Origin: Cordylochernes scorpioides
Lineage: Eukaryota; Arthropoda; Arachnida; Pseudoscorpiones; Chernetidae
Reading direction: 5' to 3'
Length of the DNA stretch: 64,000 nt
Assembly (NCBI GenBank): GCA_030710605.1
Contig: CP092872.1
Location: 7,181,763 to 7,245,762, forward strand
The notes under the pieces were generated by a model. The model searched no databases, was not told the origin of the DNA, and worked only from the letters and a program-made list of their open reading frames with translations. The first letter of the stretch is position 1. Every line of letters begins with the position of its first letter. Both the position numbers and the translations under genes were made by a program. Below are positions 1 through 64,000 of the stretch, one piece after another.

Positions 1-190
1 GGATACAGGATGAGCAGCATTTGTACTCCATGTTAGGAGCGGCTGCACATGGTGTCTGTTCCTTATGTCAGAGGCGGCCATTTCTTTTGGAGCTAAGTCG
101 GCCTTCCACTGAGTAGTACTCCCAGTCTTAAAGACAAAGGCAGACGCATTCTACTTCACCCAGACCCTAGATTGGGTGGAGATAAGAAAG
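1..190 (+). mobile_element. SINE-like repeat (Sx family), 3' part
   Basis: This repeat recurs at 1120, 7402, 28630, 32325, 54470, 57127 and 62998. It usually ends in a GATAAGAAAGAAG-type tail like that of one LINE family here. The window cuts off its 5' part, which begins with a CCGGTCCCAAGCCCGG-type block in complete copies. It lies in the intron just downstream (minus strand) of exon 12. Confidence 0.75.
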
Positions 191-222
191 AAGAAGAAGA
201 AGACAAGACCTCCTCCACTCAC

Positions 223-510
223 CCAGCAGGCTGTCCCGAACAAGGGTGAGCAGAAGCCGGATGCCAGCCTCATCCATCATGGCTGGGGCCATCCTCTCAA
301 ACAGCTGCTTCAAGGTCATGTAGTAGGTGTTGGTCTGCACCGGGAGGCCCAGTGTCTTCAGCAGCTCCTTCACGCTGCGTTCTATCTCTCCGCAGGATGC
401 CGCACCCATCACCACTACCTCCATGTGGCTCAGTAGCCGCGCATTCTGATCCAGAGAGGAAACAAACCGCCGTGTGTATTCTGCTGTCCGCAAATTCTGC
501 GCCAGGTTCT
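223..510 (-). CDS. Pds5: Pds5 exon 12 (copy A)
   Basis: 288 bp encode about residues 527-623 of the composite protein. The acceptor is TTGCAG just above 510 and the donor GTGAGT just below 223. The 3' splice site was chosen inside a longer open frame because only there does the phase join exon 11, giving a KNLAQNLRTAEY start that matches the KNLPDP-type stretch of animal PDS5. It covers mid-protein HEAT repeats and ends DSLLG. The copy B donor is GTAAGT, a one-base difference. The next exon of copy A lies outside the window. Confidence 0.92.
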
Positions 511-774
511 CTGCAACAATCAGTTCAAGCTGTTTAGGATGGGATCTCGAGTGAGGAGAGACTTGGAGAAACAATGGACAAGATACAAAAACAACAGCGA
601 TACAATATCAATAAACTAAAGCAAAGAACCTTCACACAGTGCACAATATGTGCTTCCACAAACATTTTTTTTTTATTATCGAGTGACCTTTTGAATTTTA
701 GAAAGTGTAGTGTGGGGTCCAAAAAATACAATGATTTCTCCCATATAGGGATGATCCCTCCATTGCTGTACATA
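511..774. other. Intron 11 sequence, nothing recognised
   Basis: Pds5 intron between exons 11 and 12 without a recognisable repeat apart from poly-T. The long minus-strand open frame that runs upstream of the exon 12 acceptor is intron read-through. Confidence 0.6.
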
Positions 775-939
775 CACAGTTAAACCTGTCTATAGCGCCC
801 CCTCTTGGGACTCACCAAAATAGGGTGCTATAGACAGGTCACTTTTAATGTAAATTGTATCATCCTACGTATTTAAAATCGGGCGCTATAGAGAGGAAGG
901 CGCTATTTAGAGGGGGTGCTATAGACAGGTTCAACTGCA
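775..939. mobile_element. MITE, CTGTCTATAGCGCC-type inverted repeats
   Basis: About 165 bp with terminal inverted repeats of the form ACAGTTAAACCTGTCTATAG and internal repeats of a GCGCTATAGA motif. Other copies lie at 26851-27031 and, in duplicate copy B, at 55371-55535. The ends resemble the TACAGT termini of Tc1/mariner-pogo elements. It sits about 12 bp from the exon 11 splice donor. Confidence 0.8.
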
Positions 940-959
940 TATAGGAATGAACTACTCAC

Positions 960-1057
960 TGGAGAGTAGATGGATCTTGAGGTTGATGTTCTTGGAACGT
1001 TCCTCAGTCCGGGGCTGCTGCAGGTATTCCACGATGGCACGGAACTGGCTTCGGACC
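960..1057 (-). CDS. Pds5: Pds5 exon 11 (copy A)
   Basis: 98 bp, acceptor TGTGCAG above 1057 and donor GTGAGTAG below 960. It encodes VRSQFRAIVEYLQ and the following NINLKIHLLS, about residues 495-527. The splice phases join exon 10 (AT|G) and exon 12 (A|AG). Longer open frames here run into repeats and are not coding. Confidence 0.9.
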
Positions 1058-1119
1058 CTGCACACAGGCCAGTTCCCTCATCTCTCTTTCTTCACATGTT
1101 ACTTTATGGCACAAAGTGT

Positions 1120-1502
1120 CAACTCCATTAATGCCAGTCCCAAGCCCAGATGAAAAAGGAGGAGAAAGAGCAGTAACAAGCTCACAAAAAAAGCCAAGCT
1201 CAGCTAGCCCGGCTGATAGTACCCTGTAAGGGCTCCAGGGATACAGGATGAGTCTGTACTTCATGTTAGGAGCGGTGAGAGGCTGCATATGGCTTATGTA
1301 CCTCATGTCAGAGGCAGCTATTTCATATTGAAGCCAAGTCGACCCGCTACTGAGTAGTGCTCCCAGACAAAAGCAAACACTTTCTACTTCATCCAATCTC
1401 ATTATGGATGTCAAATCTCCTTTGATGAGCTCTATTCATCCTCAGAAGGCACCACTACAGGCTTGATACCTTATATGATTGATTGGAGATAAGAAAGAAA
1501 AA
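1120..1502 (+). mobile_element. SINE-like repeat (Sx family), near full length
   Basis: Begins with the CCAGTCCCAAGCCC block and ends with TGATTGGAGATAAGAAAG. Its 3' end matches the 3' end of the LINE family seen at 30420-30745, suggesting it is copied by that LINE. A matching copy lies at 55716-56098. Confidence 0.75.
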
Positions 1503-1770
1503 GAATATATAAAGCCTACCCCCCACTTTGGTAAACACCAAAAAATTACTGATTTTACCCAATGTGTGGGTGAGTATCTCCAGGAGAGACTCTAGACTGA
1601 CTGACCATCCAGTAGATGCTAAAGCTTAGCGAGTAAAAGATGGGTTAAGGTTCAAATGAAATTAAAATGATGAGAAATCTTGCATCAAGAAGATTTGGTA
1701 CACATGGAACAGGCCCTGATAATCGAGGGCAGGTAGTTAGCAAATATTTTTATTGCAAGTTCACCACATG
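1503..1770. other. Intron sequence, nothing recognised
   Basis: Part of the Pds5 intron between exons 10 and 11. No gene, splice-bounded frame or known repeat end is visible; a short segment resembles the sequence following the Sx repeat at 57405-57460. Confidence 0.5.
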
Positions 1771-2078
1771 TTTTTTTTTTTGCTTATCCCTAGTACACGT
1801 GGGACAGGCCATGATAATCATGGTGGGTAGTTAGCGACTGCTTTTACTGTAAGTGCACCACATGTCTACACATGTGAAAAGCAGTTCGACTTTGCACTTA
1901 CTAATGCCAGAGCCCCGTTTGGTTACTTGCACTCGCTGGTGGGGTTGGACTTTTGCAAGAATCGGGGGCCATTGGAGCATTTTTTTTTCTTTAAACAGAA
2001 AAAAGTGTCCAATGCGGGTTCGAACCCGGGTCCTAGTGGTCGAAAACCAAAGGTTTAACCAGCCTTCCACCGACCCCT
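1771..2078 (-). mobile_element. tRNA-derived SINE
   Basis: On the minus strand the element starts with a tRNA-like head (GGTCGGTGGAAGGCTGG, box-B GGTTCGAACCC). A conserved body of about 200 bp follows, ending CTAGGGATAAGCAAAAA. At least ten related copies occur in this window. The head is too diverged from a cloverleaf to be a working tRNA. Confidence 0.88.
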
Positions 2079-2297
2079 CACCACATGTACTACACATGTA
2101 GAAATAAAATTCGACTTTTGCACTTACAAATGTATCAGAGACTGGTTTGGTTACTTGTACTCATTAATGGGGTTAGACTTTTGCTAGAATTGAGGGCCAT
2201 TGAGGCAAATTTTCTTCATAAAAAGAGCCCAATGTGGGGTACAATGCCATGTTGCGGCTGTTTAAGATCTCTCAACAGTTTATACCATTCTTCCACC
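2079..2297 (-). mobile_element. Degenerate tRNA-derived SINE copy
   Basis: A second, older copy of the same SINE abuts the previous one. The body and the head-proximal CCAATGTGGGG remnant are recognisable but full of substitutions. Confidence 0.65.
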
Positions 2298-2597
2298 AAA
2301 CCGTTCCTAATATTGCTGAATCATAATTTATGTGTTTTGTTAAAAGCTACAATTCCAGATATTTCTACGATGGAATACTCTTGTGATTTACATAGTATTT
2401 CAGTATTGTCTATGTTAATTGACAGGTCTGTCTATATATCACAGCCATGTTGGATTGTTGGTTGGCTAGTGGTTATTGGATAGGACAGGCCATCTGCTGA
2501 TGTACATATAATTTGTCCTTCTTTTATTGTTTTATATCTTTAGGTAATAAAGGATCTTTCTCTTCTTCTACGAATCTATATATTTTTTCCCAACACA

Positions 2598-3018
2598 CAA
2601 GGTAATAAGACCAAATCCAAATAAACAAATATTGTGTGACGTTTCAGTAACAGCGTTGTTACCATCTTCAGACAAAGTATTGAATGAGAAGATTTACCAA
2701 TTTAAATAAAATTTCTCATTCAGTACTTTTGTCTGAAGATGGTAACAACGCTGTTACCGAAACGTCACACACTATTTATTTATTTGGATTTGGTCTTATT
2801 ACCTTGTTTCAGTACTTTTGTCTGAAGATGGTAACAACGTTGTTACCGAAATGTCATACACTATTTATTTATTTGGATTTAGTCTTATTACCTTGTTTCA
2901 GTACTTTTGTCTGAAGATGGTAACAACGCTGTTACCGAAACGTCACATACTATTTATTTATTTGGATTTGGTCTTATTACCTTGTGTTTATAATCTAGAA
3001 TCCAAATTGTGCCTTATC
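2598..3018 (+). mobile_element. Fold-back family insertion with 14-bp target duplication
   Basis: A 421 bp insertion flanked by direct repeats TTTTTCCCAACACA at 2584-2597 and 3019-3032. Copy B has one uninterrupted copy of that site, so this is a clean insertion. It holds one minus-strand arm and three plus-strand arms, each with CTGAAGATGG, a GGTAACA/TGTTACC stem and GAAACGTC. Target duplications of this length fit retroposition rather than cut-and-paste transposition. Confidence 0.85.
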
Positions 3019-3315
3019 TTTTTCCCAACACATTTATTCTTTCAATCAAATTGTATAAAATTGCTTTATTTTTAATAATAATATATATTTCATTTATCAC
3101 GTGTATTATATTTCTACAGAATATTATTATCTATTATATTTGACACTCTACTGTGACGACACATCATTTTGAAAGTTGGCGCTAGGATTGGCTAATCGCA
3201 GCAGATAGCCATGGACGGGGAAGATTTGGGATCACCAACAACGAGGATGATAGCAAATAAATATAATAACTCATTTTTTCACATTTTATTACGGAAACCC
3301 GCTCGGGAAACATCT

Positions 3316-3827
3316 TCTATATATATAAAAATGAATGTTTGTATGTTTGTTTGTATATATGTCCAGTATACAAATTCGCAGTAGTTCACTAATTCAAACC
3401 AAAATTTCCATACATAGGTAAAAAAATACGGGGAAGACGATAGGCTATTTAAAAATATATATAAATCAATTATTAAAACTATATATTTTTAGTCAGAAAA
3501 TGATGATGACGATATTGCTGTATCATGTTTGATTATCAGATACAAAATTATATCGGGAAAAAATTCCAAAAAGCTGAGACCACGGGTGAAACCAGTTCAT
3601 TATTTTGTACGCAGGAACAAAATTCTAACAGAAAAACATTCATTCGAGCAGAAAACAAAAGCCAGATCATCTTTCTATAAAAATATCGCTTCTCAGACAC
3701 AAAGTTTGGAGCAGGGACGTTTCACAAGAGTGACATCCACGGCGCCAATTTATAATTGTAACGAATAGTATTTGAATCAAAACATTTAATAGGGTAAAAC
3801 CCGGGCGTTGCCCGGGTCATTCGGCTA
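3316..3827 (+). mobile_element. Non-autonomous Helitron
   Basis: Starts TCTATATATATAAAAATG. It ends with a hairpin CCCGGGC-GTT-GCCCGGG followed about 8 bp later by CTAG and then T, the classic Helitron 3' end. No Rep/helicase is encoded. An 80-codon open frame (3529-3768) inside has no recognised homology. The first 170 bp are shared with the Helitron at 27347-27700. Confidence 0.8.
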
Positions 3828-3897
3828 GTGTAAAGAAAGAAGAAATAAAGGTCGAGGGCCTTACAAAATTGTAACTGGTTGTAACAACATCACATTT

Positions 3898-4148
3898 GTG
3901 ATAAGGCACAATTTGGATTATAGATTATAAACACAAGGAAATAAGAACAAATCCAAATAAACAAATAGTGTGCGACGTTTTGGTAACAGCGTTGTTACCA
4001 TCTTCAGACAAAAGTATTGAATGAGAAGATTTACCAATTTAAATAAAATTTCTCATTCAGTACTTTTGTCTGAAGATGGTAACAACGCTGTTACCGAAAC
4101 GTCACACACTATTTATTTATTTGGATTTGGTCTTATTACCTTGTGTTT
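3898..4148. mobile_element. Fold-back family, near-perfect inverted arms
   Basis: Two arms of about 120 bp face each other around a short AAGATTTACCAATTT spacer. Each arm has the GGTAACA/TGTTACC stem next to GAAACGTC. It is flanked by AATATCACATTT (4149-4160; AACATCACATTT at 3886-3897; both copies exact in duplicate copy B), a 12-bp target duplication. Confidence 0.82.
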
Positions 4149-4254
4149 AATATCACATTTACATATTCAAATTGAAATCATCAAGAAGTGGTGTATATGG
4201 GAAAATCACATGGACAAAACACCAAGATCTGGACAATGTGGTAGACAGACTTAC

Positions 4255-4287
4255 ATGTTCTGGCTCTTGAGCAGCTCAATGAATGCC
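4255..4287 (-). CDS. Pds5: Pds5 exon 10 (copy A), 33-nt microexon
   Basis: Only 33 bp: acceptor TGTCCAG above 4287, donor GTAAGTC below 4255. It encodes AFIELLKSQNM, about residues 484-494, which aligns with the ALNEMWKCQNM-type segment of animal PDS5. Phases join exon 9 (AA|G) and exon 11 (AT|G). Both duplicate copies are identical here. Confidence 0.88.
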
Positions 4288-4342
4288 CTGGACACAAAAA
4301 AATGGAAGTTGGTGTTCCAACGTGTAGATGGAAGTGTCTTAC

Positions 4343-4456
4343 TTGACGGCATTGTCATCCACGGTGGCAAAGAGGTGGTAGAGCTTCTGCATGCGCTCCT
4401 CCAGAGGGCTCTGGTGAGGGATGAGACAAGTGTGGAGGATCCTTTCTACCAGCATC
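4343..4456 (-). CDS. Pds5: Pds5 exon 9 (copy A)
   Basis: 114 bp encoding MLVERILHTCLIP...EERMQKLYHLFATVDDNAVK, about residues 446-483. Acceptor TGTGCAG, donor GTAAGAC. The LVERI-x-EERM-xx-LY pattern is diagnostic of PDS5. One synonymous difference (an Asp codon) from copy B at 58832-58945. Confidence 0.92.
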
Positions 4457-5093
4457 CTGCACAGCATCATTGTTTAGCATAGTCATCATCCCTGGGGTCC
4501 TACGCCCCATCATCATACATCCCCATCACAAAATTTGAAATTAATTGGTGGTATTAAAATTACTTCATTGCCAACCATTCAGAAGTCTGAAATTTTGTCA
4601 ACTTGCAAGGTCATCATGTTTGAACAAGTTTCAGACTTCTAGATATTCTAAAAATGATCACACAATTCAAAAGAAAAAATTGAAAATAGTCAATTCCCAA
4701 CCACCCAGAAGTATGAAATTTTGTCCATCTTGCATTGTTACCAGGTTTTTGAACAAGTTTACCAATTTTCAGACTTCTAGGTGCTCTGTAAGGAATAATA
4801 AATATTAATGACATAAATTGTGGACAGAAAGAAATGGAAGTAAGAAAAACTTTTAATAAGGGAAGGACAAAGCCTCCTCCTCCAAATGTATTCAATTTAT
4901 TTCTCTAACACTGCTCTAAATCAAAGAAAGATGTAAGCAATGTTACAATGTAGTGTCATGACAATGCAGGTTATAAACTCAGTTAAAATACTGACATTCC
5001 GGGAAGAACACATGTGAATAGTTCCAGTGGCCTCACTAATTTTCAATTGCCATCTACATTAAAATTATTATTCTTACAAAATTTAAAGTTATG
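4457..5093. other. Intron 8 sequence, nothing recognised
   Basis: AT-rich Pds5 intron. Two imperfect direct repeats (CCAACCATTCAGAAGTCTGAAA and a relative near 4700) are visible. In copy B a 1.28 kb DNA element is inserted in the equivalent place (59145-60427); here the site is empty. Confidence 0.6.
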
Positions 5094-5345
5094 TTGATGT
5101 TGATTCTTATCCCCTTGTGCAAAGATCACACAAATTCCATGAGTTCATGCTCTTCGATCTGTTTTATGATAAGCAGCAGCCTCTCCCAAAGGTCCTGTTT
5201 AGTAAATCTAATGGAAGCCAAAATGTGTTCTGGAGCTGCAGGTGCCAAACTACATTTTGGGCAAGTGGGGTAGATTTTGTTATTATTTTCCATCTTCAAT
5301 GGCTTGAGATGGCCTGTTCTAAATCTTGTTAGTGTTGTTTGGTTC
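5094..5345 (-). mobile_element. Jockey/I-like LINE 3' end (family L1)
   Basis: On the minus strand it encodes the C-terminal tail of a LINE ORF2: TLTRFRTGHLKPL, then CPKC...PEHILASIR, a Cys/His zinc-finger-like tail, ending EEHELMEFV and a stop. The tail is CAAGGGGATAAG. It is 5'-truncated and ends about 40 bp downstream of the exon 8 donor. Further copies at 46915, 47225, 48285 and 60878. Confidence 0.8.
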
Positions 5346-5382
5346 TGTCTATTTATAAGGTAAAGTATAAATGCTAGGGTAC

Positions 5383-5680
5383 CTGTCTTCCAAAGCTGTC
5401 TGATAGTAGACATGGAGGATCTTGTCCTTGATCCAGGAGATACAGTCCCTGGTGGACTCTGGGAGGTCTTTGCTCTCTGCATGCTGCTTGTACAAGTAGG
5501 CCAAACCCAGGAGAGCCTCCTTCCTGATCTTGAACTTCTTGTCCAGCGTGCGCTCCTTTACAAAGTTGAGCAGCACATCATTGACTGCGCTGAAGTCCTT
5601 TTTGGCTGCGCTGATGATGGCCATCACCACCTCGTAGCGCACGTTCTCTTCAGGATCATGCTGCCTCAACCGCAGCTGGT
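5383..5680 (-). CDS. Pds5: Pds5 exon 8 (copy A)
   Basis: 298 bp, acceptor TTTTCCAG above 5680, donor GTACCC below 5383. It encodes the most conserved block of the protein, about residues 347-446: QLRLRQHDPEENVRYEVVMAI, AAKKDF, ERTLDKKFKIRKEALLGLAY and WIKDKILHVYY. These are HEAT repeats of the cohesin-regulator hook. Identical in sequence to copy B by eye. Confidence 0.97.
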
Positions 5681-5764
5681 CTGGAAAACACATTGCAGAT
5701 TAAAGTAAGAACATCTTGTAGATGTGATTAGGTAACATTGTATCAGTTTACTTGAAACCTAGGG

Positions 5765-6060
5765 TTCGGTGGACCTAGTTGTCTGAATCATTGGCTTTCA
5801 ACTGCTACAAACTGCGATCAAATCCCGTATTGGGCACTTTTTCTAATTTATATATATTTTTAATAATGCTCAAATGGCCCATGATTCTTGCAAAAGTCTG
5901 ATCCCACCAGGAAGTGCAAGTAACCAAAGAGGGCTCTGGAAAACTTGTAAGTGCAAAAGTTGAACAGCTTTTCACCTTTGTAGACATGTGATGCACTTAC
6001 AGTAAAAGCAGTCACTTCACCAACTTCTACCCACCATAACCTGTACCACATGTACTAGGA
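5765..6060 (+). mobile_element. tRNA-derived SINE, old copy
   Basis: Plus-strand copy with tRNA-like head (TTCGGTGGACCTAGTTG, box-B remnant GATCAAATCCCG), body, and CATGTACTAGGAATA end. Several substitutions and a missing terminal A-tail mark it as old. Shared with copy B at 61550-61848. Confidence 0.8.
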
Positions 6061-6608
6061 ATATTTTTTTAAAAAGCTTAAAACATTTTTTTTACCGACA
6101 AGAACCTTTTCTCAAGAAAACCTTGCGTAACCTATAAACCAACTATTCCCAGCCAATAGCTGTCACAGTACAATGACTTCAGGGGATTCCTGGTAATGAA
6201 CTGGCAGTCTCCCTGACCAAATCTGGAGCTCTTGGCCACCCTGATGCCAGACACTACTACTAGATGATTTCCACCATCCCATCAATGTCATCAGCTATGG
6301 CTATGACCCATAACTGCTAGAGAGCAGTGGAATCAAGTCACAAGAAGCCAGCAGTCCTTGATTCAACCTTCCCCGAATGGCTTTCTCACTTCACAGCAGC
6401 CACAAGGGCACAAGAAATAAAGTTCCAAATGGACCTCTCAAGACAAATTTTCTTCCACAAGGAAGTTTGGTACATTGACTTCATGAAAGATTTAATGCCT
6501 CATAAAGAAAGAAAATATTTTGAAAACCAAGGCTTTTTTTCTTCAAATTATTCTCTTAGATAACTAGCATTGGTGTGAAGACTTTTAGGTAGAAAAAATA
6601 CAAAAAAA
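6061..6608. other. Intron 7 sequence, nothing recognised
   Basis: No repeat end or exon is visible. A 78-codon plus-strand frame (6327-6563) has no recognisable domain and is present, unchanged, in the other copy. It may be old repeat sequence. Confidence 0.5.
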
Positions 6609-6780
6609 AACACAAGGTAATAAGACCAAATCCAAATAAATAAATAGTGTGTGACATTTCAGTACTTTTGTCTGAAGATGGTAACAACGCTGTTACCGGA
6701 ACGTCACACACTATTTATTTATTTGGATTTGGTCTTATTACCTTGTGTTTATAATCTATAATCCAAATTGTGCCATACCA
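6609..6780. mobile_element. Fold-back family copy
   Basis: Inverted CACAAGGTAATAAGACC and GGTCTTATTACCTTGTG arms; the minus arm is truncated so the plus-arm hammerhead-like core (GGTAACA/TGTTACC then GGAACGTC) is the only one present. Confidence 0.75.
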
Positions 6781-7080
6781 TACCAAAAAAAAGATTATAG
6801 AGAGTATTTTAGAAGTTTCAGGAAATATTTCATCCTACACAAGGAACTCCTTATAAACTTTTCACCATTATATGGTTTGTAATTGTTCCAATAGATGGCA
6901 GTGTGACATTGCTTGTTTAAGAATACTCCATTACAAGGTTTCTAAGTGAACAGAATTACACAGTTTCTAATTGGGGGATATCTAGGCCTCTTTTTATAGA
7001 ATTGGAAACAATATTAATTACTGCTGATTGAGGCAAACAATAATTGGGACTTCTGTTATTTGGAAGTACTGATAAACTGA

Positions 7081-7400
7081 ACTGCTGATAATTGGGGTTA
7101 CTGGTGATTAAAACTGCTGATAATTGGGGTTACTGGTGATCAAAACTGCTGATAATTGGGGTTACTGGTGATTAAAACTGCTGATAATTGGGGTTACTGG
7201 TGATTAAAACTGCTGATAATTGGGGTTACTGGTGATCAAAACTGCTGATAATTGGGGTTACTGGTGATTAAAACTGCTGATAATTGGGGTTACTGGTGAT
7301 TAAAACTGCTGATAATTGGGGTTACTGGTGATTAAAACTGCTGATAATTGGGGTTACTGGTGATTAAAACTGCTGATAATTGGGGTTACTGGTGATTAAG
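7081..7400 (+). repeat. 32-bp minisatellite, 10 units
   Basis: Ten head-to-tail units of 32 bp (ACTGCTGATAATTGG, GGTTACTGGTGATTAAA), nearly identical. Copy B has only four units (62866-62993). Degenerate units continue near 7605-7680. Confidence 0.95.
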
Positions 7401-7401
7401 A

Positions 7402-7600
7402 CTAACTCTGCCTTTGCCGGTCCCAAGCCCGGATGAAAAAGGAGATGGGGAAGCAGTAACAAGCTCACTAAAAAACCTGGGCTCAGCTGGCCCGGTTGAT
7501 AATACCCTGTAAGGGCTCCTAATCCAGGGATACAGGATGAGCAGCATTTTGATGCACAACTTGATATCCTAATATGATTGAGTGGAGATAAGAAAGAAAG
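7402..7600 (+). mobile_element. SINE-like repeat (Sx family), internally deleted
   Basis: Has the CCGGTCCCAAGCCCGG start and the ATTGAGTGGAGATAAGAAAG end but lacks the central GCGGCCATTTC block. Inserted in or next to the minisatellite. Confidence 0.7.
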
Positions 7601-7889
7601 AAAAAAGATAATTAAGACTGCTGATAATTGAGGTTACTAAGACTGCTGATAATTGGGACTATTGTGATAATTGGGTCATTTATTATTGACGCGTCTCCAA
7701 TTAACAAGAAGTGACGCCAGCATAAAATTTTCTAGTTAGGATTTCAAAGTGATAAGTTTCAATCTCCTGTGAAAAGATGGGAATAGATGAAATATAAAAA
7801 TGACCAGGACAAGTCAAATCTCTCAGTATACTGGGCAGAACAGATGACGACACAGACATCCAACAGTATGGACTGAAGGAAGGACCTAC

Positions 7890-8100
7890 CAATGATGTCT
7901 CCTCGAAGTTCCGGGTGGTTGAGGAGGAAGTGCATGGAATACTGCACACAGCGAGTCCGCACTCGGACCCCAATGTCATTGAAGCGGCCCAGGAAACACT
8001 TCCACAGCAGGTTGTTCTGCGTGGCCAGGTCAGAGTCTTTGTCAGAGAACATGCGAGCCAACAGCTTGGTGACATCCAGCCTCTCCTTCTCCTGGTTGCT
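7890..8100 (-). CDS. Pds5: Pds5 exon 7 (copy A)
   Basis: 211 bp, acceptor ATGTAACAG above 8100, donor GTAGGTCC below 7890. It encodes SNQEKERLDVTKLLARMF, SDKDSDLA, LGRFNDIGVRVR and CVQYSMHFLLNHPEL, about residues 277-347. The CVQ-SMHFLLNHP wording is closer to insect Pds5 than to vertebrate PDS5A/B. Identical to the copy at 63482-63692. Confidence 0.96.
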
Positions 8101-8214
8101 CTGTTACATGCATGCCATTGATAAGTAAGGATTTTTTTTTAGCCAAAATGTTAACCACATTTTTTAACTAGAACATTAGCTCATTAGATGAATGGGTTGA
8201 GAACAACAGCCAAA

Positions 8215-8624
8215 AGCAGCCATTTATGCTCTTAAAAATTGTTACATTAGCCACGACGCCCTGCTTAAAAATATAGCAAAAGCTATGAATGACCTCAATC
8301 CTGAAAGCTCCATAACCTTCCAATGGATCCCATCACATGTGGGAGTACCTGGCAATGAAAGGGCTGGCTCACTGGCTAAAGCAGGAGCATCTAAAGAAAA
8401 TAACCCAAAAATATCCTCAACCCTTCCAACAGCAAATGATCACTCTAACAGACTGAAAATAAAATTTAATCAAGATTGGCAAAATAACATCAAACACCGC
8501 TGGTTCGATGGGAAAACTCCCCTCCTGAAAACCAACTCACAACTTAACAGATCAGACTTCACCATGCTTTCCCTTCATAGAACAGGCCATCTACGTCTAG
8601 ACCTGGGACAAGGAAAAAAAAAAA
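8215..8624 (+). mobile_element. LINE RNase H fragment with poly-A and 15-bp target duplication
   Basis: An open frame here encodes the end of a LINE RNase H domain: FQWIPSHVGVPGNERAGSLAK. The usual catalytic Asp of the ERAD-type motif is Gly here, so it would be inactive. The fragment ends in a 12-A run and is flanked by AGAACAACAGCCAAA at 8200-8214 and 8625-8639. It lacks both the ORF start and the normal LINE 3' end. Confidence 0.85.
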
Positions 8625-8673
8625 AGAACAACAGCCAAAGTTTTACATAAATATATGTCATAATATTTAGAAA

Positions 8674-8852
8674 TACAGTAGAACCTCCCTTAAGCAGACA
8701 CTCTGCTAGCGGACACCTCTCCACAAAGGAAAGTTTTTATTTGCAAAATTACCATTTTTACTATTTAGAAACTCTCCGATAAGAGGACACATCTCCCTAA
8801 AGAACACTTTGGCTCTGCAATTAGGTGTCCTTTACAAGGAGGTTCTACTGTA
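8674..8852. mobile_element. MITE, TACAGTAGAACCTCC inverted repeats
   Basis: 179 bp between TACAGTAGAACCTCCC and GGAGGTTCTACTGTA, with internal repeats of AGGTGTCC/GGACACCT. TA ends fit Tc1/mariner-pogo integration. The most numerous MITE in the window. Confidence 0.88.
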
Positions 8853-8945
8853 TATAAATAAAATTGCTTGTGTGGGAGTACAAGGAAAAAAGGGTAGTTA
8901 GCCGGGTTAAAACAACCTCCTTGGTAAACAAGTGTCAAGTCTTCA

Positions 8946-8963
8946 CCCCCCCCCCCCCCCCCC
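8946..8963 (+). repeat. Poly-C run
   Basis: 18 consecutive C. The true length is uncertain because such runs are error-prone in sequencing. Confidence 0.9.
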
Positions 8964-9336
8964 TAGGGGATTTATCTGACTCAAAGCGGCTTAAAAAGGC
9001 TGGATGTGATGATCAAATGACAGTTCACACCGAGGTAACACCAGTTGTTCTAGGGGTTGTCCTCAGACCTTCTCTCTCTCCTCCCCGATCTACTCCCCAC
9101 AGGTTTTTGCTTCTGTCTCCTGTGTGTGTCCTTACCACTCTTCACACAACTACCACGACTGCTTTACAAATCACCACATATCTATATATACCTAAGTTGT
9201 CACACACTATCAATTTATTTGGATTTGATCTTATTATCTTGTAGTTTTGGTTATAACAATTCTAAATCTTCAAAAGATGTTGCTATAATGAGATTCAACT
9301 ATAATTCACTTTACATTTATAATAAAATTTATGGGT

Positions 9337-9503
9337 AGAGTAGAACCTCCCTGTAAAGGACAACACCTAATTGCAGAGCTAAAGTGTCTTTTAGAGTGAA
9401 GTATCCTCTTACCAGAGAGTTGCTAAATAGTAAAAAATGGTCATTTTGCAAATAAAAACTGGCTTTTGTAGAGAGGTGTCCTCTAATGGGAGGTTTTACT
9501 GTA
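9337..9503. mobile_element. MITE, AGTAGAACCTCC inverted repeats
   Basis: Same family as 8674-8852 with one damaged end (GAGTAGAACC). A short fold-back-family fragment (TCACACACTATCAATTTATTTGG) precedes it at 9195-9245. Confidence 0.82.
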
Positions 9504-9621
9504 ATAAACTTGGTGTTTTAGGTAGGTAAAAAAAGGGCCAGTGATAACAGAGGACAAGAAAGTACAGTAGTGTTAGTTATCTCGAAGTCTGTTTCAAGAT
9601 CCAGTTTGGTGTCATAGTTAC

Positions 9622-9762
9622 CTTGAGTTTGAACTCGAGCTGAGGCAACACAGTGGACATGATGGTGGGACAGAGGAAGTTGAGCTCGTAGACCAGGTCG
9701 TAGACACGGGGCGTCAGGGGACTTATGGTGCCCTTGTTTAAAATGAGGATGTTGCTGAAGAA
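9622..9762 (-). CDS. Pds5: Pds5 exon 6
   Basis: 141 bp, 47 codons: FFSNILILNKG through YDLVYELNFL to LPQLEFKLK, about residues 230-276. Acceptor GTGTGCAG above 9762 keeps phase 0 with exon 5; an upstream AG would break the frame. Donor GTAACTATG. The LPQLEFKLK end is highly conserved in animals. Confidence 0.95.
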
Positions 9763-9799
9763 CTGCACACAGTCGGCTTCTAGCATTCACCCATCTGTC

Positions 9800-10380
9800 A
9801 ATCATGTCCCTACAAAAGTCCCCTGGACTTTACCAATGTCCTCAAAATTAAATGCCTAGTGGAGATATGATTGAAAGGAGAACCAATAGCTTGTCGGATT
9901 GGATACTTGAGGAATGGATGACTAGGAAGAAAATGGAATTCTTGGACAATTTCTGAAGAAGACCCTATGATACCATTAAAGGAAGAGCCATAGAAAGGAA
10001 GCTCTGAGAGGAATACTGCCAGCCAGGAGAAATATAATGATCTAACCCAACTACCTTCAATGAGAGACCATCTCCGATGAGAGGTCATCTTCAGTGAAAA
10101 CCAGGCAGATTCTTATTTTTTAGGCTGTCTCATATGGGAGGTTGTATTTCTCTGGCTTGTCATAAACATTATAAAAATATGATCCCGTTAAAATAGCTTC
10201 CTTTATATAAGCAAACATGGTTATAACATCATAATTCCATATATATCCATCATAATTCCATAAGTTGTAGATGTTTTAACCGTGGTTGTTTGCACCTAGC
10301 TATGCAAATAACTTGTTAGGTTGCATTGTTCTATAATTATGTAAATTTTTCTTTTTTATTTTGATTTATGTTAATATATA
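9800..10380. other. Intron 5 sequence, nothing recognised
   Basis: No exon or known repeat seen. Two short blocks (near 9830 and 10050) resemble the AGGACAC motif of the local MITEs only weakly. Confidence 0.4.
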
Positions 10381-10384
10381 TATA

Positions 10385-10640
10385 TATATAAAGAGTGAAA
10401 GTTATAATAAAGTGAGTCAGTCAGGTAAAACCAGAGAGGCTTCCTTCCTTTATTCAAACAGCTTGCTTCTACATCACATCTAGAGAAGTCTCAGTAGTCA
10501 ATCCGCAGGTCTGGTTATGAAGTACAGTTAAGCTCTGCCAGGTATCGTCAACATCTAAGACCAGACAAAAGGCAAAGGAGCTAGACGGAAGTCCGAGCTA
10601 ATATTGTTAGGAACCAAACTCCAACAGTGGTTATAACAAC
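10385..10640 (+). repeat. Possible solo-LTR-like segment
   Basis: Follows a (TA)n run and contains AATAAAG at about 10407 then GC-richer unique sequence. It looks unlike flanking AT-rich DNA, but no second copy or clear TG...CA ends are visible, so the assignment is weak. Confidence 0.25.
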
Positions 10641-10714
10641 AGGGGTCATAACAAAGTAAGATCTTGGTGCCATGTTGTTAAGCAAGGTTGTATAAGAGAT
10701 CTGATTCAAACTTT

Positions 10715-10862
10715 GTGGCATTCATCTTCAACCCCAAACCACATCATTGACTGTATTGGCTTATCTAATAATGAGCTCTACTCATCCCCAGCAGACACCA
10801 TCTCAAGCTCTACAGGCTTGATACCCTAATATGATTGAGTGGAGATAAGAAAGAAGAAGATG
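10715..10862 (+). mobile_element. LINE 3' end (family L2)
   Basis: Matches the C-terminal coding end and short 3' UTR of the L2 LINE: GACTGTATTGGCTTATC, GATGAGCTCTACTC-type block, AGCAGACACC, then ATTGAGTGGAGATAAGAAAG. Strongly 5'-truncated. Confidence 0.75.
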
Positions 10863-10979
10863 AGATTTTGTAAGTGCCACAGAGAGCAATCAACTTGAAA
10901 GAAACAGCTAAAAACTAGATTGGTGAACTCGTATCAGGTATATTCTGTAATTGTATACAAAGAAATTATTTATAATAAT

Positions 10980-11225
10980 AGGGGACTTTAATTCCAACAC
11001 CTCCCTTTGATTGCACCACGCTGATGAGGGCCAACAGCCCGAAACGCGTCCATGGTTAGCTTTTCTTAATTAATCAAGAATGGGCCAAATCTGGAATAAT
11101 AAAAATCAACGAGAATAGTTGATATTTATTCCGATAGATGGCGCAAGCCATCAGCAACTTTCAGTTGCACGATAAGGAGATGCCTTTAACTTAATTTATG
11201 CACCTTATCACAGTACAATGTAATA
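10980..11225 (+). mobile_element. Retrozyme/Penelope-like repeat carrying a hammerhead
   Basis: Contains, in order, the hammerhead core (11015-11056), an AATTAATCAAGAA palindrome remnant, a GATGGC-GCAA-GCCATC hairpin (about 11137-11152) and the GTTGCACGATAAGGAGATGCC block. The same order occurs on the minus strand at 21541-21925, where the end block also recurs at the beginning. No protein is encoded. Confidence 0.7.
11015..11056 (+). ncRNA. Minimal type I hammerhead ribozyme core
   Basis: CTGATGA (11021-11027) is followed by stem II GGGC/GCCC with loop CAACA, GAAA (11041-11044) and CGCGTC (11045-11050). Stem I pairs ACCACG (11015-11020) with CATGGT (11051-11056), five of six positions pairing. 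All invariant hammerhead residues are present. Stem III is the self-complementary ACGCGT with no loop, as in the minimal ribozymes of Penelope-like elements, which work best as dimers. Predicted cleavage is after C11050. Activity is inferred. Confidence 0.82.
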
Positions 11226-11307
11226 TTTGTGCTATTTTTTTACCTCCCTTTGGTGTTGAAGACAAAACGTCCACTAGCAGTGAATGTTGCGATCAATTAA
11301 TAATCAT

Positions 11308-11520
11308 GATAAAGCACAATTTGGATTATAAGAAACAAGAAAATAAGACCTAATCTAAATAATTTAATAGTGTGTGACTTTTTGGTAACAGCATTGTCAT
11401 CAGACAAAAGAATAAAATGATTTTATTATAAATTTTAATCTTTAGTCTGCTGATGGTAACAATGCTGTTACCGAAACGTCACACACTATTATTTGGATTA
11501 GGTCGTATTTTCTCTTGTAT
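11308..11520. mobile_element. Fold-back family copy
   Basis: Inverted arms with GATAAAGCACAATTTGG and TTATAAGAAACAAGA starts. The plus-arm core reads CTGCTGATGGTAACAATG, a deletion relative to the commoner CTGAAGATGG. Confidence 0.75.
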
Positions 11521-11624
11521 AATTAATAATAAATCTTAACTGGCTATAAATCAACAGAAGATTCTGATTGCCTTTGAGAGTTGAAATTAAAGAACTTGGA
11601 ATGAATATATGTTAAGCCAAATTT

Positions 11625-11932
11625 TTTTGCTTATCCCTAGTACACGTGGTACAGGCCATGATAATCATGGTGGGTAGAAGTAGGCGACTGCTTTTACTGT
11701 AAGTGCACTACACGTATACACATGTGAAAAGCAGTTCGACTTTGCACTTACAAATGTGCCAAAGCCCTGTTTAGTTACTTGCACTCAGTGGTGGGGTTGG
11801 ACTTTTGCAAGAATCGGGGGCCATTGGAGCTGTTTTTTTTTTTTAATTAGAAAAAAGTGCCCAATGCGGGAATCGAACCCGGGTCATAGCAGTCAAAAAC
11901 CAACTGTTTAGACCATCCTTCCATTGACCCCC
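11625..11932 (-). mobile_element. tRNA-derived SINE, full length
   Basis: Minus strand: GGTCAATGGAAGGATGG head, box-B GGTTCGATTCCCG, body, CTAGGGATAAGC tail followed by A-rich end (plus-strand poly-T-like AAATTTTTTT). Confidence 0.88.
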
Positions 11933-12028
11933 CCTAATTATTTCAGAGTTCAGGGAATACCCTGAGAAAGATTGTTACAAGATATTTGCAGGATTAAAGA
12001 TAAACTAGAAGTGAAGGGGATTACTCAC

Positions 12029-12236
12029 AGCCTGGATGTAAGGCTCAAGGTTGGAAGCTCCCCTCTTGATGAGGTCGCGCGCCAGGATATACGCATGCTT
12101 GTTCTGTGTCTTGCGCGGCTCAATGATCTGGATGAGCACTAAGTCAAGCAGCTCCTGGGAGATGACGTCAGCCTCTGCAATCAGGGGGGAGAGCAGGTCC
12201 AACATGAAGGCTTTCACCTTGGAGGCATGGTCGTCA
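12029..12236 (-). CDS. Pds5: Pds5 exon 5
   Basis: 208 bp, acceptor GATGTCCCAG above 12236, donor GTGAGTAA below 12029. Encodes DDHASKVKAFMLDLLSPLI, AEADVISQELLDLVL, IIEPRKTQNKHAYILA and LEPYIQA, about residues 160-229. The SQELLDLVL segment is a strong match to animal PDS5. Splice phase is consistent with exons 4 and 6. Confidence 0.96.
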
Positions 12237-12309
12237 CTGGGACATCCACACCATCTTTTAACCTCTACAGCTTGTGCCATCACAACTGGCTGCTATCATG
12301 GATTGAGAG

Positions 12310-12392
12310 ACTTGTTATTATTATCCCTAGTACACGTGGTACAGGCTATGATAATCATGGTGGGTACAAGTTGGCGACTGCTTACACATTAG
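12310..12392 (-). mobile_element. tRNA-derived SINE 3' fragment
   Basis: Only the 3' 80 bp (CCACCATGATTATCAT, GTACTAGGGATAA on the minus strand). Followed at 12440-12545 by a degraded MITE of the AACCTCC family. Confidence 0.7.
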
Positions 12393-12699
12393 CATTGTAG
12401 AGGCAGAGGGTCAGGTAGCTAGAGTATAGACATAGGAGCACATAGCCCTCAGTAGAACAAACTGTGATGGACAACACTTGGTCACAGAGCCAACGTATCC
12501 CTTAGGGAGAAATGTCCTCATACAGGAGAGTTGTTAATTAATATTGTTGTATTATAGGCGAAACATGACCTCCCCGTTCAATTTTTTTACCTTTTTTTTT
12601 TATTTTATTAATTCCATTCATTATTAATCAGTTGTATACCACAGATATAAATGATATGATGCACTAGCGTGCCATCTGTTATCAAAATTCGAAACTATT

Positions 12700-12845
12700 T
12701 TAAATGTGTAAGATTCTTTTGAAATTAAACAATTTCTACTGCCCTTACTGCAATGGAAAAATTAATGGGGGGGCCTGGCTCATCAGTGGTGAACCCTCCC
12801 AGCGGTTTCGCCAGTTTAATCTACCATACCGCTGTTATATTGCAT
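12700..12845 (+). repeat. CPYC repeat family copy
   Basis: Contains TTTCTACTGCCCTTACTGC and CTCATCAGTGGTGAACCCTC followed by CAGCGGTTTCGCC. The plus-strand frame reads FYCPYCNGKI. The same block recurs, often as inverted pairs, at 29690, 32120, 32535, 43225, 46690, 47380 and 48600-49030. Family unknown. Confidence 0.65.
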
Positions 12846-13292
12846 TTTTGGAACTTACTTTTATAGTGATACTGTTGCTAGAATCTTGAAATGGGTATTT
12901 TAGAAGAACTTTGGACATAAGCTTTTTAGATATGAATGAGTGTACTTTAACCAAGGACCACATCTCTGATTGATCACCCTTTTTTATTTATTTTATGGGA
13001 TATCAGCCGGAGAATCAAGACTGGAAAACAAACCCCAAGTCAAGCTGGATGTATACCCAACCTGACCCAAGGACCTAATGGATCCTGCGACAAATAAATC
13101 CTTCATTTTGATTATTCTAGATGCCTTAGAGAGTACATTTGACAATGAAAACTGTATGAAGAGATGTCCTCTCATGAAGGTTGTTCTATACCAGGGGTTG
13201 GTAACCTGCGGCTCGTGAGCCACATGCTGCTCTTTGGATGTGAAGCTGAGAGTAGTACTTGTAGAAATAAAGTTTTAACTTGTTGTTGTTTC

Positions 13293-13485
13293 TTATCCCC
13301 TTGTGTATAGATTACACAAATTCCATGAGTTCATGCTCCTCGAGCTGTTTTTTGATAATGTTTTAACTTTATAAACTAGTATAGCCTCTTAACATTATAA
13401 ATAAACACAAGGTAATAAGACCAAATAAATAAATAGTGTGTGACGTTTCGGTAACAGCGTTGTTACCATCTTCAGACAATGAAGA
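13293..13485. mobile_element. LINE L1 3'-tail fragment plus fold-back arm
   Basis: 13293-13365 is the extreme 3' end of LINE family L1 on the minus strand (TTATCCCCTTGTG). 13405-13485 is a single arm of the fold-back family (ACAAGGTAATAAGACC, GGTAACAGCGTTGTTACC). Confidence 0.7.
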
Positions 13486-13679
13486 CTTTTTCAGTACTTC
13501 TTTAGTACTACTTATTCAGTACTTTTATAAACTTAAGTAAAAAAACTTTATGCAAGTACTGTATTTTATTGGCAAGAAAAAAATGTTGTGGCTCTTTAAA
13601 AAAAAAAAAACTTTGAAATTTTGTAAATTGTAATTTTTTTATTCTTCCGACTTGTAAGGTTGCAACCCACACTGCTCAC

Positions 13680-13777
13680 CTGATAATGCCGAAGATGAGG
13701 TTGAAGAGCTGGCAGAAGATCTGCTGATTCTCCTCCAGCTCCAGGCAGAGGTTGAAGGACTTCACCCACGAGAGGTT
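13680..13777 (-). CDS. Pds5: Pds5 exon 4
   Basis: 98 bp, acceptor GTTTGCAG above 13777, donor GTGAGCAG below 13680. Encodes NLSWVKSFNLCLELEENQQIF then CQLFNLIFGII, about residues 128-160; WVKSFN and LELE are PDS5 signatures. Confidence 0.95.
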
Positions 13778-13833
13778 CTGCAAACACATCAGCCTGGTGC
13801 TTCCATCCATTCATCCACACATCTATTCCTTAC

Positions 13834-13920
13834 CTCCAGCAGGTAGAAGTACCTCTTGAAGATGGGACTCTTGGGGTCTTCCAGGCCTTGGAGTTGCTCC
13901 ACAAAGAATAAAAAGATGCT
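13834..13920 (-). CDS. Pds5: Pds5 exon 3
   Basis: 87 bp, phase 0 at both ends; acceptor TGCCGCAG above 13920, donor GTAAGGAA below 13834. Encodes [29 protein letters not shown], about residues 99-127. The intron to exon 4 is only 56 bp, the shortest in the gene. Confidence 0.95.
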
Positions 13921-14004
13921 CTGCGGCAGGACAAGAAGGCACAATCAATCTCCACCGTCAGACACAATATGCCAACACTTGCTATGGCTTCAAGTAGAGG
14001 AGAA

Positions 14005-14870
14005 TGATAAGGCACAATTTGGATTATAGATTATAAACACAAGGTAATAAGACCAAATCCAAATAAATAGTGTGTGATGTTTCGGTAACAACATTGTTTA
14101 TTTATTTGGATTTGGTCTTATATTACCTTGTGTTTATAATCATTCAGTACTTTTGTCTGAAGATGGTAACAACGCTGTTACCGAAACGTCACACACTATT
14201 AATTTATTTAGATTAGGACTTATTACCTTGTGTTCACAATTTGGATTGTAGATTAGAAACACAAGGTAATAAGATCTAATCCAAATAAATAGTTTGTGAT
14301 GTTTTGGTAACACACACACAAAAACCTTTAAGACACACAGGTCTTACAGAGGATTCTCCTTGGGGTTACAAGACGGAGAAACCTATGAAAGTGGGAAATA
14401 TACAAAGGGGTAAAAATGGAGAAAGATTATATACACATATACAGATTATTATTTGAATAATCCTATGGAAAATAGGAATATGGATTTGGAAAAAAAAAAA
14501 ATTTATGTTTTTGGTAACAGCGTTGTTGCCCAAAACGTCACACACTATTAATTTATTTAGATTACGACTTATTTTCTTGTAGCTATAATCTATAATCCAA
14601 ATTGTGCTTTATCAAGTAGAGAAGAATGATAAGGCACAATCTGGATTGTAGATTAGAAACACAAAGTATAATAAGATCAAATCCAAATAAATAGTTTGTG
14701 ACATTTCGGTAACAGTGTACTTACCATCATCAGAAAGACTAACAAAAGACATTTATTCTTTTGTCTGATGATGGTAACAATTATATTACTGTGATAAGGC
14801 AAAATTTGGATTATAAATTTAAACACAAGGTAATAAGACAAAATCCAAATAAATAAATAGTGTGTATACA
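14005..14870. mobile_element. Cluster of fold-back family copies
   Basis: At least four copies (14005-14330, 14505-14612, 14627-14790, 14791-14870) sit end to end or nested. They show repeated GATAAGGCACAATTTGG starts, CACAAGGTAATAAGA arms and hammerhead-like cores in various states of decay. They lie in intron 2. Confidence 0.78.
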
Positions 14871-14925
14871 TATTAAACACAATATTAATTTATTTATTTG
14901 TATTTGGTCTTATTACCTTGTGTTT

Positions 14926-15324
14926 AACGCTATTACAGAAACGTCACACAGTATTTGTATTTGGTCTTATTACCTTGTGTTTAACGCTATTACAGAAACG
15001 TCACACACTATTTGGATTTGGTCTTATTACCTTGTGTTTAACGCTATTACAGAAATGTCACACAGTATTTGGATTTGGTCTTATTACCTTGTGTTTAACG
15101 CTATTACAGAAACGTCACACAGTATTTGGATTTGGTCTTATTACCTTGTGTTTAACGCTATTACAGAAACGTCACACAGTATTTGGATTTGGTCTTATTA
15201 CCTTGTGTTTAACGCTATTACAGAAACGTCACACACTATTTGGATTTGGTCTTATTACCTTGTGTTTAACGCTATTACAGAAACGTCACACACTATTTGG
15301 ATTTGGTCTTATTACCTTGTGTTA
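14926..15324 (+). repeat. 57-bp tandem array, 7 units
   Basis: Units start at 14926, 14983, 15040, 15097, 15154, 15211 and 15268. Each contains AACGCTATTACAGAAACGTC and the GGTCTTATTACCTTGTG arm of the fold-back family, so the array grew from an internally deleted copy. Because 57 is divisible by 3, repetitive open frames of 135-159 codons appear; they are not genes. Confidence 0.93.
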
Positions 15325-15437
15325 ATAAGTAGAGAATAAATCCATCATCCTGACACAAAGCCTTACTTACTTTCTACCATACCAGAGTACTGATAGTGGC
15401 CCCATTCTAAACTGATAACCTATTTCAAAACTTGATA

Positions 15438-15648
15438 TTTAAATAAAAAGGCATATATTGGATCAAAATATCATTTATTTTACCATTTCAGTTGGCTGAA
15501 TGCCAACCTTTATCAAGGTGTTATAACATTTTAAAACTATAATACCTTTAAAGTTATAATACCTTGATAAAGGTTGGCATTCAGCCAAATGAAATATTGG
15601 TAAAATAAATGATATTTTGATCCAATATATGCCTTTTTATTTAAAGAT
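15438..15648. repeat. Long hairpin, about 90-bp arms
   Basis: Left arm (TTTAAATAAAAAGGCATATA ... ATGCCAACCTTTATCAAGG) is repeated almost perfectly in reverse complement from about 15562 to 15648, around a 30 bp spacer. No target duplication is obvious. A transcript could fold into a long duplex. Confidence 0.85.
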
Positions 15649-15771
15649 TTATTTATGGATTGCTCTATTTTCAAAACAAAACTTAATATATACGCTAAAT
15701 CTCAAAAGTAATGAGAATATGAATGTATATCTCTCCAAATATAAATAAAATAAGATTTTGACTGAAACAAA

Positions 15772-15954
15772 TACAGTAGAACCTCTCTGTAAAAGACAAC
15801 ACCTATTTGCAGAACCAAATTGTCCTTTAGGGAGAGGTGTCCTCTTAGCAAAAGAGTTGCTAAATAGTAAAAATGATAATTTTACAAATGAAAACTGTCC
15901 TTTGTAGAGACGTGTCCTCTAGCACGAGTGTCCTCTCATGGAGGTTCTACTGTA
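15772..15954. mobile_element. MITE, TACAGTAGAACCTC inverted repeats
   Basis: 183 bp, same family as 8674-8852, intact ends TACAGTAGAACCTCTC and GGAGGTTCTACTGTA. Confidence 0.88.
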
Positions 15955-16254
15955 TCATCATCAAAAAGTTTTGCTTTTAATATTTTGTCATCCAATTGGT
16001 AAAAACATTAAAGCTTGAACAAAGATTTCAACGTAAAGTTTTTTTTTTTTGTGAGGGGGACTAAAAATACAGATTTTTTGTATTTATAGTTACAATAAAC
16101 ATTTGAGGGATCAAATATTTTGATCCCTAAATAAAGACAGCTAATCTTATCTGATATCTGTGGCATCGTCTTATCAGGTGACCTACTAGAGTGCTCGGAG
16201 GCCATACAAACAAAACATTGTTATGTCACATAGCCTTTACTTCCAACATCCTCT

Positions 16255-16565
16255 GACAACAAGGTCGGTGGTAGGATGGTCTAAACTGTCGGTTTTCGAC
16301 TGCTACGACCCAGGTTCGATTCCTGCATTGGGCACTTTTTTTCTGATTAAAAAAAAAAATGCTCCAATGGCCCCCGATTCTTGCAAAAGTCCAACTCCAC
16401 CAGTGAGTGCAAGTAACCAAATGGGTCTCTGGAATATTTTAAAGTGCAAAGTCGAACTGCTTTTTCACATGTGGTGCTCTTACAGTAAAAAGCAGTCGCC
16501 AACTTCTACCTACCATGATTTTCATCATGGTCTGTACCCATGTGTACTAGGAATAAGCAAAATAA
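16255..16565 (+). mobile_element. tRNA-derived SINE, full length
   Basis: Plus strand: AAGGTCGGTGGTAGGATGG head, box-B GGTTCGATTCCTG, body with CCCCCGATTCTTGC, end TGTACTAGGAATAAGC and an A-rich tail. A 185-codon frame across it is not coding. Confidence 0.88.
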
Positions 16566-16906
16566 ATAAAAATGAAAGAAAGGAGAGAAAGACTTTATCC
16601 CCAGTAGAGTATCACCCTGTTACATCCTGGACATTACCTGCCAACACCAAGATAGAGAGAATAGAAAATCTCCAGAATTTTGATTATAGGCAGACAGTCA
16701 TGCTATCAGACTGCCAATACTGCCAGAGTGGCCCAGGACCTGACCTCTGCTCCTCAAATGACTCATCTTTCTCCAACTAACAATAACAAATCTTGGTCCT
16801 TGAGCATCATTCTGCAGGTCATCTCCACTTTACACCAACCTCCCAAAATACAGATCAGTTTTAACTAACTCTGTAAAAAAAGAGGGAGGGAGAGAAGGTT
16901 GGTTAC

Positions 16907-17104
16907 CTTAAGGATATCCACGTCCTTGTAGGGGGCCTCGGGAGCAAAGACTCTGAAGATGTCTGCGATGCAGCAGGCCACCAGGAGGCGCACATCCTTG
17001 TTGGGGTGCTCCAGGAAGAAGGGGGTTGCCAGATAGAGGGAGAGAGGGACAATGAAGGAGTTGTCTTCCTCCTGGCTCAGGTTCTGGAAGGCCTGTGCAC
17101 ATTC
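16907..17104 (-). CDS. Pds5: Pds5 exon 2
   Basis: 198 bp, 66 codons, acceptor TCTGCGCAG above 17104, donor GTAACC below 16907. Encodes [45 protein letters not shown] and [14 protein letters not shown], about residues 33-98. [13 protein letters not shown] and APEAPY are the strongest PDS5 N-terminal signatures in the window. Confidence 0.97.
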
Positions 17105-17153
17105 CTGCGCAGAAACTCTGGCTTTAGCGCTTAGTTAAAACATAAGTTGCTAA

Positions 17154-17338
17154 TACAGTAGAATCTCCATGAGAGAACACTCACGCTAAAGGACACCTCT
17201 CTATAAAGGACAGTTTTCATTTGCAAAATCACCATTTTTACTATTTAGCAACTCTCTGGTTAGAGGACACCTCTCTCTAAAGGACAGTTTAGCTCTGCAA
17301 TTAGGTGTTGTCCTTTACAGGGAAGTAGTTCTACTGTA
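17154..17338. mobile_element. MITE, TACAGTAGAATCTCC inverted repeats
   Basis: 185 bp, AACCTCC family, ends TACAGTAGAATCTCCA and TAGTTCTACTGTA. It lies about 50 bp upstream of the exon 2 acceptor, within intron 1. Confidence 0.87.
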
Positions 17339-17617
17339 TTGGTATTTTTTTTTTTAAAGAAATGCTTTGCTTGTTACAATTATTCTTTAAATTTTGAATG
17401 TCATTTATGACAACCAGGACATGGAATCAAAACCCGCAATGAAGGGTGTAATAATAATAGTCTATCATATCAACAAATATTGATAATCTCAACAGGAAGC
17501 TTAAGAAACCAGACCAGAACTCTGGCACCTTGTATTGGAGGAAAAGTCTTACTGCATCCTACATTATGTGTGTATGTAGACATCTTAACAATAAAAGCAA
17601 TCACAAACCCCTATCCA

Positions 17618-18060
17618 CCCTCTTCTTTCTTATCTCCACTCAATCACACTAAGGTATCAAGCTTGTAAAGCTTGAGATTTTTGATGGTGTCTGCCGGGGA
17701 AGAGTAGAGCTCATCAATGGATGAGTCAATACAGTCAATAATATGTCTTGGGGTTGCAGGCTGAGAATTGCACCTAGTACATCCACCATGATTATCATAA
17801 TCTTTCATAAGGGAACAGCAGTCCTTGATTTCTAGATTTTAGTCTGGTTATCTACATACAATGACTTTCCAGGTTTTTTTGCAAGTTTTTCGTACTATGT
17901 ACTAAGTACAAATTCTTAACCTGCAACCTCAAATCACATTATTGACTGTATTGACTCATCCATTGATGAGTTCTATTCATTCCCAGCAGAAACCATCTCA
18001 AGCTCTACAGACTTGATACCCTGATATAAATTGAGTGGGAGATAAGAAAGGGAAGATTAT
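17618..18060. mobile_element. Two LINE L2 3' ends in inverted orientation
   Basis: 17618-17800 is an L2 3' end on the minus strand (CTTTCTTATCTCCACTCAAT start). 17820-18060 is another on the plus strand ending TTGAGTGGGAGATAAGAAAG. Both carry the GACTGTATTGACTCATCC block. Confidence 0.78.
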
Positions 18061-18089
18061 CATGAATTATACTATTAAAAATAAAGAAA

Positions 18090-18360
18090 GCCTATCCTGA
18101 CCACAAGCACATGTGTTTTTAGATGGCAGAGCGCCATCTAGTGGAACAGAAATCAACTAAACTTTGATTTAACCTGTTTCCTGTTATTTAGCCAACCCAA
18201 TTTCTTGATAAATCAAGAAAAGTAATCCACGAACGCGTTTCGCACTGTTGGCATTCATTAGCGTGGAACAGGCTGTACCACTGCGACCAAAAAGATTTTT
18301 GGTCCCAGAGGCTTCTTGAGAAACCAAGAAATGGGTATTTAAGGCCAAACTTGCGTAAAT
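18090..18360 (-). mobile_element. Diverged hammerhead-bearing repeat
   Basis: Minus-strand relative of the repeat at 11 kb. Stem I CCACG/CGTGG, GAAA and ACGCGT survive at 18227-18266, but the core reads CTAATGA (G5 lost), so it should be inactive. Two companion hairpins are kept: TTTCTTGAT/ATCAAGAAA (18200-18220) and AGATGGC/GCCATCT (about 18121-18139) with a changed loop. Confidence 0.65.
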
Positions 18361-18451
18361 ACGCTTAACACATGAATTGTACTATATTGTACTTGGGAAA
18401 ACTACTTAGAGGTGCCGCACAACAACAAAGAATATAGATTGAGGGACTTAC

Positions 18452-18547
18452 CTTGAGTCTGCGAACCAACTCATCATTGCTAAGGTCTTCATTGAGTTCC
18501 TTCACCCCAGGTGGGTAGATTATCTTGTGCTGGCTGGGAGGACTCAT
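18452..18547 (-). CDS. Pds5: Pds5 exon 1 (first coding exon)
   Basis: Pds5 binds the cohesin ring with Wapl, and with sororin/Eco1-type partners, controlling sister-chromatid cohesion in the nucleus. This exon starts at ATG 18547 and encodes MSPPSQHKIIYPPGVKELNE then DLSNDELVRRLK, matching the family's N-terminal IYPPGVKE...RRLK block. Donor GTAAGTCC below 18452. The bases just 5' of the ATG (GTGTACAG) could be a splice acceptor, so a non-coding 5' exon may lie upstream. A farther ATG (MCVQ...) is less likely. Exons 1-20 join in phase to about 1117 codons. Confidence 0.92.
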
Positions 18548-18625
18548 CTGTACACACATTCATCCATCACAGATAGGTTACAATTGGGAGCAATGATGTG
18601 AGAGTCTAAAAGTAACAACATAGAA

Positions 18626-19035
18626 GCACAAGGTAATAAGACCAAATCTAAATAAATAAATAGTATGTGATGTTTTGGTAACAGCATTGTTAGCATCATC
18701 AGACAAAAGTACTGAATGATAGTTTATGATTCAGTACTTTTGTCTGATGATGGTAACAATGCTGTTACCGAAACATCACATACTACACTAGAATCTCCCT
18801 TTAGCGGACACCCTGCTAGTGAACACCTCTCCACAAAGGACAGTTTTCATTTGTAAAATTACCCACTTTACAATATAGCAACTCTCCGGTAAGAGGATAC
18901 CTCTCCCTAAAGGACACTTTGGCTCTGCAATTGGGTGTTGTCTTTTACAGGGAGGTAGTTCTACTGTATTCTTTATTTAAATTTGTTCTTATTACCTTCT
19001 GTTTATAATCTATAATCTAAATTGTGTGCCGTCTT
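18626..19035. mobile_element. Fold-back family copy interrupted by a MITE
   Basis: Arms start CACAAGGTAATAAGACC and end ATAATCTATAATCTAAATTG. The plus core CTGATGATGG with AATGCTGTTACCGAAAC is close to a hammerhead. The right arm is split at a TA by the MITE 18784-18968. Confidence 0.8.
18784..18968. mobile_element. MITE nested in fold-back repeat
   Basis: 185 bp between TACACTAGAATCTCCC and GTAGTTCTACTGTA, AACCTCC family. Removing it restores a continuous arm, showing the MITE is younger than its host repeat. Confidence 0.87.
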
Positions 19036-19039
19036 ATCA

Positions 19040-19660
19040 TAGACATCTACGGTACACTATGACACAGGTTCTGGTAGAAGCTGATGTGTACCATGTCCTT
19101 GTTAGACAAATACAATTCTAAACTGGAAGTTGGTTCACACAGCAATGGAAAATATTGTGGTGAAGTCTGACTTCTTGTCAATAATAAACCTTCCCGGTAT
19201 GGGTTCCCCATCAGTTTAAACTGTCCCTTCACAATGGAATAACTTTAAAGTGTGTGACTGATAAGGCACAATTTGGATTATAGATTATAAATTTGGATTA
19301 TGGATTATTAATTTAAGAGACAATATAAAGAAGCATTTTTCATTCAAAAGAAATGTGCTACAATTAACAGAATGGAAGAAAGAGGAAATATAAATGATAT
19401 TTATAGATATGCTTTTAATTATATTTGAAAAAAAAAACAATTTTCAATTCTAACAATAATATTCTGTGTTTCTCAGATAAATATCTTCTTCTTATCTGTT
19501 ATCTTGTTTACACACTTGATAACAGGAACTATTTAAAAACATGCTGTGGTAAAATTTCTCATTCAGTACTTTTGTCTGAAGATGGTAACAACGCTGTTGC
19601 CGAAACATCACACGCTATTTATTTATTTGGATTTGGTCTTATTACAAAGTGTGTGACATT
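19040..19660. other. Intergenic, fold-back remnants
   Basis: Contains fold-back fragments at 19258-19305 and 19551-19650. A minus-strand 61-codon frame (19047-19232) is unrecognised. No gene is supported. Confidence 0.5.
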
Positions 19661-20530
19661 TCAATAACAGCGTTGCGGTGATGGTCAATAGATGGTGTCT
19701 AGTTTTGATGTTTATTTTTACTGGAGAGGTGCCCTATGCTTTTTTATATCAATTTCCTCCCAGACAATTTTTCCATCTATATATATAGACACTAGAGGAG
19801 TTGGCTTGAGAAGATGGCTGTTGAATGGTTGCAGCTGATCTCCATACCAGAGATTGTCTTTTAGCTGAACATGGAAGGTCTTTAGACAGGATCTGACTGT
19901 CTTAAAGACTTTTCTCGGAGACGCCTATGGGTTGATTGGTCACCCCCATGGAGCCAGACCATAATGGTGGGCGTGAGGGGCCAAACAATGGCCGCTCTGT
20001 GCATGGAGAATGCATCATTCCTTTTGGTACAATGGCCATATTAGCAGCATAGGTGCATGCTTCGCATGCAGGCTTGTGGACCTTCGAGGTCTGGGTGGCC
20101 ACAACTCCTAGGATGTCTTAAGACTTTTTGGTATGAAGGCAGTATAAAACCTGTTTTTTTGGAGTTTTCCTGTCATAGAAATCAACTTTTTAGTGGGGTA
20201 ACAATTTATTTTACTTAGTTTTTTAAGCACATTTATAAAACCTATCAAACTGTTTCACTTCTAAATTTTGTAAGCCCATATAAAAATATAGTGTGTTGAA
20301 CATAACCTATGTTAACATCACAATTAAATTGGTATAAGAAGTTATCTCTCCGGTAAGAGGACACCTCTCTTTAAAGGACACTTTGACTCAGCAATTAGGT
20401 TTTCTATTGTATTACCAATTTTAGTCAACCTGGGAGTCTACCTGCCTTGTAAGTGCAATTTTTGCTCAGAACTAAATGGAAACTAAATATCAGGGCAGGT
20501 TTTACTACTGCAGTGTGAGTAACTATTTTT
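19660..20530. other. Intergenic, mostly unrecognised
   Basis: A GATGGTGTCTAGTT block near 19690 recurs near 30850, hinting at another dispersed repeat. A partial AACCTCC-type MITE lies at 20340-20412. No supported gene. Confidence 0.45.
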
Positions 20531-20532
20531 TT

Positions 20533-20843
20533 TTTTTTTGCTTATCCCTAGTACATGTGGTACAGGCCATGATAATCATGGTGAGTAGAAGTAGGCGACT
20601 GTTTTTACTGTAAGTGCACCACATGTCTACACATGTGAAAAGCAGTTCGACTTTGCACTTACAAATGTGCCTTAGCCCCGTTTGGTTACTTGCACTCGCT
20701 GATGGGGTTGGACTTTTGCAAGAATCGGGGGCCATTGGAGTATTTTTTTTTTTTAAACATAAAAAAAGTGCCCAATGTGGGAATCGAACCCGGGTCGTAG
20801 CGGTCGAAAACCAACGGTTTAACCAGCCTTCCACTGACCCCTG
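20533..20843 (-). mobile_element. tRNA-derived SINE, full length
   Basis: One of the best preserved copies: minus-strand head GGTCAGTGGAAGGCTGG, box-B GGTTCGATTCCC, tail CTAGGGATAAGC plus a long A run. Flanking GAGTAACTAT occurs at 20517-20526 and GTGAGTAACTATG at 20842-20854, a likely target duplication. Confidence 0.9.
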
Positions 20844-20865
20844 TGAGTAACTATGATGTTACATG

Positions 20866-20990
20866 GTAAACACAAGGTAATAAGAACAAACCCAAATAAA
20901 TAGTGTGTGACATTTCTGTAACAGCGTTGTTACTGAAATATCACGCACTATTTATTTGGATTTGTTCTTATTACTTTGTGCTTATATTAT
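20866..20990. mobile_element. Fold-back family, short copy
   Basis: Inverted arms (CACAAGGTAATAAGAAC and GTTCTTATTACTTTGTG) with the core collapsed to AACAGCGTTGTTACTG. A fragment of an AACCTCC MITE follows at 21010-21100, then an Sx tail on the minus strand at 21125-21210. Confidence 0.75.
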
Positions 20991-21210
20991 AAAAAAGAAT
21001 AAAAAGAGTTAAAAATAGAATACACTCGCGCTCGAGGATACCTCTCTATAAAGGACAGTTTGGCTCTGCAACTAGACTTTACAGGGAGGTAGTTCTGTAT
21101 ATGTTGATAAATTTTCATAATCTTCTTCTTCTTCTTTCTTATCTCCACACTTGGTGAAGTAGAATGTGTCTGCCTTTGTCATTAAGACTGGGAGCACTAC
21201 TCTACTTCAT

Positions 21211-21540
21211 TATAATTTGTATAATTTTGAAAAATCTCAGGAACCTCTGGGATTGAATTTGCAAGGATTCTGGAAGAGAAGGAGAGAATAAGAAGGTGAG
21301 CTAGAACCAGGTAAAGCAGTCAGCCAGGTTGTAAACAAGAGAACAAAGCACCTAAAAATGGCAGAAATATAAGCCTGCTGGTGTTGTGTTGCAGCTATTC
21401 CCAGAACCCCTGTCTACCTGCACACCTCCACAGCTAATTATCTCCTAGGTTCAAATGTAACAAAATGTTTACTTTCATCTATTTTGGATTTGTTTCTCTT
21501 TAATCTGCCATCTCCTTCACATTAGGTTTTATTTACGATA
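21211..21540. other. Intergenic, nothing recognised
   Basis: No repeat ends, exon-like frames or RNA signals seen. Confidence 0.5.
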
Positions 21541-21925
21541 AGGCACAATTTGGATTATAGATTATCTCTTTATCGTGCAAATGAAAGTAGCTGATGGCTT
21601 GCGCCATCTATCGGAATAAATATCAACTATTCTCGTTGATTTTTAATTATTCCAGAATTGGCCAAATACCCATTCTTGATTAATCAAGAAAAGCTAACCA
21701 CGGATGCGTTTCGGGCTGTTGGCCCTCATCAGCGTGGTGCAAGCTGTACCTCAACTACTAAAAAACTGGTTATTCAGACATCCTGAAAAATTATGAAACG
21801 GGTAGTTAAGGCCAGAATTGCGTGAGACCACGACACAATGTGAAGAAATAGTACAAATGTGATATCGTACTGGGATAAGGTGCATAAATTAAAAAAAGGC
21901 ATCTCCTTATTGTGCAACTGAAAGT
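21541..21925 (-). mobile_element. Hammerhead-bearing repeat with partial head-to-tail duplication
   Basis: The block ATCTCTTTATCGTGCAAATG (21564) recurs as ATCTCCTTATTGTGCAACTG (21901), 337 bp apart, so the unit is just over one monomer repeated head to tail. Between lie the hammerhead core, a TTCTTGATTAATCAAGAA palindrome (21674-21691) and GATGGC...GCCATC. This is the layout of retrozymes and of Penelope pseudo-LTRs. Confidence 0.72.
21697..21738 (-). ncRNA. Hammerhead ribozyme core, minus strand
   Basis: Minus strand: ACCACG, CTGATGA (21726-21732), GGGC-CAACA-GCCC, GAAA (21709-21712), CGCATC, CGTGGT. Stem I is a perfect 6 bp. The only departure from the 11 kb copy's core is CGCGTC to CGCATC, weakening the self-complementary stem III. 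Probably a slightly decayed ribozyme. Confidence 0.75.
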
Positions 21926-22370
21926 GATTATAGATTATAGACACAAGGTGATAAGACCAAATCCAAATATATAGTGTGTGATGTTTCGGTAACAGCATTG
22001 TTACCATCTTCATACAATAGTTTTAACTATGATAAGGCACAATTTGAATTATAGATTATAAACACAAGGTGATAAGACCAAATCCAAATAAATAAATAGT
22101 GTGCGATGTTTCAGTAACAACACTGTTACCGAAACATCGCACACTATTTATTTATTTGGATTTGGTCTTACCACCTTGTGTTTAGTTTTAACATCTTCGT
22201 CTTATCTGCTATCTTGTTTACGCACTTGATAATAGTAACTATTTTAAACAGGGTGTAATATTCTTTTCTCATTCAGCACTTTTGTCTGAATATAGTAACA
22301 ACCCTGTTACAGAAACGTCACACACTTTTTTAAATTTGTATTTGGTTTATTATCTTTTGTTTATAAAGTT
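21926..22370. mobile_element. Fold-back family copies (two to three)
   Basis: 21926-22015 single arm; 22030-22185 short palindromic copy (GATAAGGCACAATTTG to CCACCTTGTGTTTA); 22260-22370 degraded plus arm. The hammerhead-like stem is partly lost. Confidence 0.7.
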
Positions 22371-22470
22371 TTATTGGAACTATAGAAGCTTCATGAAATG
22401 GCCGATATTTCACACGAAGAAACCTTTTAGAGGAGAGTCCTTGTTTTTCCTTTAGAGGAAAGACTAAGAA

Positions 22471-23715
22471 ACACAAGGTAATAAGACCAAATCCAAATAC
22501 AGTATAACCTCGTTAATTCGACACTCTACCTTAATTCGACCATATTCTGATGTCCCGACCTCCGGCCTATCAAATAACAAACCGTTAATTCGACAGTATC
22601 GATAATACGACAGTTCCGATAGTTCGACCATTTTAAAATTCTAATTTCGACAGTTGAGTGTTTTTTTTTTACATACAACTTTACCGCTAAACGGTATTAC
22701 GCCGGCGGGGCGCCGATAGGATCGCGCATGCACACTTTTGATTTCTGTTAGTTTAAGTTTCACTTTGCAGTGCCATTGCGCAATGTCGCGAGTGTTATTG
22801 TTTGTTTGTTTTTTTACGCTGGAATTTAGGAATCACACGCTAATTAATAATATTATTTTCTTTTTAAATTTCAGCATTGAAATATTTAAGTTATTTTAAA
22901 ATTTACAAATAATTTCCTTTTAAATAAATAAATCTTCATAAAATGTAGTCACAATGATTATGATAACATTTTATTTCAATATTCCATTTCCATATTATTA
23001 AAAAAGATTTAAACACAAAATCAATAACACCTGCAAGCAGCAGTGGATGTCTTTAATACAATAGTTATTTGAAACATTCCAGAGGAAGAAAGACATGCAT
23101 GCTTTTTTTTAAATAGACCATCTGGAATATATCCAGAATAGGATTTCGGTGCAAAAACAGACATCTATAAAGGAATTTTTAAAAAGATCTTCATGATTAT
23201 TTTTAAATATTATTTTTAAATTTTCTTTTTATTTTCCATATTTATTTCCTTTCAACTGCTATATTCTTCAATTAGAGTAAAATATTATTTGTAATTATTT
23301 CCTGTTTCAAAAATATGTAGTATTGCCATTTTGTCCCTGATACTAAAGTTAATCATGAAAATAAAAAATAATACAAAAAAGGACACACACAATGGTTTCA
23401 ATTAATATGATCAATTTATATTACTAAGCAATTTTAAAAAATATTATTTTAGCGAGTTAGATGATTAGCTAATCATCTAACCTTAATTCAACACTTCCTT
23501 TAATTCAACCGAAAGCTCTGATCCCTTGGGGTGTTGAATTAAAGAGGTTCGACTGTAAATAAATAGTGTGCGACGTTTCTGCAGCGTTGCTATCACCATC
23601 AGACAGTACTTTTGTCTGAAGATGATAACAACGCTGTTACCGAAACGTCACACACTATTTGGATATGGTCTTATTACCTTGTGTTTATAATCTATAATCT
23701 TAATTGTACCTAATC
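22471..23715. mobile_element. Fold-back copy split by a pogo-like element
   Basis: The left part (22471-22497, ending ATCCAAA) and right part (from 23558, AATAAATAGTGTG) join perfectly at a TA if 22498-23557 is removed. The right part keeps the plus-arm core CTGAAGATGATAACAACG and a GAAACGTC. Confidence 0.85.
22498..23557. mobile_element. Tigger/pogo-like non-autonomous element, 1060 bp
   Basis: Ends TACAGTATAACCTCGTTAAT and TTAAAGAGGTTCGACTGTA are inverted repeats, with internal repeats of TTAATTCGAC near both ends. TA is duplicated at the insertion. The AT-rich middle has no transposase frame that I can recognise. Confidence 0.82.
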
Positions 23716-23949
23716 CCTATTTATTTATTTAAACTTTATCTTATTACCTTGGGTTTAAAAACAATTTCCTACTGCCCATATTCTGGTGAGTAAAAAAAGT
23801 TTGGGGGAGGGCTCAAAACCAATGATAGCAATATTTGTGATTTTAATACAGAGATCTGGTGTAAAGAGAGAGGCATGGGGAAAAGTCCTATTAGAGTCCT
23901 TCAAAAGTCTAGAGGGCAACAACATAAAAAATTATAAGAAAAAATGTCC

Positions 23950-24205
23950 TCCCAAGAGAACAACAGTCTTTGATTTCCATACTTAAGTCTGGTCATCTAC
24001 GGACAATGACTTTCCAGAATGGTTGCAAGGTTTTCCCACTATGTACTAAGTGTCAACCTGCAACCCCAAAACACATTATTGACTGTATTGACTCATCCAT
24101 TGATGTGCTCTACTCATTCCCAGCACAGACACCATCAACAAGTTCTACAAGCTTGATACCCTGATATGATTGAGTGGAGATATGAAAGATGAAGACCAAC
24201 AATGG
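23950..24205 (+). mobile_element. LINE L2 3' end
   Basis: Frame encodes LKSGHLRTMTFQNGCKVF and CTKC...ATPKHIIDC, the RNase H-distal zinc-finger tail of a Jockey/I-like ORF2, then the short UTR ATTGAGTGGAGATATG. Part of the coding end is out of frame (old copy). Confidence 0.8.
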
Positions 24206-24424
24206 TATCACATGTTACAACAATAAAACAAAACATTTTTATTGATTTTACTTTTAAAAGTATTCATGTACTTTTTTTGTCTACAAGGTCATTTAACATT
24301 CAGTGAGTAATTTAAATGAATATTATTATTATATAGGGTGTCTCAGGATGAATCATCAACATTTCTCCCTGTGAGATAGCTTTTGTTTAAGTGAGAGCAC
24401 ATTTTGTTGGCATTAGTTCTTACC
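24206..24424. other. Intergenic, nothing recognised
   Basis: AT-rich, no supported element. Confidence 0.4.
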
Positions 24425-24890
24425 ATGATACGGCACAATTGGGATTAGAGATTAGAAACACAAGGCATTAAGCCCAAATTCAAATAAATAAATAGTGTGT
24501 GATGAAAAGGCACACAATTTGGATTATAGATTATAAACACAAGGTAATAAGACCAAATCCGAATAAATAAATAAATAGTGTGTGACATTTCGGTAACAGC
24601 GTTGTTACCATCTTCAGACAAAAGTACTGAATGTGTACTTCAGTGTTTATGTTCAGTAATGTACTTCATTCAGTACTTTTGTCTGAAGATGGTAACAATG
24701 CTGTTACCGAAACGTCACACACTATTTATTTATTTGGTCTTATTACCTGTGTGATGTTTCAGTGTTGTTACCATTATCAGACAAAATGGTAATGATGGTA
24801 ACAATGCAAACACCGAAAGGTCACACACTATTTATTTATTTGGTTCTATTACCTTGTGTTTATAATCTATAATCCAAATTGTGCCTTATC
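24425..24890. mobile_element. Fold-back family cluster
   Basis: Minus arm, spacer, plus arm (24510-24750) followed by a second, partly deleted plus segment to ATAATCCAAATTGTGCCTTATC at 24890. Tandem plus arms echo the arrangement at 2598-3018. Confidence 0.78.
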
Positions 24891-24909
24891 ATTTCCAATC
24901 CATGTTTAC

Positions 24910-25185
24910 ATTCACTGGGTCGGTGGATGAGTGGATCTAAACTGTTGATTTTTGGACGCTACAATCCGGGATCAAATCCTGCATTCTTACAAAATCAAAC
25001 CCACTTGCGAGTGCAAGTAACCAAACAGGGCTCTGGCATACTTGTAAGTTTTAAAGTAGAACTGCTTTTCATATTATGTAGACATGTGATGCACTTACAG
25101 TAAAAGCAGTCGCCAACTACTACCCACCATGATTATCATGGTCTGTACCATGTGTACTAGGGGTAATAATAATTTTTTTAAAAGT
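24910..25185 (+). mobile_element. tRNA-derived SINE, internally deleted
   Basis: Head GGGTCGGTGGATGAGTGG, box-B GGGATCAAATCC, then a deletion of the T-rich linker, body and CTAGGGGTAATAA end. Confidence 0.8.
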
Positions 25186-25374
25186 TTACATTCAATGCAA
25201 CATACACAAGTAGAAAGGTTTCTAACTGGTGGACAAACAGTTGTCCAGTACATTGTCCCATTTCTGTGCTTAAGGAAGTGCTTCCCTGGGAGATCTGAAT
25301 CCTACCAGGCAGGTCATCCCTGAGTGGCAAAAAGGGGAAGAGCCATTAGACAGGGTGGTGGTGAACTGACAATA

Positions 25375-26045
25375 TGTGATAAGAACAGTTCAGTCTGGTC
25401 ATCTACAGACAATGACTTTCTACAATGGTTGCAAGGTTTTCCTGCTATGTACTGCTATGTAGTAAGTGTCAACCTGCAACCCCAAACCATATCATTGACT
25501 GTATTGACTCATCCATTGATGAGCTCTACTTATTCCCAGCAGACACCATCAACAAGCTCTACAAGCTTGATACCCTGATATGATTGAGTGGAGATAAGAA
25601 AGAAGATGTAGTACAGCAACCACATCATTGACTGTATTGAATCGTCCATTGATGAGCTCTACTTATCCTCAGCAGACACCATCAACAAGTTATACAAGCT
25701 TGATACCTTGATATGATTGAGTGGAGATAAGAAAGAAGAAGATGTAGTACAGCAATCACATCATTGACTGTATTGACTCGTCCATTGATGAGCTCTACTC
25801 ATCCCCAGCAGACACCATCAACAAGCTCTACAAGCTTGATACCCTGATATGATTGAGTGGAGATAAGAAAGAAGAAGACACATCCCCAGCAGACACCATC
25901 AACAAGCTCTACAAGCTTGATACCCTGATATGATTGAGTGAAGATAAGAAAGAAGAAGACACATCCCCAGCAGACACCATCAACAAGCTCTACAAGCTTG
26001 ATACCCTGATATGATTGAGTGGAGATAAGAAAGAAGAACAGTTCA
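25375..26045 (+). mobile_element. LINE L2 3' end with tandemly repeated UTR
   Basis: A coding tail (GTCTGGTCATCTACAG block) leads into five repeats of the CTACAAGCTTGATACCCTG...GAGATAAGAAAG end. The first three repeats are about 120 bp and the last two about 80 bp. Antisense frames of 119 codons across them are artefacts. Confidence 0.85.
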
Positions 26046-26236
26046 GGACCAACAGTCAAGTGTGGTGAGCCAGCTAGCCTGAGGTAGGGATAGACTATAA
26101 AATGCCACAATGACACCGGGTGAATGGCTAAATTATGAGCTGCCAGTAAAGCTATCATCTACAACAGCTGCATCCATATCAGGTTTGTCAACAAGGGTTC
26201 TTTCTCCAAGTTAGAAGCAACCTTCTAAGAAAAACC

Positions 26237-26466
26237 TTCTTTCCAAAAAAATAAATGCTTCAATGGCCCCCAATTCTTGCAAAGGTTCAACCCCAGCAGC
26301 AAGTGCAAGTAACCAAATGGGGCTCTGGCACATTTGTAAGTGCAAAGTCGAATTACTTTTCACGTGTGTAGACATGTGGTGCACTTACAGTAAAAGCAGT
26401 TGCTAACTACCCACCATGATTATCATGGCCTTTAACATGTGTACTAGGAATAAGCAAAAAAAAAAG
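26237..26466 (+). mobile_element. tRNA-derived SINE, 5'-truncated
   Basis: Body from GCTTCAATGGCCCCC to TACTAGGAATAAGCAAAAA; the tRNA-like head is missing. Confidence 0.82.
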
Positions 26467-26850
26467 AGAGGCTCTGGTGTCAATAAAATCATCTTCAATC
26501 ATAGAAAGAATCTCACAAATAAGGCTGGAAGCTCTGACACCACCTGGCCCCAGTTAAACAATGGCCTGATCTAAACAAAGGGCTCAACTCGGGAAGCTAG
26601 ATGCAGTATTGTACAGCTTGGATGGTTGGTGATCTTATTTGTTGTTATTGAACTACAATGTTGGTATACAATTGTGGATTATGATCAACCAATTCAATCC
26701 ATACCTTTATTGTAGACACCATCAGTCTTATATGCTGATTCTCTGGAAAGATAGAGCAATGATTGGAGAAAAGGAGAAATCAAATAAATAAAAGTTATAT
26801 GGGGAATTAAGAACACATCTAGGTGTTATAAAAATCTTGATATAATATTA
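26467..26850. other. Intergenic, weak repeat trace
   Basis: 26700-26750 (CCTTTATTGTAGACACCATCAG) resembles 29360-29395 (GCTTTATTAAGACCATCAG), another uncharacterised dispersed repeat. No gene seen. Confidence 0.4.
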
Positions 26851-27031
26851 TACAGTTAAACCTGTCTATAGCGCCCCCTCTAAATAGCGCCTCCCTCTCT
26901 ATAGCACCCGATTTTAAATATGTAGTACGATGCAATTTACATTAAAAGTGACCTGTCTATAGCACCCCCTCTCTATAGCACCTTATTTTGGTGAGTTCCA
27001 AGAGGGGGCGCTATAGACAGGTTTAACTGTA
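26851..27031. mobile_element. MITE, CTGTCTATAGCGCC family
   Basis: Ends TACAGTTAAACCTGTCTATA and TATAGACAGGTTTAACTGTA are perfect inverted repeats. Best preserved of the three copies and about 16 bp longer than the one near exon 11. Confidence 0.88.
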
Positions 27032-27346
27032 TATACATAGAGGTTATATAGGTTCCCTTTGCTCTTCTTTTTCTATAGAGATCCCTGTAAGTTATGGAAG
27101 AAAGATTAGATACAATTTGGATTATAGATTAGAAACACAAGGCAATAAGACTAAATCTCTATTCATGATAAAATTTGTGAAAAACATTTTAAAATAACAA
27201 AATATTTTCACACAATGGGTTTCTTTTTATTTCAAAACATTAACTTTCAAGTGATAATTGGATATTTACAACTGAAAATTTTTAAATTGAAGTGTAATTT
27301 AACAATGTTATGGAATATGTCTATTTACATTTTTAGGTATATAGTC

Positions 27347-27700
27347 AACTAGACGGGTCCCCGGGCTTCGCCCCAGGGTTGACCCGTGTGCATATCTACC
27401 CGAGTGATATATATATAGATAAGATTTTTTTTTTATAATTGTTTGTTATTAGCATTATCTATTTGTTTGCATCAGCATAATTTAATCTAATCTTTGATAG
27501 AGGGCGCTGTTCGTGAGCTAAGTAGAATAATTTGAATATATAGTTTTAATAATTGATTTATATATTTTTTTAAATAGCCTATCGTCTTCCCCGTATTTTT
27601 TTACCTGTGTATGGAAATTTTGGTTTGAATTAGTGAACTACTGCAAATTTGTATACCGGACATACAAACAAACATACAAACATTCATTTTTATATATATA
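27347..27700 (-). mobile_element. Non-autonomous Helitron, minus strand
   Basis: On the minus strand it begins TCTATATATATAAAAATG and ends with a GC-rich hairpin (GGGGCGAAGCCCGGGG area) then GTCTAGT. It shares its first 170 bp with 3316-3827 but has a different middle and 3' hairpin. Confidence 0.78.
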
Positions 27701-27799
27701 GATATTAAGTCCGTTTAAGAGCGATTATCACTTGAAAGCTAGCGTTTTGAAATAAAAAGAAACTCATTGTGAGGAAATATTTTGTAATTTTAAATAAGA

Positions 27800-28185
27800 C
27801 TGATAAGGCACAATTTGGATTATAGATTATAAACATATAAGACCAAATCCAAATAAATAGTGTGTGACGTTTCGGTAACAACATTGTTATCGAAACGTCA
27901 CACATTATTTTTTATTTATTTGGGATTTGGTCTTATTACCTTATGTTTAAATAAGACTAAATACAAATAAATAAATATTCATTTATTTGGATTTTTGGTC
28001 TTATTGCCTTGTGTTTCTAATGGGAAAGAAGGTAAATTTGGATTAAATAAATCAGAATCACTGGATTTTGCAAGACTAAATAAGTAAAATGTGACATTTC
28101 AGTAACAACCACACATCTTCAGACCAAAGTACTAAATGGCCACTTTTTGTCTGAAGACTTTTGACTGAAATGTTTCTCTCACTTT
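27800..28185. mobile_element. Fold-back family copies
   Basis: 27800-27955 is a short palindromic copy with the stem II region deleted (AACAACATTGTTATC). 27960-28185 is a series of degraded arms. An isolated 5' end is at 27105-27160. Confidence 0.65.
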
Positions 28186-28189
28186 TACT

Positions 28190-28371
28190 TACAGTAAAAC
28201 CTCTCCATAAGCAGACACTCCCGCTAGCGGACACCTCTTTACAATGGACAGCTTCAATTGTTAAAATTACCATTTTTACCAATAGATGCTTTCCTGTAAG
28301 TGAACACCTGTCTCTAAAGGATACTTTGGCTCTGTAACTAGGTGTGGTCCTTTAGAGAGAGGTTTAATTAT
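28190..28371. mobile_element. MITE, AACCTCC family, decayed right end
   Basis: Left end TACAGTAAAACCTCTCC intact; right end reads GAGAGGTTTAATTATA. Confidence 0.78.
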
Positions 28372-28509
28372 ATTTGGATTTAGTGTTGTTAACCCTGGAA
28401 TACTTTTTTAGTCACACGTACAAGGACAGGTAACTTGCTGCATATTGTTCTTATATTTTTAAAGAATCTGTGAGATAAGAGGGAGACTTCTAGTGTTGAT
28501 ACACTGTTC

Positions 28510-28630
28510 TACTCAAGGTAATAAGTATATGATGTTTCAGCATTGTTACCAACAATAATACTATTTATTAATTTAGATTTGGTTTTATCAACTTGTATAT
28601 GTATATTTATGATCCAAATTGTACCTAATT
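28510..28630 (+). mobile_element. Fold-back family, degraded arm
   Basis: AAGGTAATAAGTATATGATG to GATCCAAATTGTACC; hammerhead-like core deleted. Confidence 0.6.
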
Positions 28631-28985
28631 TAACTCCCCCTTTGCCGGTCTCAAGCCCGGATGAAAAAGGAGGAGGGGAAGCAGTGACAAGCTCGCTAAA
28701 AAACCTGGGCTCAGCTGGCCTGGCTGATAGTACCCTGTAAGGACTCCAGGGATACAGGATGAGCAGCGTTTGTACTCCATGTTAGGAGCGGCTGCACATG
28801 GCGTCTGTTCTTCATGTCAGAGGCGGCCATTTCTTTTGGAGCTAAGTCGGTCTGCCACTGAGTAGTGCTCCCAGTCTTAATGACAAAGGCAGACGCATTC
28901 TACTTCACCCAGTCATGATGGTTGTCAACTTTACAAGCTTGATACCCTTATATGATTGAGAGGAGATAAGAAAGAAAAAGACACC
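28630..28985 (+). mobile_element. SINE-like repeat (Sx family), full length
   Basis: From GCCGGTCTCAAGCCCGG through AGGCGGCCATTTC to ATTGAGAGGAGATAAGAAAG. Useful reference for the family's structure: a G/C-rich start, a CATGTCAGAGGCGGCC middle and the LINE L2-like tail. Confidence 0.8.
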
Positions 28986-29870
28986 GTTCTTACTGCAAAA
29001 GGAGAAATGAATAGAAATTTTGTTTCAATTTGCCAAGATGGTGGTTGATTGATCCAAATTTGCATGTTCTACTCCTAGTAGACAAATAAGTTCCTTTTTA
29101 TTCAATGCTTTTATTAAAATGATTAGATGGTGCGATAGTGCATCAAATCATTTAACTGTCTATAATTCAACACCAACTTTTGTTTGCTGCCCTGATCCCA
29201 GTTGAGAAGTTACTGTATTGGGGTGAGACGCCACGTTTATCAATATGTTAGGGGGGATAGTTTCAGATAGTATTTTGAGAAATTATACCACAGCATGTTT
29301 TAATATTTTTTGTCTAAAGTTGGTTAGACAAAAATTATTAAAACACACACACATACAAAGCTTTATTAAGACCATCAGTCTTATACAGATTCACCACAGG
29401 AAGAAATAATAGATGGAGCTCTTATACTCCAGGCAGCGCAGCACCCAACAACAGCCTCCTGGTCCGACACATGTCCAGTGGTCACATGTCCCTTTGTGCA
29501 TACGTCATGGTTAACGAATCACTGAACAGGCGAGTGTGGAATCAGCCGCATTCTAGTCTTCGCTTTCCTCGTCAAAATGGACCACGGCATTCAGCGATTC
29601 AATTAATCTCCTCCAAACGATGGCCTTGTAGATTCAGATAGATAAAGTTTCAGATAGATGAAGCTATTGTGAGTAGGCCTAGCACAGAACACACATAATA
29701 TGGTACATTAGCATGCCATCTGTGAGTCGACCCTCCCATTAATTTTTCATTGCAGTAAGGACAATAGAAATTTGTTTAATTTCTTAAAAGAATCATACGC
29801 ATCTATAATAGTTTCATATTCATAGAATTGACAGACCTATCCACATATTCTCATGCCCAGCAATGACCGC
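28986..29870. other. Intergenic, uncharacterised repeats
   Basis: 29350-29640 looks like part of a dispersed element (AAGACCATCAGTCTTATAC block). 29690-29800 is a CPYC-family copy on the minus strand. No gene is supported. Confidence 0.45.
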
Positions 29871-29877
29871 AGCCTTG

Positions 29878-30355
29878 CAGAAAATTGACATAGACCCAGA
29901 GCAGCAGCTTTACACACCCAAGATAGTGGATATTGCTGCTGCTGTGATAGAGATGCATGGAGACATCTGAGGTTCTTCATTGGACACGACAACAACAACA
30001 GAAAATTGACATGGACCCAGAACAGCAGCTTTTCACACTAAAGATAGTGGACATTGCTGTGATAGAGATGCATGGAGACATCTGAGGCTCTTAATTGGAC
30101 ACGACAACAACAGAAAATTGACATGGACCCAGAGCAACAGCTTTACACACCCAAGATAGTGGACATTGCAACTGCTGTGATAGAGATGCATGGAGACATC
30201 TGAGGCTATTCATTGGACATGACAACAACAACAGAAAATTGACATGGACCCAGAACAGCAGCTTTACACACCCAAGATAGAGGACATTGCTGTGATAGAG
30301 ATGCATGGAGACATCTGAGGCTCTTCATTGGACACGACAACAACAGAAAATTGAG
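29878..30355 (+). repeat. 110-120 bp tandem repeat, 4 units
   Basis: Units begin AGAAAATTGACATGGACC at about 29878, 30000, 30112 and 30231, with a partial fifth at 30344. Each contains ACACCCAAGATAG and ATGCATGGAGACATCTGAGG. Length differences come from a small GCAACTGCT indel. Confidence 0.9.
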
Positions 30356-30419
30356 AGTAGTTTTCATGCATCTAAAGAAATGAATATATTTGCCTGTATT
30401 GGCTATCTTTCATAGAAGA

Positions 30420-30745
30420 CATTGCAACAGATCTTGAAATCTAATGCTGCACATGACCGGTACAGAGCAGGAGGGACAAGCACTGGTTTTGTCTTCCCAA
30501 GAGAACAACAGTCTTTGATTTCCAGACTTAAGTCTGGTCATCTACGGACAATGACTTTCCAGAATGGTTGCAAGGTTTACCCACAATGTACTAAGTGCAA
30601 TTCTCAACCTGCAACCCCAAAATACATTATTGACTGTATTGACTCATCCATTGATGAGCTCTACTCTTCCCCAGCAGACACCATCAACAAGCTTTACAAG
30701 CTTGATACCCTGATATGATTGAGTGGAGATAAGAAAGAAGACAGA
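30420..30745 (+). mobile_element. LINE L2 ORF2 C-terminus and 3' end
   Basis: An intact 98-codon frame: RYRAGGTSTGFVFPREQQ, LKSGHLRTM, CTKC...CDSS-type zinc finger, ending INKLYKLDTLI and stop, then ATTGAGTGGAGATAAGAAAG. The best L2 reference in the window. The style is that of Jockey/I-group LINEs of arthropods. Confidence 0.85.
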
Positions 30746-30960
30746 CCTTGAATTTCTATAAAATGTTATGTCTCCAGATGGACACTTCTCAGTTTTCCAA
30801 AACCGGTATTGTGGCTTTGTCACTGACCCATGGTTGCAAGGACAATAGATGGTGTCTAGTTGTGACATTTTGAAGGGAGAGGTATCTTTATTCTTATAAA
30901 ACCTTATATGCATATATACCTCATAGCATCTCAAGACTAGATCCCATGTTGACTAATATA

Positions 30961-31918
30961 TACAGTGTACTCCGCTTATAACAAAGTCGGTTATAGCGAA
31001 ATTCCGCATATAGCGAATGAAATTGTCTGAACGAAAGAAAAGAAGGGCTTAAACCATTAAAAGAACTCTGGATATTGCGAAGTCGGATATAAAGAATTTT
31101 CGCTTATAACGAAGTGATTTGCATGTATAAATTTTTATTTTATCCGTTTATAACGAAGTTTTCTCATTTACCATTATAATTGACTAATATATTATGCATA
31201 ATATATATCAAATTACAACGTGTGAATGACACAAATTTAATGATACACAACAAATAAGTTAATAATATACAATTTTAAAATATGCAAACATATTATAAGT
31301 ATTTTTTTTACATTATTTAAACAAAATTAAATTGTTTAATAAACGCTTATATTTTATTAACGTTTACCATGGCAGGAGAACGAAAACAAACAAGAAACTC
31401 ACTATCTCTGTCAGTCAAGCTGCAAATCCTAAGAGAGATTGAAGTGTACTTATGCTGACGCTGACAATGACGTCGTTACAAATGCCATGTTATCCGATGT
31501 AGAAATTGTCGAGAGCATTCTTCAAGCAAAAGAAGAAGAAGAAACGGACCAAGTTGATGAAGAAGTAGACCCAATTGTCCACATTCCGCATCCAAAAGAG
31601 GTCTTGGAGAGCATTCAAACTCTGCGATTGTTTCTTCAATGTCAGGATGAGTCCAAGTCTCTTCATAGGCATCTGTCAGACTTGGACAACATCGAAAAGA
31701 GTGTTCAGCACTTGTTACTGACTTCTAAATGTCAAAAGAAAATCACAAACTACTTCTCCAAAAACACCTGATGAGGTTGTTATTGATCTTTGTGTTGCTC
31801 TTTTGAGTTGAATAGTAAATAAAATTATTGGTACAAAACATTTTTTTTTTCCAACTGCGGATATAACAAAGTGATTGTCATGGATAATGCGACTTCGTTA
31901 TAAGCGGAGTACACTGTA
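30961..31918 (+). mobile_element. Internally deleted Tigger-like transposon
   Basis: TIRs TACAGTGTACTCCGCTTATA and its complement bound 958 bp. Inside, ATG 31369 starts MAGERKQTRNSLSLSVKLQI, typical of the CENP-B/Tigger N-terminal helix-turn-helix. It runs into a C-terminal transposase remnant. The DDE catalytic core is missing, so it is non-autonomous. Confidence 0.85.
31369..31771 (+). pseudogene. Tigger-like transposase, core deleted
   Basis: N-terminal 29 codons (31369-31458) stop in one frame. The next frame (31439-31771) carries an acidic segment (AKEEEETDQVDEEVD), then LESIQTLRLFLQCQ and QKKITNYF, a typical Tigger C-terminus. The central catalytic domain is absent. Confidence 0.75.
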
Positions 31919-32119
31919 ATCCCATATTGACTAACCTAGCCTTATATAACCTTGTAGTATGTACCATGGTCTATAAAACAGGGACCAAGTCTCGTTACTT
32001 TCCACTTTAATGTATAAATACAAATAAAATCACTGTTTTCAAGTTTACTCTATCAATAAATTATCTATAAATATATAACATCAATATTTATATAAAATGA
32101 AAAGATTTAAAAGAACGAA

Positions 32120-32645
32120 TGTTTCTTTCATATATAATACAAACTTCAACTGCCCTTACTGTGATGAAAAAATATATTGGGAGGGCTCTTGGCTCATCAG
32201 TGGTGAACCCTCCCAGCGGTTTCGCCAATTTAATCCACCAGACCGCTTCTCAGAGCTCTAATACTGTATTGGACGATTCTGCTTATATACGCAGCAATGA
32301 AGAATGGAATCTCAGAACAGAGCTCTTAGAAGCATGGCGTCTGTTCCTCATGTCAGAGGCGGCCATTTCTTTTGGAGCTAAGTCGGCCTGCCACTGAGTA
32401 GTGCCCCTAGTCTTAATGACAAAGGCAGACGCATTCTACTTCACCCAATTATGATGGTTGTCAAACAGACACAATCAAGGGTCACAACTTGATACCCTAA
32501 TATGATTGAGTGGAGATAAGAAAGAAGAAGAAGAAGCGGTCTGGTGGATTAAATTGGCGAAACCGCTGGGAGGGTTCACCACTGATGAGCCAAGCCCTCC
32601 CAATATATTTTTTCATCGCAGTAAGGGCAGTAGAAGCATGTATTA
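32120..32645. mobile_element. Sx repeat between inverted CPYC-family arms
   Basis: 32120-32290 is a plus-strand CPYC copy and 32535-32645 a minus-strand copy; an Sx repeat (32325-32535, ending GAGATAAGAAAGAAG) lies between. Both arms share GCGGTTTCGCC and CTCATCAGTGGTGAACC. Confidence 0.7.
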
Positions 32646-34730
32646 TGTATAAAAGAAACCATTTGTGCTTTTAAATCTTTTCATTTTATATATATAGATG
32701 GCGCGTTATTGATTTGTGTTAATCAATATTTATATACTCTTTATATATAGTCATATTATATACCCTTTTATCTTCATTTTTAAACATATTATTGTTTTAT
32801 TATTCAACCTTGTATGCAACATAAGGTAACATGGCCAAATCAATAATGGTTACCTATGTTTCTGATCTATAATCCGTATTGTACCATATCACTTTATGTG
32901 TGTCAGTTTTGACAATTTTGACAATTTATATAAATAGAGGTATATAAAATGCATAGCATGAATAATGTAAAATGCATATTTTTATAGGCTTCTTTTTATA
33001 TATACGATTTCTATTATTTTTCAAAATCATAACAAAAAGTCATAACAAGGGTTATGGCTATAAAAAATTTTGACTTTATGAAGCAGAAGATGAATGTATG
33101 GTTTCTTAATTCGGCTATTTTATACATACCGGAGGCATTTAATTAAATTTAAATATATGTTATATAGAATACCCCTTGTTAGATGTGAATAGGGTTAATG
33201 TTTTTAAACCATAACGGCTTTAAAACTATGGCGCGCAAAGCGATAAAACATATAAAAATGTATAGTTTAGCATTTGGCGCGCCCTACCCGTGTATAGGTG
33301 ATTAAATTTTCGCTAATGATGTTTGGGGATATTATGCAAAAAAAAAAAAAGTAATGTATTTTCAATAAAGAACTCGATAATGCAGAATTTGTGACGAAAT
33401 AAACGTAATATTACATCTCAAAAACAAACTAGAAAAAAAATGTGTACCAAATTGAGTTCTTTGAAAAAAAATAAACAAAATAATTTCTTACCTTTTATTG
33501 ACAAAGGTTCATGAATTTAAATACATATAATATTAATTAAATGTTTTTAATTGTTACGAATGATATGCGAATAAGGTCTTTAAAAATAAAAACACCAAAA
33601 CTTCACATTCAAATTAAATGAAAACAATACATGATGTTTAAAAATTATATTTCATGAAAACGCTTCATAAACTTAACAAAGGGTGGCGCTTATTTCAGGA
33701 AATAGTAAAATTAGAAAATATAGTCAAATTGTATTAAATTTGAATTTAAAATTTTGAAAGTCTGAACCCATATAAATATATATTGATTTTATTTTCTGGT
33801 AGTTACATCTAATTTTATAGTTATTTATATCTTATACATTTGACAAATTATATGAAAAAATTCTAAAATTCTGTGAGATTTATATAGAAAATGTTCAATG
33901 ATATAAAGAAAATAAACGTGTTTATTTTCGCGAGAACACCCTTAATACGGCAATTAAATAACAAGAATACGAAATTATAAAGATACTCTAATATATAATA
34001 TAGTTTTAAAATATATACACAGAGTTTCAAACAAAAATGATATTAATATATTATCAAGTTTAACTAATAAAGAATAAATATAGCATTCTCATTAGAGATT
34101 ATTTGAAATATAAAAATCTTTAATTTTTCTAACAGCTGCAAAAAAAAAAAACATAAAGGAGAGTACTTTGTTAAACACTTTCCTAAATTTGATTACTTTT
34201 TTTTATAGATGATCCTGAGGTGCAGCTTATTTACTTCCCAAATATTTCGTAACACTGGAAACTTATTGACAATGGAAATGTTCTTGATTCTTTATATTTC
34301 AATATCAAAATATCTTTACTTTACATAAACAATTAGGAAGCAATATTTGAGTGAAGTAAGAAAAAAAATCAACCATAAAAAAGCTGCCTTTCACTATTGG
34401 CAGTGAAAGGGGTAGCAGGAAATAGATTTTTCCTTCTGTCTATGAAATAAAAAATAAACGCTTAATTGCTTGAGCAGTTTTTTATATTGAGAAATGTTTG
34501 ACTGATAAGAGGTATATTTGATGTGAAAACTTATTATACATAGGAATGACCCTTGCTATAGTTCAAGAATTTCAAGTTAGGCACTTTCTGAGAAATGTTA
34601 TATCTTTGTTCCAATTTTTAAGAGGCAGTTCTATAAATGCTATCATTTGTCACACAAGTGCCTTGCGGTTGCATGTCTGCAACTGTAGCTTCACCCCATA
34701 CTGCCCAGTTACACAGCAAGTAGTGTTGCG
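32646..34730. other. AT-rich gene-free stretch
   Basis: About 2 kb of strongly AT-rich DNA with many short A/T runs, no frame over about 60 codons with recognisable content, and no known repeat ends. Confidence 0.6.
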
Positions 34731-37700
34731 TTCCCGGTTTGGATAGATGAAAAGGGAGGATACACGATGTGACTTATTAAAGTTTCCTTACTTAAGTATA
34801 TATATATATAGCAATTTAGGCCAACAACCCATATATATAACCCGCAGCAAGACCTTAATGTTGTATAATAGAAGCACAGCTGTCAATGATGCACTATCGA
34901 CATATGTCTTTACATCATCACATGTAATGCAATTTGTGCAAACAGGATAAATAAAAAAAAAGGGGGGGAACTCTGTAATTGATTAAGAGTTGAGCTAAAG
35001 CAGGGATCGAGCATATAATATTGTCAGAACAAAGGTCTAAAGATGGAAACAGCCACGACACTAGTATACAATTTCATCAGACAACCCATGAAATCGTTAT
35101 TAAATTGGACAATTTATAAAGACTCCTTCTGGAGGTTTAGCAACCCACTGAAGACGCTGGGAGCTATTTCATAGAGAAAAATTATAGCAACAGATCTCTA
35201 TAATTTCTACAGATCAACTGTAAATAGATTCATATTAAGGCATTTTTTTATAGCCCAAATAACACAAACAATAGTCAAACATACAAATCTGTTGCATCAT
35301 GCCGTACCCTCCTAACAGCGTAACAATAGCCCAAGGAATCAGAAAATATGGTATAATGGTAAATATGATGGAATAACGCACTGAAACACAAAAAAGTACA
35401 AACATTACTAAAACCTGACAGATAGATACCCTCAAAGTAGCCCTAATAAAGTCGTAATTTGCAACTGTCGCTGTGTCAATATATCACAGCAAAGATATAG
35501 TACACAACTCTATTCCAACAGAGTCAGTAGTTCTATATTTAGTACAATTTGTGAAATTAAGGTGTGGGGGGGTAGTACCATAAAGCAAAAGGAATGAAAT
35601 ATGTATGAGGGGAAACAAGAAGATTTCTCTAGATATTTATTTAAATAAATTAAAATTTGGGAACATGTCTATGTCGCGTTCCCTATTTTAGACCTACGAG
35701 AACGGAGCATGTAGGGAGTGACTTAGTACAATTTCCTTATTAAAATTTGCGAGCATAACCTTGCGACAACAATGTCAACACCATCCTCGGAATGTATGTT
35801 GTGCCTAAAAAAAAATTTTCCTTATTAAGACTGCAAGTGTAACATTTTTGACAGCAACTCCCCTACCACTGTCGCGTTCCCTATTTTAGACCTACGAAAA
35901 CGGAGCATGTAGACAGTGACTTAGTAAAAGTCTTTTATAAAGAAATCTGTAAGTGTAACGTTTGACAACAGGGCCTCTACCACAATAGGTAAAGTGTTTG
36001 ATATTGAGATAAACAATGTAGAGCTTGAGCATATAAAACTATAACTTAAAGGATGGAAATGGAATATCAGACAACATACAAGGCACAGAAGGATTTTGAG
36101 AAATGCAGCTCCAAGTAAAAAGTTTCCATGTCGGCGTGAGAAGGGCCCCTCAGGGGAGGCCCCGTTGATGGACTCTTCCTGGGATGTATGGGGGCGTCGG
36201 GAATAGCGCGGGAACTAACGGTGTCTCAGGAATGTGGGGGTCCAACGTCCATTCTCCCCCCTGCTTCTTCCTCCATGAAAGAGAAAATGGCGGACCCTTC
36301 CTCGTTGTCTCAACTTATCCTTTTAAGAAAATCGCCTTCTAACGATTTAGCCACCTACTGAAGACGCTGGTAGCTATTTCATAGGGGAAATTATAGCAAC
36401 AGATCTCTATAATTTCTACAGATCAATAGATTCACAATAAGGCGTTTATAATCCAAATTACACAGACAATAGTCAAATAATATACCTGATGGAATGCAAC
36501 CAATACAACAGAATGTATATAGGCGGAACCCGACAGACAAATAATAGATAGGATGGATGGGCGCACCAGATCCAAAAAAGAAAATAGAAATGATAGCAAT
36601 TAAACGTACACTTCCCCATATCTGATAAAGTAATTCTTGTTTCAATAACCATGTTCCATAGCTAACTCTAATTTCATAAGTTAAATTATTATATAATAAG
36701 TTTCCTTAGTTTAGAAATATGTAAATAGTCTATGCTTGGCATATAACAAGATGTTAATAGTTCCTTTATGAAAATTTTTTTTTGTAAAGATGTAAATACA
36801 TTAGATAAATATGTTGGGGCACGTTTTTTTTGTAACCATACCCCAACAGAAGGCGTATGTATGATCAAATCAAATGGATACATGGCTTCCCTCCACATAG
36901 ACTTACAGACCATTTTTTTTTTTGCCCAGAAACTTAGACACTTGGTGACACCAGACTTCCATGCCGAAAGCTGATGCCTGGTAAAGAAGAAGACATCCAG
37001 AGACATCCGAGCTGGAAACTGTTGTTTCATATGTACATATATTCCCCTCACCAAAAATTTAGGTAAAGGTGACCAGAAAAAAAAAAAAAAGGAGAAAAAT
37101 GGAGAAGGAAGATCTCTAAAGACTGAAACTTATAAAATATCCTTCCAGAGAAAGGAAAGCATCACATTACAGTCCAGGTAAAAAGGGCCTGGGTCAATTT
37201 TAGCCAAGACGGGGGGGCGATATATATACCATCCCGAGAAAAAGGGAGGATTGTATTTCAACCCATGTGGAAAGACGGGGGGAGGGAGTCTGAAATCTTA
37301 CACTACCGCAGGGGTTGTTTCTCTCTTTAGATTTTTTTGTTTTGGTAATACTATATGTTCTATTTTGAAGGGAAGAGGCCTGGGGCGTCTATGAAATTGA
37401 TACTGGAGCCGTTGGCCATTTTGATTGGTGTTTCTTTCGGCGAATGAAAATGGAGAATGAGATGATATAAAAGAAGGTTCTTTGCCAAAAGGCAGGATTC
37501 GATCGGAGTCGCTCAGTGAAAAGACAGTCTGTAGACAGGAGACCTTTGCCGGCACTTTCGAGAAAGGTAAGCCATTTGTCATTATGACTTAGCGCCCCCC
37601 CCCTTTTTTTTGTGTAGTAGCCAACCTAGATTTCGCATGGGCCCTAAAGGGCTATAAAGTAACTTCAGGTCACCTCTATCTAAATTTTACTATGTAAATA

Positions 37701-38347
37701 GCATATCTCGTCAGTATAGACATGTTCCCAAATTTTAAGATATTTAAATAAATATCTAGAGAAATTTTCTTGTGTTCTCTGTTACCTATTTCATACATAA
37801 TTTGCTTTATGGTGATATTCCAACTGTTTAAATGAAATGTTGTATGTTTATTACCTATTTGAAGGGAATGTTACTAATAATCAAGTCTCCCATAAATTAC
37901 CGGCCACATACATTGCCGCGAGTGTCTGTGTTTCAGTGTTTTATAGATTGCCCAATTTAATAACGATTTCATGGGTTGTCTGATAATATTGTATAATAGT
38001 GTCGCGGCTGTTTCCATCTTTAGACCATTGTTCTGACAATATTATATGCTCGATCCTTGCTTTAGCTCAACTCTTAATCAATTACAGAGTTTTTCCCCCC
38101 TTTTCTTTTTTTATTTATTTTATTTATCCTGTTTGCATAAATTGCATTACATGTGATGATGTAAAGACATATGCCGATAGTGCATCACTGACAGCTGTGC
38201 TGCTATTATACAACATTAAGGTCTTGCTGTGGGTTATATACATGGGGTTGTTGGCCTAAATTGCTATATATATATATACTTAAGTAAGGAAACTTTTAAT
38301 AAGTCACATCGTGTATCCTCCCTTTTCAACTATCCAAACCGGGGAAC
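34731..38347. mobile_element. Unidentified element with long inverted arms
   Basis: Outer arms 34731-35118 and about 37945-38347 are reverse complements (GTTCCCGGTTTGGATAG and CTATCCAAACCGGGGAAC ends). Inner arms 35556-35670 and 37718-37813 also pair. Between left arms lies about 430 bp not found on the right, part of which repeats at 36330-36490. A TGTCGCGTTCCCTATTTTAG block occurs at 35672 and 35873. No recognisable protein. It may be rearranged LTR material. Confidence 0.6.
37420..37575 (+). promoter_or_regulatory. Promoter-like patch with TATA box and splice donor
   Basis: GATTGG (reverse CCAAT box, about 37423) precedes GATATAAAAG (about 37464-37473). About 95 bp on is AGAAAGGTAAGCC, a strong splice-donor match. 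The spacing fits a Pol II promoter with a short non-coding first exon, as in some LTR elements. It lies 3.9 kb upstream of gag on the same strand. Confidence 0.4.
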
Positions 38348-41300
38348 CCATCAATGTCGCCCGCCGCGGGGCTCGAATTTAGTATATGTTTCTTCCCCTA
38401 TACTTTAGAAATATATACCTAATGAAAAGCCATACTATTTTTAAGTATTGGTGAAGTAGTCCACGCATCCTGAGATTAACAGTCTATTATAAATCGTGAA
38501 TTTTAATTTACGCTTTCCGTTTCACTGGCATTTTATCAGGCAATGAAAGTTATGTTGAGGCGGTGTATACCGCATCTCTCGCCGCTGTCTTTTACGATTC
38601 ACATTGTTTGTGGCAAAAACCTTAATATTATCATTGATTTCTGATATCAAAGTAAAACGTCTATGGGGATGAGTATCTTTTATTCTGGTCTTCTCGAGCT
38701 TTCGAGCTTGTCCGCCCTTCTACAGGAGAAACATATACAATATATCAAGAAAATATGACGTCGCCTGATGCTAAAACTATTATGATTCTATGTACATATA
38801 TATATATACATTAGAAAGTTTTGCATATTATTTGTTTTCTTAAGACATATTTTTTTGGATTAAGGTATTACACATATTCTACTATTGTTTGCTATATTCT
38901 ATGAATTATCTTATAGGTTAGAAATTCTATTATTTAAGTAGTTTTATAATAGTTATTGGCTATTACATATAAGTTACTTATATTATTGTTGATATTATTA
39001 GCTGGTACTAGGATATATTGTGTTATATGTTTCGGGCAAATCTATTTCTATTAATGCTATTGTGTTTTCTGAATAATAGAGAATCAATTATAAGCCTTTG
39101 ATATTTGCTGTTTATGTTATTGTAATGTATTCTAGGTTCTCCTAATGCGAAAGTGTGACCTGTTCCTTTGCAGTATTGGAAAATTAGAGACCTATTGTCT
39201 TGATTAATAACGTTGCGTCTATTGCAACCGACCTTTTTTTTTTTTTTCATGATGCCGCCAACTGCATATGATCTTAAATATCCTATATACACTCTGACAA
39301 GGGAAGGTTATCCTGAATTGACAAATGTACAATTTTTGTCTATAGTAGAGATTTCCAAGATTCTATTTCTGAAACATTTTTTTTTTTTTTGGATGAAGAC
39401 AAATAAAACCATCTTGATAGTATTGAATTTTACAGTAAATACATTTGCCAGCAGAAGGCATGATGAGATTACATGAAATTTAAACCAGTTATATGCTTAG
39501 TATGTTCCTTCAGTTGTAATTTGACACCGTCTTGAAATAAAGAAATTGGACGGTGCGCTATATCTTGATGCTGGATATTTCTGTGTCAGAAAGGTGTAGT
39601 TATTCTGTTTAATGAGAATTCCAATAATTATCGAAATTTAGCAGATTATCATTGGGGATTTGAACAACTGTCTTGAAAATTTTTGAACAGCCCGAGTAGA
39701 TAGAAGAGTCCTAGAGTTAGAGTGGAGAATTAGTAGTACAGACTGACCACTCGACGCAGATAACTCTAGGGAACAATTACTGTGTTAATCCGCCGTAGAC
39801 AAGAAGAACATTGATTCTCAGGATACTCGATAGGCAGAATTTTGAGAATTGATAAAGTCATAGTTAAAGTTTACACAGGCATGTGGGAGTAAAGACAGTG
39901 ATTTAAAGAGGCAGCCTTGTGTCTTAAACACTTTTAGTGGAAGCAGATGCCACTGCAAATATTCAGGTCTAATAATTTCCAAATTTGAAGTCATGCATGA
40001 CGGGTTAGCACGGGATTGACGCCTGGACGGGTTTTCACTGGGATTAATCGAGCCTGCGAAAGAACTAGAAGAAGTGTGACATGTCACACCACTGTACTAA
40101 GATAATAATTGAGAAGATTTATGTTGAGCCAACTGAAATTAGTAAAGAATTAAGAGATTAAGGTCTTATTCTTTGAGTTTTACACTAATTTCAATTACGC
40201 GATATGGACGGCGTTATAAGTTGGGTGGAAATGATTCGGCCGCAATGGGATGGTCTCCTGGAGATTGGTACGATCAAATAATACTTATTGAATGCCGGGC
40301 GGGATCGCATAAAGCATTAAATGACATCGAGAAATGCTTAAAGAAACACCCTAGAAGATTGGGGATCGACAAAATGACGACATGGAAAATGCTCAACATT
40401 GTACATTGGCAGCAAAATGATATCTTGCTATTGTATGGACGACCACTCCTTCCTGAAATGTGCAGCGGATGTTAGTCCCAGAATTAGGTCCTTTGAGGCG
40501 ACACTTTCCTTTGCAGATGACATAAAGACGCATGACAAAACAGCACACGAGCATTTAAACTAGCTTCAATTCCTGCCATTAATTAATTTAGTTGACCAAT
40601 AGCTATAGAACCGCTGGAGACCTCCATACCCTGTGTGAATATTTTAGTGAGAAATGAGCGATTCAATTCCATGAGCCATGAGGTATCCTGTAAGATCAGA
40701 GATGTACCCCATTCAATTTTTTTTTTATAGTAGCCAGTGCGAGATATTTCCAGAATGTTTTTTTTTTTTTTTTAACTGTCATATAATTCGGAAACTAGAA
40801 AACTACACTATTTTGATACAGTTTACATCTAGCATCCATGTGAACTCAATATGACTATTGAACGTAGATTGAAGATTAATGAGCGAGCCAACCTAAAGAG
40901 AACGAGTTTAATAGGCTTACAATCAGTAGTTGAAACAGACTATTCGCACAATTTTGTTATGTTCTCCCTCTAGCTGATCTATGACATTATAGATTTTTTT
41001 TTAACAAGGTGACTACCCCGTCGAGTGTATATGAAGGTATAAAGGTTTAAAGGTCATAGGCTATTGGAATAATAATACACTAGTAATAATTATAGTCCAT
41101 TCTGATGTACAGTAGAGACAGTGAGAACAGCGCCTCTACCATCATGGCTAGTTAGTTTCAATACACCCAGAAAGAGCATTGATCTAAGATTACTATCCAC
41201 CCACATGGATGAACATGTACCTCTCCCATTTCCTTTCCCTTTTGGGCCATGAACCCATCTTTCACCCCTCGGTTCCCTGCCCCCATTAATACATGAGATT

Positions 41301-41360
41301 CTCTTCTCCAATCCCCACTACTAATCTGGAATATTTCAGACAGCAGACTGAGAGAGAACC
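38348..41360. other. Unassigned stretch upstream of gag
   Basis: No recognisable gene. A 100-codon plus frame (40173-40475, starting MSFTLISITRYGRRYK) has no domain I know. Several poly-T runs and (TA)n occur. It may be leader sequence of the LTR element or unique DNA. Confidence 0.4.
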
Positions 41361-42340
41361 ATGCACCCTGGAGATGACCCCTCACCCAGCCAGACGCCGT
41401 TGCCGTCTGCGCTATACCATTTGGAGAAGTTTGAGGGAAATGGGCTCATACCATTCGACAAGTTCATCCGGGACTTCGAATTGGTCTACGATGTGAAAGC
41501 CCTGGATGATTCTAGGAGAAGGATCCTCCTGGACAATCACCTTCGAGGAGCTGCGAGAGAGTTCGCCCTCCAGGCCTCCCAGATCAAACTGGGATACAAC
41601 GAATTAAAGGAAAACCTGGAACAGAGATTCTCCAGGAGGGCCCCAAGAGAGAAGCCAGGAAGAAGTTCTTCTCCTGTAGACAAAGGCCCGGAGAAAAGGT
41701 TAAGGAATACGCGAACAGAGTGCGGAGCCTTGCCTCAGAAGCCGAGTCAGATGGCCTGAGGATCGACATCACTGAGGTCGCTGATATCTTCCTCACTGGA
41801 CTCTGTCCAAACCTGTGGCAGAGAGCCCACCAACTCCAGAATGAGTCATGGGAGGTAATTGTGAGCAGTCTCCACCAGATCGAAGAAAGGGATGACGAGT
41901 ACTCCAGATGCCAAATGGAAGATGAAGAGGGGAGTGCCAGGAAGTTGAGGGAGTTGACGAGCCAGATGGCCCGGCTGGAATCCAAGTTAAAGAACCTGGA
42001 GACGGAAAACCAGGACCTGAGGAGGACCCACAGGGAGCAACCCAGGATAAATATGGGAAACAGGTGGGACACCAACCAGGCCAGAGGTTTCCAGCGGAGA
42101 GGAGGTTCCGCTCAGAACAACCAGCCCACTATACAAGGGACCAGGCAGGAGAGACCCCAACAGAACCCCAACGGTAGAGCCCCACAAGAACAGCGCAAGG
42201 AAGGCCCTCCAGCAACAACCAAGGGAGGAGCGCCAAGGAGGTATGAGGGCCCCGAAGCAACGCGGACACCCATCAGGTGCTTCAGATGCGGGGAGACAGG
42301 CCACATGGCAAGAATTTGCACAGCCATGACAAAAAAATAG
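41361..42340 (+). pseudogene. gag: Gypsy-like gag, one frameshift
   Basis: Structural protein gene of an LTR retrotransposon. ATG 41361 opens a capsid-type region (FIRDFELVYDVKALDD). The frame breaks between about 41630 and 41650 in a G/C-rich run, and the rest continues in another frame (FLTGLCPNLW). A Leu/Glu-rich coiled-coil segment follows, then a Pro/Gln/Gly-rich linker and a CCHC zinc knuckle, CFRCGETGHMARIC. The gag stop is 42338-42340. Confidence 0.85.
42331..42337 (+). promoter_or_regulatory. Putative -1 frameshift site at gag end
   Basis: Seven A's, in gag frame A-AAA-AAA, lie directly before the gag TAG. The protease frame is -1 to gag and open across this point. The heptamer is a recognised type of slippery sequence, so the protease is probably made by -1 frameshifting. 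Confidence 0.6.
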
Positions 42341-42885
42341 GTCCGGCTTGCCTCAAAGCAGGGAATGGGGGAACTCTAGCCGGCCTACCTGTAATCACTT
42401 GTACATTTGTAGATAAAGGTTGGTCTCTGAGCAATAGGACTATCAGACTAATTATCGATACAGGCTCAGAGGCCAACATTGTAAATATAGATTCCTTGGA
42501 TATTAGCGCTGAAGGTTTGGGTAAACCCACCTTCCTTAAGGGGATTAGTGGGAGTGAGTTAAGGTCACTGGGGAGTGAGTTAATAGAGGTTAGGGCCTAT
42601 ATCAGGGGAAAACCCATCAGGGAAGTAAAAACAACATTTGAATACTGCCATCTAGGTGGGCTAGGCTTTGATGGAATCCTAGGTATGCCAGGATTCAAGG
42701 CTCTAAGACTCACTCTCAACCATGATGGAAGCGTCAGATCAGACTTTGAGCAGGACGAAGAACCGACTAAGTCGGCCTTCCTGTCCTCGTTACAGGCCAG
42801 TGAGGTGCCTGTCAGACCACCCAGTATACCTCTACATAAAATCAGGACAGGGGAAGACGTCCTTAGGGCATATAGTCACTGTTCT
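42334..42885 (+). CDS. pol: Retrotransposon protease (pol start), cut by gap
   Basis: Frame -1 to gag, open to the gap. Carries the aspartic protease active site IIDTGSEANIV (about 42455) and, downstream, FDGILGMPGF, the family's ILG motif. Reverse transcriptase and later domains are not visible because the sequence ends at the Ns. The frame after the gap is unrelated. Confidence 0.85.
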
Positions 42886-42985
42886 NNNNNNNNNNNNNNN
42901 NNNNNNNNNNNNNNNNNNNNNNNNNNNNNNNNNNNNNNNNNNNNNNNNNNNNNNNNNNNNNNNNNNNNNNNNNNNNNNNNNNNNN
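42886..42985. other. Assembly gap, exactly 100 N
   Basis: Exactly one hundred Ns, the conventional placeholder for a scaffold join of unknown length. Left of it is mid-pol of a retroelement; right of it is unrelated sequence leading to the last visible Pds5 exon. Confidence 0.98.
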
Positions 42986-43650
42986 GATCAATAGCTAATG
43001 TTGCAAGCTCTTCTAATGGCTTCACAGTCCAAATAAGTCTATTAGATAATCAAGAGCACACATATCTATTTGAATTGATTTGAAGTCTCACAACAATTTG
43101 AACGCTCAACAACTTTCCAGTAACAATTGGTGGGGTGTTACTTGTCTTCACACCAGTTCTTGGAGGTTGTGAAAAGCTAGCTTTCTCAACACCTCTTCAT
43201 CAGGACAATATATTTTTCTTATGATGCATCAGCATGCCATATCTGTTATGAATATTTGGAACTATTATAAACACGTATGATTCTTTTGAAAATTAAACAA
43301 TTTCTACTGCCCTTACTGCGATATGGTAGATTAAATTGGCGAAACCACTGGGAGGGTCCACCACTGATGAGCCAGGCCCTCCCTTTAATTTTTCCATTGC
43401 AGTAAGGGCAGTAGAAATTGTTTAAATTTTCAAAAGAATCATACGCGTCTATAATAGTTCCGAATATTCATATCTTTTTCTGTTTGTTATGATGTATTCT
43501 AGGATGTACTATAGTGGCAAGGCTGGGTTTGGCAAGTAATGGTTTAGTTTGTACTGAGGCAAAGGGAAGAAAACTTGAACCTCAAACTTCTTGAAAGGGT
43601 TTCAACGGGACTGAGAACTTTAACATGAACCAATTAGGACAGGCACGTAC
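42986..43650. other. Contig start, inverted CPYC repeats
   Basis: 43225-43330 (plus) and 43325-43480 (minus) are CPYC-family copies facing each other. No coding exon for the Pds5 C-terminal tail was found between the gap and exon 20. Confidence 0.55.
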
Positions 43651-43707
43651 CTTGGGCAGGGTGGAGATCAGTTCTGGCGGCAGGTAGGACTTGTTGTTGA
43701 GACTGAC
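43651..43707 (-). CDS. Pds5: Pds5 exon 20 (copy B), last visible
   Basis: 57 bp, 19 codons VSLNNKSYLPPELISTLPK, acceptor CTGTACAG above 43707 and donor GTACGTG below 43651. Corresponds to the end of the folded HEAT domain (the SY-P-E segment before the disordered tail). The donor shows more exons follow, but the gap lies 665 bp on. Confidence 0.85.
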
Positions 43708-43817
43708 CTGTACAGCACCACAGACAGATCAGTGAGAGGATAGGTTAACTCAACCTTCAGTGGAGACCCAGGGAGTGAGAACTCTCTTGCCAGGAATGCC
43801 AGTCATTCAAGACTTCA

Positions 43818-44028
43818 CTACAAGGTAATGAGACCAAATCCAAATAAATAAATAGTGTGTTACGTTTCGGTAACAGCGTTGTTACCATCTTCAGACAAAA
43901 GTACTGAATGAAAATTTGTCAAAGATGGTAACAATACTGTTACCGAAACGTCACACACTATTTATTTATTTGGATTTGGTCTTATTACCTTGTGTTTATG
44001 ATCTATAATCCAAATTGTGCCTTATCAA
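43818..44028. mobile_element. Fold-back family copy, both arms
   Basis: Minus arm with GGTAACAGCGTTGTTACC and plus arm with GATGGTAACAATACTGTTACC, both next to GAAACGT; ends ATAATCCAAATTGTGCCTTATC. In intron 19. Confidence 0.82.
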
Positions 44029-44249
44029 AACTTCACTAAGTCACCAATGTGGGACCTCTGGAGGAACATAGGAATTTATTTGAAGATTCAGAGACTCAAG
44101 ATTAGAAAAAAAATAGGCTTTATCAAAAGAATAACTTACAATGATGAAGAAAAAAATGCTTTCCCTTTATTTCAAAATGGCATAATGAATAAGCTTAATA
44201 GAGGAGAACCTCTTTAGTTCTCTCAACACGGAGAGAGAATTCAAACAAC

Positions 44250-44432
44250 TACAGTAGAACCTCCCTGTAAAGGACAACACTTAGTTGCAGAGCCAAAGTG
44301 TCCTTTAGAGAGAGGTGTCCTCTTACTGGAGAAGTTGCTAAATTGTAAAAATGATTATTTTGCAAATGAAAACTGTTCTTGGTAGAGAGGTGTCTTCTAG
44401 CATGAGTGTCCTCTCATGGAGGTTCTACTGTA
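44250..44432. mobile_element. MITE, TACAGTAGAACCTCC family
   Basis: 183 bp with perfect 15-bp ends and TA boundaries. In intron 19. Confidence 0.9.
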
Positions 44433-44870
44433 TATAATTCAGCACAGACTTTAATTTAACCGACTATAAATTCAACCATTTTTTTTCCCAAATCCCAATC
44501 AGCTTATTTACTTTAATTTAACCAGTAATAATTAAACACTTGCTTTAATTCAACAGCCCCTTAAAGAGTTGGCAACAAAACGTGTGATGGATTGATAATT
44601 AACCTAACCAACTATAATTCAAAACAGACAAACAGAATTCCACCTAAAATTCTGGCCTTATGAAGGGAAGGTAGTATGGCGGAATTGAAGAAGATGGAAT
44701 GTATACAGGTAGGGAGGGATAAAATTTTACGTGAGGGGATAACAATGAAAAATATATTGCATTGAGGTATATTCACATCAATTATGGAATATTCGGTTAT
44801 GGGATGGAACTCCCATGGAAATAAACACCCTGCCATGTTCCTGTAGCCACTCCAACCACCCACTTGGGTC
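44433..44870. other. Intron sequence, nothing recognised
   Basis: Contains short TTTAATTTAACC/TTAATTCAAC repeats reminiscent of the pogo-like element at 22498, but no clear ends. Confidence 0.45.
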
Positions 44871-44874
44871 TTAC

Positions 44875-44997
44875 CTTGTCAGGTTCAGTGAAGAGCTTTG
44901 TGGGCACCACAGGTTCCACTGGGAAGTCCTTGTAGACAAAGTTGGTGGTCTTGGAGAGGATGAGCCCTAGCGCGAGGTCACAGACAGCGTACAGCTT
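44875..44997 (-). CDS. Pds5: Pds5 exon 19 (copy B)
   Basis: 123 bp, 41 codons, phase 0 both ends. KLYAVCDLALGLILSK then PVVPTKLFTEPDK, about residues 1058-1098. KLY-VCD-AL and the F-T-PDK end are PDS5 hallmarks. Acceptor GTGTGCAG, donor GTAAGACC. Confidence 0.96.
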
Positions 44998-45079
44998 CTG
45001 CACACCTTGGAGTCCTTAGTCCAACTTCCAAATAGGGCAGGTAACATTCACATAGTGTGAGACTCTCTGGTAAAGGCTG

Positions 45080-45490
45080 GAGCCTACCTGAAGCCAGAGA
45101 ATCTACCACCCAACTAGAGGAAAGAGACCTCCTCCGTATCATCAAAACCCAATGCCTGCAGGAATGGAAATCTGATGCTGCACATGACTGGTACAGAGCA
45201 GGAGGGACAAGCACCGGTTCTGTCCTCCCAAGAGAACAACAGTCTTTGATTTCCAGACTTAAGTCTGGTCATCTACGGACAATGACTTTCCAGAATGGTT
45301 GCAAGGCTTTTCCACTATGTACTAAGTGACAACCTGCAACCCCAAAATACATGATTGACTGTATTGACTCATCCATTGATGAGCTCTACTCTTCCCCGGC
45401 AGACACCATCAAAAGTCTCAAGCTTTACAAGCTTGATACCTTAATATGATTGAGTGGAAATAAGAAAGAAGAAGAAGAAGACATAGTGTG
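45080..45490 (+). mobile_element. LINE L2 ORF2 C-terminus and 3' end
   Basis: Frame 45057-45329 encodes LLRIIKTQCLQEWKSD, HDWYRAGGTSTG, SLISRLKSGHLRTM and CTK, one of the longest L2 ORF pieces here. It frameshifts before the zinc finger. Ends ATTGAGTGGAAATAAGAAAG. Confidence 0.82.
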
Positions 45491-45519
45491 AGTGGTGGTA
45501 TCACATTACTATATTTTTA

Positions 45520-45715
45520 TCTTCTTATCTCCACTCAATCACATTAGGGTATCAAGCTTGTACAACGTGACAACCATCATGACTGGGTGAAGTAGAATGC
45601 CTTTGTCATTAAGACTGGGATAACTACTCAGCAGCAGGCTGACTTAGCTCCTATATGAAATGGCCACCTCTGACATGAGGAACAGGCGTCATGTTAACAG
45701 ACACCATGTCTTTTA
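45520..45715 (-). mobile_element. Sx repeat, minus strand
   Basis: Starts CTTATCTCCACTCAATCAC (complement of the Sx tail), then GACAACCATCATGACTGGG and GGCCACCTCTGACATGAGG. Confidence 0.72.
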
Positions 45716-46190
45716 TTTATGAAGGGACTGTGTGGTGGAAGAGTGACATTACACTGTCGCTTTTCAAAAGTGACAACCCAGGATCAAATCCTGACATGTT
45801 TTTCTTAAGAATAAAAATTGCTTCAATAATTCTAGCAAACCAATCCATGAGTGCAAGTATTTAAATAGAGCTCTGACATATCATCAGACAAAGGTTCTGA
45901 TTGAGAAAAAATATCACAGCATGTTTTTAAATATTTTGTTAACAGTTGCGTCAACAAGATAATAGATAAGAAGAAAATGTTATCTATATATAAAAAGCCT
46001 AAAATATTTTTCTTAGAATTAGAAGTGAAAAAAAATCTCATTTTTAGATATAACATTTTTTATATTTAGCAACTGCTTTTCACATGTGTAGATATGTAGT
46101 GACTTACAGTAAAAGCAGTCGCCTTCTTCTACCCAACATGATTATCATGGCCTGTACCACATGTACTAGGGGTAAGCAATATAAAAATTT
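45716..46190 (+). mobile_element. Interrupted tRNA-derived SINE
   Basis: Head remnant (GTGGTGGAAGAGTGACATT, GGATCAAATCCTG) at 45730-45800. Its body stops near 45880 and resumes at 46065 (CAACTGCTTTTCACATGTG) to CTAGGGGTAAGC. The intervening 180 bp is unrelated. Confidence 0.6.
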
Positions 46191-46287
46191 AAAAAAAGAT
46201 TTAACATTTTTCAACTTCTAATTCTAAAATAGTATTTAGCCAGATATATAAAAATTACAGGCTTTCCACCTCAAGTTATGTACTCAC

Positions 46288-46535
46288 ATTATTGGCCACA
46301 ACGTCATCCGGGTTCTGGCGGTCCTTGCTCTGTTTAATGTTCTCAATGAGTTTCTTGAAGAAGCTGAAGCTGTAGTTGTCGTTCTTGGTGATGAGGGGCT
46401 CCAGGATAAACCACAGGCAGTCCTTGAGTTTCATGAGGGGCTCGACGTCATCGTGCTGACGCAGACTGGGGTGGTGCGCCAGGAGGTGGATCATGTAGGG
46501 GACCACGTAGTCTGGTAGGGTGTTGTACAGCTTGG
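46288..46535 (-). CDS. Pds5: Pds5 exon 18 (copy B)
   Basis: 248 bp, acceptor TTGAGCAG above 46535, donor GTGAGTAC below 46288. Encodes KLYNTLPDYVVPYMIHLLAHHP, LKDCLWFILEPLITKND and FFKKLIENIKQSKD, about residues 974-1057. LPDYVVPYMIHLLAH is one of the most conserved PDS5 blocks. Confidence 0.97.
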
Positions 46536-46574
46536 CTGCTCAAACAGTACCATTCATTCATCCACCATCACACA

Positions 46575-47165
46575 TGTATTGTTGTTGTTTCTTATCTCCT
46601 TGTGTAAAGATTACACAAATTCCATGAATGTATTTATATAATTTGAATGTAATTCTACTGTCCTATAAGCTTATGTCCATAGTCTTCTTAAAAACCATTT
46701 CTGAGATTCCACCCTTCAGCGCTGCGTATATAAGCAGAATCGTCCAATACAGTATTAGAGCTCTGAGAAGCGGTCTGGTGGATTAAATTGGCGAAACCAC
46801 TGGGAGGGTTCACCACTGATGAGCCAAGCTCTCCCAATATATTTTTCATCGCAGTAAGAACAGTAGAAGTTTGTATTGTGTATAAAAGAAACATTTTAAA
46901 TCCTTTCATTTTATACAAATTCCATGAGTTCATGCTCCTCGAGCTGTTTGATGATAAACAACTGCCTCTCCCAAAGGCCCTGTTTAGTACATCTAATGCA
47001 AGCCAAAATGTGTTCTGGAGCTGCAGGTGCCAAGCTACATTTTGGGCAAATGGGGTAGATTTTGTTGTTATTTTCTATCTTCAATGGCTTATGATAGCCT
47101 GTTCTAAATCTTGTTAGTGTTGTTTGATGTTGTCTGAGGTTCAGAGCTCCTCCTTGGTCCACTCC
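46575..47165 (-). mobile_element. LINE L1 3' ends around a CPYC repeat
   Basis: 46575-46635 and 46915-47165 match the L1 LINE 3' end on the minus strand (CPKCSLAPAAPEHILACI). Between them, 46690-46905 is a CPYC-family copy. The L1 body appears split by the insertion. Confidence 0.72.
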
Positions 47166-47500
47166 ACTGTACCAGCTGTGCTTAGGTGGGATCCTCCAGT
47201 TCTTGTTTATTTTTGTTTATTGGAACTATATTTTGGCAATGTAGTTCCAGAACACATTTTGGCTTGCATTAGATGCACTAAACAGGACTTTTGGGAGAGG
47301 ACGCTGCTTTTCAAAAAAACATTTCGAGGAACATGAACTAATGGAATTTGTGTAATCTTTACACAAGGGGATAAGAAACAACAATATTAGAGCGGTAGGG
47401 TTTATTTAAACTGGCCAAACACCGCTGGGAGGATTCATCAACGATGAGCCAGGACTCTCCCTATTTTTTATTTTTTTTAATGCAGTAAGGACATTAGGAA
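47166..47500 (+). mobile_element. LINE L1 3' end and CPYC fragment
   Basis: 47225-47390 is L1 on the plus strand (CCAGAACACATTTTGGCTTG to ACACAAGGGGATAAGAAAC). 47395-47500 is a degraded CPYC copy. Confidence 0.68.
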
Positions 47501-47549
47501 GTTTTTTTTTACCTGCTTTGTCATTACAATGATCTCACTAATTTACATA

Positions 47550-47850
47550 GGCTTGTTGTTGTTGTTTCTTATCCCCTTGTGTAAAGATTACACAAATTCC
47601 ATGAGTTCATGCTCCTCGAGCTGTTACATAGGCTTTGTTATGATAAGGTACAATTTGGATTATAGATTAGAAACACAAGGTGAGATAAGACCAAATTTTT
47701 GTAATCTTTACACAAGGGGTTATAAAACAAACAATAAAACCAACAATGAGACCAAATCATTCAGTACTTTTGTCTGAAGGTGGTAACAACGCTATTACTG
47801 AAACGTCACAAACCATTTATTTGGATTTGGTCTAATTACCTTGTGAAAGG
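47550..47850. mobile_element. LINE L1 tails and fold-back arms, interleaved
   Basis: L1 3' ends at 47555-47640 (minus) and 47697-47725 (plus). Fold-back pieces at 47640-47696 and 47758-47848 (CTGAAGGTGGTAACAACG). Confidence 0.65.
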
Positions 47851-47894
47851 TTTTGTCAATTAGTAGTACATAAAAATAAGAATGTGTGGATTAC

Positions 47895-48105
47895 CCTGCG
47901 TGAGAGGTGCAGTGTGCTGCTTGATGAAGTCCTTGCGCCGGTTGATGTTGGCCAGGAGGTAATGTTTGAGCTGGCCTTTCAGGTCCCTGGCCTTCTCCAG
48001 GGCCCCCAATGCCAGGATGGCCATGAACTCCAGGGGCAGGCGGAGGGACACCAGGTGTTTGTGGAGCTTGGCCCCGAACTTCTGCCGCACCTCGTAGCAC
48101 TCATC
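47895..48105 (-). CDS. Pds5: Pds5 exon 17 (copy B)
   Basis: 211 bp, acceptor TTGTGCAG above 48105, donor GTAATCC below 47895. DECYEVRQKFGAKLHKHL, LRLPLEFMAILAL and NINRRKDFIKQH, about residues 904-974. VRQ-F-KLHK and LPLE-MA are PDS5 signatures; the LHK helix lies in the HEAT core. Confidence 0.97.
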
Positions 48106-48284
48106 CTGCACAACACTCACTCTAGTTGAGGCTCCATACACAGACTTCTAATACAAAAATAAACAAGAACTGAGGATCCCACCTAAGCCCAGCTGGTACA
48201 TCCCTGGAGCAGTAATGGCTACCCAGACCTCGAAGGTCCGCAAGCCCAGCTGGTACAGTAGAATGGATCCAGGATAAGCTCTCA

Positions 48285-48560
48285 ACCTCAGAAATAGACA
48301 GCACCAAACAACACTAACAAGATTTAGAACAGGTCATCTCAAACCATTGGAGATAAAAAAAAAAAAAATCTGCCCCCTTTTGCCCGAAATGTAACTTGGC
48401 ACCTGCAGCTCCAGAACACATTTTAGCTTGTATTAGATTCAATAAACAGGACCTTTGGGAGAGGCCGCTGCTTATCATAAAACAAGCTAGAGGAGCATGA
48501 ACTAATGGAATTCTTGTAATCTTTAGACAAGGGGATAAGATACGACAATACAACGCAATA
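48285..48560 (+). mobile_element. LINE L1 3' end
   Basis: Starts AACACTAACAAGATTTAGAA, carries the CCAGAACACATTTTAGC block, ends TAGACAAGGGGATAAG. Several changes break the frame. Confidence 0.75.
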
Positions 48561-48589
48561 ACGGGCCATCTATACATAGGAAATGATAT

Positions 48590-49240
48590 CATTTAAGAGC
48601 CTGAATGTTTCTTTTATACACAAAACAATCATTGCAGTAAGGACAGCAGAAGTTTGTTCTGTGTGTAAAAGACACCTTCTGGCTTAAATGATTTCATTTC
48701 CTATACATATATTACGTGTTATTGTTTTGTGTTAATTTATGCCTAACTGGCCTTGTCCTTGTTGTTTGTGGAAGAGAATTGCCGTTGCAAATATTTATAT
48801 GTAATTCTACTGTTCTAAAAGCTTAAGTCCATAGTTTGCTTGACTCCCATTTCTGGTATTCCAACCTTCAGTATAGCATATATAAGCAGAATCATCTAAT
48901 ACAGTACTAGAGCTCTAAGAAGCGGTCTGGTGGATTAAATTGGTGAAACCGCTGGGAGGATTCACCACTGATGAGCCAAGCCCTCCCAATATCGCAGCAA
49001 GGACTGTAGAAGTTTGTTTTGTTTATAAAAGCTTATGTGATTTCTTTTCTATACTGTGTTCTATTCATGCTAAAAGGTACAATTTCCTCAAGTTTTGTCC
49101 ATAAGTGTAGTGTGAGGTTTCATTATATTGTAGCAAAGTTTCTTCCTTTCTAATGTCTTGTGACCAAAACACAGAATGCTTGACCATTGGACTCATGGAA
49201 TTCGTGAAATCTTTGCACAAGGGGATAAGAAATTAACAAT
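48590..49240. repeat. CPYC repeats and L1 tail
   Basis: CPYC-family pieces at 48600-48680 and 48885-49030 (GCGGTCTGGTGGATTAAATT). An L1 LINE 3' tail at 49190-49235. No exon. Confidence 0.6.
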
Positions 49241-49277
49241 AAAGTGAAGCTTGCTGAAGACTGCAGGAGGGACTTAC

Positions 49278-49401
49278 ATTGAGCACTTGGGCCAGCTGCT
49301 GGAACTGGTCTGGGGAGATGATGTCCGCATAGCCTGGGTCCTGGCAGATCTTCAGCATGGTGAGGGCTGCGGTGAGTCTCAACCATGACTTCTCCATCTC
49401 C
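49278..49401 (-). CDS. Pds5: Pds5 exon 16 (copy B)
   Basis: 124 bp, acceptor GTGTGCAG above 49401, donor GTAAGTCC below 49278. EMEKSWLRLTAALTMLKIC then IISPDQFQQLAQVLN, about residues 863-903. The EKSWLRL-AA-ML string is the insect version of the vertebrate SRLRLAAGSA segment. Confidence 0.95.
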
Positions 49402-49800
49402 CTGCACACCCTCTTGTTGGACATTGGATAATATAAGACTGGATCAATTCTTCAATATGGCTTTTATCATTTTCACTGAACACCAGGATGACAATCTAGA
49501 AGGAAAACTCACACCAGGCCGATAGGTATAAACTTACACCTGCCAACTTATGAGCTGGAAGATCAATTCCTCAATATACCCCATAAGCTTGTAAAGTTGA
49601 TTTCTAAGAGGGAAATGGGACAGTCAAAGGAAAACATCTTGCCTTGTGTTTTATAATGGAGAAAATAAGAAGTAATAAAGTTACTATTATTGGAGCTAAG
49701 TCAGTGGCCTGCCACTGAGTAGTGCTTAATGTCTTAATGCCAAAGGCATTCTACTTCACCCACACCATCAAAAGTCTTAAAGCTCTACAAGCTCGATACC
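49402..49800. other. Intron 15, Sx fragment
   Basis: 49695-49800 is part of an Sx repeat (GCCTGCCACTGAGTAGTGC). The remainder is unrecognised. Confidence 0.5.
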
Positions 49801-49802
49801 CT

Positions 49803-50123
49803 TTTTTTTTTTTGCTTATCCCTAGTATACGTGGTACAGGCCATGATAATCATGGTGGATAGAAGTAGGCGACTGCTTTTACTCTAAGTGTACCACATGT
49901 CTACACATGTGAAAAGAAGTTCGACTTTGCACTTACAAATATGCCAAAGGTCTGTTTGGTTACTTGCACTCGCTGGTGGGGTTAGACTTTTGCAAGAATC
50001 GGGGGCCTTTGGAGCATTTTTTTTTTTTTTTATATATATCAAAAAAAGTGCCCAATGCGGGAATCAAACCCGGGTCGTAGCGGTCGAAAATCAACGGTTT
50101 AGACCATCCTTCCACCGGCCCCC
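49803..50123 (-). mobile_element. tRNA-derived SINE, full length
   Basis: Head GGGGCCGGTGGAAGGATGG, box-B GGTTTGATTCCC, body, CTAGGGATAAGC and A tail on the minus strand; inserted inside the Sx repeat, whose end (GAATGGAGATAAGAAAG) resumes at 50127. Confidence 0.88.
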
Positions 50124-50144
50124 TTGTGAATGGAGATAAGAAAG

Positions 50145-50530
50145 ATGAGAGGAAACAAGACATAAATCTGAATAAAACAAGCTAGGTGTGAAGTAAGGAG
50201 GCTTCTCTTGTTACTTCCTAAATGTTAACAAAGTTGGACTAACAAATTTCTATGAAAAATAAGGAAAATTTTCCTTTAACCCTTAGATGGAAACAGCACT
50301 ACAATGGGATGAAAACAATAGTAAATAATGGTAATTACAAACATTTATCTGGTGTGTTTTCTCTAAAAACCATAACAATACGTTAAAAATCTATTGTGTG
50401 AAAATATCAGGTGCTCCCAGGGATAAGTTTCTTATGAAATATTTGAATTCACAACTTTCTGGAACAAAAGTCTCCTTCTACGGGAGAAAACAATAATTTG
50501 AATCAAAAGACAAGTTTATATAAAAGGACG
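50145..50530. other. Intron 15 sequence, nothing recognised
   Basis: AT-rich unique-looking sequence with no repeat ends. Confidence 0.5.
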
Positions 50531-50533
50531 TAC

Positions 50534-50539
50534 CTGGAT
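50534..50539 (-). CDS. Pds5: Candidate 6-nt Pds5 microexon
   Basis: Minus strand: a 16-T tract, CTTTACAG, then ATCCAG, then GTACGT. Splice signals are strong on both sides and the 6 nt preserve phase between exons 15 and 16. Inclusion adds two residues (VSSREM instead of VSEM), aligning without a gap to the ISKSDM-type segment of vertebrate PDS5. The same sequence is repeated in reverse at 50812-50828, so chance is possible. Confidence 0.4.
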
Positions 50540-50579
50540 CTGTAAAGAAAAAAAAAAAAAAGACTATTTTTTCTCAAAA

Positions 50580-50741
50580 TACAGTAGAACTTGGATAATT
50601 CGAACTTCTTTAATTCGAAAACCTCTTTAATTCGAATATTTATCTTGGTCCCTAGAATTTCCTATAAATAGAATTTCCGTTTTTAATTCGAATTTTTTTT
50701 ATGGTCCCTTGGGGTTCTCGAATTATCCAAGTTCGACTGTA
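50580..50741. mobile_element. Pogo-like MITE inside a small hairpin
   Basis: 162 bp, ends TACAGTAGAACTTGGATAAT and ATTATCCAAGTTCGACTGTA, inner TTTAATTCGAA repeats. It lies between inverted arms 50531-50579 and 50783-50829. Confidence 0.85.
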
Positions 50742-50830
50742 TTTCGAGAGATTGCTCCCTCTTTATCAAATTATTCTCTCAAATATTTTGAGAAAAATTG
50801 TTTTTGGTTTTTTCTTTACAGATCCAGGTA

Positions 50831-51080
50831 TGCAATTTTATATAGGCTACAATAAATCACCAATAGGACATGAGTTAAAATAAAATGCAGAGGGTGCTTA
50901 GTTTTTTTGAATGCCGATTTAACATGTGTGGGTTCGCTGAACCCATCCCATAACCTCTAGAGAAATCCCCTCTAAATAGAAAATTCAATAAGACCGTGTA
51001 GTGGAGGCTCTACTAAGTGTTGTCCTTTATATAAGTTCTACTGTACTTTTTTTGTCAAACAATCATTCATCTTTCTTTCT
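50831..51080. other. Intron 15 sequence
   Basis: Contains a right-end fragment of an AACCTCC MITE at about 51000-51047; otherwise nothing recognised. Confidence 0.45.
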
Positions 51081-51083
51081 TAA

Positions 51084-51605
51084 ACACAAGGTAATAAGAC
51101 CAAATCCAAATAAATAAATAGTGTGTGACGTTTCGGTAACAGCGTTGTTAGTGATATGTCACACACTATTTATTTATTTGGATTTGGTCTTATTACCTTG
51201 TGTTTATAATCTATAATCCAAATTGTGACTTATCATATTTCTTTCTTCTTCTTTCTTATCTCTACTCAACAATCATATTTAGGGTATCAAGCTTGTAGAG
51301 CTTGAGACTTTCGATGGTGTCTGCTGGGGATGAGTAGAACTTATCAATGGATGAGTCAATACAGTCAATGTTTGAGGTTGCAGGTTGAAATCTTTCTTAT
51401 TCAATATATCTTAATGATAAGGTACAATTTGGATTATAGGATAAACACAAGGTAATAAGACCAAATACAAATAAATAAATAGTGTGTGACGTTTCTGTAA
51501 CAGCGCTGTTACCATCTACATCAGTACTTTTGTCTGAAGATGGTAACAACGCTGTTAACGAAACGTCAAACACTATTTATTTATTTGGTCTTATTACCTT
51601 GTGAA
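51084..51605. mobile_element. Fold-back copies flanking a LINE L2 3' end
   Basis: 51084-51235 and 51413-51605 are fold-back copies. 51238-51400 is an L2 3' end on the minus strand. The second fold-back has both arms, with core CTGAAGATGG and CGCTGTTAACG. Confidence 0.75.
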
Positions 51606-51687
51606 TATATCAAATGTCCCCATGTTTATTGTCCTCAAAGTTGGGAAGTAATCCATGGCAGGTATCTATGGAACACAAAGGACTTAC

Positions 51688-52046
51688 GAGACATGGCCCC
51701 TCTCCATGAGGTCACCGTGATGGCGTAGGATGGTACACAGCAGGCGCAGCGTGGACAATGCAGAGTTGGTAGCTGTCTTCTGTCCCAGCAGCCACCGAGC
51801 CATCAACTTGATTCCCTGGATCTTCACTCTGGTCTCCTCTGGGAGCATGTCTGCTGGACCCCACATGGACTCACTCTCCCTGGGTGAGTCTTGGTCTGCC
51901 ATCAGTAGGTCCTTCACTATGACCTTAGACACAATGGACTTGATGGTAGAGCCAAAGAGCTCAGGGCAGTGGTAGGCTATGTGTCCAATGGACACCACGG
52001 CCGTGCGGAAGAACTGGCTGTCCAGGTGGAGGTGCTGCTTCAAGTG
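51688..52046 (-). CDS. Pds5: Pds5 exon 15 (copy B), largest exon
   Basis: 359 bp, acceptor GTTGGCAG above 52046, donor GTAAGTCC below 51688. Encodes FFRTAVVSIGHIAYHCPELF, IVSKVIVKDLLMADQD, VKIQGIKLMARWLLGQK and STLRLLCTILRHHGDLMERG, about residues 744-863. IVKDLLM, RWLLG and TLRLL are invariant PDS5 blocks. Confidence 0.97.
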
Positions 52047-52102
52047 CTGCCAACATACCACGTGTCAGCCACCACCAGAAACTACATAGAGGGGGCTGAA
52101 AA

Positions 52103-52225
52103 TTATTTTTTTGCTTTTCCCTAGTACGCATGGTACAGGCCATGATAATCGTGGTGGGTAGAAGTAGGCAACTGCTTTTACTGTAAGTGTACCACATGTC
52201 TACACATGTGAATGGCAGTTGAAAA
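52103..52225 (-). mobile_element. tRNA-derived SINE 3' half
   Basis: CCCACCACGATTATCATGG to GTACTAGGGAAAAGC on the minus strand; head missing. Sits about 57 bp upstream of exon 15's acceptor. Confidence 0.78.
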
Positions 52226-52288
52226 ATTTTTGAATATTTAAATTTTTCTGAATATAGAGCAATCCATAATATATATATATTAAAAAAA

Positions 52289-52617
52289 TAAGGCTTATTT
52301 TGGATTGTAATAAGGCTATTTATTAATCCAATATTTCGATGGACCAATCGTCCATCTTTTACGAGGTTTTTTTTTGTTATGAAGCACACAGCAGGTCGTG
52401 TGCTTCAAGTGAGCCACGAACGGCTTGCAAGCTTATTGGACAATTTTATTATTAGATGGTTTATCGCCCAATAAGCTTGCAAGAGATTCGTGGCTCACCT
52501 GAAGCACGCGACCTGCTGTGTGCTTCATAACAAAAAAACCTTGTAAAAGATGGACGATTGGTCCATTGAAATATTGGATTAATAAATAATCTTATTACAA
52601 TCCAAAATAAGCCATAT
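52289..52617. repeat. Long hairpin with about 150-bp arms
   Basis: Left arm 52289-52440 and right arm 52465-52617 are nearly perfect reverse complements (GTTATGAAGCACACAGCAGG and CCTGCTGTGTGCTTCATAAC) around 24 bp. In the pre-mRNA it would fold about 40 nt past the exon 14 donor. No coding; origin unknown. Confidence 0.88.
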
Positions 52618-52658
52618 TTTTTAAATTCAATCTTTGTGGAAATGTGAGAACTACTTAC

Positions 52659-52782
52659 ATCAAGGACTTGCCCAAACATCCGCTCCTTGTTGGGGGCCAC
52701 AGCGTTGAGACAGGCCACTGAATGCTTGGCTTGCTTGGTGGTGCCGTTCTCCACAAAGTTCTGGAGGATGGGCAACAGTCGC
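52659..52782 (-). CDS. Pds5: Pds5 exon 14 (copy B)
   Basis: 124 bp, acceptor TTGGCAG above 52782, donor GTAAGTAG below 52659. RLLPILQNFVENGTTKQAKH then SVACLNAVAPNKERMFGQVL, about residues 702-743. The G-T-KQAKH-V motif is conserved from flies to humans. Confidence 0.96.
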
Positions 52783-52880
52783 CTGCCAACACTTACTGTA
52801 ACTTCCTCATGGCAGCAGAGATACAGAATACATCTTTAATTAGGCTCTCTTATGATAATCTTACGGTACAATTTGGATTA

Positions 52881-53048
52881 TACAGTAGAACCTCTCTGTA
52901 AAGGACACCTAGTTGCACACCTAAAGTGTCCTTTATGAAGGTGTCCTCTTACAGGAGAGTTGTTATTTATAAAAATGTAAAAATGGTCATTTTGGAAATG
53001 AAAACTGTCCTTTGTAGAAAGGTGTCCTCTCCTGGAGGTTGTACTGTA
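52881..53048. mobile_element. MITE, TACAGTAGAACCTC family
   Basis: 168 bp; right end GGAGGTTGTACTGTA has one mismatch. It interrupts a fold-back fragment (TACAATTTGGAT). Confidence 0.85.
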
Positions 53049-53191
53049 TATTAAAAATTAATGTTGTGGACCCCTCTTTCAACATGATGCTCATTATTTT
53101 ACTAGATGATTGCTTGATGGTTGGTTGGTGAGGGAAGTGGCCCCTGTTGACAGGCTCTGCTCACCAAAACACCAGAGTGAAGAAGACCTAC

Positions 53192-53426
53192 ATGAGGAGG
53201 TTGGGGTGGGATTTCTCCACCACAGAGCCAACAGAGGTCAGGATCTGGATGGTGAGGTCTGCAGCCGTCTCATCCGAGCACTTGAGGAAGTTGACCAGCT
53301 CGTTGTACACCTCCTCTCCGCGGAAGGTCTCCGGATAGATGGTGGACAGCACGTGGATGAGCTGGAGGCCGCGCAGGTACGACGGCGTATGGTACAGTCC
53401 CAGCCGGACATCCATATCCCCGGATC
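53192..53426 (-). CDS. Pds5: Pds5 exon 13 (copy B)
   Basis: 235 bp, acceptor TTGTCCCAG above 53426, donor GTAGGTC below 53192. GLQLIHVLSTIYPETFRGEEVY, ELVNFLKCSDETAADLTIQIL and KSHPNLL, about residues 624-702. Corresponds to the GLELLKVLS-HP-SFHSAE segment of vertebrate PDS5. Confidence 0.95.
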
Positions 53427-53493
53427 CTGGGACAACCCACCGTCAGTACAGTAAAACACAATACTGTATTAGAGTTAGGAAGAGAACAAAGGT

Positions 53494-53820
53494 AAAATTT
53501 TTTTTTTTTTTGCTTATCCCTAGTACACGTGGTACAGGTCATGATAATCATGGTGGGTAGAAGTAGGCAACTGCTTTTACTGTAAGTACATGTCTACATA
53601 TGTGAAAAACAGTTCAACTTTGCACTTACAAATGTGCCAGAGCCCCGTTTAGTTACTTGCACTCGCTGGTGGGGTTGGACTTTTGCACAAATCGGGAGCC
53701 ATTGAAGCATTTTTTTTACTGTAAGTGCACCACATTACAACAAGTCGGTGGAAGAGAGGGTAACACGCTCGATTCCTGACAGTCATGAACCGGGATTGAA
53801 TCCCGCGTTAAAATTTGTTT
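53494..53820. mobile_element. tRNA-derived SINE plus a second tRNA-like head
   Basis: 53494-53715 is the minus-strand SINE body and tail, head truncated. 53748-53815 is a plus-strand tRNA-like head (AAGTCGGTGGAAGAGAGGG, box-B GGATTGAATCCCG) without a SINE body. It is not a credible tRNA gene. Confidence 0.7.
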
Positions 53821-54469
53821 AATATGTGAATAACCTTTACATATTATTCATTGTTTCAATTATCATGAACTAGGTTGCCCTTGTTGAGCGGTACCTATTA
53901 ATGTGATTTGAACCAGAACATTATGGGTGCACCACCACATCATTAAAAGTGATGAGTATTACAGCCTGTTGAAGGATGTTACTGTCTGAAAGCTTGCATC
54001 TCTTCATTAAGGAAACTTGTCACTTTTATTCTCCTCTTAGCAATGATATCCTGCTATTCATCCTATTGTTATATGATAGAGGTAAGCAAACTTTTGAGTT
54101 GGAAGAGTCAAAAAAATTACAATTTACCAAATTTCAAAGGTTTTTAAAGAGCCACAAATTTTTTTCTTGGCAACAATAAATAGTACTCGCATAAATAATA
54201 TTTGTGTATGGAACTATATAAAGAGCCGCGTGTGACTCGTGAACTTCAGTTTCCCGACCCCTGTCATATGATATTGGAGTTCTATAAATGGTGGATTAAA
54301 CTGGAAAGACTGTGATGTCAAGCAAACTCATGGGCAGTTGTTCAACAAAAGAGTGATGAGAGACTACCTCAGAGAGAGACCAGGCATTTTTAGCCATGGC
54401 TATGTTCTCAACTGTACTTCAATGTGTATTTCAAACCATGGAGCTGGTGTTCTTCCATGGTACAAGACC
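53821..54469. other. Intron 12 sequence, nothing recognised
   Basis: A GAGCCGCGTGTGACTCGTGAA block near 54225 resembles 13205-13225 (GCGGCTCGTGAGCCAC), so an old dispersed repeat may be present. No exon. Confidence 0.45.
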
Positions 54470-54790
54470 TCCAACTCCACCTTTGCCGGTCCCAAGCCCG
54501 GATGAAAAAGGAGGAGTGGGAGCAGTAACAAGCTCACTAAAAAACCTGGGTTCAGCTGGCCCGGCTGATAGTACCCTGTAAGGGCTCCTAATCCAGGGAT
54601 ACAGGATGAGCAGCGTTTGTACTCCATGTTAGGAGCGGCTGCACATGGTGTCTGTTCCTTATGTCAGAGGCGGCCATTTCTTTTGGAGCTAAGTCGGCCT
54701 GCCACTGAGTAGTACTCCCAGTCTTAAAGACAAAGGCAGACGCATTCTACTTCACCCAGACCCTAGATTGGGTGGAGATAAGAAAGAAGA
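54470..54790 (+). mobile_element. Sx repeat, full length (copy B)
   Basis: Extends the fragment that starts the window: CCGGTCCCAAGCCCGG to GGTGGAGATAAGAAAG. The 5' 128 bp lie outside the window in copy A. Confidence 0.78.
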
Positions 54791-54818
54791 AGAAGAAGAC
54801 AAGACCTCCTCCACTTAC

Positions 54819-55106
54819 CCAGCAGGCTGTCCCGAACAAGGGTGAGCAGAAGCCGGATGCCAGCCTCATCCATCATGGCTGGGGCCATCCTCTCAAACAG
54901 CTGCTTCAAGGTCATGTAGTAGGTGTTGGTCTGCACCGGGAGGCCCAGTGTCTTCAGCAGCTCCTTCACGCTGCGTTCTATCTCTCCGCAGGATGCCGCA
55001 CCCATCACCACCACCTCCATGTGGCTCAGTAGCCGCGCATTCTGATCCAGAGAGGAAACAAACCGCCGTGTGTATTCTGCTGTCCGCAAATTCTGCGCCA
55101 GGTTCT
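54819..55106 (-). CDS. Pds5: Pds5 exon 12 (copy B)
   Basis: 288 bp, same splice acceptor as copy A. Donor GTAAGTGG here versus GTGAGTGG there. One synonymous base change (a Val codon in the MEVVVMG segment). The protein is identical: SSLDQNARLLSHMEVVVMG, TLGLPVQTNTYYMTLKQL, FERMAPAMMDEAGI. Confidence 0.93.
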
Positions 55107-55370
55107 CTGCAACAATCAGTTCAAGCTGTTTAGGATGGGATCTCGAGTGGGGAGAGACTTGGAGAAACAATGGACAAGATACAAAAACAACAGAGATACA
55201 ATATCAATAAACTAATACAAAGAACCTTCACACAGTGCACAATATGTGCTTCCACAAACATTTTTTTTTTATTATCGAGTGACCTTTTGAATTTTAGAAA
55301 GTGTAGTGTGGGGTCCAAAAAATACAATAATTTCTCCCATATAGGGATGATCCCTCCATTGCTGTACATA

Positions 55371-55535
55371 CACAGTTAAACCTGTCTATAGCGCCCCCTC
55401 TTGGGACTCACCAAAATAGGGTGCTATAGAGAGGTCATTTTTAATGTAAATTGTATCATCCTACGTATTTAAAATTGGGCGCTATAGAGAGGAAGACGCT
55501 ATTTAGAGGGGGTGCTATAGACAGGTTCAACTGCA
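55371..55535. mobile_element. MITE, CTGTCTATAGCGCC family (copy B)
   Basis: Counterpart of 775-939, with a few substitutions, so it was inserted before the two copies diverged. Confidence 0.8.
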
Positions 55536-55555
55536 TATAGGAATGAACTACTCAC

Positions 55556-55653
55556 TGGAGAGTAGATGGATCTTGAGGTTGATGTTCTTGGAACGTTCCT
55601 CAGTCCGGGGCTGCTGCAGGTATTCCACGATGGCACGGAACTGGCTTCGGACC
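55556..55653 (-). CDS. Pds5: Pds5 exon 11 (copy B)
   Basis: 98 bp, identical by eye to 960-1057; same splice sites. Confidence 0.9.
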
Positions 55654-55715
55654 CTGCACACAGGCCAGTTCCCTCATCTCTCTTTCTTCACATGTTACTT
55701 TATGGCACAAAGTGT

Positions 55716-56098
55716 CAACTCCATTAATGCCAGTCCCAAGCCCAGATGAAAAAGGAGGAGAAAGAGCAGTAACAAGCTCACAAAAAAAGCCAAGCTCAGC
55801 TAGCCCGGCTGATAGTACCCTGTAAGGGCTCCAGGGATACAGGATGAGTCTGTACTTCATGTTAGGAGCGGTGAGAGGCTGCACATGGCTTATGTACCTC
55901 ATGTCAGAGGCAGCTATTTCATATTGAAGCCAAGTCGACCCGCTACTGAGTAGTGCTCCCAGACAAAAGCAAACACTTTCTACTTCATCCAATCTCATTA
56001 TGGATGTCAAATCTCCTTTGATGAGCTCTATTCATCCTCAGAAGACACCACTACAGGCTTGATACCTTATATGATTGATTGGAGATAAGAAAGAAAAA
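55716..56098 (+). mobile_element. Sx repeat (copy B)
   Basis: Counterpart of 1120-1502 with scattered substitutions. Confidence 0.74.
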
Positions 56099-56365
56099 GA
56101 ATATATAAAGCCTACCCCCCACTTTGGTAAACACCAAAAAATTACTGATTTTACCCAATGTGTGGGTGAGTATCTCCAGGAGAGACTCTAGACTGACTGA
56201 CCATCCAGTAGATGCTAAAGCTTAGCGAGTAAAAGATGGGTTAAGGTTCAAATGAAATTAAAATGATGAGAAATCTTGCATCAAGAAGATTTGGTACACA
56301 TGGAACAGGCCCTGATAATCGAGGGCAGGTAGTTAGCAAATATTTTTATTGCAAGTTCACCACAT

Positions 56366-56900
56366 GTTTTTTTTTTTTTGCTTATCCCTAGTACACGTGG
56401 GACAGGCCATGATAATCATGGTGGGTAGTTAGCGACTGCTTTTACTGTAAGTGCACCACATGTCTACACATGTGAAAAGCAGTTCGACTTTGCACTTACT
56501 AATGCCAGAGCCCCATTTGGTTACTTGCACTCGCTGGTGGGGTTGGACTTTTGCAAGAATCGGGGGCCATTGGAGCATTTTTTTTTCTTTAAACAGAAAA
56601 AAAGTGTCCAATGCGGGTTCGAACCCGGGTCCTAGTGGTCGAAAACCAAAGGTTTAACCAGCCTTCCACCGACCCCTCACCACATGTACTACACATGTAC
56701 AAATAAAATTCGACTTTTGCACTTACAAATGTGTCAGAGACTGGTTTGGTTACTTGTACTCATTAATGGGGTTAGACTTTTGCTAGAATTGAGGGCCATT
56801 GAGACAATTTTTCTTCAGAAAAAGAGGCCAATGTGGGGTACAATGTCATGTTGCGGCTGTTTAAGATATCTTCAAAAGTTTATATAATTCTTCCACCAAA
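56366..56900 (-). mobile_element. Two adjacent tRNA-derived SINEs (copy B)
   Basis: Counterparts of 1771-2297. The second (56677-56900) has diverged further than its partner. Confidence 0.8.
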
Positions 56901-57126
56901 CCGTTAAAAAATCCTAATATTGCTGAATCATAATTTATGCGTTTTGTTAAAAACTACAATTCCAGATATTTCTACGATACAATACTCTTGTGTTTTACAT
57001 AGTATTCCAGTATTGTCTATGTTAATATCTGTCTATATATATCGCAGCTTTGTTGGATTGTTAGTTGGCTAGTGGTTATTGGATAGGACAGACCGGCTGC
57101 TGATGTACATATAATTTGTCCTTTTA

Positions 57127-57460
57127 TTGTAAGGGCTCTTGATTCAGGGATACAGGATGAGTCTGTACTCCATTTTAGGAGCAGCTGTACATGGCTTATG
57201 TATTTCATGTCAGAGGCGGCCATTTTATATTGGAGTTAAGTCGGCCTGCTACTGAGTAGTGCTCCCAGTCTTAATGACAAAAGCAGATACATTCTACTTC
57301 ATCCAATCTCATTATGGATGTCAAATCTCCTTGATGAGCTCTATTCATCCCCAGCAGACACCATCTACAGGCTATGATTGAGTTGAAATAAGAAAGAAAA
57401 ATATATAAAGTAATCCCCACTTTGATTAACACCAAAAAAATCACTGTTTTAACCTTTAAG
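57127..57460 (+). mobile_element. Sx repeat present only in copy B
   Basis: TAAGGGCTCTTGATTCAGG to TGAGTTGAAATAAGAAAG plus about 55 bp of downstream sequence. Copy A has a short unrelated TTTTATATCTTTAGG in its place. Confidence 0.7.
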
Positions 57461-57798
57461 TAATAAAGGATCTTTCTCTTCTTCTACAAATCAATAATTT
57501 TTTTTCCCAACACATTTATTCTTTCAATTAAATTGTATAACATTTCTTTATTTTTAATAATAATATATATTTCATTGATCATGTGTGTATTATATTTCTA
57601 CAGAATATTATTGTCTATTATATTTGACATGCTACTGTGACGACACATCATTTTGAAAGTTGGCGCTAGGATTGGCTAATCGCAGCAGATAGCCACGGAC
57701 GGGTAGATTTGGGATCACCAACAACGAGGATGATAGCAAATAAATATAATAACTCATTTTTTCACATTTTATTACGGAAACCCGCTCTGGAAACATCT

Positions 57799-58311
57799 TC
57801 TATATATATAAAAATGAATGTTTGTATGTTTGTTTGTATATATGTCCAGTATACAAATTCGCAGTAGTTCACTAATTCAAACCAAAATTTCCATACATAG
57901 GTAAAAAAAATACGGGGAAGACGATAGGCTATTTAAAAATATATATAAATCAATTATTAAAACTATATATTTTTAGTCAGAAAATGATGATGACGATATT
58001 GCTGTATCATGTTTGATTATCAGATACAAAATTATATCGGGAAAAAATTCCAAAAAGCTGAGACCACGGGTGAAACCAGTTCATTATTTTGTACGCAGGA
58101 ACAAAATTCTAACAGAAAAACATTCATTCGAGCAGAAAACAAAAGCCAGATCATCTTTCTATAAAAATATCGCTTCTCAGACACAAAGTTTGGAGCAGGA
58201 CGTTTCACAAGAGTGACATCCACGGCGCCAATTTATAATTGTAACGAATAGTATTTGAATCAAAACATTTAATAGGGTAAAACCCGGGCGTTGCCCGGGT
58301 CATTCGGCTAG
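57799..58311 (+). mobile_element. Non-autonomous Helitron (copy B)
   Basis: Counterpart of 3316-3827; ends CGGCTAG then T. The internal frame is shortened by a one-base difference. Confidence 0.8.
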
Positions 58312-58387
58312 TGTACAATACAAAGAAAGAAGAAATAAAGGTCGAGGGCCTTACAAAATTGTAACTGGTTGTAACAATATCACATTT

Positions 58388-58637
58388 GTGAAAAGGCACA
58401 ATTTGGATTATAGATTATAAACACAAGGTAATAAGACCAAATCCAAATAAACAAATAGTGTGCGACGTTTTGGTAACAGCGTTGTTACCATCTTCAGACA
58501 AAAGTATTGAATGAGAAGATTTACCAATTTAAATAAAATTTCTCATTCAGTACTTTTGTCTGAAGATGGTAACAACGCTGTTACCGAAACGTCACACACT
58601 ATTTATTTATTTGGATTTGGTCTTATTACCTTGTGTT
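58388..58637. mobile_element. Fold-back copy with exact 12-bp target duplication
   Basis: AATATCACATTT occurs exactly on both sides (about 58376-58387 and 58638-58649). Same insertion as 3898-4148. Confidence 0.82.
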
Positions 58638-58744
58638 TAATATCACATTTACATATTCAAATTGAAATCATCAAGAAGTGGTGTATATGGGAAAATCACA
58701 TGGACAAAACACCAAGATCTGGACAAAGTGGTAGACAGACTTAC

Positions 58745-58777
58745 ATGTTCTGGCTCTTGAGCAGCTCAATGAATGCC
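58745..58777 (-). CDS. Pds5: Pds5 exon 10 (copy B), 33-nt microexon
   Basis: Identical to 4255-4287, with the same GTAAGTC donor and GTCCAG acceptor, although the flanking intron has small indels. Conservation of so small an exon supports it being real. Confidence 0.88.
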
Positions 58778-58831
58778 CTGGACACAAACAATGGAAGTTG
58801 GAGTCCCCATGAGTGGATGGAAGTGTCTTAC

Positions 58832-58945
58832 TTGACGGCATTGTCGTCCACGGTGGCAAAGAGGTGGTAGAGCTTCTGCATGCGCTCCTCCAGAGGGCTC
58901 TGGTGAGGGATGAGACAAGTGTGGAGGATCCTTTCTACCAGCATC
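58832..58945 (-). CDS. Pds5: Pds5 exon 9 (copy B)
   Basis: 114 bp; GAC for GAT at one Asp codon relative to copy A, otherwise the same. The intron right next to the acceptor differs (CAGTATTATC versus CAGCATCATT). Confidence 0.92.
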
Positions 58946-59144
58946 CTGCACAGTATTATCATATAGCATAGTCATCATCCCTGGGGGTCCTACGCCCCTT
59001 CATCATACATCCCCATCACAAAATTTGAAATTAATTGGTGGTATTAAAATTACTTCATTGCCAACCATTCAGAAGTCTGAAATTTTGTCAACTTGCAATG
59101 TCATCATGTTTCAACAAGTTTTAGACTTCTAGATATTCTGTAGG

Positions 59145-60427
59145 TACAGTAAAACCCCGCTATAACGAACCCTGGATATAACGAACCTTCCCTTATAACG
59201 AACCCACGCCGATTCCCAATTCCATTCCATTGAAAATACCATCGTTATAACGAACTTTGCGATTTTTAGAATAACGAACTACCCCTATAACGAACCTATT
59301 TCGGGTCCCAAAATGATAAAATCTATTAAAAATACTATGCTTATAACGAACTTAGAATTGTAATTAAAAAAAAAAATTAAAAAACAAAATTTTGAGCATG
59401 TTTAAAGCTCGCGGATCGCGATTTCAAAACAATAAATTTAGCGGCATTGTTTGTTTGATTTTTGCACTTTATTTTTGCTGTATGATGTATACATTTTTAC
59501 ACATTATACTTTTTATTAATTAGAATATCTTTGCATCCATTAAATTTGAAATATAAAAAATGCAAATGGCTTCCAAAATGAATAAAACAAAGGCATTTTA
59601 AAAACAAAAGCATTATTTCTTTAAAAAAAAAAAGGCCATTTTCAGAACTTTTCAAAGTGAAACAACATAGGAAAAATGTTAAGAACATATTAAAATAAGA
59701 GAACATAACTTTTCTATTATAAAAGATAAAATATAAAGTTATTAAAAATTGTTACAAAGAGGAATCAACTTCAACTTTTGCCGCGATCGCGATCGTACGT
59801 TTTAGGGCTAAAAAAAAAAAAAAGTCCAAATAAACGGTCCCGTGATGAAACAAAAATTATTTTTATGCCATTAACTATGGTGATTTTAAAGGCAGCAATG
59901 TTTTGCATGGCAGGTTAAAAAAAAACGAAATCTAGACCTAGAAGAATATGTGGAAACATGAAATGGAAGAAAAACACTAACTTTATTTGAATGGTGCAAT
60001 GCTTGGAAGAATGCTTTGAAACAACAAGGTATTAGAGCCATTTTTTAAAGTAAAAATTGTATTATATAATGTGATAATGATGTTTTAAAATCATTTCATA
60101 TCTTTGAATATATATTTAATAAAACTTTGCCTAGGATTTGTCTTGATTTTTAACTTAGACATAGAGGTACATGTATGTTAATCATAAGAAGAACCTATTA
60201 TCTAATGATTTCTATTATTATTCAGTATTAATATAAGGAAATTAGTCAATTAAGGGAATTAAAATAAAGTGACCACTATTAAGAGGCAGCCTCTACTTGT
60301 GTGTATGGCTGTTTTTTAATTATACAGTCTAAAATTTTTGAAAAGTAAAAAAAAATAGCCAAACCGTGGCTATAGTGAACCAAAAGCTCTGTCCCATTAG
60401 GGTTCACTATAGAGGGGTTTTACTGTA
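59145..60427. mobile_element. Tigger/pogo-like element only in copy B
   Basis: 1283 bp between TACAGTAAAACCCCGCTATA and TATAGAGGGGTTTTACTGTA. The left end holds several ATAACGAAC repeats. A short plus-strand stretch near 59985 reads LFEWCNAWKNALKQQGIRAIF-like residues before a stop, possibly a transposase scrap. The corresponding site in copy A (near 4655) is empty. Confidence 0.85.
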
Positions 60428-60877
60428 TATCTAAAAAATGATCACACAATTCAAAAGAAAAAATTGAAAATAGTCAATTCCCAACCACCCAGAAGTATGA
60501 AATTTTGTCCATCTTGCATTGTTACCAGGTTTTTGAACAAGTTTACCAATTTTCAGACTTCTAGGTGCTCTGTAAGGAATAATAAATATTAATGACATAA
60601 ATTGTGGACAGATAGAAATGGAAGTAAGAAAAACTTTTAATAAGGGAAGGACAAAGCCTCCTCCTCCAAATGTATTCAATTTATTTCTCTAACACTGCTC
60701 TAAATCAAAGAAAGATGTAAGCAATGTTACAATGTAGTGTCATGACAATGCAGGTTATAAACTCAGTTAAAATACTGACATTCCGGGAAGAACACATGTG
60801 AATAGTTCCAGTGGCCTCACTAATTTTCAATTGCCATCTACATTAAAATTATTATTCTTACAAAATTTAAAGTTATG

Positions 60878-61129
60878 TTGATGTTGATTCTTATCCCCTT
60901 GTGCAAAGATCACACAAATTCCATGAGTTCATGCTCTTCGATCTGTTTTATGATAAGCAGCAGCCTCTCCCAAAGGTCCTGTTTAGTAAATCTAATGGAA
61001 GCCAAAATGTGTTCTGGAGCTGCAGGTACCAAACTACATTTTGGGCAAGTGGGGTAGATTTTGTTATTATTTTCCATCTTCAATGGCTTGAGATGGCCTG
61101 TTCTAAATCTTGTTAGTGTTGTTTGGTTC
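60878..61129 (-). mobile_element. LINE L1 3' end (copy B)
   Basis: Counterpart of 5094-5345; one amino-acid change (CSLVPAAPEH). Confidence 0.8.
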
Positions 61130-61166
61130 TGTCTATTTATAAGGTAAAGTATAAATGCTAGGGTAC

Positions 61167-61464
61167 CTGTCTTCCAAAGCTGTCTGATAGTAGACATGGA
61201 GGATCTTGTCCTTGATCCAGGAGATACAGTCCCTGGTGGACTCTGGGAGGTCTTTGCTCTCTGCATGCTGCTTGTACAAGTAGGCCAAACCCAGGAGAGC
61301 CTCCTTCCTGATCTTGAACTTCTTGTCCAGCGTGCGCTCCTTTACAAAGTTGAGCAGCACATCATTGACTGCGCTGAAGTCCTTTTTGGCTGCGCTGATG
61401 ATGGCCATCACCACCTCGTAGCGCACGTTCTCTTCAGGATCATGCTGCCTCAACCGCAGCTGGT
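61167..61464 (-). CDS. Pds5: Pds5 exon 8 (copy B)
   Basis: 298 bp, no difference found from 5383-5680. Same GTACCC donor. Confidence 0.97.
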
Positions 61465-61549
61465 CTGGAAAACACATTGCAGATTAAAGTAAGAACATCT
61501 TGTAGATGTGATTAGGTAACATTGTATCAGTTTACTTGAAACCTAGGGT

Positions 61550-61848
61550 TCGGTGGACCTAGTTGTCTGAACCATTGGCTTTCAACTGCTACAAACTGCG
61601 ATCAAATCCCGTATTGGGCACTTTTTTCTAATTTATATATATTTTTAATAATGCTCAAATGGCCCATGATTCTTGCAAAAGTCTGATCCCACCAGGAAGT
61701 GCAAGTAACCAAAGAGGGCTCTGGAAAACTTGTAAGTGCAAAAGTTGAACAGCTTTTCACCTTTGTAGACATGTGATGCACTTACAGTAAAAGCAGTCAC
61801 TTCACCAACTTCTACCCACCATAACCTGTACCACATGTACTAGGAATA
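61550..61848 (+). mobile_element. tRNA-derived SINE, old copy (copy B)
   Basis: Counterpart of 5765-6060 with minor changes. Confidence 0.8.
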
Positions 61849-62394
61849 TTTTTTTAAAAAGCTTAAAACATTTTTTTTACCGACAAGAACCTTTTCTCAA
61901 GAAAACCTTGCGAAACCTATAAACCAACTATTCCCAGCCAATAGCTGTCACAGTACAAGACTTCAGGGGATTCCTGGTAATGAACTGGCAGTCTCCCTGA
62001 CCAAATCTGGAGCTCTTGGCCACCCTGATGCCAGACACTACTACTAGATGATTTCCACCATCCCATCAATGTCATCAGCTATGGCTATGACCCATAACTG
62101 CTAGAGAGCAGTGGAATCAAGTCACAAGAAGCCAGCAGTCCTTGATTCAACCTTCCCCGAATGGCTTTCTCACTTCACAGCAGCCACAAGGGCACAAGAA
62201 ATAAAGTTCCAAATGGACCTCTCAAGACAAATTTTCTTCCACAAGGAAGTTTGGTACATTGACTTCATGAAAGATTTAATGCCTCATAAAGAAAGAAAAT
62301 ATTTTGAAAACCAAGGCTTTTTTTCTTCAAATTATTCTCTTAGATAACTAGCATTGGTGTGAAGACTTTTAGGTAGAAAAAATACAAAAAAAAA

Positions 62395-62566
62395 ACACAA
62401 GGTAATAAGACCAAATCCAAATAAATAAATAGTGTGTGACATTTCAGTACTTTTGTCTGAAGATGGTAACAACGCTGTTACCGGAACGTCACACACTATT
62501 TATTTATTTGGATTTGGTCTTATTACCTTGTGTTTATAATCTATAATCCAAATTGTGCCATACCAT
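62395..62566. mobile_element. Fold-back copy (copy B)
   Basis: Counterpart of 6609-6780, same truncated minus arm. Confidence 0.75.
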
Positions 62567-62865
62567 ACCAAAAAAAAGATTATAGAGAGTATTTTAGAAG
62601 TTTCAGGAAATATTTCATCCTACACAAGGAACTCCTTATAAACTTTTCACCATTATATGGTTTGTAATTGTTCCAATAGATGGCAGTGTGACATTGCTTG
62701 TTTAAGAATACTTCATTACAAGGTTTCTAAGTGAACAGAATTACACAGTTTCTAATTGGGGGATATCTAGGCCTCTTTTTATAGAATTGGAACCAATATT
62801 AATTACTGCTGATTGAGGCAAACAATAATTGGGACTTCTGTTATTTGGAAGTACTGATAAACTGA

Positions 62866-62993
62866 ACTGCTGATAATTGGGGTTACTGGTGATTAAAACT
62901 GCTGATAATTGGGGTTACTGGTGATTAAAACTGCTGATAATTGGGGTTACTGGTGATTAAAACTGCTGATAATTGGGGTAACTGGTGATTAAG
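62866..62993 (+). repeat. 32-bp minisatellite, 4 units
   Basis: Same unit as 7081-7400 but four copies, the last with GGTAACTGG. Confidence 0.95.
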
Positions 62994-62997
62994 ACTA

Positions 62998-63200
62998 ACT
63001 CTGCCTTTGCCGGTCCCAAGTCCGGATGAAAAAGGAGATGGGGAAGCAGTAACAAGCTCACTAAAAAACCTGGGCTCAGCTGGCCCGGTTGATAATACCC
63101 TGTAAGGGCTCCTAATCCAGGGATACAGGATGAGCAGCATTTTGATGCACAACTTGATATCCTAATATGATTGAGTGGAGATAAGAAAGAAAGAAAAAAG
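62998..63200 (+). mobile_element. Sx repeat, internally deleted (copy B)
   Basis: Counterpart of 7402-7600. Confidence 0.7.
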
Positions 63201-63481
63201 ATAATTAAGACTGCTGATAATTGAGGTTACTAAGACTGCTGATAATTGGGACTATTGTGATAATTGGGTCGTTTATTATTAAGCGTCTCCAATTAACAAG
63301 AAGTGACGCCAGCATAAAATTTTCTAGTTAGGATTTCAAAGTGATAAGTTTCAATCTCCTGTGAAAAGATGGGAATAGATGAAATATAAAAATGACCAGG
63401 ACAAGTCAAATCTCTCAGTATACTGGGCAGAACAGATGACGACACAGACATCCAACAGTATGGACTGAAGGAAGGACCTAC

Positions 63482-63692
63482 CAATGATGTCTCCTCGAAG
63501 TTCCGGGTGGTTGAGGAGGAAGTGCATGGAATACTGCACACAGCGAGTCCGCACTCGGACCCCAATGTCATTGAAGCGGCCCAGGAAACACTTCCACAGC
63601 AGGTTGTTCTGCGTGGCCAGGTCAGAGTCTTTGTCAGAGAACATGCGAGCCAACAGCTTGGTGACATCCAGCCTCTCCTTCTCCTGGTTGCT
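63482..63692 (-). CDS. Pds5: Pds5 exon 7 (copy B)
   Basis: 211 bp, identical to 7890-8100. It is the most 5' exon of copy B in the window; exons 1-6 of this copy, if present, must lie beyond 64000. Confidence 0.96.
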
Positions 63693-63806
63693 CTGTTACA
63701 TGCATGCCATTGATAAGTAAGGATTTTTTTTTAGCCAAAATGTTAACCACATTTTTTAACTAGAACATTAGCTCATTAGATGAATGGGTTGAGAACAACA
63801 GCCAAA

Positions 63807-64000
63807 AGCAGCCATTTATGCTCTTAAAAATTGTTACATTAGCCACGACGCCCTGCTTAAAAATATAGCAAAAGCTATGAATGACCTCAATCCTGAAAGC
63901 TCCATAACCTTCCAATGGATCCCATCACATGTGGGAGTACCTGGCAATGAAAGGGCTGGCTCACTGGCTAAAGCAGGAGCATCTAAAGAAAATAACCCAA
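63807..64000 (+). mobile_element. LINE RNase H fragment (copy B), cut by window end
   Basis: Counterpart of 8215-8624. The left target duplication AGAACAACAGCCAAA is present just before it, so the insertion predates the split of the two copies. Confidence 0.8.

What the first reader, a model, noticed from the sequence alone, without database searches (positions are those of the whole stretch)
11015..11056. Canonical minimal hammerhead ribozyme in a Pds5 intron region
All invariant core residues are present in order (CTGATGA, closed 4-bp stem II, GAAA, a UH cleavage site) with a 6-position stem I having one mismatch. Stem III is the loopless palindrome ACGCGT. Minimal type I hammerheads of this kind are established for Penelope-like elements and retrozymes. 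This copy lies on the strand opposite to Pds5, so it would act in its own transcript rather than cut Pds5 RNA.
Basis: partly seen in the sequence, partly recalled or inferred. Interest (0 to 1): 0.82.

Follow-up and report, generated by a model that had tools for sequence, protein, structure and literature searches.

The report
Retrozyme copy with hammerhead ribozyme
The motif is a real but worn copy of a 338-base self-cutting RNA parasite present thousands of times in this animal genome, and the way its copies are inserted suggests that a Penelope-type element pastes it in from both DNA strands.

Summary
The hammerhead core at 11015-11056 is real. It lies in a 232-bp insertion (11010-11241) with an 11-bp target duplication, in a PDS5 intron on the opposite strand. 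A 26-nt version of the core occurs 11,942 times exactly in the window's 2.62-Gb genome, in a noncoding unit of about 338 bp that also forms tandem arrays. This is a metazoan non-LTR retrozyme, a known kind. The window copy is a decayed fragment; Rfam does not call it at its threshold.

The insertions are informative. (1) 3' ends fall at two sites about 48 nt apart. (2) All 64 two-arm inverted insertions are head-to-head; 55 have one arm at each site, 4 both at A, none both at B, 5 unclassed. (3) Targets are AT-rich, with duplications near 12 bp. (4) Penelope-like elements (PLEs) of the same genome show the same head-to-head asymmetry (9 of 9 pairs). (5) Reverse-transcription stops peak at the predicted ribozyme cut (12 against 2.4 expected). 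I infer that PLE machinery inserts the retrozyme by asymmetric two-strand target-primed reverse transcription, and that the ribozyme cuts in vivo. No enzyme, RNA or cleavage was observed directly.

The parts
10999..11009 (.). left target-site duplication ACCTCCCTTTG
   Evidence: exact 11-bp repeat at both ends
11010..11241 (+). retrozyme copy 1: 5'-truncated single arm, 93% identical to the 338-bp unit, 3' end at site B
   Evidence: BLASTN to unit, unit 299..338/1..201
11015..11020 (+). hammerhead stem I, 5' side
   Evidence: sequence
11021..11044 (+). hammerhead core CTGATGA, stem II GGGC-CAACA-GCCC, GAAA
   Evidence: 26-nt version 11,942 exact copies in own genome
11044..11049 (+). stem III palindrome ACGCGT (one pair closing CGCG; could pair fully with a second molecule)
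   Evidence: sequence; reading by likeness to the salamander type in PMC7229834
11050..11051 (+). predicted cleavage 11050^11051
   Evidence: motif; 5' ends of arms elsewhere in the genome peak at the equivalent site
11051..11056 (+). stem I, 3' side (CATGGT; the commonest form among fetched copies has CGTGG here, 59 exact, so a CpG was lost in this copy)
11242..11252 (.). right target-site duplication ACCTCCCTTTG
21564..21925 (-). retrozyme copy 2: 362 bp (1.07 unit), same core at 21709-21732, palindrome mutated (CGCAT), 13-bp flanking repeat, inserted inside a family-2 repeat
18122..18372 (-). fragment of a sister retrozyme family, 74% identical
6608..6780 (.). family-2 (PLE-like) head-to-head pair, short end/tail end
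11307..11509 (.). family-2 head-to-head pair about 60 bp from copy 1, tail end/short end
43820..44028 (.). family-2 head-to-head pair, short end/tail end

Best explanation
The motif is the hammerhead of a non-autonomous retrozyme. Its noncoding RNA (338 nt) cuts itself at the site equivalent to 11050^11051, probably as a dimer through the ACGCGT palindrome, and exists as multimers, cut linear forms and probably circles. A PLE-encoded reverse transcriptase/endonuclease, acting in trans, cuts both strands of AT-rich DNA about 12 bp apart and starts cDNA synthesis on the retrozyme RNA at two fixed internal sites, A (unit ~151) and B (~200), typically one per DNA end. The two minus-strand cDNAs are joined in the middle, giving a head-to-head inverted insertion flanked by a duplication; often one arm is very short or missing. 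The window copy is an old single-arm, B-ended product in a PDS5 intron, probably without function. Shown: element, copy number, two ends, asymmetry, duplications, stops at the cut. Inferred: PLE as the enzyme, both-strand priming, circular template, cleavage in vivo.
For: Copy number: 11,942 exact cores, 16,785 exact copies of another 38-nt unit segment. Unit 338 bp, GC 41%, no long ORF, linear fold -118.2 against -75.3 for shuffles, z -9.1. Pairs: 64 two-arm inverted insertions in 141 loci, all head-to-head: A/B 55, A/A 4, one unclassed end 5, B/B 0. With both arms classed and at least 88% identical in the first two sets: 39 of 42 A/B against 20.9 expected, P 2e-9; flanking repeats median 12 in pairs and 9.5 in single arms against 6 for shuffled flanks; left-flank GC 19% against 33% for the loci. 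Minor alleles shared by the two arms of an insertion 24 of 50, 5.9% between insertions. One arm of 1911 nt with units 0.3% apart. 5' ends: 12 of 108 arms in the 5 nt at the predicted cut, 2.4 expected, P 9e-6. PLEs of the same genome: 27 close head-to-head and 0 tail-to-tail neighbours in 100 listed; of 9 PLE pairs whose flanks I fetched, 8 carry the tail on exactly one arm and the ninth, another PLE family, has one arm about 25 nt longer by the position of its flanking repeat. Published PLE biochemistry: both strands cut and extended, AT-rich targets, two adjacent internal RT start sites (PMC11167929).
Against: No meaningful sequence similarity was found between the unit and the PLE loci, so the partner family is not identified. 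A-B spacing is about 48 nt; the PLE tail is 32-38 nt in most pairs. About half the clusters are single arms (82 of 153), 4 pairs are A/A, and 7 clusters are complex, some with a + - junction (L014, L025, L086); 1 of 100 listed core places has a close tail-to-tail neighbour. PAc in vitro showed no start-site difference between strands (PMC11167929), so strict one-each use is not its published behaviour. Stops at the cut could also be pausing at stem I. All sampled retrozyme loci lie on one contig, C1, plus the window.
Confidence: 0.74

Rival explanations
1. Retrozyme mobilised by a LINE with ordinary twin priming (as in L1): the second DNA end anneals at random inside the RNA and gives an inverted arm.
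For: Twin priming (recalled) also gives head-to-head arms, a duplication and a single template; duplications and AT-rich targets fit LINEs too.
Against: In twin priming the inner start is variable. Here both outer ends sit at two fixed sites and are used one each. A twister-bearing repeat of the same genome shows no head-to-head neighbours among 100 listed places, but it has only 4 neighbours within 6 kb and was not characterised, so this control is weak.
Confidence: 0.15
2. Self-priming on an antisense template, as proposed for inverted PLE copies in rotifers (PMC3846280, passages).
For: Head-to-head arms are the published PLE observation behind it.
Against: As I read it, it predicts mirror-like arms; here the two arms usually have different 5' ends and different 3' ends (31 of 36 A/B).
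Confidence: 0.05
3. A DNA transposon or satellite that happens to hold a hammerhead-like sequence, spread by DNA-level processes.
For: Tandem arrays exist, and arrays can grow by recombination.
Against: 5' ends scatter while 3' ends are fixed, some arms end at the ribozyme cut, the two outer ends are not inverted repeats of each other, and helix pairs covary between sister families.
Confidence: 0.05

Closest known systems
Metazoan non-LTR retrozymes (Cervera & de la Pena 2020, PMC7229834), closest the 330-bp axolotl type with HHR_Amex1
   Same: type I hammerhead, unit of 170-400 bp, low GC, no LTR, tandem copies, highly paired RNA, weak stem III of one pair with a palindromic tetraloop
   Different: here most sampled copies are single or head-to-head inverted arms with two fixed 3' ends; this layout is not described in the parts of that paper I read (1-4 of 6)
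Penelope-like elements (PMC3846280, PMC11167929)
   Same: head-to-head arms, a tail on one of the inverted arms, short duplications (8-10 bp in the passages I saw), AT-rich targets, two nearby start sites, a hammerhead nearby
   Different: retrozyme has no ORF, a fuller hammerhead and an A-B spacing of about 48 nt instead of about 31 nt
Twin-primed L1 insertions (recalled)
   Same: inverted 5' part, duplication, one template
   Different: fixed outer ends at two sites here

Membership tests
metazoan non-LTR retrozyme | type I hammerhead with all core residues | tested here: met
   Rfam gathering threshold not reached
metazoan non-LTR retrozyme | unit of about 150-450 bp occurring as tandem repeats | tested here: met
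   338, 339, 347, 350-bp spacings; window copies themselves are solitary
metazoan non-LTR retrozyme | low GC, noncoding | tested here: met
   GC 41%, longest stop-free stretch 49 codons
metazoan non-LTR retrozyme | no LTR, primer-binding site or polypurine tract | not tested
   none noticed in the 338-bp unit; no search was made
metazoan non-LTR retrozyme | self-cleavage at the predicted site | tested here: inconclusive
metazoan non-LTR retrozyme | expressed as circular RNA | not testable with these tools
   no RNA data
Penelope-like element | RT plus GIY-YIG open reading frame | tested here: not met
   unit is noncoding; it works like a PLE in insertion but is not one
minimal PLE hammerhead | lacks helix III or the stem I/II loop arrangement of the full type | tested here: not met
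   outer stem I pairs present and covarying; stem III is weak, so this rests on stem I
mobilised by PLE machinery | head-to-head arms, one short and one tailed 3' end, short duplication in AT-rich DNA | tested here: met
   resemblance of layout, not proof of the enzyme

The most novel reading that the evidence does not exclude
Metazoan retrozymes are substrates of PLE proteins, and PLE insertion is intrinsically two-ended and asymmetric: a dimer starts reverse transcription at site A on one DNA end and at site B on the other, copying the same (circular) RNA, so the old PLE 'tail' is the mark of the second start site. The same genomic copies record ribozyme cutting in the germ line.
Probability: 0.5. 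Interest if true: 0.78.

Novelty: new member of a known kind. Interest (0 to 1): 0.62.

Why it matters
Which machinery spreads animal retrozymes is stated to be unknown (PMC7761336, passages: no motif that would identify the autonomous partner; PLEs are candidates). Fixed double 3' ends, their one-each use and the shared layout with PLEs give a concrete, testable answer, and could explain the PLE tail. The stop peak at the cut is a way to read ribozyme activity from genome sequence alone.

Tried and rejected
Rfam at gathering threshold: nothing in the window. Folding the 61-nt window motif: no signal. Sequence similarity between the unit and PLE loci or family 2: none meaningful; the stronger hits in L060, L068, L069 are retrozyme copies lying nearby. 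Family 2 (CTGAAGATGG...CGAAACGTC) as a PLE: layout fits (ATG at stem II, cut 28 nt on; two ends about 31 nt apart), but no full-length element with it was found, so it stays 'PLE-like'. Rfam mir-2513 and other miRNA matches are below threshold; those over family 2 are hairpins made by head-to-head arms. The first form of the caller was spoiled by an internal 18-bp palindrome and replaced. Species was not determined. Core conservation against flanks was not computed because the samples were chosen by exact core or exact neighbouring segment. The hammerhead variants were found with a pattern that demands the structure, so their counts are not a test of conservation.

Sampling limits: the core set is part of the first 100 listed of 11,942 places, plus the window; the second and third sets are places among the first 100 listed that were mostly not already fetched, so they are poor in exact cores; I do not think this can make a peak at the cut, but it biases stop/cross ratios, which I do not quote. 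Clusters that reach the end of a locus were dropped: 2, 3 and 0 in the three sets. Seven complex clusters were kept out of the pair counts. Arms more than 45 bp apart count as separate clusters (for example L026, a + arm and a - arm). L001-L003 are near-identical duplicates; L013/L022, L041/L042 and L168/L169 are related copies and were left in the totals, except that one search dropped L002, L003 and L022. Filters on identity (85 or 88%) drop older copies. Arms longer than a unit are commoner in the core set (23 of 89) than in the other two (3 of 78, 5 of 45), partly because those loci were cut short.

Full report
What is there. It lies in a 232-bp insertion, 11010-11241, with the 11-bp repeat ACCTCCCTTTG on both sides, between PDS5 exons on the opposite strand (Pfam PDS5 at 12008-12292, and at 7759-8103 and 5349-5699). 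A second copy is at 21564-21925 (-). Rfam does not call either at its threshold. The genome does settle it: 11,942 exact copies of the 26-nt core, none of the reversed control.

The element. In an array (L009) the core recurs every 338 bp; other arrays have 338, 339, 347 and 350 bp. The unit has 41% GC and no stop-free stretch above 49 codons and its RNA, folded as a linear strand, is far more paired than shuffles (z -9.1). A sister family (74% by BLASTN; 77-86% over mapped positions) keeps the core and swaps stem II pairs (GGGC/GCCC to GCGC/GCGC). On the unit's predicted fold, 318 of 362 scored pair cells in six sister copies stay paired (88%; 35-43% with partners slid by 1-3), with 31 cells changed on both sides, including the outer stem I helix; these are few, related sequences, and 44 cells are broken. 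The features match metazoan non-LTR retrozymes (PMC7229834, parts 1-4 of 6 read).

How copies are inserted. I aligned 141 loci (56 in the core set including the window, 53 and 32 in two further sets) to the unit. 3' ends fall mainly at site A (GATGCCTTTTTCTTAA, unit about 151) or site B (TACTATTTTTTCA, about 200); 5' ends scatter. Of two-arm inverted insertions 64 of 64 are head-to-head: A/B 55, A/A 4, one unclassed end 5, B/B 0. In the 42 pairs of the first two sets with both arms classed and at least 88% identical, 39 are A/B where independent use predicts 20.9 (P 2e-9). Flanking repeats have a median of 12 bp in pairs and 9.5 in single arms against 6 for shuffled flanks; left flanks are 19% GC. 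The two arms of one insertion share rare alleles in 24 of 50 cases, 5.9% between insertions, so they probably come from one RNA or one source. Arms longer than one unit are 31 of 212, and in 10 of the 12 arms above 400 nt the units agree more closely with each other than with the consensus (L019 and L046 are the exceptions), as a circular or multimeric template would give. Single-arm clusters number 82, 8 of them with an unclassed end; some carry a few bases of a B-end arm at the 5' side (L027, L041, L042; read by eye). Seven clusters are complex, some with a + - junction (L014, L025, L086). Among listed places, close neighbours are 6 head-to-head and 1 tail-to-tail in 100 cores, and 13 and 0 in 100 segment matches, within 1.5 kb.

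The ribozyme's footprint. In the two sets not chosen by the core, 12 of 108 arms stop in the five bases around the predicted cut, where the local rate predicts 2.4 (P 9e-6); this is the highest 5-base window from -100 to +60. I read this as reverse transcription running off RNA ends made by the ribozyme. Pausing at stem I is not excluded.

The likely partner. The genome has many GIY-YIG frames (146 matches among 150 scored of 17,015 candidates); L077 also has a reverse-transcriptase domain. One PLE family has a minimal hammerhead with 1,111 exact copies of a 37-nt pattern; among its first 100 listed places 27 neighbours within 6 kb are head-to-head and none tail-to-tail. I fetched the outer flanks of 9 PLE pairs, chosen because two GIY-YIG matches faced apart. 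In 8 the tail is on exactly one arm; in the ninth (L110/L111, another PLE family) one arm is about 25 nt longer by the position of a 13-bp flanking repeat. By these repeats the tailed arm is 32-38 nt longer in six pairs and 50 in one (L102/L103, whose short arm ends early); L112/L113 lies in a tandem repeat and was not measured. Family 2 in the window and loci shows 11 short/tail pairs, 2 short/short and 4 with an unclassed end among head-to-head neighbours, and 5 tail-to-tail neighbours that may be nested insertions; one short/tail pair is a duplicate through the window's own duplication. The PLE layout with a tail on one inverted arm is published (PMC3846280, passages), and a purified PLE protein cuts and extends both strands and starts at two adjacent internal sites (PMC11167929, parts 1-2 of 4). 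As a weak control, a twister-bearing repeat of this genome has no head-to-head neighbours in 100 listed places, but only 4 neighbours within 6 kb in all.

Verdict. The interest is in the insertion signature, which points to PLE proteins as the mobilising machinery, a question called open in PMC7761336 (passages). My searches of the held library listed no paper that I recognised as describing this signature in retrozymes; most subscription papers are not held, and I opened only four of the listed papers.

Noticed in passing
window 28627-28681 (+), also 54468-54522, 7399-7450, 62992-63043: Type-P1 twister ribozyme-like sequence (44.5 bits, gathering 67.2); its 22-nt core pattern has 16,009 matches in the genome. 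Possibly the 5' part of another retroelement (a guess).
   Followed up: partly
window ~150-9000 and ~54700-64000: The PDS5 exons and surrounding repeats occur twice in the window (near-identical ORFs): a tandem duplication or an assembly artefact.
   Followed up: no
window 2719-2985 and 14895-15323: Tandem arrays of 89-bp (3 copies) and 57-bp (7.5 copies) units made of family-2 sequence; the 89-bp unit keeps a hammerhead-like motif.
   Followed up: partly
window 41516-43083 (+): Gag-like ORF with a zinc knuckle (Pfam zf-CCHC; Retrotrans_gag just under its cut-off) followed by another frame with a run of unknown bases.
   Followed up: partly
window 7080-7403 and 62865-62996: 32-bp tandem repeat (AACTGCTGATAATTGGGGTTACTGGTGATTAA) next to the weaker twister-like matches.
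   Followed up: no
L077: PLE with the GIY-YIG domain before the reverse transcriptase, as a 3.3-kb head-to-head pair.
   Followed up: partly
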